DNA from: Dryococelus australis
Lineage: Eukaryota; Arthropoda; Insecta; Phasmatodea; Phasmatidae
Reading direction: 5' to 3'
DNA length: 64,000 nt
Assembly: GCA_029891345.1 (NCBI GenBank)
Contig: CM056994.1
Coordinates: forward strand, 222,123,991 to 222,187,990
Shown: positions 1 to 64,000 of the stretch, piece after piece
Position numbering within the stretch: the stretch's first letter is position 1
How the letters are laid out: every line of letters begins with the position of its first letter
Made by a program: the position numbers and the translations under genes
Notes under the pieces: model-generated
Seen by the model: only the letters and a program-made list of their open reading frames with translations
Database searches by the model: none
Told to the model about the DNA's origin: nothing

Positions 1-2960
1 ACTGTGCATCAAGATGGCCACTATCCCTTGTCCTTCTGCTTTCTCCCTCGTGGTGATAGTAATAGCGGTGTCCTTGCGCTTTTCCCTTGTGCTATGTGCA
101 TAGACTTCCTGGCATCCTGGGCATCGCGACAGTGTCTCACAGGTCCAGATATGCACAGCAGATGTTGTTTACGCATCCTCGACGTTAGCACAGGCAGGGA
201 AAGCAGGAAAGAGCAGTTTCTGATAGTAGAAAATTGAGGGATAATTTTGAGAAAATTTCTACGTGGTTTTGAAAACGAATTTTGGCAGAAGGACACGCCC
301 CTAAGTTGGGAAGGCCATGTGAATACAAGGTAGCAGAGCAAAGTGGTTTTCATTAAGGTTGGGAGTGGGACAGGTAAATGTTCTGCAGATTCTCACCAAC
401 TCTTCTACTTGTAGATGATGGGTACCAGGTTTTTTTAAAAGTGAAATACCAACTAGCTAGCATAGAACAGGCTCTTCTCCTCTCCGGGTGTGTGCCGACG
501 ACTTACGAGCGGTGTCTTCCAGGTGCTCCCACTGTAATGATAGAGACAAATATAGCTATGTTACTGAAACCCTGTGCAGTGAGATCTTGAGTCGGCTCAC
601 ACAGCCATAATTAGTTGTATGCAGATAAAAATATTGAAAATAATACAAAACACAGATACATAACCCTTAATGATTGGCGGGAAAGGTGGGAACCCAGGCC
701 CCTATGGTCTGTAGGCAACCAAAATGAAAATGCACACCATTTTATGTTGAATCATTGGGTTTTGTTAATGGTTCCTGCAGGAAGCAAACTTATACATGGT
801 GCTGGGCTTAACCTGCCGGCAGAGTGACACTGTACAAATGGGCCGAAGGCGACAAAGAACTTACGTGAAAACTCAAGCCATCCCGGGCGATGTTATTTCA
901 GGGGAAGGGATGAGTGGAGAATCTTGGGTGGCTGCGAAGGAAGCAAAGGTTCTGGTAAATAAATGTATATTGTTGTGAAGTGATTAGTGAACAAAGATGA
1001 AGTGCTGCCAAAGCGCGCAAAATGTGACAGCGCCGGTCACCACAGTATGACTAACTGTCCCGCATTGCGGGCCAGCTGAGGTTTGGCGGGCAGGCCAGCT
1101 GCACTTACTATTTTCTTACACTCTCAAACTCCAGAAAACACATCTACGTTACTTTAATTGCTACAAAACTTACAAAAACAATTACCCTTGGCACAGGAAC
1201 ACTTAAATTGGCATATTGCAGTGTATGAAATGAAATATGGATGAAATATGTGAAAATGATAATTAATGAAAAATATGAAACACTGTAATCAAGGGCCATG
1301 GGGGCATCATAATATTATAGGGCTCCTTGATTTGCCATTTTGTGAACAGGCGGCCTTGAGCGTTTCTTAATTAGGCTTGATTACACTCAGGCCCAAAATT
1401 GACAGGATCTCCTTTTAAGACATGTGTGTGCAGGCGCACGTGGCTTGCTCAACACTTGAACTTTCCTGTTCACATCATGATCGTTCTCGTCTTTCCCAAC
1501 GGCAGCACTCATAACTGAGGTTTTCGCTGTTCGACCACTGCGTTGCACTCTCCAACCGGTATGCACAAGCATCCGGTAGAGTGCTGGTAGCTTCAGCGAC
1601 TGTCGGCGATGGCGGGCAAATGGGCTAGGGGGAAGCGGATGGTGCTAGTTTCTTGCCATTGTTAAAAATTGTTTTTTTTTTTTTTGTGAAATACACTTTT
1701 CTTTAATTAAAGTATTATATTTAAGTTTAAAATGATGTTGTAGAATATGAAAGACTCTTCAGGCATCGAAAAATACACCTTTGTTTTCCCAAAGATTGGT
1801 AAAACTAGTATAAATTTGGACTCCAATTAGTATATTTTTGCAAACGGTTTATGTATGTTTTCAGTACTTTATCTCAGTTTCTCGCCAATTTATTATGAAG
1901 TATAGAAATGCTATTCTTCTTATTCCCCGATACTGGCGACGAGCATCAAAACCAATATTCGTTGTTCGTTCAATGTTCTCGATGCTCGATGCTAGCATCA
2001 AGGCTCTGATTGGCTGATGCTCGACACGATGTGTCATGTTGCATCGCAACGCTCTATTATGAAAAATGCTTTATGCTGGTTGTTGGATCCAGCTCCCGAA
2101 GTGCCTTTCAGAGAGAGGCCTGTAAAATGAAAACACTAACTTTGGTACAAAAGATGTTTATTAATGTTCCAAATTACAAACAGAAAGAGTACTCTCATCG
2201 TACTAAAATTGACCCAACGCACAAGATCCATTGGAGACTGTTGCTAAAAAAAATGAGCATGTGGTTATCTACTTACAGGTTACTTTAATCGCCTGGGGCA
2301 GCAGCATGCAGGAGTTTGGAGCAGTTCTCTCCCAGGTGGTGAAGTTAAATGTTATGTTTAAAGTTCCAAAAATACAATACATGTTGAAAACTATCACCAG
2401 TTGTGCAGACTCAAGTTGGTGATCTAATGCTCGGGATATGCAAGGACACGTGACCGACTCTGTCAGATGCCTTTTTCAGATTGAATAGCTGCCAGTATCT
2501 TTCCGGTCACTTGCTATGAAGATGCCAGAAGTCGGAAGTTCGGTAATCAGCAAAAATTATTGAAACTAAAACTAATTAGTGACAATTAATTAGTAACAAT
2601 ATATTTGTGGGAAAGCTTGCTTAACTAAATTTGAATTTTACATTGCCGCTACCAAAAACATACATGTATGTTGTGTCTATAAAGTTAATAAAATATGCAA
2701 AGTTATACAATTCACTCTGTTAAGGTTACAAGTGTGGGTGGTTGAAAATATAGTTTCTCAAGACCCATTAACTTTTTAATGCTTATAGTCTAAACATGAA
2801 CACATTTTACACTGATTGGAATTAATTATACACGAAAATTAACATGTCCTCAGTCATGTAACATGTGGGAGTTAAATTTACGTTTATGAGCGTTGTTGGC
2901 CTGAATTTTTACTTTATTAATAAAATGAGAGGGTTTCCTCTGCCTTTTGGGACACTGACA
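1..2960. other. No supported gene
   Basis: AT-rich sequence with short unconvincing reading frames on both strands. Around 1,055-1,110 there is a GC-rich patch with repeated GGCCAGCTG-like words. Around 1,975-2,035 there are short self-complementary words built on GATGCTCGATGCTAGCATC. I see no domain, RNA gene or complete repeat here. Confidence 0.5.
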
Positions 2961-2967
2961 CTTTTAG

Positions 2968-3283
2968 TTAACACTTGTGGCATAAATGCATTTGCTGTTC
3001 GTCGATACCCTGGTCAGGGGTGCTATGGAGACCATTAATGTCTTCATACATGCTACATCCTGATGGTGCAGCACTGAATGTGAGCTCACGTGCTGATTGA
3101 TTGGGATCCAAATTATGGGTCTGTCCTGGTGTCGCCCACTGGGATGGATCAAAAGTAGGACCATCAGCTGACTCATGCAGTGTTTGGAGAAGTAGGTGTG
3201 TTCCCAAACACTGTAGAGATACTGCCGCTGATGGCCATATCTGTTGATCGAGACGTTGGTATAGTGCTCGCCAGTTGTATTGT
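2968..3283 (-). CDS. Unrecognised coding-like stretch (possible terminal exon)
   Basis: The minus strand is open for about 105 codons and ends in TAA at 2,968-2,970. The translation is polar and varied rather than low-complexity. It begins with a leucine/glutamine-rich part (LYQRLDQQIWPS, then LLLQTLHESADG) and ends in an acidic, His/Cys-containing tail (MYEDINGLHS, then HLCHKC). This is more protein-like than the surrounding noise. No ATG opens the frame upstream, so it would have to be an internal or last exon, or a fragment of a mobile-element gene. No clear acceptor is visible at its upstream edge. I do not recognise the family. A second open frame overlaps it on the same strand but has poorer composition. 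Confidence 0.3.
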
Positions 3284-3633
3284 TATGACACAGCGAACAG
3301 TCGTGGAGACCAATGAGTAGGACTCACATCAATGTATCATCTCATCTGGTCATCCACATTTCACAGTCATTTTTTTTATGGCAAGTGGTTTATTTTAGAT
3401 ATATTAAAATTGCAGGGTGATTTTGTCATGTGTGATTGACAATGTTATATGTTTCAAAGTCTATAGAACCAGGTTAACAGAAAGTAGTTCCAGGAACGTT
3501 ATACCTTGTTGCACGCAACTCGCTGCGGTAAGTAGTATTTTCCGAGTTTCCACAAGGCACATTCTGCATCGCCGCGCGATCTGATGGTATACAACATCGT
3601 ACTTACCAATTACTTACCCTAAAATAGTCAGTT

Positions 3634-3865
3634 AATTACCAGAAACTTTTTGTTTATTTCGCCACTCGAGACACCAGCCCTTCTTCCCCAGTGCTCGAAT
3701 CATCTTAGGTGTGTACCTATGCAATGTAGATGTGATTTCAAAGTTAAATACACGGCAGAGTTCGCAAACCATGTGTATTCTTTCTAAGTACGCTCTCCGA
3801 TCGTTTCGGAGCATTGGTGCCCATACAACCTGCATAAGCAACCTTCTCAACCTCAGTGCAGTAAT
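3634..3865 (-). CDS. Unrecognised basic, helix-like open frame
   Basis: A minus-strand frame runs from just after a splice-acceptor-like CTTACAG to a TAA near 3,634. It encodes a basic, hydrophobic-patterned peptide (WAPMLRNDRRAYLERIHMV, later HRYTPKMIRALGKKGW). It lies about 350 bp upstream, in transcription order, of the coding-like stretch ending at 2,968, on the same strand, so the two could be exons of one gene or remnants of one element. A TCTG/GTAATT donor-like site is near its end. An overlapping plus-strand frame exists, so this may be chance. No family recognised. Confidence 0.22.
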
Positions 3866-3879
3866 GACTGTAAGCATCC

Positions 3880-5760
3880 TAGTGATTCAGCTTCAGGTGT
3901 GTGGGCTAGCCTTAAATAGCCCCACTATTTTGTAAATGGAGTAAGTATTTAAGCGAGGGACAGTAGTCAATTAGGGGAAACATACATCCAGGCGAGTTAC
4001 CTACAACATACTGAGTACGTCCAGAGTCTACTGCTCCAGTAACATCGGCATCACCAACCATCGATGCCTGGCATCTAGTCGGGTAACTCAATCCATCCAA
4101 ATACCTGAACAATGAGTTCACCACCTCTCAAATTACACTTTAACCTTAAGCCATCCAACCACACGGCATCAGAATATTGTAATTTATTTTGTAGGAAATT
4201 AAAACTTTTCAAATGTTCCTTTGTAAATCTTTAAATTAATAACTACTTCACAGGGATGAAACATGTAACATTTGTTTACAAAAGACACAGGATTGGTTTG
4301 CATATACGAGCCAACTGTTGGTCGTATTTATAGAGATTCTGCTCTATGTAAAATATATCTATTGTATTGACGTGTGCAGCGCACGTCAGCCCGTTCACCA
4401 CACCTCTTTGGCAGCACTTCAGTCAACACAACAGTATCGCCGACCATTAGCGACACACAGTGCCACGTGCTCCGTGTGTTATAATAACTGCTCCATTGTA
4501 TAAAGTGTAATTGTGTTCTGTTTTTCATAGCCTTTTTTAATTTCTTTAGTGCAGTGTTTATTTTATGTAATTTGCTAAGTGTTCATAAGGTAAGTTCATG
4601 CTGTGTTCTACACCGTGCACATTGTGCGTCCGTGCGCCCAGCAGAAATGCTACGTGTGTATCTCACCTGTATCCATTTTTAATCACTAGTGCAGCATAGC
4701 AAGCATAGGGACATACCCACATGCGTTTGTTTACATTCACGCCTGTATTTATTTGAGGGTTTGTAATGTGTGTTATTATTGAGAAAGCCATGTCATAAGT
4801 ATGTTTGTGTTCCCGCCAGGCACTAAGTGCCACATCAATGCAGGTTTGTGTAGTATTAAGCAAAGGTGATTGTTTTATGTTGTGTATTTTATTTTATGCG
4901 TGATTGCCAGTCAGAATGCCACATGGTGATATTCAGTAAATAAAGTGTGTTTGTTATTGTCACATGGTCGAGAGGGGACCACGTGCCATTGTTTACATTT
5001 TCATGTTGATGCTTTTTCACAGAGTATTTTCAGGGTTTGTGTACCATATGTCATTTTCAAGGGCAACTGCCATGTGTGTTTCGCTATTATTAATTCTGCA
5101 TCCTGTAGCATAGGCATGCCACAGTCTCCCGCAATACTGAAGTTAATGTTTTATGAGAGAGATATAGTAAATATGTGTGGTGTCATGTCTACCCGCAAGG
5201 GCCACCACTGAGTGTAAACAGAGTAACACGAGGACACGTGAGAGTAGTTTCAGTATGTAATATTTATTCTCAGTTTGGTTGCACATGCCATATAGATATC
5301 AGTTGTCAAAATAAATCATAAATAGTCATAGCAGTAAATACTGATTTCGCCAGTATTGTGATTTAGTTCACCAGCGACAAGCCACTGCACCCAGCAACAT
5401 GGCTAGCAGTGGCAGGATAACCTAAAAATGTGAGTACTTAATATACGAGTGTTTGTTGTTGTATTGCCAATGTATCATGTCTTGTTAGGGTTTTAATTAT
5501 TACGCACATAATCAGTTTGATGCGAGAAGGTACTTGTGGGGCTCCAGCCCCGAAAACAATCATAAGCCAAAGTGAGGAAATGGAAATCGGGGCAACACTG
5601 CCCCAGGAAATATTTATTTTCACATATTTTTTGCTTAATTGTTACCAAGGAATTATTGCAAGGGTTTTTTATGTCTCACCTACTCATCTGCTTCATTATC
5701 ATACATTTCATTTCTAGAAAATAAAAGTCCAACTTGTTTACAAAAAACCGTGTGACTTGT
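3880..5760. other. No supported gene
   Basis: Ordinary AT-rich sequence with many CACATG/CACGTG-like words between 4,400 and 5,200. Open frames are short and overlap on opposite strands. No domain or repeat boundary was found. Confidence 0.45.
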
Positions 5761-6239
5761 TGTGGAGACCTGGCCAATCCGCAGGCTCCGCGCCAAGAGA
5801 GTTCAATAGAGTCGCCATGATCTAAGAGAGACATGCGTGCAACGTCCTCCCTGGACCTTCAACTTTTTTTTATAATCATGTAGTTTATCAATAGTTTTTA
5901 ACATCATATAACCAGAACCTTTTCTTTTGTTGTACGGGGAGTGAACCACTCTGTGCCCAGTCACTTTGTATATGGCCGGGCATAAGTTACCATAACTCCA
6001 TCAGGCCTAGTGTCATCTTTCATGGTATAAGTGTTCACCCACTTTAACGGTGAGCCCCGAATGTATGTGCCTGCTAAGGGAAAGACGTAAATAAATGGAG
6101 TCATAAGGAATTCGGCCTTTTATTTACCCAAAAGCTTCACAGTCGCTTAATCGATGTGAAAATACCTACATAACCCAGCCCTGGGAGTGAGTACGAGCAT
6201 TATAGTCTGGCTGGCCAATTCCCCTCCTCTCGTCGGTGG

Positions 6240-7443
6240 TTGAGTGACATCTTGCAACTCGTATTGATGCTCAAAGTCTTCCTATATTTTGAGGTATGGC
6301 AAGATGAAGATGAAGAATGTCAGGAAATTAAACTTCTCTACTTCTGGGATAAATGGAATAATAAAAAAATCTTTGTTCCCAAAAAGGCTAGGAATATTGT
6401 GTTGAAATATTTTCACAGTTCCACTAGAGGGACGTACATGGGCCGTACAAAAACCCAGGCTTTAATTAAGCGTGAATTTTTCTGACCAGATATGTATGTA
6501 GATATCAATAATTTCGCGAATGTAAAGATTGTCAGATGGCAAAACAGTCCCAGAACAGCAAGGTGGGAGTGTATTCCGTAAAACTTCCTTCGAGGACATG
6601 GGAATGAGTTTTCATTGATGTGTATGGGCCGTTACCTAGGTCGAAGAATGATAACGATTTTATCCTGATTCTTGTTGATGGTTTTAGCAAATATGCCCTG
6701 CCATTGCCCCTGCATGTTGTGAAAGCTGGTAATATCGTGAAAACTCTTGTAAATAGGGTATGGAAAGTGTTGGCAGCTGAGAGAAACTTGTGTCATATAA
6801 TGCTAGCTATTTTAACTCTAGACTTGTGGAGGACATGTGTTTTTTATGGGGTTAGGACCATGTAAACACCAGCTCATATTAGCCCTGTCCCTACTTAGTA
6901 GAGAGACTCAACAAAAGTGTTAAAGTAACTTTAAGAATTTTTCACAACTCTAACCAACGAACTTGGGATGAAAATCTGCCTGAGCTGAATCTTGCTTTTA
7001 ATTGCATAATGCACAGTACCACCACCCCCCCCCCCCCAGCAAGGTATTTTTGGGGTGGTAACTCTCACTTTCTCTGCTCAATGTGTGGGGTATTCTGACA
7101 GAATCTATGAAAGTGCTGAGTAATAAAGAATTGGAAGAAATATGGAGAAAATCATGTAATAATTTAGAAAAAGCTAGAAGTGTAGAGTGCAAGTATAATA
7201 ATGGTAGGGTAAACAATTCATATCAAGTAGGTGACTTGATTGTGTGCCGCCATTATGTTCATAGTTAGAAGGTGGGGCTTTTTTTTTCAAAGTTGATGAT
7301 GCTGTATGATGGCCCTGGTAAGATTTTGTGCTTTCTGAGGCCCGTCACAGTGTTATTAGGGGATCTAAGAATGATTTCATAGTGAATAAGCCCTATCTAA
7401 GACAAATTAAGTCGTTTTGCACTCCTGCCCCTAATGGCTTATG
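6240..7443 (+). pseudogene. Ty3/gypsy-like integrase, decayed
   Basis: Remnant of the C-terminal pol region of an LTR retrotransposon, with stops and frame changes. In order it shows an HHCC-type zinc region (KYFHSSTRG, then a KDCQMAK-like C..C part near 6,525), then the integrase core start (VYGPLPRSKNDNDFILILVDG at 6,620-6,680). The second catalytic region reads SYNASYFNSRLVED near 6,792, where the family normally has Asp, so the Asp appears to be Tyr. A PYLVERLNKSVKV segment near 6,885 keeps the Glu. A C-terminal part (NNGRVNNSYQVGDLIVC, 7,198-7,250) follows, ending at a stop after PAPNGL near 7,443. A run of about 17 C at 7,021 interrupts the frame. Reverse transcriptase, protease and gag are not visible upstream, so the copy is 5'-truncated. 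Confidence 0.82.
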
Positions 7444-7747
7444 AATAAATTATGCTTAAGAAATTTTAATTGTGTTATTGCCTGGTTGTTTGGAATTTAT
7501 GGGATGTGTTTCATCTCAATGTGGTTTGTGTTTCTTGCCTTCTGCTCTTGTATATTTCTTACTACATCTTGATATTTTAATTGAAGGGGAAATATTTTGG
7601 CTTTAATGTGCTCTTAGATGTTGTGCTATGTGTTGATATCCCAGAAAATTGGTGTTGAAATTATGGGGAAGTACTGTAATTATAAGTCAGGTTGATGTGA
7701 GGAAATATTTGTCTGTGATACACTGTGAAGCATGCACCCACACTTTA

Positions 7748-7763
7748 AATTAAAGGGGGTGAT
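7748..7763 (+). other. Polypurine tract of the LTR element
   Basis: A purine-rich AAATTAAAGGGGGTGA lies directly before a TG that would open the 3' LTR. Its place, about 300 bp after the integrase stop, fits the plus-strand priming site of an LTR retrotransposon. Confidence 0.5.
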
Positions 7764-7986
7764 TGTGATGGTTTGATTATCGTCACCAGAAATTTTTTGA
7801 TTTTGGTTATCATTGGTAACTCTTGGTAACCACAATTGTCAAACTTTTAGTAACCATTTTTAGTCTGTATGGTTTTGGGTTTCCGTTTGTAGCTTTTGGT
7901 AACCACAGTTGTGAATATTTTGGTAACTGTATTTTATTATGTATTTTTTTATAATAAAAGGCCAGTCTTATATTCCTATATTATCA
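7764..7986 (+). repeat. Probable 3' LTR of the truncated gypsy-like element
   Basis: Begins with TG right after the polypurine tract and could end with CA at 7,985-7,986. It contains AATAAA at 7,953 and an internal duplication of TTTGGTAACCACA around 7,818 and 7,896. No second copy occurs in the window, so the boundaries rest on context alone. Confidence 0.5.
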
Positions 7987-7999
7987 GTGTATACTTACT

Positions 8000-9540
8000 T
8001 ACTTCCTCTTCATGGATAGGCTCTCATCCTGTTCCGACCTCAGATTTCAGACCATCTCTTCACGTGTCGGCCAATATCTCTTCTTCCAGTAGGATGGTAT
8101 TCCAGGGCAAGCTTCGGAAATCTGTCGTTATCCATCCTTAGAACGTGGTCTTTCCAATTTACCCTTTTTTTTATAGGAAATTCTATCATTCAAAGTAAAT
8201 ATATTCAGTTGTTGTCTAATTTCTTCATTCCTTCTTCTATCCTTCAGGGAACATCCTAACACTGATCTAAGAAACTTCATTTAGGATGAGTTTTTTTTTT
8301 TCTGTATTATACTTTATTTACCTACATTTCACCACCATACATCAGAGCCGGTACAGCCATTGTTTTATAAGATTTTAATTGGTTCTGCTCTCGAACTTTA
8401 ATTTTAAATGTTCGTCGAATTGTTCCACACATATATTGAAATCGGTGAAGCTTCTTTTTCACTTCATTATTTTCATTAAAGGATAATTCACAACCAAGGT
8501 AAGTAAAACTGGAGACTTGTTCTATTGGTTGGTTGTCAATCACTATTTTAGCTCTGATAGGATACTTCCCTTGTCATGCCATAACTTTTGTTTTTGTACG
8601 AGTTAATTGCAAGTTGTAATCTTTACTAACAACATTTAATATATGCATTGATTTCTGAAGTCCATCTTCATATTCCTGTAGAATAAATTGATCATCTGCA
8701 AATAACATATCATTAATATATGCGCTATTACTTATTTTTATTCCAGGATGAACCTTTTCCTTCCATTTATTAACTATGTCGTCTATATGTGTATGTGTGT
8801 GTGTATGTCTCTCTAACATATATATATGTTAGATATATATATATATATATATGTTAGAGAGAGACTACAACCTTGACGAACTCCTTGGGTCATTGATATT
8901 TCTTCTGTTAACTTATATCCCAAATCTAATACAATTTCTGTCCTTTTTTACATATCTTGAATAACTTGAATAAAATGTTTTGGATATCCGTGCTTCTGCA
9001 TTATATTCCTTAATTGCTACCTATTTACTTTATCGAAGGCTTTTTCATAATTGACAAAAGCGATTTTAAGTATTAAAGTTAAATTCTCTTCTTCAGTATT
9101 TGTTTGAGGCAAAATATGTTATCTATACAGTATTTTTCATTTCTAAATCCACATTGGTCTTCCAATAAAAGATCATGTGTTATTACGCCTGTTGTTTATT
9201 ATTTTTTTCATATATTTTATATACAGTATTTAATAAACTAATTCCTCGATAGTTATTACATGAATTTCTATCTCCTTTCTTGAAAAATGAAATGACATTC
9301 GCCTTCCGCCATTCTTCTGGTATTATTCTACTTTTCCAACATATATTAATTAAATGTAAACACCTGAATTATAGAATAATTCCCCCATATTAAATATGTT
9401 CTAAATTAATTTTATCCAACCCTGAAGCTCTCTATTTTTAAATGATTTCAATGCTACATCAAGTTCCTCTATATCCATAGAATCAATTTCTTTAATATCA
9501 GTATTATCTGTAACCTTTTATTTCTTTCTGTGATTTCCAT
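8000..9540 (-). pseudogene. LINE reverse transcriptase ORF2, decayed
   Basis: Minus-strand remnant of a non-LTR retrotransposon reverse transcriptase. Reading from 9,540 downward: an IKEIDSMDIEELDVALKSF segment; IPEEWRKANVISFFKKGDRN and NNYRGISLLNTVYKI (finger region); AFVNYEKAFDKVNR near 9,030-9,070 (motif A region); TQGVRQGCSL near 8,870; the catalytic FADD in MLFADDQFILQEYEDG at about 8,690; SSFTYLGCELSFNENNEV near 8,480; and a C-terminal thumb/tail (MYGGEM, then PKLALEYHPTGRRDIGRH near 8,050-8,110). Stops and frame changes are scattered through it. The clade cannot be fixed from memory; no endonuclease domain is seen upstream, so the copy is 5'-truncated as is usual for LINEs. Confidence 0.85.
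8779..8868. repeat. (TG)n/(TA)n microsatellite palindrome inside the LINE RT
   Basis: GTGTATGTGTGTGTG followed by two CTCTCTAACATATAT-like arms facing each other, able to form a hairpin. It lies between the VRQGCSL and DDIVNKW blocks of the reverse transcriptase, where coding sequence is expected. Confidence 0.75.
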
Positions 9541-9559
9541 TTGACTTTGGCCTAATGCG

Positions 9560-12480
9560 CAGGAGGCTGGAAACTAGTGCCAAGGTGTTGGTCAATAAAG
9601 ATATTGGTTAGGTGAGGAGCGGTGAATATAGTTTTGGAATCTCAGTGGAGATAATTACTCAGGATGCCAGATATTGTCGGGTTGACAATATCGTGAAGTC
9701 GGAGAGCAGCTGTGGACTCGTTCCTCAGGGTCGTTCGGCCGATGACCACGGCAAATCCTCCAAGTGCAGTTGTTGTCTCCTCGTAGAATAAAATTAATAT
9801 TGACTGAATAACTCCCTTACTTGTTGTACTGTGGGATATCTGGGCTCCCCACACGCTCATGCAAAGCACAGTTACTTATTACGCCGACTCGTGACCATTT
9901 CCGACATACTTGCACAGTAAGTTACACTATGAGAAAAATGGCGGGAGAAAGCCTGTACCTTAAATACCTTGCGGCAAACTGGAAATAAACCACACATGGT
10001 AACTCGTCACTGCTGCGATTTGTTCAGTTGCATGATTATATTCCCGTCGGGAAAAGCTTAAATTTGGTGCTGCTACGAACCCTGCAGCTCGGGTAAGACT
10101 GTGCAAAAGACATGTGGTCACATGAAATAACTTAAGTATAATTTAAGCCTACCCAGGCGATACAAACATTGGGTTGGTGAGAGGGGCGGTGGAGTCTCGG
10201 GAAGGGGAAGTACGGAAAGGTTCTGGTAAGCTAAAATAACTATTCCTGTGAAATGAGTAGTCCAACATGGTGATGACTGCCTTAGCGCGTGAAACACGAG
10301 CCCCGACGTGATGTGGCACACCCCTCGCAAAGAAGAACGACTGCTGACTTTTTCTGCGCTGTGTGCCGGCCGGCTTGGCGGGCTGGCACCACGCGCTGCA
10401 CTACTTCCTTGCACACAACATTTGCAAATTGGTCACGTATCCTGCGTGCCGGTTGTAACATATTGCTCCTAAAATTAACCCTGTAAATAATATTCATTTT
10501 ACCAAAATATTGCACTACGTGTATGATGTGGAGATGAAAGACACGCAAATGAACATTACAGAAAATTACAAAAAGACACTTTGAGAACACTGGGGGTTTT
10601 AGGGCTGCGAAGGCAGGGTCTTTATTAATTGCGTCCCCTTGTGTGAACTTACCTTGACCTTTTATTGCACAAATTAAATAACAGAAATTTCACAGGGTCT
10701 GTTTTCGGATTCCTGCGTCACGCTCACGTGGTCGCACTCACTCTGCTTTGCCCTTGCATCGTTCCTTGCCACACTGCACTGCACTTGCAGGCCCTTCCCA
10801 GAAGCAACAACTTCCGGCAACTTCCTAAAAACCTGATCTTATTGGCGAGAAACTACTTCCTGTAAAATGAAACGGAAAAAAATATTAAGTCTCTTTCGAA
10901 ATAACAAATAAAATAAATAATTATGCTTTAAAGTAAAAGAAAATAACTAAACAATCATGTAATTAAACAAATAAGTTGAAATTGACATATTTGGATCATA
11001 GCCTCTTATCTCAGAATTCATCAGTATGCCATAGAATAACAAAAATAAAAATAAATTTTGGTTTTTCTGGTTTACAAATAAAATATTACATGGTTTTAAT
11101 AAAATGACTTCGTTCGGACCGTCCTCTCAAGCTGTCAGGCACTTTGAAAATAGGCGTTAACCCGATCGTAGACTCGGCAATGGAGACAACCAGTTAGCGA
11201 TAATGCGGGCCGTGGCTCCTTGTTCGTTGAGGTAAAAGGCAGCCCTTCATATTCACAATTCATCTTGTTTGTATAGCAAGAGATAATGTTTCTAAATCAA
11301 ATTAAACTTCCCCTGATGCTAAGGTATCAGCATGCTCTATATGAAAATTCTCCAATCACGCGGGGAAACGTCGTACGATATTTTCTAAGTTCAATAGAGA
11401 AAATTAATGTTTTTTTAATTTTATTTATTTATTTTTTATTGTTCCGGGCTTCTAACTCAGATCCCTCCGACATGCATCACCTCTGTAAATTGCTTCAATT
11501 TTTTTAAATTTACAAATACACTTTTAGTGCACCACACTTTTGATACGGAGGTTCGATTTCCGCTATGGAGTTCGAGTCCTAGAGATAGCAAATCTAGGAC
11601 ATTTCTATTTAATTTTAACATATACATTTCTGATGCAATACACTTACGAGAGCTGTTCTGTAGATGTGACCTCGCCAACGTCCCTCGCCCAGCTAACGTG
11701 ATACATTTGCTACAGCTCGACTGATGACGAGTAATGCTGTAATCGTGTGATCATTTATTTATAGATATAATTTTTTTAATTCCCTTAAATACAAAAAAAA
11801 ATCACAACAAAAAAAAAAAAAAAATCTAAGCTCATATCACAATAGCCTCACACTCATCCCAGCACCCTAAAAATCAACTCTCTGCCGTTACTTACCCACC
11901 TTCCAATACTACACAATAAAGAAAATCACAAAAATATTTAGAAAAATATACCAAAAATCATAACTCCAGCATGTCTGTCATGGTATCATCACCATTAGAC
12001 TCGCGCCAAAAAATCATACCACCATCAAATGAACCACCTGATTATACCACTTATCCACACCAATATAACTGCTGATCACCAAACCTCATACATACCAAAC
12101 TATGAATATTACAATTAAAAAAAAAAAGCATGAACATTACTAAAAATGTTTTCAAAACTCAGGTCGCTAGTCGAATTATGAACCTATTATTTCAATCTGA
12201 TTCCTATATCTGGTGCCTAATGCTTTCAATTCAATGTTAAATTAAGGAACTGCTTTCCCTACACCATTACCAACTTTACTGGGCACAGTAAAAACAGAGT
12301 GCCCTTCAGATTGCATGCAGCTAGGGGTAGTGATATTTTTAAAGGTTCAGTTCAAAAGTTCTCAGTTAACTGTGGACAACCTATATTAAATATCACTTAG
12401 GTAGGTACCTATATGGGTTGGTTGGTGGGTAGGTCCTGTCGACAGCGAGGTCATTAGAGACAGTGCAAGTTGCACAGATG
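9560..12480. other. No supported gene
   Basis: Mixed composition. 10,270-10,460 and 11,110-11,250 are locally GC-rich with CpG. 10,870-11,100 and 11,740-12,130 are very A-rich. Open frames at 10.1-10.6 kb occur on both strands and look like by-products of GC content. No domain found. A short word like the 13.5-kb repeats (GTTCTCAGTTAACTG...CAACCTAT) is at 12,357-12,392. Confidence 0.45.
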
Positions 12481-12489
12481 GGAAGGAAC

Positions 12490-12634
12490 AATCTTTAGTG
12501 ACGAATCAACCCAGTATTCGCCTGGAGTGATTTCGGAAACCATGGAAAACCGAAACCAGGATGGCCGGACCGGGAATCGAACCCAGGTCCTCCCAAATGC
12601 GAGTCCAGTGAGTTACCACTGTGCCACCTCGCAA
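12490..12634 (-). mobile_element. tRNA-derived SINE (family also at 40.3 kb)
   Basis: Read on the minus strand, the head begins GCGAGGTGGCACAGTGG (A-box type) and continues to GGGTTCGATTCCCGG (B-box type), as in a Pol III promoter. The body follows with GGTTTTCCATGGTTTCCGAAATCACTCCA. The same order and body occur on the plus strand at 40,345-40,480, so this is a dispersed family and not a tRNA gene. Confidence 0.85.
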
Positions 12635-12702
12635 ACAGTCCTTAGCATCGAGTCATGAGACCGCGTCGTGGCGTGTAAAAATTGTCCAGCTATGAGATCA
12701 CA

Positions 12703-12718
12703 GCAGTGACGTCACTGC
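12703..12718. promoter_or_regulatory. Perfect 16-bp palindrome containing a CRE (TGACGTCA)
   Basis: GCAGTGACGTCACTGC reads the same on both strands and holds the full cyclic-AMP response element that CREB/ATF bZIP dimers bind. It sits in a locally GC-rich patch (12,655-12,830). No gene is visible nearby, so function is uncertain. Confidence 0.35.
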
Positions 12719-13286
12719 CAGCCTTGCGGGCAGGTGAGGCGACGCATGCCCTGCGTGGGAGCCCCGACTCGTGGTGTCTCCTTTCGCTGACTCGGTTGAT
12801 GTACTGTCGCTCTATGTGAGATCATGGCCTATATTCAGGAATTACGTCATTACAGCTCCAAATGCTGCTCTGAGTTAGATAAAACCTCATGAAATATTCT
12901 AACCTTTGCTTGCATGAGGTGGAGGAATATCCTGGAAGTAGAACTTTAGCAGGGCTTCAGAAAAAGTTTGAAGTAACAATCAATGCACACGTAATATTCA
13001 CTAACGAGTAAAATGTATGTGTTAAATAATAATAAAAAAAAAGAACGTGTGTTACATTTTCAAGCCATAAAATTCAGCCCAAACCCCCCCCCCCCCCCGC
13101 CACAGAATTAGACACTAAAACCCACTTCTCCCGAGTCTTTCAGTTCCGTTTGGGATTAATCATTAATAATTAGAATAATAATATGTAGAGGTTCGGCGGC
13201 GCTTAAAATATTAACCCGAGTAAATTCATTCACATATGATGTGTTGCAAAATACTCATGATTGGTGCTAGAGAAGACAGTATAATG

Positions 13287-13395
13287 TGTAAGTTAACGAA
13301 GTCTTGAGAGCCGAAGCAGGCGAAGTAAGGTGAGAATGGAGTAGCGCTGGAATGCAAAGGCGGGCTATCACCGAGGAAAAATATCTCGCCAGCCA
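13287..13395 (-). mobile_element. SINE body fragment, same family as 31.98 kb
   Basis: The stretch from AGTCTTGAGAGCCGA through TGAGAATGGAGTAGCGC to CACCGAGGAAAAA matches the body of the element at 31,978-32,360 (GGTCTTGAGAGCCGA, TGAGTATGGAGCGGCGC, CACCGAGAAAAAA). The tRNA-like head is not seen here. Confidence 0.65.
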
Positions 13396-13447
13396 ATAAT
13401 AATTGACCAACATATGAGGCCCATTGCAGACATAAGGCGAACAAATA

Positions 13448-13530
13448 TACAATGTGCATACAAGTAGATAAGCAGGGCTTTCAAAAGTGCTCATTTTATC
13501 GTGAACAACCTATACTGCTTGCAAGCCGGG
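13448..13530. repeat. Direct repeat copy 1 (GTGCTCATTTTATCGTGAAC family)
   Basis: About 83 bp nearly identical to 13,823-13,908, including TACAAGTAGAT, TTTCAAAAGTGCTCATTTTA and GCCTATACTGCTTGCAAGC-like words. The core also resembles the terminal repeats of the MITE at 41.7 kb. Confidence 0.75.
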
Positions 13531-13822
13531 GAACCTTATTTTTATATATTGAAGTCGAGGAGTCATGCGTATTAAGCTGAATTTACTGCTGTACATACAC
13601 GTTTTCAACGAAATTTCATCTCGAAAACTGCATTGATAGCAGAATATAACTTTCTTAAACACTTATAGTCTGTTTCTTATCTTCAGTAAATTTTGACAGT
13701 TCTCGAAAAGAAGTGCGGTCACGATGTATCCTTCCACCACAGCTGTTCTGCCATTGAAGAAACAAAACTACGAATCCAATGACAGGCATTGAAGAATGGA
13801 CAATTTTCGTAATAAGGTTGCA

Positions 13823-13908
13823 ATACAATGTGTATACAAGTAGATCTTAAGCAGGACTTTCAAAAGTGCTCATTTTATCGTGAACAGCCTATACTGCTTG
13901 CAAGCTGG
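13823..13908. repeat. Direct repeat copy 2 (GTGCTCATTTTATCGTGAAC family)
   Basis: Second copy, same orientation, about 375 bp after the first. Similar ends occur at 12.36, 41.67, 41.89 and 58.85 kb, so this is probably the terminus of a TA-targeting DNA transposon family. Confidence 0.75.
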
Positions 13909-13909
13909 T

Positions 13910-14890
13910 AAGCATTCCGAACTGTTTTGTTTTTGTTATATCCACGTAATAGACTAGTTAGGGTTCTGTTAATTTTATTGATTTGGTCGGGTTAGGCCAC
14001 ATACATTTGAAAACCTCCCGCAGCATGAAATTTTCAGCAAAAATGTAATTTTCCATGTAAAAGTCGTTTAGAAATTCAATAGAACAAATTAGGGTAAAAC
14101 GAGTTTTTTAAAGCCTAAAATACTTTTAGAATATTCTAACAACAATTTAAAAATACATTATTTTTAAAATGCACGACCTTACTGCTTACTTCGTAATTCC
14201 TAAACACGTGCCTAACTTTTGGATGATTACTTCACTATAATTAATTGTCGGGCTTTGACGCGAAATAATTTTCTTGCTGAATTATGCAATTAACAAAACA
14301 TTCGAAACCAGAAAGTTTCAACTTCACAGTGTAAATACCATTTCACTAACGCTTCGCAATAGTCACAGAAAATGGTGGCCCACAACAAAAAAAAAAGTGC
14401 CTGACTCTCAAGCAGACAATTTTTTAAGGCGCCTACGATGAACTTATGAAATACAAAAATACAAAAAAAATATTAACTGCATATATGTAGATAAATTATG
14501 AAGAAAAAGAGCTCAAAGACATTTCACCAGGCGGGTGGAGACCTTTCACGTGCTCTACCATTGGAGGACATTTGCCAGTTCATGATGGTGTTGCAAATCA
14601 GAATGCTATTATTGGTATGCACTCTACTCCCATGCTGTTCTCTCCAAATAATATTAAGTTTGAGATTCGGGGATCAAATACGGATATATTGGAAGTTGTT
14701 CGGTACTATTGGAAATATGCATGCATGTATTGGCCCATGCCGAAATTATGTTTAATTCATAAGTAATAAATAAATATATATTGGTTGTAATCTCTAGAAT
14801 ACTTATATTTAAAATATTTACATTTAAATTAATTATATTTAAAATAATTATATTTAAAATAAATTTATTATTAAAACAATAGATTTTTCT

Positions 14891-14895
<5 letters not shown>
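13910..14895. other. No supported gene
   Basis: AT-rich sequence with short unconvincing frames. 14,800-14,880 is built of repeated TTATATTTAAAATAA-like words. Confidence 0.45.
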
Positions 14896-14957
<62 letters not shown>

Positions 14958-14958
14958 T
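14896..14958. repeat. (CA)n(TA)n(CA)n microsatellite
   Basis: ACACAC repeats, then TATATA repeats, then ACACAC again, about 60 bp in all. Confidence 0.95.
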
Positions 14959-15052
14959 GATTAACCAGACATACATACACCTCCACTGGTTAACCAGACA
15001 TATATACACTTCCACTGATTAACCAGACATACATACACCCCCACTGATTAAT
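14957..15052. repeat. Three copies of a 33-bp tandem repeat
   Basis: The unit is like CTGATTAACCAGACATACAT followed by ACACCTCCA; three diverged copies follow the microsatellite directly. Confidence 0.85.
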
Positions 15053-15059
15053 CCACACC

Positions 15060-15715
15060 CCTGTGACAATTGACAGTGATACAAGTTCCTGCAGGGAACT
15101 CACTAGGAGCATGCCACCCTTGTGTAATCGAACAGTTGAATTAAGATCCAAAATGCGGGCAAAAAGTTAGTATTTTGGCCATAAATACTTAAACAAGACA
15201 GATGTCTACAACAACCATCAACTGACACAGTACTTTGAAAATGGTGGTGGAGGAGTTAGTTTACAAGTTCTCTTTGAGTCATTGAGTTATAAGTGCCTCG
15301 TCCACAAACAAATAATTAAATTACAACGACAACACTCCACAAGGGTGTCTTGTCCCTACAAGTCACCTTATAGGCGAATATATTTTGCTGTCAGTGGTCG
15401 CAGTGTGTAAGTGAATCAGTATTTTTACATGTATGTGTGTGTGTGTCACAATTCCTTGGTTTGAAGCTGTGGTTCGGTAATGGACATTGCATCTGTAATA
15501 GTAATTCATAGAACATCTATAATTAATTGCAAAATACATTTTTTAAAAGCTAGGAGATCACTGCAGCGATTTTGCTCCTCTTCCTCTTCCTCTAATATAT
15601 TGTAAAAAACAAGTATAATTTAATGTTGAAAAACACTCGAATACTATTTATTTAGTACACAGTCAACCGATTTTAGTTTTCACAAATTCACCTGGTATTT
15701 TTTCCTACATAGTTT
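15060..15715. other. No supported gene
   Basis: Ordinary sequence between a tandem repeat and the GC/CCAAT block. One TGTGTGTG run at 15,431. No domain or repeat seen. Confidence 0.45.
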
Positions 15716-15718
15716 ATG

Positions 15719-16006
15719 AGTAGGGCAGGGAGGGGAAGGTGCCCGGCTCTTGAGAATGCGGGGCGGGGAGGGAGGGGAAGAGCTACGCTGGGAGGGAGGG
15801 TAAGTCAACCAATGAAAATGGTTGGTCAAAAATCATTACCTTATATGGCACATTGATTTTGAAAGAATCTGTGGCCGGGAGGGAAGTCAACCAATGAAAA
15901 TGGCTGGTCAGTGGCCAATAATCATTACATTAAATGGCACATAGTTGCTGGGAAAATGTGTAGGTGAAAGCTGGGAGGGAGTGGAAGTCAGCCAATGAAA
16001 AATACT
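15719..16006 (+). promoter_or_regulatory. GC-box plus triplicated CCAAT block upstream of the polymerase element
   Basis: GC-rich start (GGGGCGGGGAGGGAGGGG at about 15,758) followed by three diverged copies of an 80-100-bp unit. Each unit has GGGAGGGA then GTCAACCAATGAAAA or GTCAGCCAATGAAAA, with CCAAT at 15,809, 15,891 and 15,992 and an extra CCAAT at 15,914. GC boxes and multiple CCAAT (NF-Y type) sites are typical of TATA-less promoters. It lies about 2.3 kb before the zinc-finger/polymerase frames, on the same strand, with several splice-like junctions between. Promoter role is inferred. Confidence 0.5.
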
Positions 16007-16209
16007 ATGGTAACTAGAGGTACTATTTTCTTTAAATTACTACGTATCTCCACCATTTTTCTAGGCTGATATCAGCGCTTGCCGTCTGCATATCTGAGTA
16101 CCCTTCTGCTTAGCCACCAATTTGCATCTAATGAGTTACTGCGAGGTTTCATGGTTGCCTTCCAGTTTTACTTCGAGTATTTGCTCGTTTAGGTATGTTA
16201 TGTTTTATC

Positions 16210-16430
16210 AAGTAAACTTTTATAATCGGTTTGATTAATGTTGTTAATAAATGAGCTCTTAATTTTGGAACGTAAGTGAATGATTGTTTGCCAGAGATCT
16301 CTTAATTTTTTTTAAAGTGTTTATGCAATCCATTTTTAAAATGAGCTCTTAGGTTTTAAAAGTAAGTGAATTATTGTTTGCCAGTGAGCTCTTAAATTTT
16401 TTAAAAGTTTTTATGCTAACAATTTCGAAA
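16210..16430. repeat. Diverged tandem duplication (ATGAGCTCTTA...TGTTTGCCAG)
   Basis: Two copies of a unit of about 100 bp, each with ATGAGCTCTTA, GTAAGTGAAT and ATTGTTTGCCAG followed by an AGCTCTTAAATTTTTT-like word. Confidence 0.7.
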
Positions 16431-17367
16431 ATAAAATTTATTTGCATACATTTTACGATTCAAAGATATTAATGACGTTTATTTTATTTTGTGCAGTGCT
16501 TGTCAGCAAGTACGTCAACCCCTAGCCAAAGGATCGTGCTTGATCTGCCAGCCGACATCGCACCAAGTCAGCACCGACTGTCAGTTGTCCCATGCCATAA
16601 ATTCTTTTGAAAGTAAGTACTAGTACCGGCATTAAAAGTTATGTACATATTTTTATTAGCTTTTTTTTAATGCGCATCGATCCTTTGTAGGTCATCGCAG
16701 TCAGCAGTCGTAGGGCCCGCCAATTCCTGGAGTTACTGATTTGTCGACTCGTGGTCAAGCCTCTACGTCTGTAAGGAAACCACATCCTCTTCATGCTAAT
16801 ACAAGCAGTGAGTATTTACCACTACGAGATGAATATTTTTTGTGTACGATTTTAAAGAATATAATTGTTTTCCATAATGTGGTGAACTTTAGTCCACGTG
16901 AAGTGACTTCCGTGATCGGGCATCAGAGAGCCCCCTTCAATCAAACCGCTGGTCTCACGGGAGTACCTAGCAACACAGTCTATCGTTGTTAGGAGAGAAT
17001 GACTGCAGTCTTCCTTTTATTCTTCTGGTAAGTAACTCTGCTGTATACATGCTAAACTGTTTGTGAGAGTTTTAACTATACTCGTCAAAAAATCTTGTCT
17101 TGCTTTAAAAAATGATCAGGGAAATAACTATATTATTCTGTTTTAAAGCTTATATCCCATTGATGAAAAAACAAATTTAAAGAGATGTTTTTGCTACGCA
17201 GTATATAAATATACTTGGAAGCACAGTAGTTACATTGTAGAAAATCCTCTTTAAAATTTTACAAAGGATTTTATTGTATTACAACCTACATAATTGAGTA
17301 GTATACATAAAAATTGTCTAATAACTAGGCCAAATATATCAAAATATAATTTACGAAAAAAAATTTT

Positions 17368-17440
17368 GCCGGGTACAGGGATTAGAACCTGCAAGCCTTT
17401 TATTGCTAGTCCTCAATGATAAGACCAACTTGACTTACGA
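17368..17440 (-). mobile_element. tRNA-like SINE head fragment
   Basis: On the minus strand, AGTTGGTCTTATCATTGAGG (A-box-like) is followed about 30 bp later by GCAGGTTCTAATCCC (B-box-like). The spacing fits a tRNA head, but the stems are poor and there is no matching anticodon arm that I trust, so a SINE or tRNA pseudogene is likelier than a tRNA gene. Confidence 0.45.
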
Positions 17441-17869
17441 CTTATTTTTATAGTAAATATAGCTGCAAGTACCTACAAAAATATGAATGATTATGAAGGT
17501 TTATTTGGTTTTAAGAGTTCTGTGTAGCTAGTTAACAGTCACGTGTTTTTTATTATTATTTGAGTTGTTTGGAGTGTTCTGAAACTTGCAATACATTTAT
17601 TTTGCATGCAACCATACTTTACATTGCCCCTAATTTTTGCACAAAACAACTATATACCACCTTACGTTGTTGAGTGTCCACCATTTCGCTCAAGCTCATG
17701 GATGTAGGTCAGTATAGTATAAACATTTTTTAAGGGATAACACGGTCCTTGTAGTGTTTACAAATGAGTAGTTTTACAAGAGATCTTTGTACTGTTACAA
17801 GCATTTGTAAAATTACAAACAATTTCCCAGCAAAAATTACAATGTGCATAGGCTTTCATGTCAGATGTA

Positions 17870-18272
17870 GTTTGTGTATTGATTAAAACATTTTTTTCGT
17901 TCTGTATTAATGCTATGCTCAGATTATTAATATTATTAGTGATCATATGTTGCAGGCTTTTTATTAAAAAAGTAACCACACTTGTTGATAAAATAATTTT
18001 TTCCAAGTGTTATGCCTAGGAATGTTTTTATAAAACTATTCTTCTCAATCATAAATAACTTGTCTACAGTATGATTAATTGAGGGGGGGGGGGGGAAATT
18101 ATATAAAAAGTTTTGCTACACAGTTCAGAATTAAATTTTACTTGGTTAGTTATGCATGTTTTGCTATGAAGTGCATAAATTTGTGCATTAATTATACATT
18201 TTCCAGCTTACATTAATGCTATGCCTAAATGACTAATATTATTCATTATCATATGTTGCAGGTTTTTTTTTT
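17870..18272. repeat. Intron-end duplication (two copies)
   Basis: 17,870-17,965 and 18,190-18,272 share AATGCTATGC, TAATATTATT and ATCATATGTTGCAGG, so the putative 3' splice site exists twice, about 320 bp apart. A poly-G run (18,081-18,094) lies between. Confidence 0.6.
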
Positions 18273-18290
18273 TTTGCTGACGTATTCAGC

Positions 18291-18963
18291 ATGGAGGGCG
18301 GCCGTGTCGATGTGGGAACTTCGGGGGGTTTCCAACTTCCTTCGCCTTATACTGTCTCTGGGGTAAGTGCAATACCGCTGCCAGGGTTATTTTGTGGGTT
18401 TTGTTTTAAATATTTTGCCATCCGGAAGTCTGGATTGAGGCACGAGAGGACCTCTATTCACAATCCACTCAGGGTAGAAGAAGTCTGCCACAAATGTGGG
18501 ATGAAGATTGTGTGGAAGGACAACATGTAACACTACCTGAGAAGCTGTAATGGTCGTGCGGCAGAAAGCAGCTGGCAACTGCAAGTTCTGTAATGCTCCA
18601 TTTGCCAACATAGCAGATGCCCGAAAGCATGAGGCAAGCTGTCTATTCAACCCGGAGAAGAAGACGCATACATGTGAAGATTGCGGCAAAGATTTCACGA
18701 GGGCAGACAATCTAAAAGTACATTCAAATAAGTGTACCGGCCCAACACCTTCACCTGCGAAGAAGGCCAGACGAGATGTTTCGACCCAGCGGCAGCCAGC
18801 ACCTACGCCAACACCTCGTCCGAGAATCATCGTGGGAACTGGTGCACCAAATGAGTTCGGGTTCGTGGTGGCGGAGACGGCCTTCAGAGGCGTAATGATG
18901 ACCCTCGTTGCAGAAAATACCTCGAGCCAGGAAATCGACATCTGTAGCTACCTGGCAAGCCAT
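18291..18963 (+). pseudogene. Zinc-finger leader of the family B polymerase element, frameshifted
   Basis: Two plus-strand frames that together look like the N-terminal part of the polymerase polyprotein. The first (18,291-18,530) has two Cys-x2-Cys fingers: CGFC with a later H, and CHKCGMKIVWKDNM, which is cut by TAA at 18,528. The second (18,550-18,963) has CKFC-x12-H-x3-C and CEDC-x12-H-x3-C fingers, then a Lys/Arg-rich linker (SPAKKARRDV) and a Pro/Thr-rich part. The frames differ by one, so a frame change lies between them. Zinc-finger leaders in front of Polinton-type polymerases are known in animals. The fingers resemble the paired fingers of the inverted dimer at 48-50 kb. Confidence 0.75.
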
Positions 18964-19086
18964 TAAATTAAATTTATTTTTGGAATGCGACTATGGGAAG
19001 CCTGAGCCTTATGAGCACGAGACCGATAATAGGGCATTCAAGACAAAAATGTATCAGTACACAGTGTCAGCGACATAGAGAATGAA

Positions 19087-22000
19087 GTGACCACCAGCAT
19101 CGGAAAGATTTGTCCGGAGGAAGATGAGTACCAGGGTAAGGGATCTGGATGGGCCCTCCTCACCTCTGTGAAACATCTGAAACTCCGAATCAACAAGCTG
19201 GATCACCCCCAAGCATCATCTTACATTGACCTGCCCGAAGTGATCAAGATAAAAGAAGCTATCATCAACCCACAAAACACCAGGGACTATATGTGCTTCA
19301 AGTGGACGATTTTGGCATGTTGCATTGAAGATGTACATCACAAGCGAGTCAACTACCGCTACGAAGCTCTGGAGACCAAGTTGTATTTCACAGGCCTCGA
19401 GTTCCCCACACCTCTCCACCAAATTAAAGTCTTCAAGAAGAACAACCCTATCATATCAGTCAATGTGTACCCGCTCACCGATGCAGAGAAGGTCGAGTCC
19501 GTACGATTAGTAAAAGATGAAAAGAAAATCATTTTGACCTATTGCTGATAATGTCCGAGGAATATGAAAATTCGCATTACACCTCCATAACACACTTTTC
19601 AAGACTGGTGCAATCGCAGGTGACAACTCCTGACCGCAAGATACATATATGTAAGTGGTGCTTTACATTTTACCACGACCTACCACGAATTACAGGACTT
19701 GATGGTGCTCAAACCCTTTAAGAACACAAGAAGTATTGCAGTCCTCACGCTCCAGCAAGAATCGAGATGACGAGCCACGACGAGAAGGGAAGAAGACCAA
19801 CCCTCAAGAATGTAGATAAGATGCCCTTTGTGATCTATGCCGACATCGAGGCAATGCTCAAGCTAGTACACATATGCCAGCCGGACCTCAGTCGCTCGAA
19901 CACATATACGCACCAGAAACACGAGGCTCACAGTTTTTGTATTTATGTACACGTGGACTATAGTGTTATTTCTGCTTCAGAAACATCAAGTCTGTTAGAT
20001 AGACTGGTAGTATACACTGGGGAAGATGCTGAGAAAGTATTTATCGAGACGATAGTTGACATCGGACATAAGGTGAAGGACATATATGAAGTAACTGAGC
20101 CAATGGAACCCCTAACGAACCTGCAACTGTTACATAATTTGACTACCGACGAGTGCTGCTACTGCTCCACAACATTCACAGATGGCAACCCCAGAGTATT
20201 GGACCACTGTCACTTCACAGGACAATACATTGGACCTGCATGTGACAACTGTAATTTGCTCCACCGTCGTCCAAAAAGATTGCCTGTATTGTTCCACAAC
20301 TTGGCTTATGACGAAAACCTCATAATCAAGCCGCTAGACTACGACGAAAAGGGAAACTTTACTATCCCGCACACAGAGGAAAAATTAATAACATTTTAAA
20401 AATCGCTGGAGGAAAAGTTTTCTATACAATTTATCGACACCTTCCGCTTCATGTCTACAAGCCTCGCCGCGCTCGTTGAAAACCTGTCAAGAGACCAATT
20501 TAAAAACACAGCAAAATTCTTCAGCCCATACGAAATGGTGCTCGTAACCAGAAAGGGCGTGTTTCCCTATGATTATATGATTATGTAGACAGCACTGAGA
20601 GAACTGGAAGAGATGCAGCTACCATCGAAAGAAGAATTCCGTAACCAGCTGACCGACACCGACATAACAGACGAGAATTATGTTCATGCACAAAATTTAT
20701 GGCGGAAATTCAACTGCAGGACTCTGGGAAATGATTCTGATGCATACTTGAAGACTGATGTTTTGTTGTTATCAGATGTGTTTGAGAATTTTAGGAGCCT
20801 ATGTCTCAAAATCTATGGTCTCAACTGTGTCCGCTATGTGTGTGTACCGGTCCTCTACTTTGACGCTATGCCCAAACATACAAAAGTTAATTTAGGGTTA
20901 CTTGTCGATTATGATATGTATTTATTCATTGAGAAGGCACAATGTATTCTTTGAGGCGTGGCACAATGTATCAAGTGTCATTGTGTTGCGAACAACAAGT
21001 ACATCCCAACCACCTGTGAAGCCACCAAGGAACCGACATACCTACAGTATGTGGTCGCAAATAGCCTATACGGGTGGGAAAAGTCTCTACCTCTGCCCGT
21101 ACGTGATTTTCGATGGATAGATGGAGACATCGACGTCATGGGTGTGCCTGACGACAGCATCACAGGTTACATACTGGATGTCGATGTGCAGTGCCCCGCA
21201 GCTCTGCATGAAGCACACAAGGACTTGCCATTTCTGTCTTCGAACGAGTGTACCCCAGGCTCGAAGCACCCAAAGCTTATGACTACTCTGGAAGATAAGA
21301 AAAATTATATTATACACTATAGAAATTTAAAGCAGGCACTGGAACATGGGCTGAAAATTACTAAAATATATAGGATACTTCAATTTGAACAAGAGGCATG
21401 GCTCAAATCATATATTGATTCGAATACTGAAAAACGATAGGCAGCAAACAACAGTTTTGAAAAAGATTTCTATAAATTAATGTATAATGCTACATTTGGC
21501 AAATTAATGGAAAATAAAAGAAAGAATCCGAATATGGAACTGGTATGCACAGAACGAAGAGCCAAGAAATTAATAGCTAAACCACATTTCAAGTGTCGCA
21601 CAATATATACGGAAAATTTATACCTGGTGAAGATGGAAAAGGAAACAATAGTATTTTACAAACCAATATATGCAGACTTTGCTGTACTAGAGCTCTTCAA
21701 GACCCTGATGTGTAGAGTACATTATGATATTATGAAGAATAAATATGAAGATGACCTTCAACTGGCTTACATGGACACCGACAGCTACATATATGAGATA
21801 AAGACAAATGATTTCTATCAGGGCATGGATGCAGACCCCAACTTCATGTCAGAGTTCGACACCAGTGTGTATCCCCCAGCTCATGTCTGCTATTCGCCTA
21901 CGAACAATAAGATTGTTGGGAAATTTAAAGATGAGTGTGGTGGGGAGGAAATGTGCGAATTTGCAGGACTGCATGCTAAAATGTACAGCTACATATGTGG

Positions 22001-22249
22001 AGGCAAGATTACAAAGAAAGCCAAGGGTGTATAGAAGACAAGTCTGAAGAATAAAGATACTTTTGAAGATTACAAAAGAGAGTGCTGACACAACAGCAAG
22101 TCATTCATGTTAGAGTTAAAATAATAAGGTCGCACCATCACGATATTTACACATAATGTACAAATAAATTAGCGTTTTCATGGATGGACGACAAGAGAAT
22201 AGTACTGCCAAATGAAATACTGACAGAGCCATATGGACATAGGAATTAA
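19087..22249 (+). pseudogene. Protein-primed family B DNA polymerase (Polinton/adintovirus type), decayed
   Basis: Broken polymerase gene in several frames. In order: an N-terminal domain (SYIDLPEVIKIKEAIINP; YPLTDAEK); a Cys/His segment ending HKKYCSPHAP near 19,745; exonuclease motif I (FVIYADIEA, 19,827); an inserted HNH-like zinc region (YCSTTF, DHCHFTGQYIG, CDNCNLLHRR) with exo II-like FHNLAYDENL just after it (20,160-20,330); exo III-like YLKTDVLLLSDVFENF (20,745). Motif A reads VVANSLYGW near 21,055, where families usually have Asp before the xNxLYG part, so the metal-binding Asp seems lost. Motif B is NATFGKLMEN (21,486). Motif C is MDTDSYIYEI (21,771), intact. The C-terminus keeps FKDECGGEEM and ends EPYGHRN-stop at 22,249. 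In-frame stops are at about 20,586, 20,953 and 22,032. Integrase, ATPase and capsid genes of a full Polinton are not seen nearby. Confidence 0.92.
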
Positions 22250-23155
22250 TAACAAACAAAGTTTCACACAGTATCATATGGTAATATTGGGTTAGAAATT
22301 AGGAAAAGAAGAATAAAAGAGGAGAAGAAGAGGAGTATATTTCTATCCAATATAAGCTTATGGTGTTGTATGTATGTATATAAAATGTTGTAGCTACTAC
22401 TGACAACACATACGCATGTATGAGGTCCTGACATACAGCTACAGACACCATATTGAGAGAGCCTTTTTCACCTTGTTGTGGTAGGACTCAGTACCCAATG
22501 ATCCAAACGATAATTCCAGGGAAGTCTACTTCGGTATCTTGCTGGGAGGTAAGAGGAGAGCGGAAACAAAAAAAAATTGACATACAACAGGTGAATATGA
22601 CTCGCTAACTGAACAGAAAGGAGAAGAACACATATCATGTAGACAATTTGTCTATAATTTTAACAGATTCTAAAAGTTGTACTGGGACATAGTGTATATA
22701 TTTATGTGTTAGCATTCCCTACATTCTACATTTATAAAAAAATAAAAAATAAAAAAAAACGCTGGTTTCAAGATATTTCTCAACACTGTATGCGAGATTT
22801 TATCAGCCCTACGATTTTTGTTTGAATCTCTGACCAATTCCTGGGGTTCCAACCCATATCCTTACCGGGGTTGTGGGGGTGAAATATTTTTAGTTGTGAC
22901 ATTTTGACCCATTGTAACTACTAGAGGCAGTATTGTTCTTACCCACCATATCAATCTACTTCTTATCTTCCTCTTTATCTATAATTCTTTCTTTCTATTT
23001 ATACTATTTGCTGTTATCTCTATTCTTCTTGTCTCCTCTGTTCATTGTGTTTTTTGTCGGGGTTGGTTTATTTTCCGGCGTCGTAACCCGCCTATACAGG
23101 TCATTCTTGCAGCACCATGGAGATTTAAAATATATATATATATATTTTAAATCTC

Positions 23156-23204
<49 letters not shown>

Positions 23205-24300
23205 TTGTAAGAGCATACTGTATTGCTCCATCCCCAGCTGGAGAACCACGTGCATGGTTGCATTAGCAACGCTGTTCGGGTGGTAAAGTATACCAATTCC
23301 AACCCAAATGATGTATGAGAAGTTCCAAACCGCGAAGGAAGGACGAGTAGTTCCAACTGGAAGGAATGATGAGCAGTTCCAACATGAAGGATAAATGACA
23401 AAACCAAAATTTAAAATTTTTAATAAGAAAAATTATATGTAACTAAAATGTAAAATAAATAAGTACTTTTATAAAGAATCTTTTACTAATTAAAAAAATC
23501 CTGTCATATAATTTTCTTAAAAGGGCATCAGATACAACAGTTCTTTGTGCACGATGGCGAAGATACATACAAACATACACAATTTATGTGAAAAGTAATA
23601 TATTATTATTTACTTGTATTGGTCTGGTTTCAATAAATGCAAAGTCCTACATGATAGTGAGGATATGTAAAAAACTTCAATCATGCTGAACCAATGTTCA
23701 ATTCAGTTGCAGGCTTGTACTTGCTCGTGAAGCTGACTCATTCTCTTTATTTATCAGACGTCGTGCATGTACAGACCTGCTCTTGACATTTACAAGATCA
23801 GCCGGTCCTAGGATAAAATAAAGGGGATGTGGTGAGTTTAAATCTAGCAATGGTTTGTTTAAATGTCTGAACTGTTGGCTGTGGTCTACATGCTACATGA
23901 CTTCTAGTTTGAGGTATGAGTATATTTAGTCTGGTGTTGGTTAGTAGCACTGATATTCTGCAAAAGAATGTGGTGATCTATCTATTGAATAAAACCAAAA
24001 AATAAAATATATATATAAATTCATAGTAATATGTGTATCTGCTTCTCTGAAACACTTATTAGTTCATTTGAAATCAACATTTATGCGAGTGCATGTCGTA
24101 GAAGGGGCATTGTATCGTTCTAAAATGGTCAACGATAGCTGCTAACTAATCATCATTGCCCTGCCAGTGAATAAGGTTCTTTTTAGTGAAAATATATTTC
24201 GCTCAGCTTGAACTCATAAAGCTGACTACTGTCAGATCGGCCACTCACAAGAATCATTATTTCACCCTTAACTCTTGATTCTTTGACTTAAAATGACTCT
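22250..24300. other. Downstream of the polymerase; no supported gene
   Basis: No Polinton integrase, packaging ATPase or capsid motif could be read here. Contents: a purine-rich patch at 22,300-22,340, a (TA)n palindrome at 23.1 kb, an imperfect tandem GAGCAGTTCCAACTGGAAGG-like run at 23,290-23,395, then AT-rich sequence. Confidence 0.5.
23122..23202. repeat. Palindrome with (TA)n core and (TA)n tail
   Basis: GGAGATTTAAAA then TATATA repeats then TTTTAAATCTCC form a near-perfect hairpin of about 45 bp, followed by more than 40 bp of (TA)n. Confidence 0.9.
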
Positions 24301-24310
24301 GAATGCAGTG

Positions 24311-24540
24311 CCTGCAGGGCTAAGTGCGATGCCAGCAATGCAAAATGTGGTGCCTCCAGTGTTAAGTGTGGTGGTAAATGCAATACCTCCAGTGCCAAGT
24401 GTGGTGCTAAATGTGGTGCCTTCAGTGCTGAGTGCAGTGCTAAGTGTGGTGCCTCCAGTGTTAATTGTAGTGCTAAATGCTGTGCCTCCAGTACTAAATG
24501 TAGTGCTAAATGTGGTGCCGGCAATGCTAAGTGTGGTGCC
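24311..24540. repeat. 33-bp minisatellite, open on both strands
   Basis: Unit like CCTCCAGTGTTAAGTGTGGT plus GCTAAATGTGGTG, with anchor words at 24,353, 24,386, 24,419, 24,452, 24,485 and 24,518, an exact 33-bp spacing. Because 33 is a multiple of 3, both strands stay open and encode an 11-residue repeat: Val/Pro/Leu-rich on plus, Ala/Pro/His/Leu-rich on minus. No domain supports real translation. Confidence 0.92.
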
Positions 24541-26080
24541 TTGTATATGTTAGGTTAGGTTAACATGTCTTTCAAAGTCCTGACATGGGGTAGAATGGGC
24601 GTGGTTCTATTAAAACATTCCATGTTCTACACAATATGAAAATACATTCTAAGTTCTTACGTACATGACTACATGTACTGGTAGGTAGGTTAAGTGGATG
24701 GCGAGAGAAAGAAAATATATGCAGAGTTCTATGGGGTGGAACGCACACAAGTACGGCTTGGTTGTACAGTTAGTTTGCTTGTATGGCTGATTGGCATGAC
24801 CTGATAACATATTCTGTTATATTGGCAGTATGAAAAAAAGTATATCTTAGATGGTGTGAGGAGAATAGTTTAATTGTTTGATTCGTTTTTTGTGTAATTA
24901 CTATGAGAGGGACAGAATGCTTAGTTGGTATGGTCGATTAGTATGAGGGGAATGGTTTGTATGGAGTTAAGACATTATGTGTGTCGTAGATGGTTAAATT
25001 AATAGTATTGATTTTATGATAGCATGGTTGGAATATTTGATTGGTTCGGTACCTAGAATGGCTTGTTTATATGTGTAACTGGCAAAGGTAAATAGGGCTG
25101 AAAGGGTAGTCAATATATTTGACAGTTATTATGGATAGTAAGTCTGAGGTACGGTGGTGGATATGGGCCGTATTGTTAATAGCATGAATGAGGCAAGCTA
25201 ATGTCATCGTGAAAGGTATTATATCTGTTTTGGTTCTCAGTACAATTCGATGCGGCTGTTAAGTAAAGCTGGAAGGAGGGGAGGTGAAGAGGAGTCTGAC
25301 GATGACTATAGTATGACGGTTGAATGTCGAGAGAAATAAAAAAATATATATTCAGAGTTCTTACGCGATGATTGGGTTAGGTGGAGTTAGGTTAGTTGAA
25401 GTTAGGTTAGGTTGAGTGGATACTGAACTGTTTACAAGATGGCGTGAAATTTACAAGCATTACATTTTATAGGAGTACATACAAGTCCCTACATGTATAT
25501 GCTTAAGTCTGGGATATAATTTTTTTAAAATGAAAATAAAGATCGAAAAAGTGTGAATAACCAATGTCCATAATATAAAACACTTGGCATATATTTCTAA
25601 AATATTGTCTATATATGCTTATAAAAATCCAATATGGCGCTTGTCAAAGTCACGTAATCATATATGCTGGTGACATATTCTTATCTGACTGATAACACGA
25701 ATCCGTAGACTCCTCACTCGATACACTTTCAACTTTAATAAAAAATACTTAAAATAAAAATAAAACACTTAAAGAAAGTTTATAAGGCAAATCTTTAGTA
25801 TTATATATGTAAGTTAAACCAAAATAATAAAAATAACATAAAAAATAAATACTTAAAAATATTTAAAATAAACAAACAAGATACTTAGAAATTATATAAG
25901 AAATAAAAATTATACAATAGAAATATATATAAGAAAATATTGTTATGTAAATGAAATTCATTAAAAATTATATAGTAAAAAATAAAAATGTTATGTCTTA
26001 AATGAGAGGCAAGATATAATTTATTTGGCTACAAGCTATATACTACTTATAAACTCTTGCCCCAGTATATGTCGTCATAG
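24541..26080. other. No supported gene; TTAGG-like runs
   Basis: GTTAGGTTAGGTTAAC at 24,549 and several spaced GTTAGGTTAG words at 25,375-25,425 resemble the insect telomere unit TTAGG. 25,500-26,030 is extremely A/T-rich. Nothing coding. Confidence 0.5.
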
Positions 26081-26083
26081 CCC

Positions 26084-26232
26084 CTGCCCTCTTAGCTCAG
26101 GGGTAGGGTGGTCGACTTGTAGTCGGAGGGTCGCAGGTTCGCGCCCCGTTGCCTCCGACGTGGCGGATGCTCTGCTCGATTGTCGCACTGGGAATTAGTC
26201 AACAGGGCAAAAAAAAAAAAAAAAAAAAAAAA
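26084..26232 (+). mobile_element. tRNA-derived SINE with poly(A) tail
   Basis: CTTAGCTCAGGGGTAGGG (A-box) and GGGTCGCAGGTTCGCGCCCC (B-box) lie at normal tRNA spacing, followed by about 50 bp of unrelated body and an A run at 26,211-26,232. The poly(A) tail and the body after the tRNA-like part mark it as a SINE rather than a tRNA gene. Confidence 0.75.
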
Positions 26233-26263
26233 GTCACAACAACGTCAAATGAAAGTTAAAAAA

Positions 26264-26361
26264 AAAAAGTGGTCTGAGGCGTAAGTCTGGCGACCCAAGG
26301 TCCGGCAGTTCGATCCCGCACTATTCCAGGTAGTATTTTGAGTTCCAAAAAAAAAAAAAAA
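26264..26361 (+). mobile_element. Second SINE-like unit with poly(A) tail
   Basis: TGGTCTGAGGCGTAAGTC followed by GGCAGTTCGATCCCGC (B-box-like), a short body and an A run at 26,347-26,361. It follows the previous poly(A) unit directly, so this may be a dimer or a second insertion into the A-rich tail. Confidence 0.5.
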
Positions 26362-26399
26362 AGCAGCGCCCCTATGGCGGCTGATCGACTAATCGAATG

Positions 26400-27282
26400 A
26401 GAGCTCCTAGCTCAGAACCAATATCAAACAAGAAACCGAGATGGCGTCAAATGAAGGTGAGGGATAAATAAAAAAATGTAAACAAAGATGGCGGCCTCCA
26501 GTAACAATCGATGCAAACAAATAATGAACGAATAGGAGAGATTGAGAGGAAGATAGAGAAAGAAAAAAGAAAGATTGCAAAAGAGAAAAATGGGAGCATT
26601 CGTAGAAAATCCTCGGAATGCAAGAGTATGACTTAGTGGTTACCAAGATGGTAGTCCAAGATGGCTGCGTACTGGCTACAAAGTTGGCGGTCGTACTGGC
26701 TAGCAATATGGCGGAATCCAAGATGGCAGTCGCGTGACCGCAATGACAGAGCGGGAAGTCCAGAATCCAAGATAACGACCGTGTGACCTTGGCACTTCAC
26801 ACTGCAGCCTGATATCCCCGAACCGTCATATGCCTGCTACTACTGTGTTTTAATGTTAAAACTCAGAGTACTGGTTGTAGTGATTCAAACACAATGAAAT
26901 TCTTGACAACCATATCTGTCCCTATAATATACAATGTAAGGGCTTGTGGTGGGTACCACAACGTTCACGTTTTGCTTAGGAATGTATGTGCGGAAACGTA
27001 CCACATCACATAGTACGTAGGTACCGTATTTGTGTAGACGTCGCTAGTCGTTACATCGAGCCCTTCTTATAAGTGAACCCAGAAGATAAACAGCGCACAG
27101 TATGTTGCAGACGTGGAAGAGATCAACATGTGGTTTGGTAGTATTTTGTTTGTCGCGGGGAAACGGTACATTTCTGCACATAAGTTCCTATGCAATAGGT
27201 AACCATCTTGGTCCCCACTACATTCCCTTACAATGTGTAATGGGAAAATGGGAATTTTGACACACACTTGTATGTATGTATG

Positions 27283-27359
<77 letters not shown>

Positions 27360-28100
27360 ATGTGTGTGTGTGTGTACATACACATAATTTCGACCTGCAC
27401 TGGCACCGATGTCCTGATTCCTGATAGCTCAGTCGACTAGGACTTCTGTCTTCTAGTTCAAGATGTGGCAGTTCGCCGCTCCTCATCTCCACAGCAATTC
27501 ATAATGTATTAAATCATATCACCTCGATAGAGGTGAGTGTCTGCATAATGGAACATTGCCCTTAGGCTTCAATCGACACCAGTGCTCCTAACAGCCGAGG
27601 ACGATATCAAACTACACTAGCGCTTCCTAGCATATACTGGGGAACCAAGATGGCACCCCTGATGGGCAACAATGTGGCAGCCGATAGTAGACAACCTATC
27701 AGATGATAATAAAACCAATATGACGTCCCTGGCAAGAGCAACCGACATCCAAGATGGCGGCCGACGCCAGCACCACCTAACAGACGATAGAAAAACCAAG
27801 ACGGATACCTACAGCAGAAGATACAAGATTACAGCTTACAGATATCTTATATGGTGGATGGAGTGAGAGAGGGAGCGAGCATGCGAGATAGAGAGGAGAG
27901 TAATATACATAAAACAACTAAAAAAACTCTAGAAACAAGATAATGGCATGGAATGACAAAGCATGAAGTACCAAGGCAGACTGACAGAATGAACTGGAAT
28001 TTCCTTGAAACAAGACTGTAGAGGCGAAAGAAGATGGCAGAAACATTGAGTTCCGGCGTCTATCTCCTTAGCTAACCTAAGATGGAGAGCTTCTTACGGT
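26400..28100. other. Block rich in AAGATGGCGG/C motifs; no supported gene
   Basis: CAAGATGG or AAGATGGCGGC words recur on the plus strand at about 26,481, 26,647, 26,658, 26,720, 27,647 and 27,751, with looser GGCGGTC and GCAATATGGCGG variants between. AAGATGGCGGC is the YY1-type site; the insect orthologue Pho binds GCCAT cores. A weak tRNA-like patch (TAGCTCAGTCGACTAGGA then GGCAGTTCGCC) is at 27,425-27,478. Frames here are short. Confidence 0.55.
27280..27380. repeat. (GTAT)n(TA)n(TG)n microsatellite
   Basis: GTATGTATGTAT, then about 60 bp of TATATA, then GTGTGTGTG. It produces spurious long open frames on both strands. Confidence 0.95.
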
Positions 28101-31100
28101 AGAAAAAATAAGATTAACTTGTCAAAACATTAAATTAAAATAAATAAGCGAAAGAAAATAAAGAATTAAACTTTAAAAATTGAAAAAGAATTACTGAAAA
28201 CCAAATTTAACATATAAGTTTAACATGTAAAAACTTAGGTAATAACATATATCTCAGAATGCTGCAGACAAATATCATAGAATTAAAAAAATGAACGTGT
28301 TACGTGATTTTGCTGTTGTGCAAATGAATATATGAGGAGTTGGAAACTAAGATGCACCAAAATATATACAAAATAAACATATGTTAGTGTCCCAAAACAT
28401 ATATGTAGCTGATTAGCATACTTGAATATAAACATATTACATGCTCTCTATTAAACCCTGACAAGCGATAAGGAATGTATTATAAAAAGGCACAGTAAAA
28501 ATATTTACTGATGTGTATGTATTAAGTTAATCTTAGTTGCATTATTAAGCATAACAAAATTTAAAAAAATACCGATTCTGTCAAAAACACCTTGCAAGGC
28601 ATACCTATCATGTTTGTCTTCCATTGCTGATACTTGTTCCATAACTATGAATTAGAACATGTTGATTTTTCTTTATAATGATACACATATTTCGAAGTTT
28701 CTGTCATTCTTGTCCGTTTTCTTTTCCAGGTTCAAACTGGCTTCAGAAAAGTTAGAAGTAGGCATGAACGGACTATAGGCAACTGCTATCGTAACATAAT
28801 ATTCACGGCAACTATACAGACGCAATGGTGAAGGAACTATGCATGATGCGAGACAAGATACGTGTTAAATAATATATCGCTTGCAGTATAACACCTTCAT
28901 ACACAAAATTCAGCCCGAAACTTCCGCATTTAAAAATGTTGTTCGAGCCTTAACGTATAAACAATGCAGTCTTAAAATTAAATGGAAGAACCACCTAAGT
29001 GATACTTTATTAAAAATCGGTGGAATAAATTCGGAACAAATGTATGGTCCTTAAACACACCTTATATATATTTATATATATTTATCTAAACAATATCTAT
29101 AATTTAGGCATGGCGTAGGGCCTCCAGTTCGAGACCCGAAACCATAAAAAATTAATTTTCTATTGGAGTTAGCTGACCCAAGCTGCTGCGGGGACTTAAA
29201 TACTCGTTCTAAACTAGGCGTTAAGCCATGAGAGGGGGTGACATTTTTACCCTAACTAATCAGCATGAGTGGCAGGTTCCAGAAGTCATGTAATTCTCAG
29301 AATTTGTGAGTGAAGCGCCATATATTTTATTTAGAATTACGACGCGCACTTCCTATGAGCTCGGTGACTCTAGCGCCCTAGGCGCCAGCATGACGAACTA
29401 AGAATGGTCGCCATGTTTCCCAGTCTAGGTCCAGCTGTTATGTTAAACGGGTGTCCGAGTTGGGATCTACAAGCGAACTTCACGTATTCGTTACCGTTCG
29501 TCGATTTCACGCTGCTAGATTGTGTAAGTAACAGTTAGCTTATAAGTATACAAAAGTCTTTCATATGTAGTTATTTTAATAATTTCGTCGTGAAAGCTGA
29601 TTTTGCATCGTGCCCTTTAGCAATTTTAAAGTATGCATTTACATTTCAATGATAATATGTATTAGACCCTAACACTAATTATTACATAAAACACTAAAGA
29701 AAAACATTAAAAACTAAATAGGTCACGGTGATATATAAAAAACAAAAACCAATGCTAATTATTTTTAAAAATATCTGCAATAGAAATACATTCATATTTA
29801 CATTTTTTTTATCGTTATCTATGTAAGTAAAAAAATGTAAGTTTTAGAATAAAAAATTGTTTTTGTAATTATTTAATGTGAAGATTTTTATTAAAACAGA
29901 ATTTTAACATGTACATAAATTATTTTTGTTTGATAAAATATTTAAAATTTCGGTTTATGAGTTGCTTTAAATGAAACAAAACCTTCGAATTGAAAGAAAC
30001 ATTAAAATATCAAATATTAGCCGACAACTTCTGTAAAAAGTTGCAAGATTACATGAATTCGGAATTGTTTAGTCCATGGCATGATTTTAACAAACTTTCA
30101 TTAAAGTATTTAAAAACTGCGCCCTTTCTAGACTATTAATCAAGAACGAAACTTTGCTTCGTTAAACGTTAAACGCCCTACGACCAGGAGGTGGAAGAAG
30201 ACCCGGGTGTCCCGGGGATGGTTGGCGCATTAAGTTTTCAGGCACTCCGTTTCGAGTGGTTTTCCTGGGAGGACAGGTTTTTCCCCATATACCATAATTA
30301 TATGCTTACCGAAAGTATCTTCACATGTGCTGTATAATTTCGCGGAGTTCCACGGAGATGTTACCTGGTTTGAATTTAATCAAGGACTAAAAGCAAAAAA
30401 TAAGAAGAAGAAAATTGGAATTGGAACTTTTCTGAATGTCAAGAATTTCCAGAAATTACATTAAATAATTTAAAGATTATGTGAACTGGTACGTTATTTC
30501 TAAATGTCAATTATGTTTAAAAACATTGAGAATTATTAAAATTTTGAATTGATTTCTAAAGAATTGATTGAAATAGTGAGCTCAAACAATTCAGAATTAA
30601 AATATTTTTTGAATAGGGCATGAAAAAAAAAATTACAAAACAGTGCAGTGCATCTACGGTTACTTGAAAATTTCCTTGTGGTGTAGAATAAAATCGTTGG
30701 TTTTTTATAAAACTAAAAAGAGAAACCGAAATCTATAGTAGAAATCCAAATATATTTTTCTAAAACTGAAAACAAGTATAAAGAAATTAAAATATAGAAA
30801 TTTAAAACTTAAAATACATTAATGAATACTATGCCATGTTGAACTTTAAATTCCTTTCGACCTCTGTATATAAATAAAGCATTTTTCAGATATAATTTTT
30901 AGATAAGGTTTTTAACCCTTTTTTTGCACATCTCAAAAGTAAATAAATATTTTTGAAAACGTGATCCAATACACAAATTATGTTTTAAAAATGTTTTCCC
31001 CACAATTCGAAATTTTGCTGCTTTATAACTTATAATATTATCAAATGCATTCAGTTTTTTAATTGAATAGTTATTTAACATTTTGATAAATACTTATAAT

Positions 31101-31968
31101 TTTGTCATTCATAGAAAATAAAATTTAAATAAATGATTAAAAAACATAACATTACAAGCTTTTAGTTAAGAACAAAGTTTACCGTTTTATTAAAATGTTT
31201 TAATAATACAAAAGTTACATGATGGAAAATCAAATAACAAAGTAACATGAGAAATGAGATGCTGTTCATAAACATAATTTTTTTTAATAATTGAGGAAGT
31301 TACATTAAAAAAAATGAATTCCAAGGAATAAGAAAATTAAGCAATAATGATTAATTATTATTTGCTCAGTAAAGCAATGTAAAACATAAATTGTCTGAAG
31401 AGCACTGTCAGTAATGTAAATTAATATGAAAATATATCAGAAGAGAAGTATGAAAAATCATACAAAATGGAAATAAATTGTGAACGTGGCAAATTTATTA
31501 CAGAATAGTATTAACAGGCTTGTATTGCTTCATGAAGTTTAAATAATGTATATTTTTATGTTTATAAAAAAAGTAAAACATATGTTTTCCATTTATAGTT
31601 ATTTTAACAAATTACAAATTTGTAAATAACTATAAGCAGACAGTATAAAGTTATACCATTAAACCATTAATGTATCGCAATTTTAGATTATGTAATAAAT
31701 TAATGAAATAATAGAAATCATGCTGGGTAAGGAGGCCCAGCACCTCGACATGGCCGAGACGGGCCCTACCTAGAAATGGCAACATATGTTTTCTATGACT
31801 AAGATTTAATATTATGTGAGTCACTCTGGTGAAATATGTTGAACTCATATGTCGAAAATAAAAGTTATGCGGTTCCGGCACAGAAAGCCCACCGGTGTCT
31901 TATACTGCACAAAAAGCAGTAATGAGCTCACACAAAGGTAAATAAAATGGAAATAAGCTCCTGGGGTA
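28101..31968. other. Mostly AT-rich, no supported gene; one possible first exon
   Basis: 29,340-29,530 is locally GC-richer (CCTAGGCGCC, GTCGCCATGTTTCC) and ends with GATTGT/GTAAGTAACAG, a good donor-like site near 29,523, so it could be a non-coding first exon with promoter. 29,085-29,165 matches 44,450-44,525 (AATATCTATAATTTAGGCAT; ATTAATTTTCTAT), a dispersed repeat. 30,165-30,310 holds a GC-rich patch with a CCCGGGTGTCCCGGGG word. The rest is very A/T-rich. Confidence 0.4.
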
Positions 31969-31977
31969 CAACAGCCT

Positions 31978-32360
31978 GTAGGAGTGAGTGATTGAAGAGA
32001 TTTGGGCGACGCTTAACAGTGAGGTCTTGAGAGCCGATGAGAGTGACTGAAGTGAGTATGGAGCGGCGCCGGAATGAGGGGGCGGGGAAACGGGAGATCA
32101 CCGAGAAAAAACGCCGACCAACGGCATCGTCCGGCACAATTCCCACTTGCGATGAGGTTATTAGAGCCGATGAGGATGAAGTGAGGTGAGAATGGAGCAG
32201 CGCCGGAATGAAAAGGTGGTGGAAAAGGGAGATCCCTGAAAAAATTTAAACTGTCCTGCATGATTCCCACTTGCGAAAATCCGGAGTGAACCGGCTGGGG
32301 ATTTAACCCAGTTCACCTTGGTGGGAGTCGATTAGTCTAACCGCTCAGCCACCGTGGCCC
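31978..32360 (-). mobile_element. tRNA-derived SINE with duplicated body and 9-bp TSD
   Basis: On the minus strand the head has GTGGCTGAGCGGTTAGAC (A-box) and CTGGGTTAAATCCCC (B-box). The body then contains two copies of a segment with ATCTCCC, TTCATTCCGGCGC, GCTCCAT and CTCATCGGCTC. The insertion is flanked by CAACAGCCT at 31,969-31,977 and at 32,361-32,369, a target-site duplication, which fixes the ends. A head-less body copy is at 13,287. Confidence 0.88.
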
Positions 32361-32369
32361 CAACAGCCT

Positions 32370-32880
32370 ACAAAAGACAAGAGCTCAACACAAGAATGAA
32401 AAAAACAATAAAAGTTCCGAAATTGGATTATTTATTGACATTACCAAGACTGGGTAAAACATAGTATTGGTTGTAAAGACTGTGTGTTGGTTAACAACAT
32501 GGTCAACCCCACCCCCTTTACATATCCCGTTTCAGACTATCGGCACTGGCTAATACTAACAAGCAGGAAGCAAGATTTTGTGAAAACGCCATAGTACAAA
32601 TAAAAATAGTCCTATTAATACGTAACAGGGGCCCTAAAGCTCTTTAAACCCCTCTAAAATTACATCTAAACATGCTGATTCCCTGCAATCATATAATAAT
32701 ATTTACCTACATATATTGCATATATTTCACACTGCTGTAAAATATTAGAAAAATTATTTTAATACTTTACTTTCGTTCTACCTGCGTTTTGACAGCCTTT
32801 CCCAGCAGCTTTTACTGTAAATAAATATATACGAAACTTATAATAATAAATTGCGAACGTAATTATTATACATATTGTGT
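32370..32880. other. No supported gene
   Basis: AT-rich sequence between the SINE and the LTR element. No motif of note. Confidence 0.5.
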
Positions 32881-32882
32881 GA

Positions 32883-33600
32883 TGATCGGCTGCGACCAAC
32901 ACAAGAAGAGAGGACTTTGTCTCTACATCTCATCAATGTAGATGTTAAACTGAAAGCAACAGAGACCCCACAGAAAATGCAAAAGGTCATGTTAAGGGTT
33001 TGTGTTTGCAGAGTGAAAAATTGCTTTATGAAGATACTTCTTTATATAAACTTCCCATTACAAGCATATATGAAAAATATATATGAAAATTCCCAAAAGG
33101 GTATAAAAGATATATTTTTTTCCAAGATTTTCTAAAGCATGATTTTAGTTTCCACCACAACTTTGCAATTACATAAATTAATACAATAATAAAAATGCAC
33201 AAAGATTATGCAACTTTCATAATTTTGGTAGCAAGGCCTTGATTTAAGTCCCTGGCCTGTCTACCCGCACAAGGGAAAAACACGCTTTATATACCAAAAC
33301 ATCAAATCTTCTAGATCATTTTCTACTGTTCTTCATTTGGAAATTGCGCCGTGTCCGGCTGGCTGGCGTCTCGTTGTCATAGTGATGCACAGGTGGAGGG
33401 TAAGGTGGATGGAGATGCTTCGAAGGAGGAAGCAATGCGCACGCCGCTCACTTGACGAGCAGCGGTCATGCAGGAAACAGCTGTAAGGTGGTGGCCGGTT
33501 GAATGGGTTCCGTCGCAGCAAAGGTAAGCCGTGTCCACGACCCTCGTGTAGAAACAGCTTTTCTAGGCACGGTGAACTTAGCTGTAATTTCCATGTGACA
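32883..33600 (-). repeat. 3' LTR
   Basis: Shares GAGGACTTTGTCTCTA, CAGAAAATGCAAAAGGTC, CAACTTTCATAATTTTGG-like, GGGTTCCGTCGCAGCAAAGG-like and GTAGAAACAGCTTTTCTAGG words with the copy at 38,328. A TTTATATA-like word near 33,286 may be the LTR TATA region. The high-coordinate edge is uncertain by about 120 bp. Confidence 0.85.
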
Positions 33601-34358
33601 TGTCGGTGTTGCTCACGCTGGCCAGGCCGTTACCCCAAGCTTCTCGATGATAGCAACATACAGCATTTAAAACAGATATACACCAGGGACTTACTCAACG
33701 ACTCGTAGAACATTACATTTTCAACTTTTACTAGGTAGGTGCTGTTCAAAAAAACTTTTTTACACAAATACTCATAAAAAATACTAACTATGAAACCAAT
33801 AAGCATATTTTAAACATGTGTGTACATCATTAAATATTTTTAACTCATTCTATTACCTCCCATACATTTCTATATGTACTTAATTCAACCACTAAGAGAG
33901 TATAATTCCATCATATTTCACATTAATACTCTTTAGAATTATCATTAAAATCATTCTAAAGCCAGTTCAAATTTTAACATTCTAAATATTTTTGGACGAT
34001 AAAACACATTTTTTCAACCATAACAGATTAGGGATTTTTTTAGGGGCAGGGGGAGCACCTTTACACTGCATTAGAAGGTATATAATAAATTTTTACAATG
34101 GGAAATGTCAACCTTTTCATAATTGTTGGGATAATGTGGAACAATAATAAATACAGTCACAGGCGAAAAAAAGTCTTACTTTTTTATACGGGCCTCGCCA
34201 TTTTACGGCTAGTTTAGCGCTAAAAAATTAATTTTTTAATTCAGGTGTCGAGCCTCAACTAACACTGATTTGAAATTTAAATCCTTATAGGAAACATTTG
34301 TTTCTATTACATTTTTTTAGTGATACGTAATTAAGTTACATGCCACAAATGCCCATAT

Positions 34359-35090
34359 TTATTCTAAATTTTTATGACTCACATTCTCCAAATAAATACA
34401 ATGGAGTGACCACACATTTAATAGGGGATGCAATAAACATCGTCCCAAAAATACATCGGCTGGAACATATTTATGAACACTATGAACAATATTTTTAAAA
34501 CACAAATATAGTACATCATCCCAGTGACATCCCGTATCAGATTGAAAACTACGTAAGGCAATTTTAATGTTACGGTTTACTCGTTCAACTAAGTTGGCCT
34601 GAGGGTGGTGCTGTGCAGTCTGCACCATTTTTAACCCCCATAAAAATTTTTAATATGTAAATACCTAAGACAAAAAGTACGTAGCAACGTCAGATACTAC
34701 AAACACGGGCGAGCCAAACACACTATATAATCTCTGCATAACTACCTTGCGGATTTCCGGTGTCTTTATGGTACAGAATAGGAAAAAATAAACAAACTTT
34801 CCGCAAGCTTATGTATAACTACGAAGACATATACACATCCAGAGGTACTCCTGGGCAAAGGACCCATTACGTCAAAATAAATGTTCTCCCGCGGATACGA
34901 TGCTATTGTACCTGCATATGGCCCTTCAGATTTTTTTTTTGTTTTTAGGTTTTGCATGCTGACACGCATCGCAACACCTAACGCAATTCTCTAAATCGGC
35001 GCGCACTCCTGGCCACGTAAAAAAAGTTCTAATACACGGGTTACTGTCTCATCGCATCCTACGTGACCTCCGTGATAAGATTATTGGTAA
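34359..35090 (-). pseudogene. Integrase of the LTR element
   Basis: The HHCC zinc residues can be read across frames near 34,960-35,080 (HGGHVGC, then RCCDACQHA). The core starts DVMGPLPRSTSGCVYVFVVI near 34,880; the position normally holding Asp after VVI is His. The C-terminal part of the core, HHPQANLVERVNRNIKIAL at 34,556-34,612, keeps the Glu, and VPADVFLGR follows. Frames change between the pieces. Confidence 0.85.
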
Positions 35091-35446
35091 CATTTAAATA
35101 CCATAGCCCTTAACTTTTAAGGAAAAAACTCCGAATTTTCCTAGTTTTGCCAATTTTCCTAGAAATTCTTCATGAACTACGCGACAAGAATTCTCGTTTT
35201 TAATTCGAGGTAAAATCTGTTTCCACTCCGTGTCAGAATTTTGGTGTACTTTTATATCCGTTAAGGCACTGGGAAACTTTTGCAACGTATTTAATTCTAA
35301 AAAATTTATGCCAACGGAATCTGAATCAGCTGACCGACTATCCACAGGTGCCCCATTCTTCACGTCTCAAATTCTTCTGCGCAGTACATGCGTGACAATG
35401 CGTCGGCGACAGAATTATCGATCCCTTTTTTGTGCTGCAAGGTAAA

Positions 35447-35839
35447 TTAAAAATGAGCTAGCCTAACCAGACACTTTGCCAATCTACCAGGTGGCTTCTG
35501 AGATGTTAATAACCAGCTGAGTGCTTGATTGTCCGTGAACAAAGTAGACGGTGCATGGTCTAAATTATCTGTAAACGTTTCCATTGCCCATATATAACTT
35601 AAATCCTCGTTCTCGTAAATTGTATATTTCCGATCAGTCTGAGTTAGCAATTTACTGGCGTATACTATCGGCACAAAATGGCCATTCTTCTTTTGGGTCA
35701 AACATGCCCTAACAACTACAGAACTTGCATAACAATGCAAAGAAATTTCTTCGGAAAAATTTCGCAAATGCAAAACAGGAGTGTTAGCTAACATTTCCTT
35801 TAATTTTTGGAAAGCATTTTCTTGTTCCGCATTCCACAC
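35447..35839 (-). pseudogene. RNase H-like domain of the LTR element
   Basis: An uninterrupted frame with ENAFQKLKEMLANTPVLHL, then IVYASKLLTQTDRKYTIYE, then LFTDNQALSWLLTSQ and PPGRLAKCLVRLAHF: the usual gypsy connection plus RNase H order. The usual Asp after LHC is read as Tyr here (LHCYASS), so one metal ligand seems lost. The linker to integrase is at 35,094-35,363. Confidence 0.85.
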
Positions 35840-36014
35840 AAGTTGTGCATTTTTTATTTTCCATGGTCCAGTAAAATCAAAGAATTTTGGAATAAATTTA
35901 CTGTAAAAATATTTTTACACCTTTAAAATATTTGGGTTGTGGAAAATTTACGACAGACTTTAACTTTTCAGGGTCATAAGTAGATTACCCTCGGAAATAA
36001 CAAAACCCTAAATA

Positions 36015-36859
36015 TCACATATGTTGTTGTGCCCAACTTATTTTTTCTAGGTCCACCTTCAGACCAGCATTTATTAATGCGTCTAGCATAAGTTGCAAGA
36101 GCTTAATGTGTTCCTCTAACGTGTTACTGTATACGCACACTGCATGAATGTACGTGAAGACGAACTCATACAAGCATCGTCCCAATACTTGATTCAATTC
36201 TCTAGACATACATTAGGGTCCCGAGTTTACCCTCATGGGCAACTGCGTTGGTACAACCCCCAAGGAGTACAAAAGGCTAACAGTGCCCTACTCTCAGGAT
36301 GTAATTTACACTGAAGTAAAGCTGAATTTAAATACAAAATTGTAAAATATTTTGCTCTTTGTAAATGCTGGAAAACAGTTTCCATAACTGGCACCAGATA
36401 TGAATCTACATACAATTTTTTTACTAACTTTACTGTAATTACATATTAGCCGATATTGACCTGTTTTTTTTTCGGCAACAAGAAAGACGGACTAGGATAC
36501 GGACTAATGGATTCTTCCACAATTTCCTGTTCCTGTAAACCAGTTATTAACTGTTTGAAAACATGCATTTTGGGAGCAGATACACGGTATGGCACGCACA
36601 CTACGAGCTCACTATCTTCTAACTTCAACACAGCAGCAGTTTCTTTACTGTGCCCTAACTTTGACGTCAACACATCACTATACTCTATTTTAAGCTGACC
36701 TAATGCCTGCACTATTTCTTCGGACTGCTGAAGCAACTGAATTTTACGACAGCGGGAAGGTTTAACTTGCAAAGATATTACTGTATCGGGGAAAAAACTA
36801 GACTTCGACACTTTTCTGGCTACGTCAATACATGTGTGGGTGCTTCCCAAAAAAAGCAA
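36015..36859 (-). pseudogene. Reverse transcriptase of the LTR element
   Basis: Pieces in order from 36,859 down: the N-terminal lead-in (VPYRVSAPKMHVFKQLI, SISPYPSPSFLLPKKK), the palm motif A region FTILYLNSALLQCKL where the usual Asp is Tyr, and the motif C region FTYIHAVCVYSNTLEEH where the usual YxDD is YIHA. All three catalytic aspartates are therefore gone. Stops separate the pieces. Confidence 0.88.
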
Positions 36860-37199
36860 TACCCAAAATCACATCACGTGATAAATTAAAAAAACACGGA
36901 ATAGCAATTCCCAGGAAAACTTTTCAATTATAATTTTTATCACAGCTACAATATTTGACTATATCAATCCTCCACATGCTAAGGAAAATACCGCAGACTT
37001 GCCCCATTTTAACTGCACAGTTCCAACTGGTGATTCACGCAAGATTTTATTGCAAGTTTCTTCCTCCCCGAATATACCAATGAGGACATGGTTAAGTTAG
37101 TAATTATTAATGGAACATGTAGCAAGCACTACTTATTAACCAAATTTGTGTTTAAAACAGAACCTATTCTTACAGGCTTTCCTCGCAACATACATTTGA

Positions 37200-37260
37200 A
37201 TTACATGTGACTAGGATTACCACATTTATAACAAATTATTACTTTTACCGGTTTTCGACC
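37200..37260 (-). pseudogene. Nucleocapsid zinc knuckle remnant
   Basis: The minus strand reads CYKCGNPSHM followed by a stop. This is the start of a CCHC knuckle (C-x2-C-x4-H-x4-C) lacking its last Cys. It sits between gag and reverse transcriptase, as expected. Confidence 0.6.
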
Positions 37261-37493
37261 TTCAGACTTTCTTTTATGTCAGACATTTTTCCGTCGAATA
37301 ATTATTCCGAAAACAAATCTGACATTATTGTTTCGGTTTTACCTGAATGGAATTTACCTCTCCTTTTTGGGTTTTATAAAAACATTTTGCTGTCGGGTGG
37401 TTTGTCCGGAAACAAATTTGACAATGTCATTTAGGTGATATTTCTTTGTACGCTTTGGCTTGCAATTGCCAACAGTTAATTCTATTTGAATTG

Positions 37494-38173
37494 CTAACAC
37501 AATTCTTGTAACATTTGTGGCTTAGAGGCAAAAGTAAAAAACTTGCTATTTTTCGGCAATAAATTGAAACACATTACTTCTACCAAATTTGTTTCAGCAC
37601 ATGGCAATCTCATAATTTCTACCAATTTAATTGCCTCGCTTACAAATAACTGCATAGTTTCGCCCAGACTTAGAAATCTGTCTAAGATTTTCACACATTG
37701 TTGGACAATAGCAACAGGAATACCTGTTTGCCGCAACATAGTCTGGCCAAATTCAATACAGGATATACGCTCATTTATAGCTTTCCCTGTCACAATTTGC
37801 AAAGATTCGGGTACCTTGAACATCGTGGCCGCGCATAACAAGGTTATTTCACAGATGTTAAGTGAGACTACTCGGCCATTTGAACAAACAACTTTACTAT
37901 TGCTCTTAGATTTAGACTATGCACTACCTGGAACCCGTCACTTAGACTACTGGGCAAATGCTTTAAATGTTTGAAGATGATAATTGCAACGGACTCATCC
38001 TTTTGGTGGCAAGCAACTCCTCCTTTCCTCACCAACTCCCGCATCAGGTGACGGAAGATATCAATTCCGTCGTCCGGCTTAAATGTCCCACCCGCATCGG
38101 TGAGCGATTTTTGCAGAGATTCCTTACATAGGGACTGGTTGCAGAATTTGCGAACATTTCCTGTAGAAGTCAT
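37494..38173 (-). pseudogene. Gag of the LTR element
   Basis: Two minus-strand frames (38,173-37,868 and 37,841-37,494). The first begins MTSTGNVRKFC about 155 bp inside the 5' LTR, a plausible gag start. The second is helical and alpha-rich (VKILDRFLSLGETMQLFV). The position and lack of other domains make gag the best call; the sequence itself is not diagnostic. Confidence 0.55.
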
Positions 38174-38327
38174 TTTGTGGATTAGTTTGATGCACCTCGA
38201 CTAGGTTCACCTTGACCACTGTAGCAAACCCAAAATTATTTTGCACAAAATTCAAAATTCCTATAATGACAACGCCTTTTGACTAATTGCACTGAGGAAG
38301 CAGAGTGGCGCAGTTTTCTCTCTACAT

Positions 38328-39015
38328 GTGACAGTTTCAGTCAACACATGCAGAGAGGACTTTGTCTCTATGATTCCTCAATATATATGTTAAATTGAAA
38401 GAAACACAGACCTCCCCAGAAAATGCAAAAGGTCGTGTTAAGAGTTTGGGTTTGCACAGTGAAAGATTGCTTCATGAAAATTCCCAAAATTGTATAAAAG
38501 ATTAATTTTCTTTCTAAGTTTTGCTAAAGCATGATTTTAGTTTCCACCACAACTTTGAAATTACAATAATAAAAATGTAATAACTTTCATAATTTTGGCA
38601 GCAAGTCCCCTCTCCATTTTTTTTTTAAATAAGGAACTGCAGTTCCTGCTTGGTTAAAACCCCTGGCCTGTCTCCCTGCATAAGGGAAAAAACAGGCTTT
38701 ATATACAAAATCATCGAAGCTTATATATCATTTTACACTGTTCTTCGTCTGGAAATTGCCCCTGGCACGTCGTGGCTGGCCGGCATCTCGTTGTCATAGA
38801 GACACACAGGTGGAGAGGAAGGTGGCTGACGAAGCTTTGAGGGATGCAGCCAAGCACGCACCAGACACTTGGCGAGCAGTGGTCTTGCCAGCAACATCAG
38901 TATGGTGGTGGTCAGTTGAATGGGTCCCGTCGCAGCAAAGGTGAGCTGTGCCCATGGCCCTCATGTAGAAACAGCTTTTCTAGGCTCCACAAACTTAAGC
39001 GTTATTTCCACCTGT
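38328..39015 (-). repeat. 5' LTR
   Basis: Partner of 32,883-33,600. It carries an extra T-rich and GGAACTGCAGTTCC segment near 38,617-38,655 that the other LTR lacks. A TTATATAC-like word lies near 38,699. Confidence 0.85.
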
Positions 39016-40344
39016 TGTTATACGCCAGTCTTCAACTTCTGGAGTACAAACCCTTCTCACAATGCCACAAACTTCAATGCAGCCGATACCACCCAAAAAG
39101 AAGAAGTTAGAACCACATGTCGATAAAATAATTTTCATTACATTCAACAAGTCAACCAGTGGTAATTAGTGACAATCTATTGTCCCCTACTGACACTGGC
39201 ACTATGTTATGTTGTAAAAATTGGTGGTTGTCATTTTTCACTGGTAATTAAAAAACAAGTATTTTTGTACAAAAGCATTAGTATTGGAAGTATTGGTACA
39301 ATGATGAAAGGGATCTAACATAGTAATGTCAATTCTGTATCTCTTGCATTATCAATAAAGTTACCTTAATGTAACTAATAGTTTTCTTCAACCTCTATGC
39401 ATTCTCTTAATTGTGTGTTCGTTTTTTTTTATACTGCCAGACACAACCAACAAAAGAAATTGACGAAGTTTCGGACATCCGGCAATACCCTGCAAACATT
39501 TTCAGGGTACTTTCTAACTTTGTGGTGTGAAGTGAAAAATATTCCTGCATATTTCCTATTTGTTAGTAGCGGATGTAGCCACCATTTTCTCTGGCGCAAC
39601 ATTATATGTGTAATGACCAACAATACACACAAAATAACAAAAATGGATAGCCTTGCCATTTTGATTTTTAATATTACATACGACATACACCAAAAATTGA
39701 AAAGTGATAAAATTAACATATTTTTTAATCGTCTTGCCATTGCGCATCCACTTCATCCGCTGCCTGATACTGCAGTGTAGCCAGGATCCAGACCAAGCAG
39801 TGGTTTAAAAAGAACAGTAAATGTAGGCACCCTGTTTTACTGCATAAAATATGTAGTGAAATAATGCTCATGAAAGTAGTAAATAACTGCTAGTGGAGTC
39901 CTGGCCTGACTGTTGGTTCAGATACTAGTGGATTATACCGACCGTGTTAGGTCCCGACGCTCACGAATAGTTTTATGTATACTGTCTGCATCCCAACGTC
40001 GGAGTATCTTCATAAATTAACCAACATATATGTATTTTGTAATATACATGCATCTTATTTTCGAAATGATACCCAATAATCAATTACTTACGTGGTTTTG
40101 TAATATTTTGTCTTCTGGAACCATGCAACTATATGTAAACCATAGTACACGAAACATTCTACGCACTTTGAGACATATATATTTTATGGTATTTTTAATT
40201 TGGAAAACTATGTGTTACATCATAGTATATTGTTACATTGTTGCACTGTTATATGTTACATTTTTTTTTCGTAATATAAATTTTTATGCGACAATGCTTA
40301 GATAGGTTAGCTACTAAATTGCCAATATAAATTATGGAACATTA
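39016..40344. other. No supported gene
   Basis: An open frame at 39,397-39,780 on plus and frames on minus overlap each other and have no domain. 40,030-40,300 is AT-rich. Nothing else seen. Confidence 0.45.
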
Positions 40345-40480
40345 CCGAGCGAGGTGGCGCAATGGTAACTCAATGGAATCGCATTCGGGAGGACCCGGGT
40401 CCGATTCCCGGTCTGCCATCCTGATTTTAGTTTTCCATGGTTTTCCGAAATCACTCCAAGTGGGTAAACTGTCAACGGTC
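40345..40480 (+). mobile_element. tRNA-derived SINE
   Basis: GAGCGAGGTGGCGCAATGG (A-box), then GGACCCGGGTCCGATTCCCG (B-box), then a body with TTTTCCATGGTTTTCCGAAA and TCACTCCAAGTGG. Same family as 12,490-12,634, on the opposite strand. Confidence 0.88.
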
Positions 40481-41668
40481 ATTCAATAATTGCAATAAAT
40501 ATAATGTATAACTGTAGTAAATGTAGTAGATAAAATATTAAGTGTTAAATGTATATGTTATATTAGTTATAGTATAAATTTTATATACTCTCTATTTGTA
40601 TAGTCAAAATAATGAATCTCCCCTATAAACGTGGATGGTGTTCGTGATGGCACATCCGCTAAACAAAAATAAATTGATAGTGTGGAGAAAATTGTGAAAG
40701 GCTGTGGATATATGCAAATTTATGTGCTTGGTTATTTTACATTTGTTTGTAAAATCTAAATCGTTAACTATGTACCTTTTCCTTATATTAGTTACCCTTA
40801 TATTCTTGCTCGCAGTATTAAGAGTAATAATAAAACTATGACTTGCAATATTATGAAAAATAAAATGGTTAAAATTTTTAATGTCTCTACATGTACATTT
40901 TTGTAGTTAGAAACAAATTCATTATGATTTGCAATTTCTAACTGCTTTGTAAGACGTCTATATGAAACAAAATTTACACATAAAACATAAAACATTATTA
41001 TATTTTTCGATTATCGTTAATTGTTTTATCTTGTTCTTCACATCCATTACTATTTTTTGTAATAATTGTCTTTATTTACTAAAGAAATTAACAAAATGTT
41101 TCAATAATTATTTAGTAGTTATGTAAAAGCTACACCTTAGACTTGAAATTATATACTTAAACACATAATACTTTGAAAAATAAAAGTTTTTTATTTATTA
41201 ATTTAAAATTATACTTCAAAACTATATTTAAATTAAAAATATAGGCAATGTAAATAATTTTAATTAAATTTTTAATTATATTTATATATCATTTTGTAAA
41301 ATTCCTGATTCTTTAATTTTCAGCCAGATTTTTATATTATTTAGTACTATTGGTTATGCCATTCTTGGCATTAATTCTTCTAAATCAAACAGAAAAATAT
41401 AACTAATCAATTTAATTAAATAATGAAATTTATCATTGAAAGGTTGAATAGATCACAATACTTTTGAAAAAAAAATTTCCAATCATATTAAACATATTTT
41501 TGGAATGCGAAAATTTTCTAGTTAAATAGATAAATATTTTATCTACTGGGAATCTTTAGTTTGATTAAAATATTTATCTCATAATTAACAAAACATATTT
41601 GAAATAAATGTTTTAAATCATCATTACAAAACAAAATAGGATTCAAATTTTTTTAAAATGTAAATCGT
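40481..41668. other. No supported gene
   Basis: Very A/T-rich, with many TAATTAAA words and no usable frame. Confidence 0.5.
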
Positions 41669-41670
41669 TA

Positions 41671-41908
41671 TAGGCTATTCATGGCAAAGTGAGCACTTTT
41701 AAAGGCACATTAAAACTTTTCCTGTAAGCTATTTTTTTTTCTTTCAGCCACTTTTTAATATCAGCATTGTCATATGAATAATCAATACGGTGTATACTTT
41801 TACCACTCTCAAAAGTCAATGTCTGAGACTGGAACAGAACATATTTATTAATAGTTTATGCCTGTTGGAAGGGCCTTAAGAAGTCCTCATTTTATAGTTA
41901 ACAGCCTG
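41671..41908. mobile_element. MITE-like element with TIRs and TA target sites
   Basis: Terminal inverted repeats TAGGCTATTCATGGCAAAGT at the left, and TCATTTTATAGTTAACAGCC at the right, which reads as GGCTGTTAACTATAAAATGA on the other strand. Each end abuts a TA dinucleotide, as for Tc1/mariner-type elements. About 240 bp with no coding capacity. The ends resemble the dispersed GTGCTCATTTTATCGTGAAC repeats at 13.5, 13.9 and 58.85 kb. Confidence 0.65.
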
Positions 41909-41910
41909 TA

Positions 41911-42960
41911 ATCAATTATTTTTAGCATTTTCAGTCAAAAATAAAGGTAACAAATGAGTCATGCATACAGATATAAAAAAATTAATTTTGAATTAAAAAT
42001 AATTAGTCTGGAAATATTTAAAATTAAATAGCTTTGCAATACAAATTCTAATTTTTTAATTACAAATGGATTCGTAGTAATATATAATCCATTAAACCAT
42101 ATAGTATCCTGTCTTAGACGTAACCCTCACATTACTATTATTTTTTTAATTTTGGACTATCAAGACAAGACTGCATTGTCAGTAAAAGAGCCTACAATTA
42201 ACCCGAACGCACACCATTGTAGGCGTAGTGATGTCCTCTTTGAGCAGAAGCGCAAATGTTTGTGAAGCGAAGAGATTGTTAGAGGCCTTTATGGCGTGGT
42301 TGTTACTCACTGAGCTGCTAATAAGTGAAAACTTATTTTCGAATGAGAAAACAATATATGGATGTATTATCTGCTCTATGGCTTTGAACTTGCAGGAGCG
42401 AACACTAAATATTTGCTATTGGTAATGTGTGATTTATAGCTGTACAGATGGTGATAGGTAAATTACATCAATATAAAAAATACCCTTTCATGTTAAATTT
42501 AGTTCCAGAAAATAATTAATAAATTTCAACTTGTATATACTTTATGTAAATAATTTCTTAAAGATGACTAGTTTTGTGTTCTGGGTAGGGATTATACATT
42601 AATTAACTTCAGATTTTAATACACATTAAAATAGAAAATGTTGGGAAGTTAGCCATAATTGATTAAAGATTGAACTAATTTGTACAGTAGGAAGACAAAT
42701 ACAAAGCTATTACTAGACTTGTCAACAAAAGGAAATTAAAACATTGTTTCTAATGCATGGCAGCCTGTCACATATAGATCAATTGTGCGAATCCCACTAC
42801 ATTTTCTATTCATATCATTGTCTTTGAGTTCCTGTGATGTTGGAAATATATTACCGATTAATATAATATAGTAAAACGAAAATACACGTAATCAATACAC
42901 ATGAGCACGTGATTAACTGGGATTTTCCAACCACATGATAGTAAAGTGAAATGTCAATAT
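41911..42960. other. No supported gene
   Basis: A/T-rich. A short plus frame at 42,228-42,425 has ordinary composition and no recognisable domain. Confidence 0.45.
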
Positions 42961-43030
42961 TAGTAAGATAAATATGAGTTTGGGACAATATATTTTAAAT
43001 GGCAGCCGCTGCGGCTGCAATTTGCTGGGA
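42961..43030 (+). repeat. Left outer inverted repeat
   Basis: About 70 bp with ATGAGTTTGGGACAAT, AAATGGCAGCCGCTGCGGCT and GCAATTTGCTGG; its complement is at 53,063-53,132 with about a dozen differences. Confidence 0.88.
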
Positions 43031-43429
43031 GACTCGGGTTTGCCGAACGTACCCGAAGGTGTTCGGCAGTTACGCCCACTAATTCTTCTAGCATATATGT
43101 CTGTTTCGGGTAACCACATTATTTTTATAGGTATATGGTATGTCAAATCGTAAATCCGTTTTATTATTCGATTTTAAAATTATCTTTAATTATAAATTAT
43201 TAATTTTTTCTTGTGTCGTAATTATTCATAGGATATTGCAAAAACATGCAAAAGTCTTTCAAATAGATTTTCTGCCCATCTCTTGAAGTTATAATCGTGG
43301 TATGGATCAACATCTACCAACACTTTTATAGACACACTTAGCATTAATTTAAATGCCAATATTGCCAGGCCCTGGATGCTTGGAACGTACGCGGGTGATA
43401 AACTGTCTTAACTTCCGTGCTCTTCTTGA

Positions 43430-43570
43430 CCATCAATCTTTCGCAATATTTCCATCAATATTTCAGATTCTTTCCATCAATCTTTAGCAATCCTCCTCCT
43501 CAGCAATCTTTCCATCAATCTTTCGCAATCAGCACCGCAATATTTCAATCTTTCCATCTATCTTTCAGCA
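43430..43570 (-). repeat. GATTGATGGAAA minisatellite, left copy
   Basis: Tandem CAATCTTTCCATCAAT-type words with a period near 12-25 bp, the complement of 45,530-45,830. Confidence 0.8.
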
Positions 43571-45529
43571 TTATTTACTAACATGTCACGTAGGTGGTTC
43601 TTGCATGTAGACTACTAGAAGGATTTGAATGAGTCGGGGCCATCAGCATTTGGCACATGAGCCTGGCACCGCGTCAGCCGGCCGCCATATTGTGGTGTCA
43701 ACCAGTGGCCATCTTGGAAGCCAGTGCCCAATGACCGTTGACCTTTTACCTTTTACCCGTGATTTTTAACCTCAAAAAATCCTAAAAATTAAAACAATTT
43801 ATTAAAAAATACTATTAAAATTTGTTAAAAAATACATTATAAAATTTACTAAAATATTATTTTAAAAATTATTAAAATATTTACTAAAAATAATTTAGGC
43901 ATCATCACCACTATCTTTGTCGGTGCCATACGCCATCTTAATAGGTGCATTCGATCGCCATACTGGTAGAAATCATTTGTTTATACATTGCTGTAGGCCT
44001 CCATTGTGGATTTTTTCGTCTGCTTATCAGCTTTAAGTCGTAGCACTCCTACCCTGTATCTATGTTAACCAGAAAAGACTAGCACAAATATTATATTCTG
44101 AATTAATTTAGTCCATTTTAAAAATGGCCAAGGTCAAACTTCAAACATAGGTCACATTCCAGCCCCCGTGCCCCAACTCACCATGGTCCTTCTACTAGTC
44201 TACATGCAAGAACCACCTAAGTAAGATTTTCGTAAAAAATGCTGTAATAAATCCCATATAAATACATGATGTATGAAACTTATAATGTAAGTTGTTAGAC
44301 GCATTTTGGACGCAGGATTGAGATCTTATAGAGGGATAAATGCTTCACAGTTCGAATAGCGACCCGAGTTTTGAATAAACCTTAACGAACTTCGTACGTA
44401 ATTTTCTGTCTGTTTACGTGCATATATGTAACTGACATAAATATTTATACAATATCTATCGTTTAGGCATATCGTGAGACCCTGAGTTCAAATATCGAAA
44501 TTATAAAAAAATATTAATTTTCTATCGGACTTGGAAAAAAATGTGGTAATTTTTACCCGTGTTCGGTGAATATTATAGGAATTTATAATAATGTCGAAAC
44601 GGAGACTTTAGCTATCGGAAATGGGGATCAGGGCAATGTAATAGGATCGTAAATATATTGAAAACCCGAAAGTTTGAAGCTTTTCTTTTTCGGACTTAGA
44701 ATTTGATTAGTAACCTAAATTTCGGAAACTTTTTATAGCGATGTTATTAAATTAATTTATTGTTCACTGTTTGGTATTCATCCACAATTTTTACAGGTTC
44801 GAAACTTGAGAAATATATGCTGATAAAAATATATAAACATTACCATACTGATTGATGATAAAAAAACAGAACATACTGGTTGTGGGCAAACAGAGAACAT
44901 TCCTTAAAAAATTAATCACTCTTCACACACATTCCAAACACTTGAAAAAAAAAAAACTAAAGCCAGCGCACAAGGAAACATGATGTATAGAAGTCCATGC
45001 ACCATTAATTCATAAACTGCTTCAGATAGCTAACAAAACTTGAAATATTTCGCACTTGAGACATAAAATCTATCATAAATATAAATTATGTTTATTACGC
45101 CAATATACAGACACATCAAATGTGAAAAAAAATACTAAAAAATATTTAATTGTTTAATCCCTTACACCAAATCAATTTCTTTTTAAATCTATGGGGAAAA
45201 ATAAAACCTCACACGCAAGTTACAACGGGAAAAAAATTAACTTTAATTCATAAAAAGTGTACATTATGGTTAGCCCGGAAAGAGTCCTACCAGACGAGTT
45301 GAATGAACTTCTGGCCGATCCGTTAGCTGCTAACTTATCACCGTTACCCTGCCAGCCAGTAATTTTTTTCTATGTGAAAATATATTTCGTCCTCACATTA
45401 TCTTCGCTCAGATTGATATCATGGCCATACTTAAAGCAGGCAACTGACTTCAGCAGACTAATTCCAGCCTGCGATTGCGGTCCTGATTGCGATTGCGATG
45501 CTGATTGAAAAGCTGATTGAGGTGCTTAT

Positions 45530-45830
45530 TGCGAAAGATTGATGGAAAAGTTGAAAAATTGAAATATTGCGGTGCTGATTGCGAAGGACTGATGGGGAGT
45601 TTGGAAGATTGAAGGAAACATTGCTAAAGATTGATGAAAATGTTGAAATATTGATGGATAGATTGCTAAAGATTGATGGAAAGCTTGAAAGATTGATGGA
45701 AACATTGCTTAAGATTGATGGAAAGATTGCTGAGGAGGACTGCTAAAGATTGATTGAAATAATTTGCAAGATTGATGGAACGAGTGCGAAATATTGATGG
45801 AAAGATTGAAAGACTGATGGGGAAGAAAAG
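45530..45830 (+). repeat. GATTGATGGAAA minisatellite, right copy
   Basis: Many GATTGATGGAAAGATTG and ATTGCTAAAGATTGATGG words. The block just before it is built of GATTGCGATGCTGATTG-like words (45,470-45,530). Confidence 0.85.
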
Positions 45831-46984
45831 CACGATCGTTTGGACTGTTTACCACTGTCGTACATGCCAAGTCTCCAGGGCCTGGCAGTATTGGCATTTA
45901 AATCAATGCTAAGTATGTCTATAAAAGTGTTGGTAGATGCTGATCCATACCATGATTATAAGACAATCGTGCATGTGGACGCTATTAGTAAGACAGGCTT
46001 TATTTGTTCATATATACATACATTAAAAAATGCCGAGTAGCATACTTATACCAAAAAAATAGTCGAGGCAGTGAATAATGAGAGTACTAGGGAAATGGCG
46101 AGTTGGGTGCAATGGCATCTGGCACCAGTGTCGGATTATGGAAAGCCGCCATCTTGTTACATTGCCCGACCGCCATCTTGGAAGTCATTGACATTTTACT
46201 CCTGACTCATGACCTTTGACCCGTGATGACATCGACCCTGGGGACCTTTCCCTAAAAACCTCCAAAAACCCTTTAAAAAAATCTCAAAAAATTCTCAAAA
46301 AATATTTAAAAAATCCAAAAAATCATAAAAAATTCCGAAAAAAAATATTATTTATAAAAAATTAATACAAATTGTTAAAAATTTTACAAAAGGATCCACA
46401 GAAATAACCCATTTCCCCCTAAAAAAATATATAGGTAGAAGCCCTTAAAATCCCATTTTCACCGAAATGAAGTAATTTGAGGGGCTTCGTTAAGACCTTC
46501 AGAGCAGTTGCGGAAATATTGGTTTCATAGGCATACCCTATGCCAATCAGATACAAGGGATACAGAATAGCAATCAGACCTAAGCATCAGTCATCTTGCC
46601 TCCATATTGTATGCAGATGACCTTTGACCTTGACCCAGGGCCTTTGACATTGACCTTTGATCAAGGAAATGTGAAAAATTAAAAAACCCAAAAAATATAT
46701 TATTAAAATTATTTAAAAATTACTAAAAGCATGTTATTAAAATTAATAAAAATATAAAAATGTATTATATTGTAAAAAATTTCTAAAATATTATTTTAAA
46801 AATTTAATTTCCCGAGATTCCCTCCACCTTCCCTCACCAAACAAATTAGTCGACTGGCTTCCACCACCTCCCCCCATACCTAGTCAGCCAACTTGGTAGT
46901 CGACCACCATCTTGGTAGACATTACCTGTCTATAATCTTGAAAGCCAGTGCCCATTAGCAATTGAGCATTGGCCTTTGACCCTT

Positions 46985-47640
46985 AATACCTGAACCATGA
47001 CCTCGACCTTGACCCCATGACCTTGAAAATAAAGACCTTGAGAAAATACATAAAGGTTAGCAAGCATAATAAATTTCACACTACCACCACCATATAAGAT
47101 GTAGACTAACTTTATATTGGCCCCATGACCTTGAATGACATTTAAACAAATGAGAAAAAAATGTAAAAGTAAAAAAGCACAATACATTACAAACTACTAT
47201 CGCCATATCAGATGCATACTACCATAACCTCTACCCCATGACCTCGAATGGTATTAGGAAAAAAACTCGAGAAAAATCCATAAAAGTCAGCAAGCATAAT
47301 ATATTACATACTACTACAGCCATATTAGATGTAGACTACCTCGATTTTGGCCCCATGACATTGAATATCCTTGAAAACAAAAACATGTGAAAAAATCCAT
47401 AAAATTCATCAAGCATATGACATTACAGATTACCACCGCCATATTAAATGCATACCAGCTCAACCCTGACCCCATGACTTTGAATGATATTGAAAACAAA
47501 AAATACATAAAGTGAGCAAGCATAATACAATACAGAATACTATCGCCATATTGGATACAGACTACATTTACTTCGATCACATGACCTTGAATAACCTTGA
47601 AAACAATATGTCGAGAATAAATTCTTAAAAGTAAGCATGC
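46985..47640 (-). repeat. About 115-bp tandem array, left arm, with AGGTCA half-sites
   Basis: CCCCATGACCT-type anchors at about 47,013, 47,121, 47,234, 47,351, 47,470 and 47,578, spacing 108-119 bp. On the minus strand each unit opens with TTCAAGGTCATGGGG or a variant, followed by a CATATGGCGGTAGTA-like word and an AT-rich part. Six units, all diverged. Same array as 50,600-51,330 in the right arm. Confidence 0.88.
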
Positions 47641-47994
47641 TGGAGACCAAATGAGCCACCAACCCTTTTATGTATAGGCATAAAATACATGTAAATTTCC
47701 ACCCTATTGAAAACGCATGTTTCTAAACAGCAGTATACCTACAAGCATGATGCAAGAATTTGAAGGCATGCATAATTTATTAAATGTATATTTGTTATTT
47801 AAAATTAAGAGTGCTTTGATTTTAAAAAGTTTTTTATAATTATATAATTGTACATACATTGCAATATACTATACACAATAAATTTAAACGGATTTATTTT
47901 ATTTCTCTAACTTTTATATTTTAATTATATTTTCACAAATTAGGAAACCATGAAATAAAACAAAATTTCATTCACAGGCATTTTTTTATTCAAT

Positions 47995-48441
47995 TTATTT
48001 ATTACAATTGCTAACGCCTTCGAAACAATTACACATTTCTTTTATATGTCTAAGTAAATTGTCGCTATGGCTGATCTGCATACCACACCTGTCACACAAA
48101 TATGGCATGCAACACAGATTTTTTGCACAATTAAAGCGCTCATGTCGCCGAACATTGCTGCTGCCGGTGAAGGTCTTTTCACAGAAGCGACACTTATAAT
48201 GTCGGAATGGTTCAGCAGATGTGGTTTACCATGCAGATGCTGCTGGAAAAGAGGTCGATGGTCCAGTTGGCGATGCCGATGGAGCTACTGTAGGTAGCCC
48301 GCTCATAGAAGTCGATGACACTGTCGACGTCATACTTGAAGTCGTCGATGACTGCACTGCTGTAGATGTCCCACCCGAAAAATTCGACGGTGCTGTTGAC
48401 ATCATGCCTGAAGAAATCCATGGCACTGATGTAGCTATCAT
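47995..48441 (-). pseudogene. Left-arm zinc-finger gene, one internal stop
   Basis: The minus-strand frame starts ATG at 48,441 and runs in one frame to TAA at 47,995, broken only by a TAA at 48,226-48,228. The N-terminal half is Ser/Thr/Pro/Ala-rich with repeats of a VPSTSSG-like motif. After the stop come two fingers: CRFC-x12-H-x4-C and CDRC-x12-H-x4-C (the latter CDRCGMQISHSDNLLRHIK). Both keep all ligands, so they are CCHC fingers of DNA-binding type. The right-arm copy has Ser at the position of this stop. A protein from the second half alone would still hold both fingers. Confidence 0.75.
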
Positions 48442-48573
48442 TAGTTCTGGTGTGCCTGAAGATACCGCAGATGCAGAATAAGAATTTTATGCGAAGAGGC
48501 ACAAGCTAGCCGCGACTACCCACCTTTTACGGCAGCTGCTGTCAAACTATACCTCCTAGCTGGCTTCCCTACT

Positions 48574-48740
48574 GCTTATATACGAGTATTGCAAGCCCTA
48601 GAACGTCATACTGACTTTGAAATAATTGTATTGCACCATTGTGCAAACACCAACCAGTCAATCACCGACCAGCCAATCACCGACCAGCCAATCACCGACT
48701 AGCCAATCATCGACCAGCCAATCACCGAGTTGTCACGTGA
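48574..48740 (-). promoter_or_regulatory. Left-arm promoter: TATA, four CCAAT at 15-bp spacing, E-box
   Basis: On the minus strand TATATAA lies at 48,582-48,576, about 140 bp before the ATG. Upstream, CCAAT occurs on the plus strand at 48,673, 48,688, 48,703 and 48,718, an exact 15-bp period in a GCCAATCACCGACCA tandem unit, and CACGTG at 48,734-48,739. The right arm keeps the same order with fewer CCAAT sites. TATA, CCAAT and E-box are known promoter elements; activity is inferred. Confidence 0.7.
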
Positions 48741-48800
48741 TTGCACCTGACTAATCGCATACAAGCACTGAGACATCATGTGCGGGAGTCAGTCTCTGAG

Positions 48801-49427
48801 TCCTGAGGTGGAGGTTGATGTGGATGCGCAAGTGGATGTGGAGGGTGGATGCGGATGTGGATGGGGCGATGGAGGTGGATGTGGAGGTGGATGTTGATAT
48901 GGAGGTGGAGATGGATGTGAATGTGGAGGTGGAATAGATTTGGAGGTTGGTGTTGATGTGGATGGTAAGGTGGATGTGGATATGGAATTGGAGGTGGATG
49001 CGGATGTGGATGTGGATATGGAGGTGGATGTTGATATGGAGGTGGATGTTGATATGGATGTGGATGCAGAGGTGGATGTGGATGTAGATGTGGATGTGGA
49101 GATGGATGTGGAGGTTATGTGGAGTTATTTCGGAGTCATTATGGAGTTATTTGGAGTCGTTTGGTGGTGGTAGTGGTGGTGTTGGTCGTGGTAGGGGTGG
49201 TGGAATGATTTTGGAGACAGTCGGCAAATTGGAATATTTCGGACTCTTTGGGATGGTTTATGCATGTAGGTGTGTAGGTGTGGTGTGTGTGTAGCCATGT
49301 TTGGGTGTGTGAGTGTTTTGATGGTGGTTTATAGTAGGAAGTGTGTAGGTGTGTGGTGTATGTGTCAGTGGGTATGTATGGGTGTGTCAGGGGGTCTGAC
49401 TTTTGAGGGGTGGGTCTGGTACAACCC
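48801..49427. repeat. Central spacer with GTGGAT minisatellite
   Basis: Sequence between the arms. 48,810-49,125 is tandem GGTGGATGTGGAT-type, encoding a Val/Asp/Met/Glu run if read. Then TGG/GTT-rich sequence (49,130-49,410) with repeated GTGTGTAGGTGTG words. Neither part has an inverted partner, so it marks the dimer's axis. Confidence 0.88.
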
Positions 49428-49469
49428 AGAGACTGGATCCTGCACCTGATATCTCAGTGCTTGCATGTG

Positions 49470-49611
49470 ATTGGCCTGGTGCAATCACGTGACAACTCAG
49501 CGATTGGCTGGTTGGTGACTTGCTGGTCGGTGTTCGTACAATGTACTAATGGTGCAATATGGTTGATTCAAAAACAGTATGATGTTCTAGGGTTTGCATA
49601 CTCGTATATAA
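49470..49611 (+). promoter_or_regulatory. Right-arm promoter: TATA, inverted CCAAT, E-box
   Basis: ATTGG at 49,470 and 49,503, CACGTG at 49,486-49,491, TATATAA at 49,605-49,611. The CTCGTATATAAGCAGTAGGG block matches the left arm exactly in its core. ATG of the zinc-finger gene is at 49,746, 135 bp after the TATA box. Confidence 0.7.
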
Positions 49612-49745
49612 GCAGTAGGGAGGTCAGCTGAGCGCTAAAGTTTGACAGTGGTTGTCGTCAAAGGTGGGTTGTGTCGGCTAACTTATGCCTCTTCGCATCA
49701 AAGTCTTATTCTGCATCTGCAGTGTCTTCGGGCACCCCAGAAATA

Positions 49746-50200
49746 ATGGTATCTACAGCAGTGCCATCGACTTCTTCGGGAGTGTTATCAGCAGTGCCAT
49801 CGACTTCTTCAGGCATGGTGCCGACAGCACCGTCGACTTCTTCGGGTGGGTTACCTACAGCAGTGCATAAATCGATGACTTCAATCATGACGCCGACAGT
49901 GCCATCGACTTCTATGGGTTGGCTACCTACAGCAGCTCCGTCGGCAATGCCAACTGGTCCATCGATCTCTTATCCAGCAGCATATTTATGGTCAACCACC
50001 CCTGCTGAACCATCCAGACATTATAAGTGTCGCTTCTGTGAAAAGAACTTCACAGGCAGCAGCAATGCTCGGCGACATGAGCGCTTTAATTGTGCTAAAA
50101 ATCTCTGTACATGCCATATTTGTGTGACAGGCGCGGTGAGCAGATCAGCCATAGCGACAATTTACTTAGACATATAAAAGAAAATTGTAAATTTTATTAG
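49746..50200 (+). pseudogene. Right-arm zinc-finger gene, frameshift in finger 2
   Basis: ATG at 49,746 aligns with the left copy's ATG. The Ser/Thr/Pro-rich part is longer here, with tandem VPSTSSG units and a clear internal repeat. The first finger is intact (CRFC-x12-H-x4-C at about 50,030-50,090). The second begins CHIC near 50,112; its remaining residues (SHSDNLLRHIKENC) are in another frame, ending TAG at 50,198-50,200, so a frame change inside finger 2 breaks the gene. The frame is also open for 25 codons upstream of the ATG; a GT..AG-like pair (AAAG/GTGGGT near 49,663; TTCTGCATCTGCAG near 49,722) may mark a very short intron. Confidence 0.78.
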
Positions 50201-50599
50201 GCTGTTATCGACTGTAATAAATCAATTGAATAAAAAAATGCAATGGAATGGAACTTTGTCATATTTCATGGCTTCCTAATTTGTCAGAATATCGTTAGAA
50301 TTTAAACGTATAGAATGAAAACACATTTTACTATAAAGTATTCTATCTGGTATATTGTACTATATGTACAATTATATATTTAAATAAAAAAGTTTTAAAA
50401 ATTGAACATCTCAAAATTTTAAATAACAAATATATACTTATTAAGTTATGCATGTAGTCAATGTCTTACACCAGGCTTGTAGGTATACTGCTGATTGGAA
50501 ACAATTGTTTTAAATAGGTTAGAACATTACACATAATTTTATGCCTATACGTATAAACGCTGACAGCTCGCTTGGCCTCTATAATTTTTACTTTTACGA

Positions 50600-51330
50600 A
50601 TTTATTCCAGAGATTTTTCAAGGTCATTTAAGGTCATGGGGTCCAGGTTAAGGTATTCTGCTTCCAATATGGCGGTAGTACTCTGTAATGTATTATGCTT
50701 GTTGATTTTTATGTCTTTTTATAATATTTTTAGTTTTCAAGATCATTCAAAGTCATGGGGTCAGGGTTGAGCTGGTATGCATTTAATATGGCGGTGGTAA
50801 TATGTAATGTCATATGCTTGATGAATTTTATGGATTTTTTCACATGTTTTTGTTTTCAAGGATATTCAATGTCATGGGGCCAAAATTGAGGTAGTCTACA
50901 TCTAATATGGTCGTAGTAATCTGTAATGTAATATGCTTGTTGACTTTTATGTATTTTTTTTATCGAATTTTCATTTTCAGGTGTATTCATGGTCATAGGG
51001 TCAAGGTCGAGGTAGTCTGCTGCTAACATGGCGGTAGTAGTCTGTAATATGTTATGCTTCCTGACTTTTATGTATTTTTCTCGAATTTTTGTTTTCAAAG
51101 CCATTCAAGGTATTGGGGTCAAGGCCGAGGTAGTCTGCATCTAATAAGGCAGTGGTAGTCTGTAATGTATTATGCTTGTTGACTTTGATGTATTTTCCCA
51201 GAATTTTTTAAATATCATTCATGGTCACAATGTATTATGCTTTTAATGTATTATGCTTGTTGACTTTTATGTTTTTTCTCAAATTTTTATTTTTAAGGTA
51301 AATCAAGGTCATGGGTCAAGGTCGAGGTCA
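50600..51330 (+). repeat. About 118-bp tandem array, right arm, with AGGTCA half-sites
   Basis: GGTCATGGGG-type anchors at about 50,633, 50,751, 50,870, 50,991, 51,108, 51,222 and 51,307. Units contain TTCAAGGTCATT or GTCATGGGGTCA, then AATATGGCGGTAGTA, TGTAATGTATTATGCTTG and TTTTATGT. The last unit ends with a cluster: TCAAGGTCA at 51,303, TCAAGGTC at 51,316 and AGGTCATGG at 51,325. Confidence 0.88.
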
Positions 51331-53062
51331 TGGTTCAGGGATTAAGGGTCAAAGGCCAAAGCTCAATTGCTAATGGTACTGGCTTCCAAGATGGGGTACA
51401 GGTGATTTCTATCAATATGGCGGTCGCCTACCAAGATGGCTGACTGGGTATGGGGAAGAGGGTAGAGACTAGTCGAATAATTTGTTAGGTGAGGGAACGT
51501 GGAGGGAACCTAGAGAAATTGAATTTTTAAAATAATTTTTTTAAATTCTTTAACAAATTTTTAATAGCACAATATTTGTAATTGTTTTAATAATTTTAAT
51601 AACACATTTTAAAATATTTTAAATACAATTTTAATAATACATTTTTTGCGATTTTATGGATTCTTTTTTTGGACTTTCTAGGTCAAATTTCAAGATCAAA
51701 GATCCTGGGTCCTGTATCCCCTGTATCAATTTGGCATAATGTATGCCTATAAAACCAATATGGTCACCACTGATCTGTACGTCTTACGAAAGCCCCTAAA
51801 ATTACTCAATTGGGTGAAAATAGGATTTGAAGAGCTTGTACCATATTTGAGGGAAAATGGGTAATTTCTGAGGATCCTTTTATAATATCTTGTAATAAAT
51901 TTTCATAATTTGTTGTTAGTAAATTTTTCGGAATTTTTTAGAATTTTGTGGAAATTTTTGGAATTATTTGACGATTTTTGGATTTTTTTTTTAGAGTTAT
52001 TAGGGTTTTTTAGTGTCAAAGGTCCCCGGACACAAGGTTAAGGTCCGGGTCAAATGTAATGGGTCAGGGGTAAAAGGTCAATGACTTCCAAGATGGCGGT
52101 CGGGTGACGTAAAAACATGGGGGCTCCCCATAATCCGACTTCGGTGCCAGACGCCGTTGCACCCAACTCGCCATTTCCTTACTACTAATGAGACGCCACG
52201 AGAGGGACTTGAAATGTAGTTGAGAAACTTTTGGAGGTTTCCGTAATACCCTATGTAAAATTGCGACACAATATAAAAAAAATATTGATCTATAATTTTA
52301 AAAAATAAATATAAAATAGAATAATAAATACAGATTTGCGATTTTACATGCCATATGTCTATAAAACCAATGTGGTTACCCAAAACAGACACATATTTTT
52401 GAAGAATTAGTGATTTTGAAAGGCCGATTTGGGGTGGAAGTTGTTTGGCAGAATGGAGCGAGGCAGTTTGATAATAAATTGTAGAAAATTGTTTTAAAAT
52501 TATTGTTCGGGGATGCTTCTGTCTTTAATAGAGAGGAATCATTTAAATGCACATATGCACATTTAGAAGTGCTATTTTAAGCCGCGTTAGTGTGTATTTC
52601 TCAGGTATAAAAGCTGGTTTATACTACGTGTATTTAAAGAAACCTGTTGATGACAGTCAAACGAGTGCAGTAAGAAGCAAGCCTGTAATTAGGTAGAGTC
52701 CTAAAGGTGGAACTGCACGTACTCATAATTTAAAACCTCTTCAAGACGGTACTGTTTGCAGTTTGGCGTATACAGTTGATGATAAAGTGTTGCCTGATGT
52801 GGCGGTAAGAGGTAGTAAATTTCTGCGCGTGGTAATGATAAGGGTGAAATTCAAGTGGACAATTTGCAAGTGTGCCGTTGAAGGTTGCGGCGTGGTAAGA
52901 GGATAGTGTTTCGGTTTTATCCAAGATCGCGGTTGTACAGTGACAAGGTCATTGGTGACATAATAACAGTAAATAATTGGGAGTCGACAGCTTCCTAGCA
53001 CCCCCTCCCCCCTTCCCAGTCTAACAACTCCCTGGGTCGTGTCGAATCGAATACCGCCATCC

Positions 53063-53132
53063 GCCCAGCAAATTGCAGCCGCAGCGACTGCCATTAAAAA
53101 TACATTGTCCCAGACTCATTTTTACCCTACTA
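53063..53132 (-). repeat. Right outer inverted repeat
   Basis: Complement of 42,961-43,030. Beyond 53,132 no match to the left flank continues, so this is probably the element's end. No clean target-site duplication is visible. Confidence 0.88.
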
Positions 53133-53446
53133 CTTTCAATGTAAAGCCAACATCCGGATTTAATACGACGAAATTTAGACTTGGGAGTTCTGCGCAGCGA
53201 TGTCCAAATGCGAGTTAAACTTGGAAAAATTTTGTTTAATAAAATTTATTGCAATATTTCAACTTAACACGATTGCACACTACATAGACAACAGTTGCCA
53301 AGAGATGTACGTTAGCAAGAGCTTTTCCCTCCACCATTAAGACCAGCAGCAAAATGCTACAACTTCCCTTGGGTAAAAATATTTATGTCTAACTCATGAG
53401 GGGTTAGATTGCAAACAAAGATGACAATTGTTTGCTTTGCTTATAG

Positions 53447-53547
53447 TTGTCAATGCTTTGGCATTTTATTTGTGTGGCAGAGCCCACTACATGATGCGCA
53501 AGAAGGACAAGTCCTTCGAGCACAGACTGAAGAAGGAAGTGGAGCAG
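53447..53547 (+). CDS. Candidate host exon, unrecognised membrane-protein-like
   Basis: A pyrimidine-rich acceptor (TTTGCTTTGCTTATAG) ends at 53,446. The next 101 bp encode, in the third frame, VNALAFYLCGRAHYMMRKKD and then a basic, helical stretch ending KKEVEQ at a CAG/GTGGAC donor-like site. Third positions are C/G-biased in the middle (CAC TAC ATG ATG CGC AAG), unlike the flanks. The pattern, a hydrophobic segment followed by basic residues, suggests the end of a transmembrane helix with a cytosolic tail. The frame also stays open to 53,811, but the extra part is less convincing. No family recognised. Confidence 0.4.
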
Positions 53548-54420
53548 GTGGACTGTGCACAACTGCTTGGAAATATGACAGTTTCCAAAACAGGCACGTT
53601 AGCGACGGAGCTATCCCCTCCGCCATGCAGGCCCTCGGCTCGTCGCTACACCTTGGCCTTTGGGTCGCCCTTTTTAATAGCCTCTTATGTGAATGCATTT
53701 TTATTGCAGGGCTGTTTTGGTCTCCATCCATTTGGACCAACAAATTTTCTCCAACATAGGTTTGAAATACCTTTGTTCTTTATCACTAAAAACAGTATGG
53801 CATTGAAATAGCTGCGATAAATTCTGAAACATATTTTTGCATTTTAAGTAGGTGTAGTTCAATATATATTGGGTAATGCTTGCAATGAATTTAAAAAAAG
53901 ATTTTATTGTGTTGATAATATGCAGCTAATGTACATAAGTTGTTCGTCAATGTGACTAAAAAATATTAAATAACTGTTAGGTACTATGTGTAACCTTATA
54001 TGTATGTCCAATAAAGCATTATACAGCGCATTTTTAAATAATCTTAGAGAAATATTATTATGAAATCAGGTGTCGTGAGCAAGGAACGTAAAATAACTTA
54101 GCCTTTATACCGGATGTACTCTAAAAATTATAATAACCACCACCAGAGTGTTGTAAATAGTACTAATGGGGTATATTTTATTAGGAAACTGATCGTCTAA
54201 CATCCATAGTTAACCTGCTAATAGCAGTGGCAGTGTGCAGGGGTGGGTATGCAACTTTGTGTACTTGACGTTGTAACCAGCCTGTGGGCAGTTCTTCGCG
54301 CCTGATAACATCGCTCACTACCGCATTGTATCAGTCTCAGTGGTGCTACATATCTGCAGTTCCTGAGAACTTGTTACTGTAACACTTGGAGAATGTTCCT
54401 TTAGGTGCTCATGAAGTGAT
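53548..54420. other. No firm gene; dispersed repeat
   Basis: 53,990-54,112 matches 57,225-57,335 (TGTCCAATAAAG/A, TATTATTA, AATCAGGTGTCGTGA, CAAGGAAC, AACTTAGCCT/AACTAAGCCT). The word CCAATAAA includes a polyadenylation-type signal, so the repeat may be a retrotransposon tail. The rest is AT-rich. Confidence 0.5.
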
Positions 54421-54421
54421 G

Positions 54422-54520
54422 TGGTCGCAGTAGGACGGGGCCCCACATCATTTCGCTATTGATGTTCGCTGGCATTTCGACATGCAGTACCTTAACCAGT
54501 TGATACTGTGCGACCAACTC
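54422..54520 (+). pseudogene. Mariner-type (DDE) transposase scrap
   Basis: The frame reads WSQ-stop-DGAPHHFAIDVRWHFDM. This matches the well-known mariner block around the second catalytic Asp (QQDGAPxHFA type), with a stop replacing one Gln and diverged sequence after. Only this short block is readable; the catalytic region before and after it is lost. Confidence 0.5.
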
Positions 54521-54888
54521 TAGTGTAGCCCCGGGTAGGCGTGGCAACAGTGCTGGTGTTGCAAAGTCACCTCAGTAGAGGCGCTGGCGGGTCCTCCCCG
54601 TACACCTCGTTCAAAATGCAAGAGACCGTCAGTACCAGCCGGGAAAGACATGGGATTTACTGTAAGGTCATATTTCACAATATTAAATTCATTATCAGAA
54701 AAATGTTAAAGACCACATAAATGTAAATATTAGCAGTTAAATGAGTATAGCTATCATAATATAGCACCCATAATATGGGAACTCAAATATTTCTGCTCCT
54801 AATCAAATTTGCCAAATAAATCACATGTCATGTGATCTATATCATATACACAATATATTAATTGAGTATCAATAATATTCAACAATCG

Positions 54889-55058
54889 GTACTCGGGTAC
54901 TGGCATCCTGAATCTATTTTAAAATAGGTATTGATATTTTTGCCAACGCATTATTTTTATTCATCCGAGAGAGAATAATATTTTATTGATTAGTTAGCTT
55001 AAACAACAATACCAATTTTAAAATAGATTCACAGTACCAGAACCCCGAATACCTATAC
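54889..55058. mobile_element. Short foldback element (about 170 bp)
   Basis: The arms GGTACTCGGGTACTGG, GAATCTATTTTAAAATAG and GTATTG face their complements CAATACC, TTTTAAAATAGATTC and CAGTACCAGAACCCCGAATACC. The inverted repeats cover over 45 bp each, around a short centre: a MITE-like hairpin. Confidence 0.75.
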
Positions 55059-55059
55059 T

Positions 55060-56405
55060 TCATGAAATTGTTGCTATGATAGTCTCCTCCTCAATTTTGC
55101 CTTTAAATTTTAACTTTGCTCCTGCAGTGAAGCCATTTTTACTTTACTATCTGCATGAATTATAATCCATCGCTGGCCTTGATTTTTGTTTTTGTACACT
55201 CCTGCTACATCATCATGATGCCAACACTTGTATACAGTGTAATTAAGATGAATCCTTGTATCATCGAGGTATACCGTATACTATATCGCCGTATCTGCCA
55301 TTTTCCTTTATAGCTCGCAGGTATTTCGCTCGCCACGCGCCGATCTCATTTATTTACATTAAGAATAACCTCTAATTTTTACATTTTTAAAACTTGAACC
55401 CTATTGTGTTGATTAATATTCGCAGTTTCCTACTACCTCTAAAATTAATTTATTTTGCTAACAATGCCCGCAAGTTTTTTAGTACGGGTATTGTTTTTTG
55501 ATCATGTAAAACTCTTGTAATTTTCTTAACGCCATTCTTAACATCAAATGAATAAAATCGAATTCTTCTGCCTGCAGTTTTCCTCCAGTTTTGTTCTGCT
55601 GCTAGAAGCTATACTACCCTCTTAATAAATTTAAAACATAGAATCTTTTAATTAAGGGGTTGCAGCTGAAGCACATTTTGTTGCACACCTTGTTTATAGC
55701 AAAACGAATTACATTTCTTAAAATTTCTCTAGCTTTACTGTGCACAGGTATATTATTTTATGTTTCTCAGACATCGCAAAAATTACAATAGGGGAATAAA
55801 ACGTTCTGGTACTCACAAACACACGTTAATGACAAACAGCTGCTGATCTAACAAAGAAAACAAATATGCATATTGCAAGTCACATTAGGACATAGTAATG
55901 GAGGTAATACTTATTACTTGCTGGTAAATGCACATGACACGAAACTGGATGAGACAAAAATCTAAACACAATTTGGGACAAATGTTAACACTAATTTACA
56001 GCTGACTGTAGGCACATGTAGTAGTTAATACGGCTTGCTGGTTATTGGCTGGAAGGAGACGAGGAAAAACAGCAGTGTATGGAGGGGTTATGTGTATGAG
56101 AAAGAAGGAGAATGTTACTTCACAATTTTCCCTGAGCTTCACTAAAGTTTATCGCACTGTATGTAGGTAGGGGAAGTCCAACAGCATGGTTACCATGCTC
56201 ACCTGACGTCACACAACCTAACTTATGGCTGTGAGGCCACATCAAATAGATGACGTATGCCACACCACATGACACGAGGGATGAGCGAGCTCATGACGCG
56301 GATACGGAGAGCAGTTAGACACCAAAAAATGCCACGCCGGAAACCTTCGCAATGTGCGTCGCAACATGCTTCTGCGCTGGGCAGTCAGTGTGGCCAACGG
56401 CGGGA
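55060..56405. other. No supported gene
   Basis: Ordinary AT-rich sequence. Nothing coding; the open frame that starts near 56,257 runs into the GA repeat and is not trusted. Confidence 0.45.
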
Positions 56406-56407
56406 TA

Positions 56408-56690
56408 GAGAGACAAGAGAGAAAGAGAAAGAAGGAAAGAAAAGAGGGAAGGAAAGGAGAGAGAGAAGGGAAGAGAAAAAGTCAGAAAGAGGGGAAGGAG
56501 AGAGTGAAAGAGAGGAAGGAGAGAGAAAGAGATGAAGATAGATAGAAGGGAAAGAAAGGAAGAGAGAAAATAAAGAGATCAATGAAAAATAGAAAAGGGA
56601 GAAAAGAAAAAGAGAAAGAGATTGAAATAGAGAGACAAGAGAGGTATGAATGAGAGACAGCCAAGATGGAATGAGAGCGAGACAAGAAAC
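56408..56690. repeat. Purine-rich GAGA/GAAA tract (about 280 bp)
   Basis: Almost pure A/G on plus, with repeated GAGAGA, AGAAAG and GGAAGG. Such tracts bind GAGA-type factors in insects and can form triplex DNA. All four frames through it are low-complexity. Confidence 0.95.
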
Positions 56691-56699
56691 ACAGAATTT

Positions 56700-57385
56700 A
56701 GAGCTTGAAGTGCAAAAACAAAATAATGGTATGACATCACGATCGTATACATCTTGAAAAGACGATTGCGGTGATATGTAACACCTAATACTTATGCCTT
56801 TAATTTTTTTAATTATAAGAATATTTTTAAATTCTAAAAAGTAATTTTAAATAAATTTTATTTGATAGGCTTTTCATATTTGTCATTGTGGTTGATGTTT
56901 TAACCACTTTTTCGAATATTCAGCCAGAACTAGTGGCAATAATTTATTTCACAAATTTTTGGAAAAAACAGGGAAGTTATAAAGGGAAAAAGGGAAATTT
57001 TGGGGGAAAAGACTGATTTTTGGAGTAAAACAAGTCATTTTTGTGTTAAAACGGGAAATTTTGAGGAAAAAACGGAATCCGAGATGGCAACCCCAGTGCC
57101 ACGGTGCCACTCCCTGATCCCTGAGCAACTGAAGCCCCATATCCCTACTACTGATGAAATATGCACCATTTGTGCTCATCTACCCCATTATGGTGTTTAT
57201 TATAATTTGCTGGATTACACCCGGTATGTACGTCCAATAAAATATTTTATAATTTAAAAATAACTTAAAGTGAATATTATTAAGTAATCAGGTGTCGTGA
57301 ACAAGGAACATAAATTAACTAAGCCTATATATATATATAACATTTGAAAAGCGACGCCTTGCTTTCCACAATACAGACCATTTAC
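56700..57385. other. No supported gene; repeat copy at 57.23-57.34 kb
   Basis: 56,955-57,060 has repeated GGGAAATTTTGGGGGAAAA-like words. 57,225-57,335 is the second copy of the repeat at 53,990-54,112 and ends right at the exon-like segment below. Confidence 0.5.
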
Positions 57386-57630
57386 CTTGACTTCTCCTCT
57401 CTCATGCGTACGACTTGGTCGAGGGCGGCCTTGAAGCGCTGACCGTCGAACAGCCCCAAGAGCCGAGCGTGCTGGAGTTTCCGGAACGTGGTGTCCCTCG
57501 TGGCTCGGCAGAGCACGGAGAGGACGTAGTCCTCGGGACAGGCTCCACGCACTCATCCAGATTGTCGCACCACTGCTACTCCAGGTAGGTCGAGCTGAAC
57601 CTCGTGCCGCCAGTAGGCAGCGTGTAGAAC
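57386..57630 (-). pseudogene. Host exon B, with a stop and a frame change
   Basis: Acceptor CACCTGCTGCAG at 57,631-57,642 and donor GTCAAG/GTAAATG at 57,386-57,380 bound a 245-bp, strongly GC3-biased segment. Entered in the phase left by exon A it reads FYTLPTGGTRFSSTYLE, then TAG, then QWCDNLDECVEPV. After that the coding signal moves by one base: YVLSVLCRATRDTTFRKLQH, then RLLGLFDGQRFKAALDQVV, ending EEKSR at the donor. So either the first frame ends the protein at TAG, or a stop and a one-base indel have broken an exon. The second half has the look of a helical domain. No family recognised. Confidence 0.55.
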
Positions 57631-57639
57631 CTGCAGCAG

Positions 57640-59085
57640 GTGGTGGCAGTTGTTAACAACCCACGAGGGGAACACAACCGGGAGGCTGGACGTATTATAC
57701 AAGAAATATAGTGCGAGGCTTGAGAACCAAGGTCTACAATAGCCGATGGTGGCGAAGTGAGATGGAGCAAAGATGAAAGCGCAGAGAACCCATTGGTCAA
57801 CGGCACCTACCGTCATGTTTACCGCAAAAGAAAATCCAGATTTTGCTCAGCGCGAATCCGAAATCGGCTTGCCTTGTGGATGCGAATTGCTTGATATCAC
57901 CACCATGGCCCGCAATGTAAATTCACTTACTTTAATGCTGACAGTGACCTGAGAATGCAATTTACTGTACGTTGGTGATTTATTAACTTTCAATTAAATG
58001 TGCACTTTTAATTTTGTGACACTCTAAAACACCTTTGTTTTGTATGCTTTAGAATAAGAACTTACATAAAAGTAACATAAATTGATAATTTCTTTTAAGG
58101 AATATACTTTAACTCGTAAAAGATGTTAAACATAATGCTTAGGTCACATGACGATTGATAAGGGCGCGTTTGCATCGGTAAGAAGGAGTAAATACACCGT
58201 ATTATCTAAAAGAATGCCTTTCTTTAGCGGGCAAGCGTTTCAACCATAGCCATTTTTTAAAGGCGAACGTTCGAAATGTCTTAGTGTTGTTTTATGACTG
58301 GAAAAATAATCGAGTTTAACTGTTCTGCTATTCTGTTGACAAACTTAACATATATTCCTATAACCATAGAACGCATTAATTTATATCTAAAAGGAAAAGA
58401 ATCATGAATATCAATCAATATTTAAAACCAATAACATTTACTGAGTGGGAGAATATACTGGAAGACGACTGATGGTAAGACAGAACATTATGGAAAGGTC
58501 TTGTTTATTACCACACCCGGTCCTCTGAAGTGGAGAATTGATGATGATGATGATAATGACCATTTAGTGAAATTAACAAGTATGTGTTAATAGTTATGAT
58601 TGCACTAATTGTTAAATTTTTTGTTTATCACAAAATGGGGCGAAATTGATCAGCAGGGGTGATATTGATCACATGATGACATGTTAAGGCCAGATACATA
58701 CTGTAGGTGGGGTGAAAATGATCAACAGGGGTGAGTTTCATAACATGACAGTTTTCTGTACATGTTTATATCACACGTCAGTACTTCATTTTGTAAGCGG
58801 AAAGATAGGCAACCAATGGACAGCAAGTAGGTAGGTACTTAGCAACTGGCTTTCAAGAGTGATCACGTTACCGTGAACAGCCTTTACGATCTTAGCAACA
58901 GTACCCAGGCCTATTATAGTTAAATTAATAGACAAAAACCGGCATGTTTTCATCTCAGTTTCGGCATTTGAGTATGAGCGACGTACCACGAATGTTTTAC
59001 CTAGTTCTTCGAAAATATCCTTCTCGTTTCAGTCTTCTCAAACAACAACTGTATCTAACGGCTTGAGTACTTAAACATGTAATAT
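57640..59085. other. No supported gene
   Basis: 57,700-57,850 is locally GC-rich and may extend exon B's flank. 58,530-58,560 has a GATGAT run. 58,626-58,740 contains a direct duplication (GGGGTGA.ATTGATCA type words about 80 bp apart). 58,830-58,895 carries another copy of the TTTCAAGAGTGATCACG...GTGAACAGCCT repeat family. Confidence 0.45.
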
Positions 59086-59089
59086 TATG

Positions 59090-59705
59090 CAGAATGAGCC
59101 AAAACTCCCGCAGACCCCTGTGCATTAACTACACCACTGTTAATTGGGGGTCTGTTTGTTGTAAGTAGCGACGACTGTGCAATTTGCTGTGCGCCAAATG
59201 CGAGAAATATTTCCGTCTGGAGTAATTAAAGCCACACGTTACTGAAGAACTGAAAGGGAAACCGCAGCCTGCGAAATGTTGGCTCGCAGTGTCTGCAATA
59301 TTTCTTTCCGGTCCACATTTCTTTGAAGATGATGTGAATCATATTAGCTACCTCGCTTTGTTACGTGACTGGTTTACTTCTCAACTGCAATGTCGTGTGA
59401 GAATACATTATGGAGGTACATTAAACAAAAGGTAAATTTAGGGAAAGATGGCAAACTTGAAAACGCCGTCCGAAAACTATTTGCTTCGATCAATCCCGTA
59501 GTGTTTAGAAGAAATACATTGCACTTGGAGACGAATAATTCTTTGCTATGAAAATGACGGTGCTCGCATAGACATGCTGGAGTCGGTTATTGTCTAGCCA
59601 CAAAATATCAGTATATTCTCTGTTACTACATTTTATATACGCATTAATATTATACATGTATGTGAGCAAAATACATAGTGAGCCATGGAAATTTTGGCTC
59701 ATCCT
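59090..59705. mobile_element. TIR-bounded element, about 616 bp
   Basis: CAGAATGAGCCAAAACTCCC at the left faces GAAATTTTGGCTCATCCTG at the right, a 24-bp inverted pair with about 6 mismatches. No transposase is seen between, so it would be a non-autonomous DNA transposon. No clear target-site duplication. Confidence 0.5.
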
Positions 59706-60001
59706 GTAGATCAACATAATTACCACCAATAATAATTTGGAGAATTTTAATTTTGAAGCAGTCAGGAAATTTCGCAATGTAATTTTTTATTTTACTCAGC
59801 CAATCACTAATAAATTATTCCCTTTTCTTTCTGAGTAGCGATCGTAGTTTTGCAACAGACTTCTATGACTCAATTCAGTCGTAGCCATATTACTTAATTA
59901 CGTTGCTAAGTTGAGACACACGAGCGAGGAGTGTGTGCACTAGACTTAAGGTCCGGCTTCACCCCATGTGCACAAATTCTTCGTTTTTGCGTGGTCATTT
60001 T

Positions 60002-60280
60002 GAATTCATAGTAATTACTGACAATGTGCTTAGTGGCAATGTACGATTATAGAAAATCTACATTTTACCGGTTGTCTAATATTTTTGTGCGTAATTTTAA
60101 CTGTGCAGTATCTGCTTGTTATAAAAAGTTGAGAACATATTTAAATGTTATTAATAAGTTCTCGACTTTTTACGACGTAAGCAGATAACACGCAACTAAA
60201 AATTACGCACAGAAATGTTGAACAACTCGGAAAATGTAAGTTTTCTTTAATCGTGCATTGTCAGTATTTACTACGAATCC
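60002..60280. mobile_element. Foldback MITE with arms of about 130 bp
   Basis: The left arm (GAATTCATAGTAATTACTG, CAATGTACGATTATAGAAAA, TACATTTTACCGG, TTTTTGTGCGTAA, TATCTGCTT, AAAAGTTGAGAAC) faces its complement in order. The tip is built on ATATTTAAATGTTATTAATA. Nearly the whole 279 bp is one imperfect hairpin; it ends about 130 bp from exon A. Confidence 0.85.
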
Positions 60281-60409
60281 TAAATTATGACGCGAAAGCG
60301 AAGAATTTATGAAACGGCGGAAGCTCGTGTAGAGGTGCTCTTACCAGAGCGGCGTACGTGGTCCTTGGTCACTCGGCTGGCGCTTACCCACACCACTCTC
60401 CTTGCTTAC

Positions 60410-60598
60410 CTGGAATGTGAGACACTCCTACAGTCTACCTTCATTTCCAGCACACGGTACTGGTTCATCTCCGTCACAAAGTTCTCGTCTTCCTTGTCGC
60501 TCAGCTTCCGCGACCCCCGGTATCGTTGGTTGCGTATGGTTTTGTCGTACCTCACACTGACCGTGTCGCTGAACCGGACTCTCTTCTTCGGCGGCTCC
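60410..60598 (-). CDS. Host exon A, KRVRF motif (PP1-docking type)
   Basis: A 189-bp exon on the minus strand: acceptor TTTTCTTGCAG at 60,599-60,609 and donor CATTCCAG/GTAAGCAAG at 60,410-60,401, both close to consensus. The frame is open throughout and GC3-biased. It reads PPKKRVRFSDTVSVRYDKTI, then RGSRKLSDKEDENF, then MNQYRVLEMKVDC. KRVRF followed by an acidic/serine stretch matches the (K/R)VxF docking motif of protein phosphatase 1 regulators, a short motif that also occurs by chance. The exon leaves two bases of a codon, and exon B (57,630) supplies the third in a compatible phase, so both likely belong to one gene. Family not recognised. Confidence 0.7.
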
Positions 60599-62035
60599 CT
60601 GCAAGAAAATACTCCGTGCTCAGATTACAATGCAGACTGGCACTGCTTTGTGAGTTTTGTTTTCATGTTGCCCAAGCATCGCGTGTTTGCAATCAATTAT
60701 TACTGCTCTTTAGTACACTTATGAAAACACAACAACGACCACCGACAATAATAGGTTGTTTTAATATAGTGCACACTTTTTTTTAGGGATAGACACATTA
60801 TTTTGTAGGTATGTGCTTTCAATTATTAAATTAATACATTCAGATGATAAACTACCATCACGCCGTAATTGGGAAACTATTACTGAAAGTGAAACCCACT
60901 TATCATCTTGCAGTAAGCAACATTGCAGTGTAGCCCTCCTACTTACTCCCTCCCGCTCTTTACTTTTCCGGCGCCTGTCATACTTACAAGATACATGGTC
61001 CAGCTAACCATATTCATTTGCTGTTCCGATTACTTCAAATGTTACCAAGAAAATATAAAGAATGGCATTTGTCTCAATAAAATAATACGGGCGAATCACC
61101 TAAATCTTGCATCGCAAATATCTCAGTAATGATGGGTGCTACTGATGTGCTGGTTTCACAGAATTGAAGTTTAGACAAGCGTTCATAAATGAAGCCCAGA
61201 CGCAGATTTTAACAAGTAGAGTATTTCTTGTATATGTATATTTCTTGTGTATGTCTTCCACAAAGTTACATTTTTTTTTCAAATAGAACAATGCATATTC
61301 ACGTCAAGAAATTAAAATTAGAGGAATTTAGAATGTCACTGGCGTTTTCTGCCGGATTATAGTGCAAATAGTTTACGTGCTATCGTAAAACGGTATTTTT
61401 AAATGCCGACAGTTATCTGCTCAATTTAACTGCTTCCTTACTTGTCTACCATGTTCTTACGTGTGTTTAAATTCTGTTTTCATTACACTGATTGCACTGA
61501 GACCTCATTGTGAGCACTCTGCTGTGATAGTTCATACTATCTAGACGTAGGACGTGCTGCCTGGAAGATGATATTTACTAATACCGAAAAAGCCAACATG
61601 CCCATGGTGTATGGCGAATGTAGGGAGAATGCTATTCGTTCTTGTAAAGTGTACGCTGTTCTTGTAAAGTGTACCAAAGTTAACAATAAATGAGTTTCCA
61701 AATGTAAATCTTGTATGACCAGAGCTTCCATCCACAAACGATAAACGAAGACTTCATATAAGTTAATTGCAAGCCCTAACGTCACTGCATGGTTGCCAGA
61801 TTTATCTTCACCAGAACTGGGCTAACCGACAATATCTTAACTATTAAAAGAACGTTGAGGGAGAGTACAACTGATTAAATGTTATGTTTATATTTATCTT
61901 TCGATCAGATTACCATTACTTTAAACGAGTATTTTGAAACCCATCGTTAGAGAGACCGACGCATACTGCTGCGGTGTGGCCGGAACAGGAAGACGGTAGT
62001 GATAATTTTCTGTATACATTGAAGCGTAAACAGAA

Positions 62036-62037
<2 letters not shown>

Positions 62038-62071
<34 letters not shown>
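62038..62071. repeat. (TA)n microsatellite
   Basis: About 34 bp of TATATA. Confidence 0.95.
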
Positions 62072-62074
<3 letters not shown>

Positions 62075-62279
62075 TTGTTCAAATATCTTGTGAAATTAAA
62101 TTTTTTGTTATTTATGAAGGAATCCAGAATATATAATTTGTACCCAGACTAGCTCACAATAAAGTATACGAACCTACAATTACCACTCATTAAAAATAAC
62201 CATACCTTGTCAAAATTTACTAACATGAAACCCAAGTATGGTTAATAGCAATGGTAAATAGGTATTTGAAATTAGCAAA

Positions 62280-62285
<6 letters not shown>

Positions 62286-62329
<44 letters not shown>
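62286..62329. repeat. (TA)n microsatellite
   Basis: About 44 bp of TATATA. Confidence 0.95.
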
Positions 62330-62331
<2 letters not shown>

Positions 62332-62779
62332 AATTAACTATAAAAATTTACATTCAATATCAAAATTAATTTTTAATATAAATATATCAAGTAAAACAAA
62401 AGTATATTTTTTATTACCATAAGGGTCATTTTGCGAGCAAAATAATAACGAATATGTGCTGTTAAAATACAAGCCCAGTACCTACAGTGTAACCTAATTC
62501 TTAATAGCTGTAGAATGCCTCAAACGCCTTTGCTTTCTGGGCATCAATACGAATAAATTAGCTAACACGATGTAAATTACTAGTTGGTAATCGAGTTTTT
62601 CTGAAAACCATAACATCAATCGAAAATATATAATTCATTAGAATCAAACATTTGATCTTATGTTTTCAACATAGATTAAATTTCTAACTTAACTACCATG
62701 TTATTTTCTCGTCGTAATAGCAATATGCGAAGTACTGACAACTCCTTCTTAAAATAAAATTTCCTTGCCTAGATAACAG

Positions 62780-63870
62780 GCGTGTCCCGCGTGACGTCGT
62801 GGGGGTGGGTAGGCGCGGACAGCACGCGCGAGCAGCGGCGGGGAGTAGTAAGTGGTATGCTGGTAGAGTGCGACTTCAGCGGGCGGTTGAGAGAGCAGCT
62901 GTGTGCGCCAGCAGTGTATTGTTACGGGACTGAATTATGATGGCGCGGCCGGAAAGTGTCTGTTTGTCGTCGCGGGAGCTAATGCATCCGGAGGCCGGTT
63001 AGGTGTGTTACCAGTCAGCGTCGGGTTAGAGAGAAAGAACGGTGTGTACGTCTAGTCGGACTGCGACATTATTTCCACCGCTGTCGTCTCATTTCAATTT
63101 GGATTGTGCCCGTACGGAATGATAGTGAGTCTACGGTGTCTTGTCGGATTGCGACGAAATATTCCCATGATCAAGAGAATTGTAGAACGATAATTCACAT
63201 GGTGAAATGGGGCCGCGATGGACTAGACTCGAGCTGGCGTTTAATTTTGCGTGAGACGCAACCCTCCCCGGAAAACTTATGCAAAACTGACGAGAAATAT
63301 ATACAGGTTGTATAACGTAATCGAGGGCACGGAGTTGAGGAGGAATGAACTGTTCGCTGCTAATAAAAGTTTGTGCCGAGGTTTCGAACAATTTTTAGAG
63401 ACGGTTGTAGATCGCCAAATGTCCGTAGCTCTATTTTTTAACCACGGAAGTTACTGAAATAATTACTGGACTTTGGTGTGTAAAACGTGTCGAGGTGAAC
63501 CTTGATTTTGTGGTTACAGCAGACGTGTTAGAATTTGCGCCCTGCGCTACTGGACGGTCTTCTGGTAAAATTGTCGGGCTGAATGATGGAAGTCTTTTTG
63601 GCCAAAACTTTCGCCGCGTATGTACATTCACGTCATGGTTGCTCCGGTAAACTTAATATGGGAGCGAGTGTGCCACGACAGAGCGGCACAATTCAAGTGT
63701 AGTGCCGATGGAAATGAAGACTGTGTCTGCAGGGCGAAAACAATTTGGCAGATTTTCGAGAGCTGAAAAGTACGACACGACGGCGTCGCGGGCAGAGGCG
63801 GCCCGACACCCTGCATTGCGTCGTTGCCCGAATGGTCGGGCTATTTTCTTCACATCGTTAGACCCCTGGT
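62780..63870 (+). promoter_or_regulatory. CpG-rich promoter or 5'-exon-like segment
   Basis: A sudden rise in G+C and CpG (GACAGCACGCGCGAGCAGCG, GGGCGGTTGAGAG) in otherwise AT-rich DNA. No TATA box or long frame is seen. A short upstream frame of 21 codons begins ATGATGGCGCGGCCG at 62,937 and ends TAG at 63,002. This composition, with stop-rich but GC-rich sequence, is typical of a long 5' untranslated first exon with its promoter. Strand is a guess; the gene would continue beyond the window on plus, or exon A's gene could start here on minus. Confidence 0.5.
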
Positions 63871-64000
63871 AGGGTTGCTGCCAAGTTACATTTTTATTTC
63901 TTCGTTACCGGAGTACGACACGTAACGCCGTAGTGAAGACTCGCCAAATCACGAACTTAGTGGCTTCTCTGAGGTGGCTTTTAACATGAGTGTAAATTTT

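Follow-up and report, generated by a model that had tools for sequence, protein, structure and literature searches.

Structure of the palindrome

The DNA between positions 42960 and 53133 of a window of 64,000 nucleotides from Dryococelus australis (contig CM056994.1, positions 222,123,991 to 222,187,990) folds back on itself over some 10 kb, which raises the question of whether it is one element or several. A sequence-only reading had proposed one dimer of 10.2 kb, its two copies head to head and its limits set by 70-bp repeats. The comparisons given below indicate that it is almost certainly made up of two related foldback-like palindromic DNA transposons, one nested inside the other, with the following features (window coordinates; TIR, terminal inverted repeat; TSD, target-site duplication).

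42960..43029, plus strand: outer left terminus T, TTAGTAAGATAAATATGAG..., 90% identical to the right terminus and aligning without gaps over 34 bp to 8 other termini of the two families
43031..43289, plus strand: left outer block O, joined to block P in 7 of 7 regions around non-self loci
43289..46083: outer interior, blocks P, U, S', Q' and P', which recur in varying sets in regions A to G
46076..46083, plus strand: left copy of the TSD, TAATGAGA
46084..48801, minus strand: inner left arm (TIR), starting GTACTAGGGAAATGGCGAGTTGGGTGCAA
47043..47637, minus strand: 119-bp tandem array of the left arm
47320..47505: left side of a conversion tract (partner 50725-50910)
47998..48441, minus strand: left copy of a two-finger CCHC gene, candidate Met at 48441
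48572..48585, minus strand: motif of the left gene that we take to be a TATA box
48644..48728: 15-bp repeats behind that motif, which we take to be of the CCAAT type
48802..49423: inner axis, rich in (GTGGAT)n, with no inverted counterpart
49424..52185, plus strand: inner right arm (TIR), whose reverse complement starts GTAGTAAGGAAATGGCGAGTTGGGTGCAA
49602..49615, plus strand: TATA-box motif of the right gene
49746..50174, plus strand: right copy of the two-finger CCHC gene, open from a candidate Met
50615..51208, plus strand: 119-bp tandem array of the right arm
50725..50910: right side of the conversion tract
52186..52193, plus strand: right copy of the TSD, TAATGAGA
52194..52412, minus strand: right outer block O'
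52413..53063: 650-bp block present on the right side only
53064..53133, minus strand: outer right terminus T'

Inverted matches were found between 42961-43029 and 53132-53064 (90% identity), 43077-43270 and 52412-52212 (79%), 46083-47604 and 52186-50733 (72%), and 47039-48801 and 51200-49424 (78%, 1,505 bits). The best inverted score in 20 Markov-shuffled versions was 41.9 bits. The palindrome is thus real and diverged, as had been proposed, and it is repeated in the genome. The proposed mirror order of blocks across 42961-53132 was also borne out, but their continuity as one element was not, since the sequence outside 46084-52185 belongs to a different, related element. The inner palindrome (46084-52185) is 6,102 bp long, with arms of approximately 2.7 kb and an axis that the alignment places at 48802-49423, giving it 622 bp and not the 627 bp originally assigned. 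The outer palindrome (42960-53133) measures 4,064 bp once the inner insert is subtracted, and its interior contains an inverted pair of its own (43289-43570 and 45664-45961). We rejected the interpretation of 43289-46083 as a foreign insertion in the left arm because regions A to G show it to be outer-family interior.

The inner element is bordered on both sides by a perfect 8-bp TSD, TAATGAGA. When the outer flanks were joined, they aligned across the junction in each of the six outer-family regions compared (74 to 78% identity; region G was the one of the seven left out), and the empty site read TAATGAGA in five of these and TAATAAGA in one. The 8-bp TSD and the six unbroken homologous sites show that a 6.1-kb palindrome entered another palindrome, and they contradict a single dimer.

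The ends of the inner element are GTAGTARGG-like and those of the outer element are related to them, with a 34-bp terminal pattern common to both families over which nine chosen termini align without gaps. The flanks of the outer element, TGTCAATA and TTTCAATG, match at 6 of 8 positions, as do those of a second inner-type palindrome on another contig (C17:110019209-110024424; GATTCCGA and TATTCCGC, in the same register). Region G, in which both ends are in view but less clear, has flanks that match at only 2 of 8 positions, so that the four elements with both ends visible gave 8/8, 6/8, 6/8, and 2/8. A motif scan of regions B, D, and E found no terminus. Because an unconstrained TSD scan returned candidates for 393 of 1,000 random pairs, only the perfect 8-bp repeat together with its empty sites is treated as strong. 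Elsewhere in the window, the inverted pair 12523-12632 and 40349-40458 was rejected as TIRs because it looks SINE-like, presumably derived from a tRNA. Rfam and ARAGORN searches found nothing.

Comparison with known foldback elements

Very long TIRs, a short middle, tandem repeats within the TIRs, a TSD in the range of about 7 to 10 bp, and dispersed copies place these elements in the foldback-like structural class. The layout matches that of their closest known parallels, Galileo and Tetris of Drosophila. Galileo, of the P superfamily, has a TSD of 7 to 8 bp with the consensus GTATTAC; its D. willistoni copy 112, which is 9,021 bp long and whose TIRs measure 4,246 and 4,680 bp, contains approximately 140-bp tandem repeats and pieces of other transposable elements without a transposase, and other copies have taken open reading frame (ORF) sequence into both TIRs (PMC4168063). 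The elements described here share with Galileo the long TIRs, the tandem repeats within them, and the TSD length. They differ from it in that both TIRs contain an entire promoter-gene-polyA finger unit, in that the scanned ORFs revealed neither a P-type transposase nor a THAP domain, and in that the TSD TAATGAGA departs from the GTATTAC consensus. Tetris, a foldback transposon of D. virilis, has long TIRs with internal tandem repeats of approximately 220 bp, a non-coding middle, a TSD of 8 to 9 bp, and modular, rearranged copies; long TIRs with internal tandem repeats and an 8-bp TSD are shared with it, whereas the finger genes inside the TIRs are not, conserved ORFs being absent from Tetris (PMC4079207). 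For each TIR to hold such a unit seems unusual. Among the titles and abstract openings listed in literature searches, which cover subscription journals thinly, none names a foldback element whose TIRs both bear finger genes, a negative that does not prove absence.

No transposase domain was found in any of the 89 window ORFs of at least 45 amino acids, and neither a P-type transposase nor THAP was present in these or in 10 selected ORFs of the copies L039, L040, L042, and L043. Since no transposase was seen, we can only infer the mode of movement: each palindrome would transpose whole by a cut-and-paste route, with transposase supplied in trans. An autonomous partner could lie elsewhere in the genome.

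The two-finger gene and its possible role

Each inner arm carries one TATA-ORF-AATAAA unit encoding two CCHC fingers, and both arms contain 119-bp arrays, so that the promoter, gene, and satellite predicted for each arm are confirmed. The left gene is broken by a stop codon ahead of the fingers and the right gene by a frameshift between them. The unit is repetitive (40 were scored of 5,894 candidates), and finger matches were present at 11 of 11 non-self gene-unit loci. The finger dN/dS was 0.66 (0.48 to 0.99) across 16 copies and 1.23 between the two arms of the window, values that would be a weak sign at best of past finger function.

These near-neutral values are consistent with a reading in which the nested structure holds but the fingers are passengers, from host or other-element sequence, that were caught by TIR extension and have no role in transposition. 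Galileo TIRs are known to recruit both non-TIR and foreign sequence (PMC4168063), and region A, in which the gene is absent with an identical junction in both arms, still has termini and a 6/8 TSD. On the other hand, a related first finger, now degraded, is found in three regions of the outer family (D, F, and G) as well as next to the gene in L028/L042, L030, and L040, and the unit retains its promoter and polyA signals, which suggests a long association between gene and element. We give the passenger reading slightly less than even weight.

If the gene does serve the nested elements, a small two-finger protein would be made from the CCAAT/TATA promoter by outward transcription and would bind DNA of the element that encodes it. 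The likeliest target would be the 119-bp arrays of both TIRs, where the protein might help pair the element ends or keep the element unsilenced. Binding to the arrays is a guess from the layout that we hold tentatively. A half-site motif, with at most 1 mismatch, occurred 39 times compared to 15.2 expected, and AAGATGGCGG occurred 23 times compared to 2.0 expected. Ten of the latter fall within 46084-52185 and eight at 25.4 to 28.1 kb, so this motif is not specific to the inner element. In the VANDAL elements of Arabidopsis, the transposon-encoded protein VANC binds noncoding tandem repeats of the family to which it belongs (PMC10398659). The finger protein might work in a similar way, by analogy and not by membership, as VANDALs are plant elements with a different protein. 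It is rather unlikely that the elements form a large superfamily with an outward two-finger CCHC gene in each TIR whose protein recognizes its own arrays as an end-pairing or anti-silencing factor; such a protein would correspond in animals to VANC and would coevolve with arrays that change fast.

The fingers also bear on whether the elements are non-autonomous satellites of a PolB/endonuclease VII element at 18.3 to 22 kb. The PolB N terminus carries similar finger pairs, and the left-arm fingers match both pre-PolB pairs by tblastn (E values of 2.6e-5 and 7.8e-5), scores reached by none of 2,000 shuffles with C and H fixed. However, ordinary C2H2 chains also gave matches to these fingers (for instance ZNF568, at 3e-15), so the PolB likeness is not specific and the link was downgraded; in addition, a motif scan found no related terminus beside PolB. 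We regard a satellite relationship as very unlikely. In searches of viral contigs, neither the gene nor PolB nor the terminus turned up.

Kinship of the arms and other genomic copies

In all three copies with both arms readable, the two arms were sisters in the tree, with support of 100/99, 80/72 (modest), and 100/99. This implies that the arms were made alike before insertion and decayed later. Against this, identity within a copy was only barely above that between copies. The long TIRs probably originated by arm copying: they would grow by arm-to-arm transfer of sequence in the course of repair, a mechanism put forward for Galileo, and would thereby come to include a full finger gene on either side. 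Once inserted, the arms would decay separately, with one later conversion tract. Positions 47320-47505 and 50725-50910 are identical at 182 of 186 sites (98%), compared to 78.2% for the remaining arms, which indicates that gene conversion between the arms did occur and does not bear out the earlier claim that the palindrome had escaped it.

Two of the four extended gene-bearing copies (L042 and L043) are single-armed; the two two-armed ones were chosen because inverted pairs were listed there. L043 has one outer terminus, a second was not found in the next 3.9 kb, and it therefore looks like a truncated half. Its 8-bp flank repeats exactly at L043:5798, with no terminus adjoining, which leaves some chance that L043 is a true monomer.

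These single-arm copies and the mirror order of the blocks are what one dimer of a zinc-finger monomer would predict. We nevertheless consider a dimer highly improbable, given the TSD and empty sites at 46083/52186 and the sisterhood of the arms within a copy. Six of seven outer-family regions match the inner arms at most briefly (a few stretches of approximately 40 to 260 bp, in C, E, and G), and in region A the inner palindrome is separate, some 10 kb away. Had two complete TIR monomers joined head to head, the outer terminal sequence should also recur at the axis, where it was not found (scores of 18 and 18 compared to shuffle means of 18.6 and 18.2). Also highly improbable is an origin of the palindromes as inverted duplications made by the host or as fold-backs of replication: head-to-head symmetry and the 89 ORFs devoid of a transposase domain would suit such an origin, but not an 8-bp TSD, termini common to two families, copies on many contigs, and defined empty sites. 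Nested foldback-like elements, taken together with the proposed movement and the guessed array binding, are very probably the best explanation overall, one that the gene-less region A, with its shared junction in both arms, also favors.

Implications

A puzzling 10-kb palindrome resolves into two insertions, backed by empty-site proof, and foldback-like transposons with kilobase TIRs emerge as a repetitive superfamily in a 3.4-Gb genome. Genes inside both TIRs that stayed alike until insertion would allow a direct test of TIR-to-TIR copying, and the 119-bp arrays, present as a pair, are concrete targets for binding assays.

A palindromic element inserted into a related palindromic element

Self-comparison of the window produced an antidiagonal made up of an inner inverted pair of 1,505 bits (47039-48801 versus 51200-49424), a pair of 815 bits (46083-47604 versus 52186-50733), and outer inverted pairs of 167 and 94 bits. 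The palindrome proposed in the sequence-only reading was borne out; among 20 Markov shuffles of the 10.2-kb stretch, the best score was 41.9 bits. The inner arms, short margins included, were identical at 2,136 of 2,686 ungapped columns (79.5%). A TATA motif, AATAAA signals, and a 119-bp tandem array were present in both arms, along with an S/T-rich reading frame that contains two CCHC fingers, in line with the promoter, two-finger CCHC gene, and satellite previously assigned to each arm. Labels given to motifs in the window (YY1, nuclear-receptor half-site, and CCAAT) are presumptive. The parts of the palindrome are as follows.

42960-53133: outer element, 4,064 bp without the inner insert
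43031-43289: block O of the outer element
46083 inward: block P of the outer element
46084-52185: inner element, 6,102 bp
46084-48801 and 49424-52185: arms (terminal inverted repeats, TIRs) of the inner element
48802-49423: axis
52413-53063: block confined to the right half of the outer element, with no Pfam domain in its ORFs of at least 45 aa

A genome search with a left-side query gave at least 104 matches (40 scored of 4,781 candidates) and at least eight loci including the window. When the seven others were extended (regions A to G), block O proved to be joined directly to block P in all of them, an order of blocks that belongs to a related palindromic family. The window differs from these regions in that P', on the right flank of the family, runs into the inner arm. 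Matches to the inner arm in regions A to G were at most short (in C, E, and G), with the exception of region A, which has a separate inner palindrome. The palindromic form of the outer family is clear in region E (75.5% over 1,772 columns).

At the junctions of the inner insert, GAATAATGAGA meets GTACTAGGG and CTTACTAC meets TAATGAGACGCC, and an 8-bp duplication, TAATGAGA, lies at 46076-46083 and 52186-52193. When the flanks were joined without the insert and compared to regions A to F, the alignment was unbroken in six of the six regions (74-78%), and the empty site read TAATGAGA in five of them and TAATAAGA in one. The duplication and the uninterrupted alignment contradict the earlier view of a single 10.2-kb element and demonstrate that 42960-53133 is two elements.

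Nine termini, namely both ends of the inner element, of the outer element, and of the inner-type palindrome in region A, plus the outer-family ends in A, C, and F, aligned without gaps over 34 bp, indicating that the inner and outer families are related. These termini were chosen and trimmed at a common start, so the shared start is partly by choice and the inward likeness is not. Termini of this type were also present in L039, L040, and L043, three loci with gene-unit copies; in a motif scan, regions B, D, and E yielded none, and G yielded no more than a diverged one. With ends set by the shared terminus, the flanks of the outer element (TGTCAATA/TTTCAATG) matched at 6 of 8 positions and those of region G at 2 of 8. 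For the four elements with both ends visible, target-site duplications were perfect in one, degraded in two, and failed in one (G).

Sequence exchange between arms

Within the 119-bp arrays, 47320-47505 and 50725-50910 were identical at 182 of 186 positions, compared to 78.2% of the other 2,500 arm columns, and the best segment score was 162, versus no more than 109 in any of 2,000 column shuffles, a procedure that takes no account of local clustering. Since the stretch was at most 83% like other copies in the best 6 of 42 matches, constraint does not explain its arm-to-arm identity. The arms thus exchanged sequence after having diverged, and the tract does not bear out the proposal that they escaped gene conversion.

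The inner-type palindrome of region A (C17:110019209-110024424, 5,216 bp) is flanked by GATTCCGA and TATTCCGC, which match at 6 of 8 positions. Over the outer 950 bp, arm identity was 80% within the window copy and 82% within that of region A, versus 58-62% between copies. In region A the finger ORF is missing from both arms with an identical junction in each, as would be expected if one arm had been copied onto the other.

Coding state and copies of the finger gene

All 89 ORFs of at least 45 aa in 42.9-53.2 kb were scanned against Pfam (E up to 0.01) and matched nine families, six of them zinc-finger models and none a transposase; the three remaining families, exonuclease V gamma, metallothionein, and FXa inhibition, were each matched by a single ORF (E 0.005-0.008), seemingly by chance. 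Translation from the candidate Met meets a stop codon ahead of the fingers in the left gene copy and a frameshift between the two fingers in the right one, so both window genes are broken. The dN/dS ratio was 1.23 between the left and right arm genes (bootstrap 0.66-2.84) and 0.66 (0.48-0.99) for the finger region in a set of 16 gene copies (13 loci); 12 of the 16 copies had at least one stop in that region.

The gene unit (49420-50300) had at least 44 matches (40 scored of 5,894 candidates), copy counts being lower bounds; long non-self matches were 76-84% identical, and finger matches occurred in 11 of 11 non-self loci. Clear inverted partners were found at C2:87.15 Mb (L039) and C17:105.95 Mb (L040), loci extended because the search listed inverted pairs there. 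Another two copies, L042 and L043, extended to 8-9 kb, each have one arm only. L043 has an outer terminus, with no second one within 3.9 kb beyond its promoter; its flanking 8-mer recurs exactly at L043:5798, with no terminus adjoining.

A tree built from 16 gene units (13 loci; median end branch 0.081) placed the arms of one copy as sisters in all three cases, the window, L039, and L040 (support 100/99, 80/72, and 100/99); 7 of 200 shuffles also grouped all three pairs. Identity within these copies was 0.85, 0.848, and 0.887, versus a between-copy mean of 0.835 (0.804-0.889). Sisterhood is therefore clear for two copies and fair for one, and the excess of within-copy identity is small.

L040, L028/L042, and L030 carry a second, degraded finger, kin to the first finger of the gene, in the stretch that separates the axis from the gene, and such a finger also occurs in outer-family regions D, F, and G. 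In the window, 10910-11280 is a degraded sequence related to the second finger block found in L040 and L042 (81% identity with L042 across 169 bp); it probably derives from an element of the same superfamily. Other features of the window are as follows.

12523-12632 and 40349-40458: inverted pair, 88% identity, presumably a tRNA-derived SINE from its resemblance
18363-22034: relic, in pieces, of a gene for a PolB-type DNA polymerase; it includes an endonuclease VII domain and, at the N-terminus, two zinc-finger pairs
25436-28040, plus strand: cluster of AAGATGGCGG motifs that accounts for 8 of the window's 23 and lies outside the palindromic element
32897-39010: old Ty3/gypsy-like element, with LTR-like direct repeats (32897-33593 and 38342-39010) at 72%
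35450-35914, minus strand: RNase H domain of that element
54125-54486: sequence about 1 kb beyond the outer element that matches region G, in inverted order, on both of its outer sides; possibly the end of another relative
59971-60311: self-inverted stretch of about 340 bp, 71%

Possible mechanism

The anatomy of the element fits cut-and-paste transposition, in which transposase would be supplied in trans and long TIRs would grow by recruiting adjacent sequence. No partner bearing a transposase turned up in the ORFs scanned. Such recruitment is described for Galileo of D. willistoni in a study that reports one copy of 9,021 bp, whose TIRs measure 4,246 and 4,680 bp and which has tandem repeats of about 140 bp, as well as copies whose TIRs took up ORF sequence (PMC4168063). 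Long TIRs were proposed to attract recombination and conversion in a D. mojavensis study (PMC3573991). According to two other reports, transposase binding sites sit in the tandem repeats of Galileo TIRs (PMC3688188), and VANC proteins bind such repeats in the elements that encode them (PMC10398659). By analogy with these two systems, the 119-bp arrays may serve as binding sites for the small finger protein encoded in each arm.
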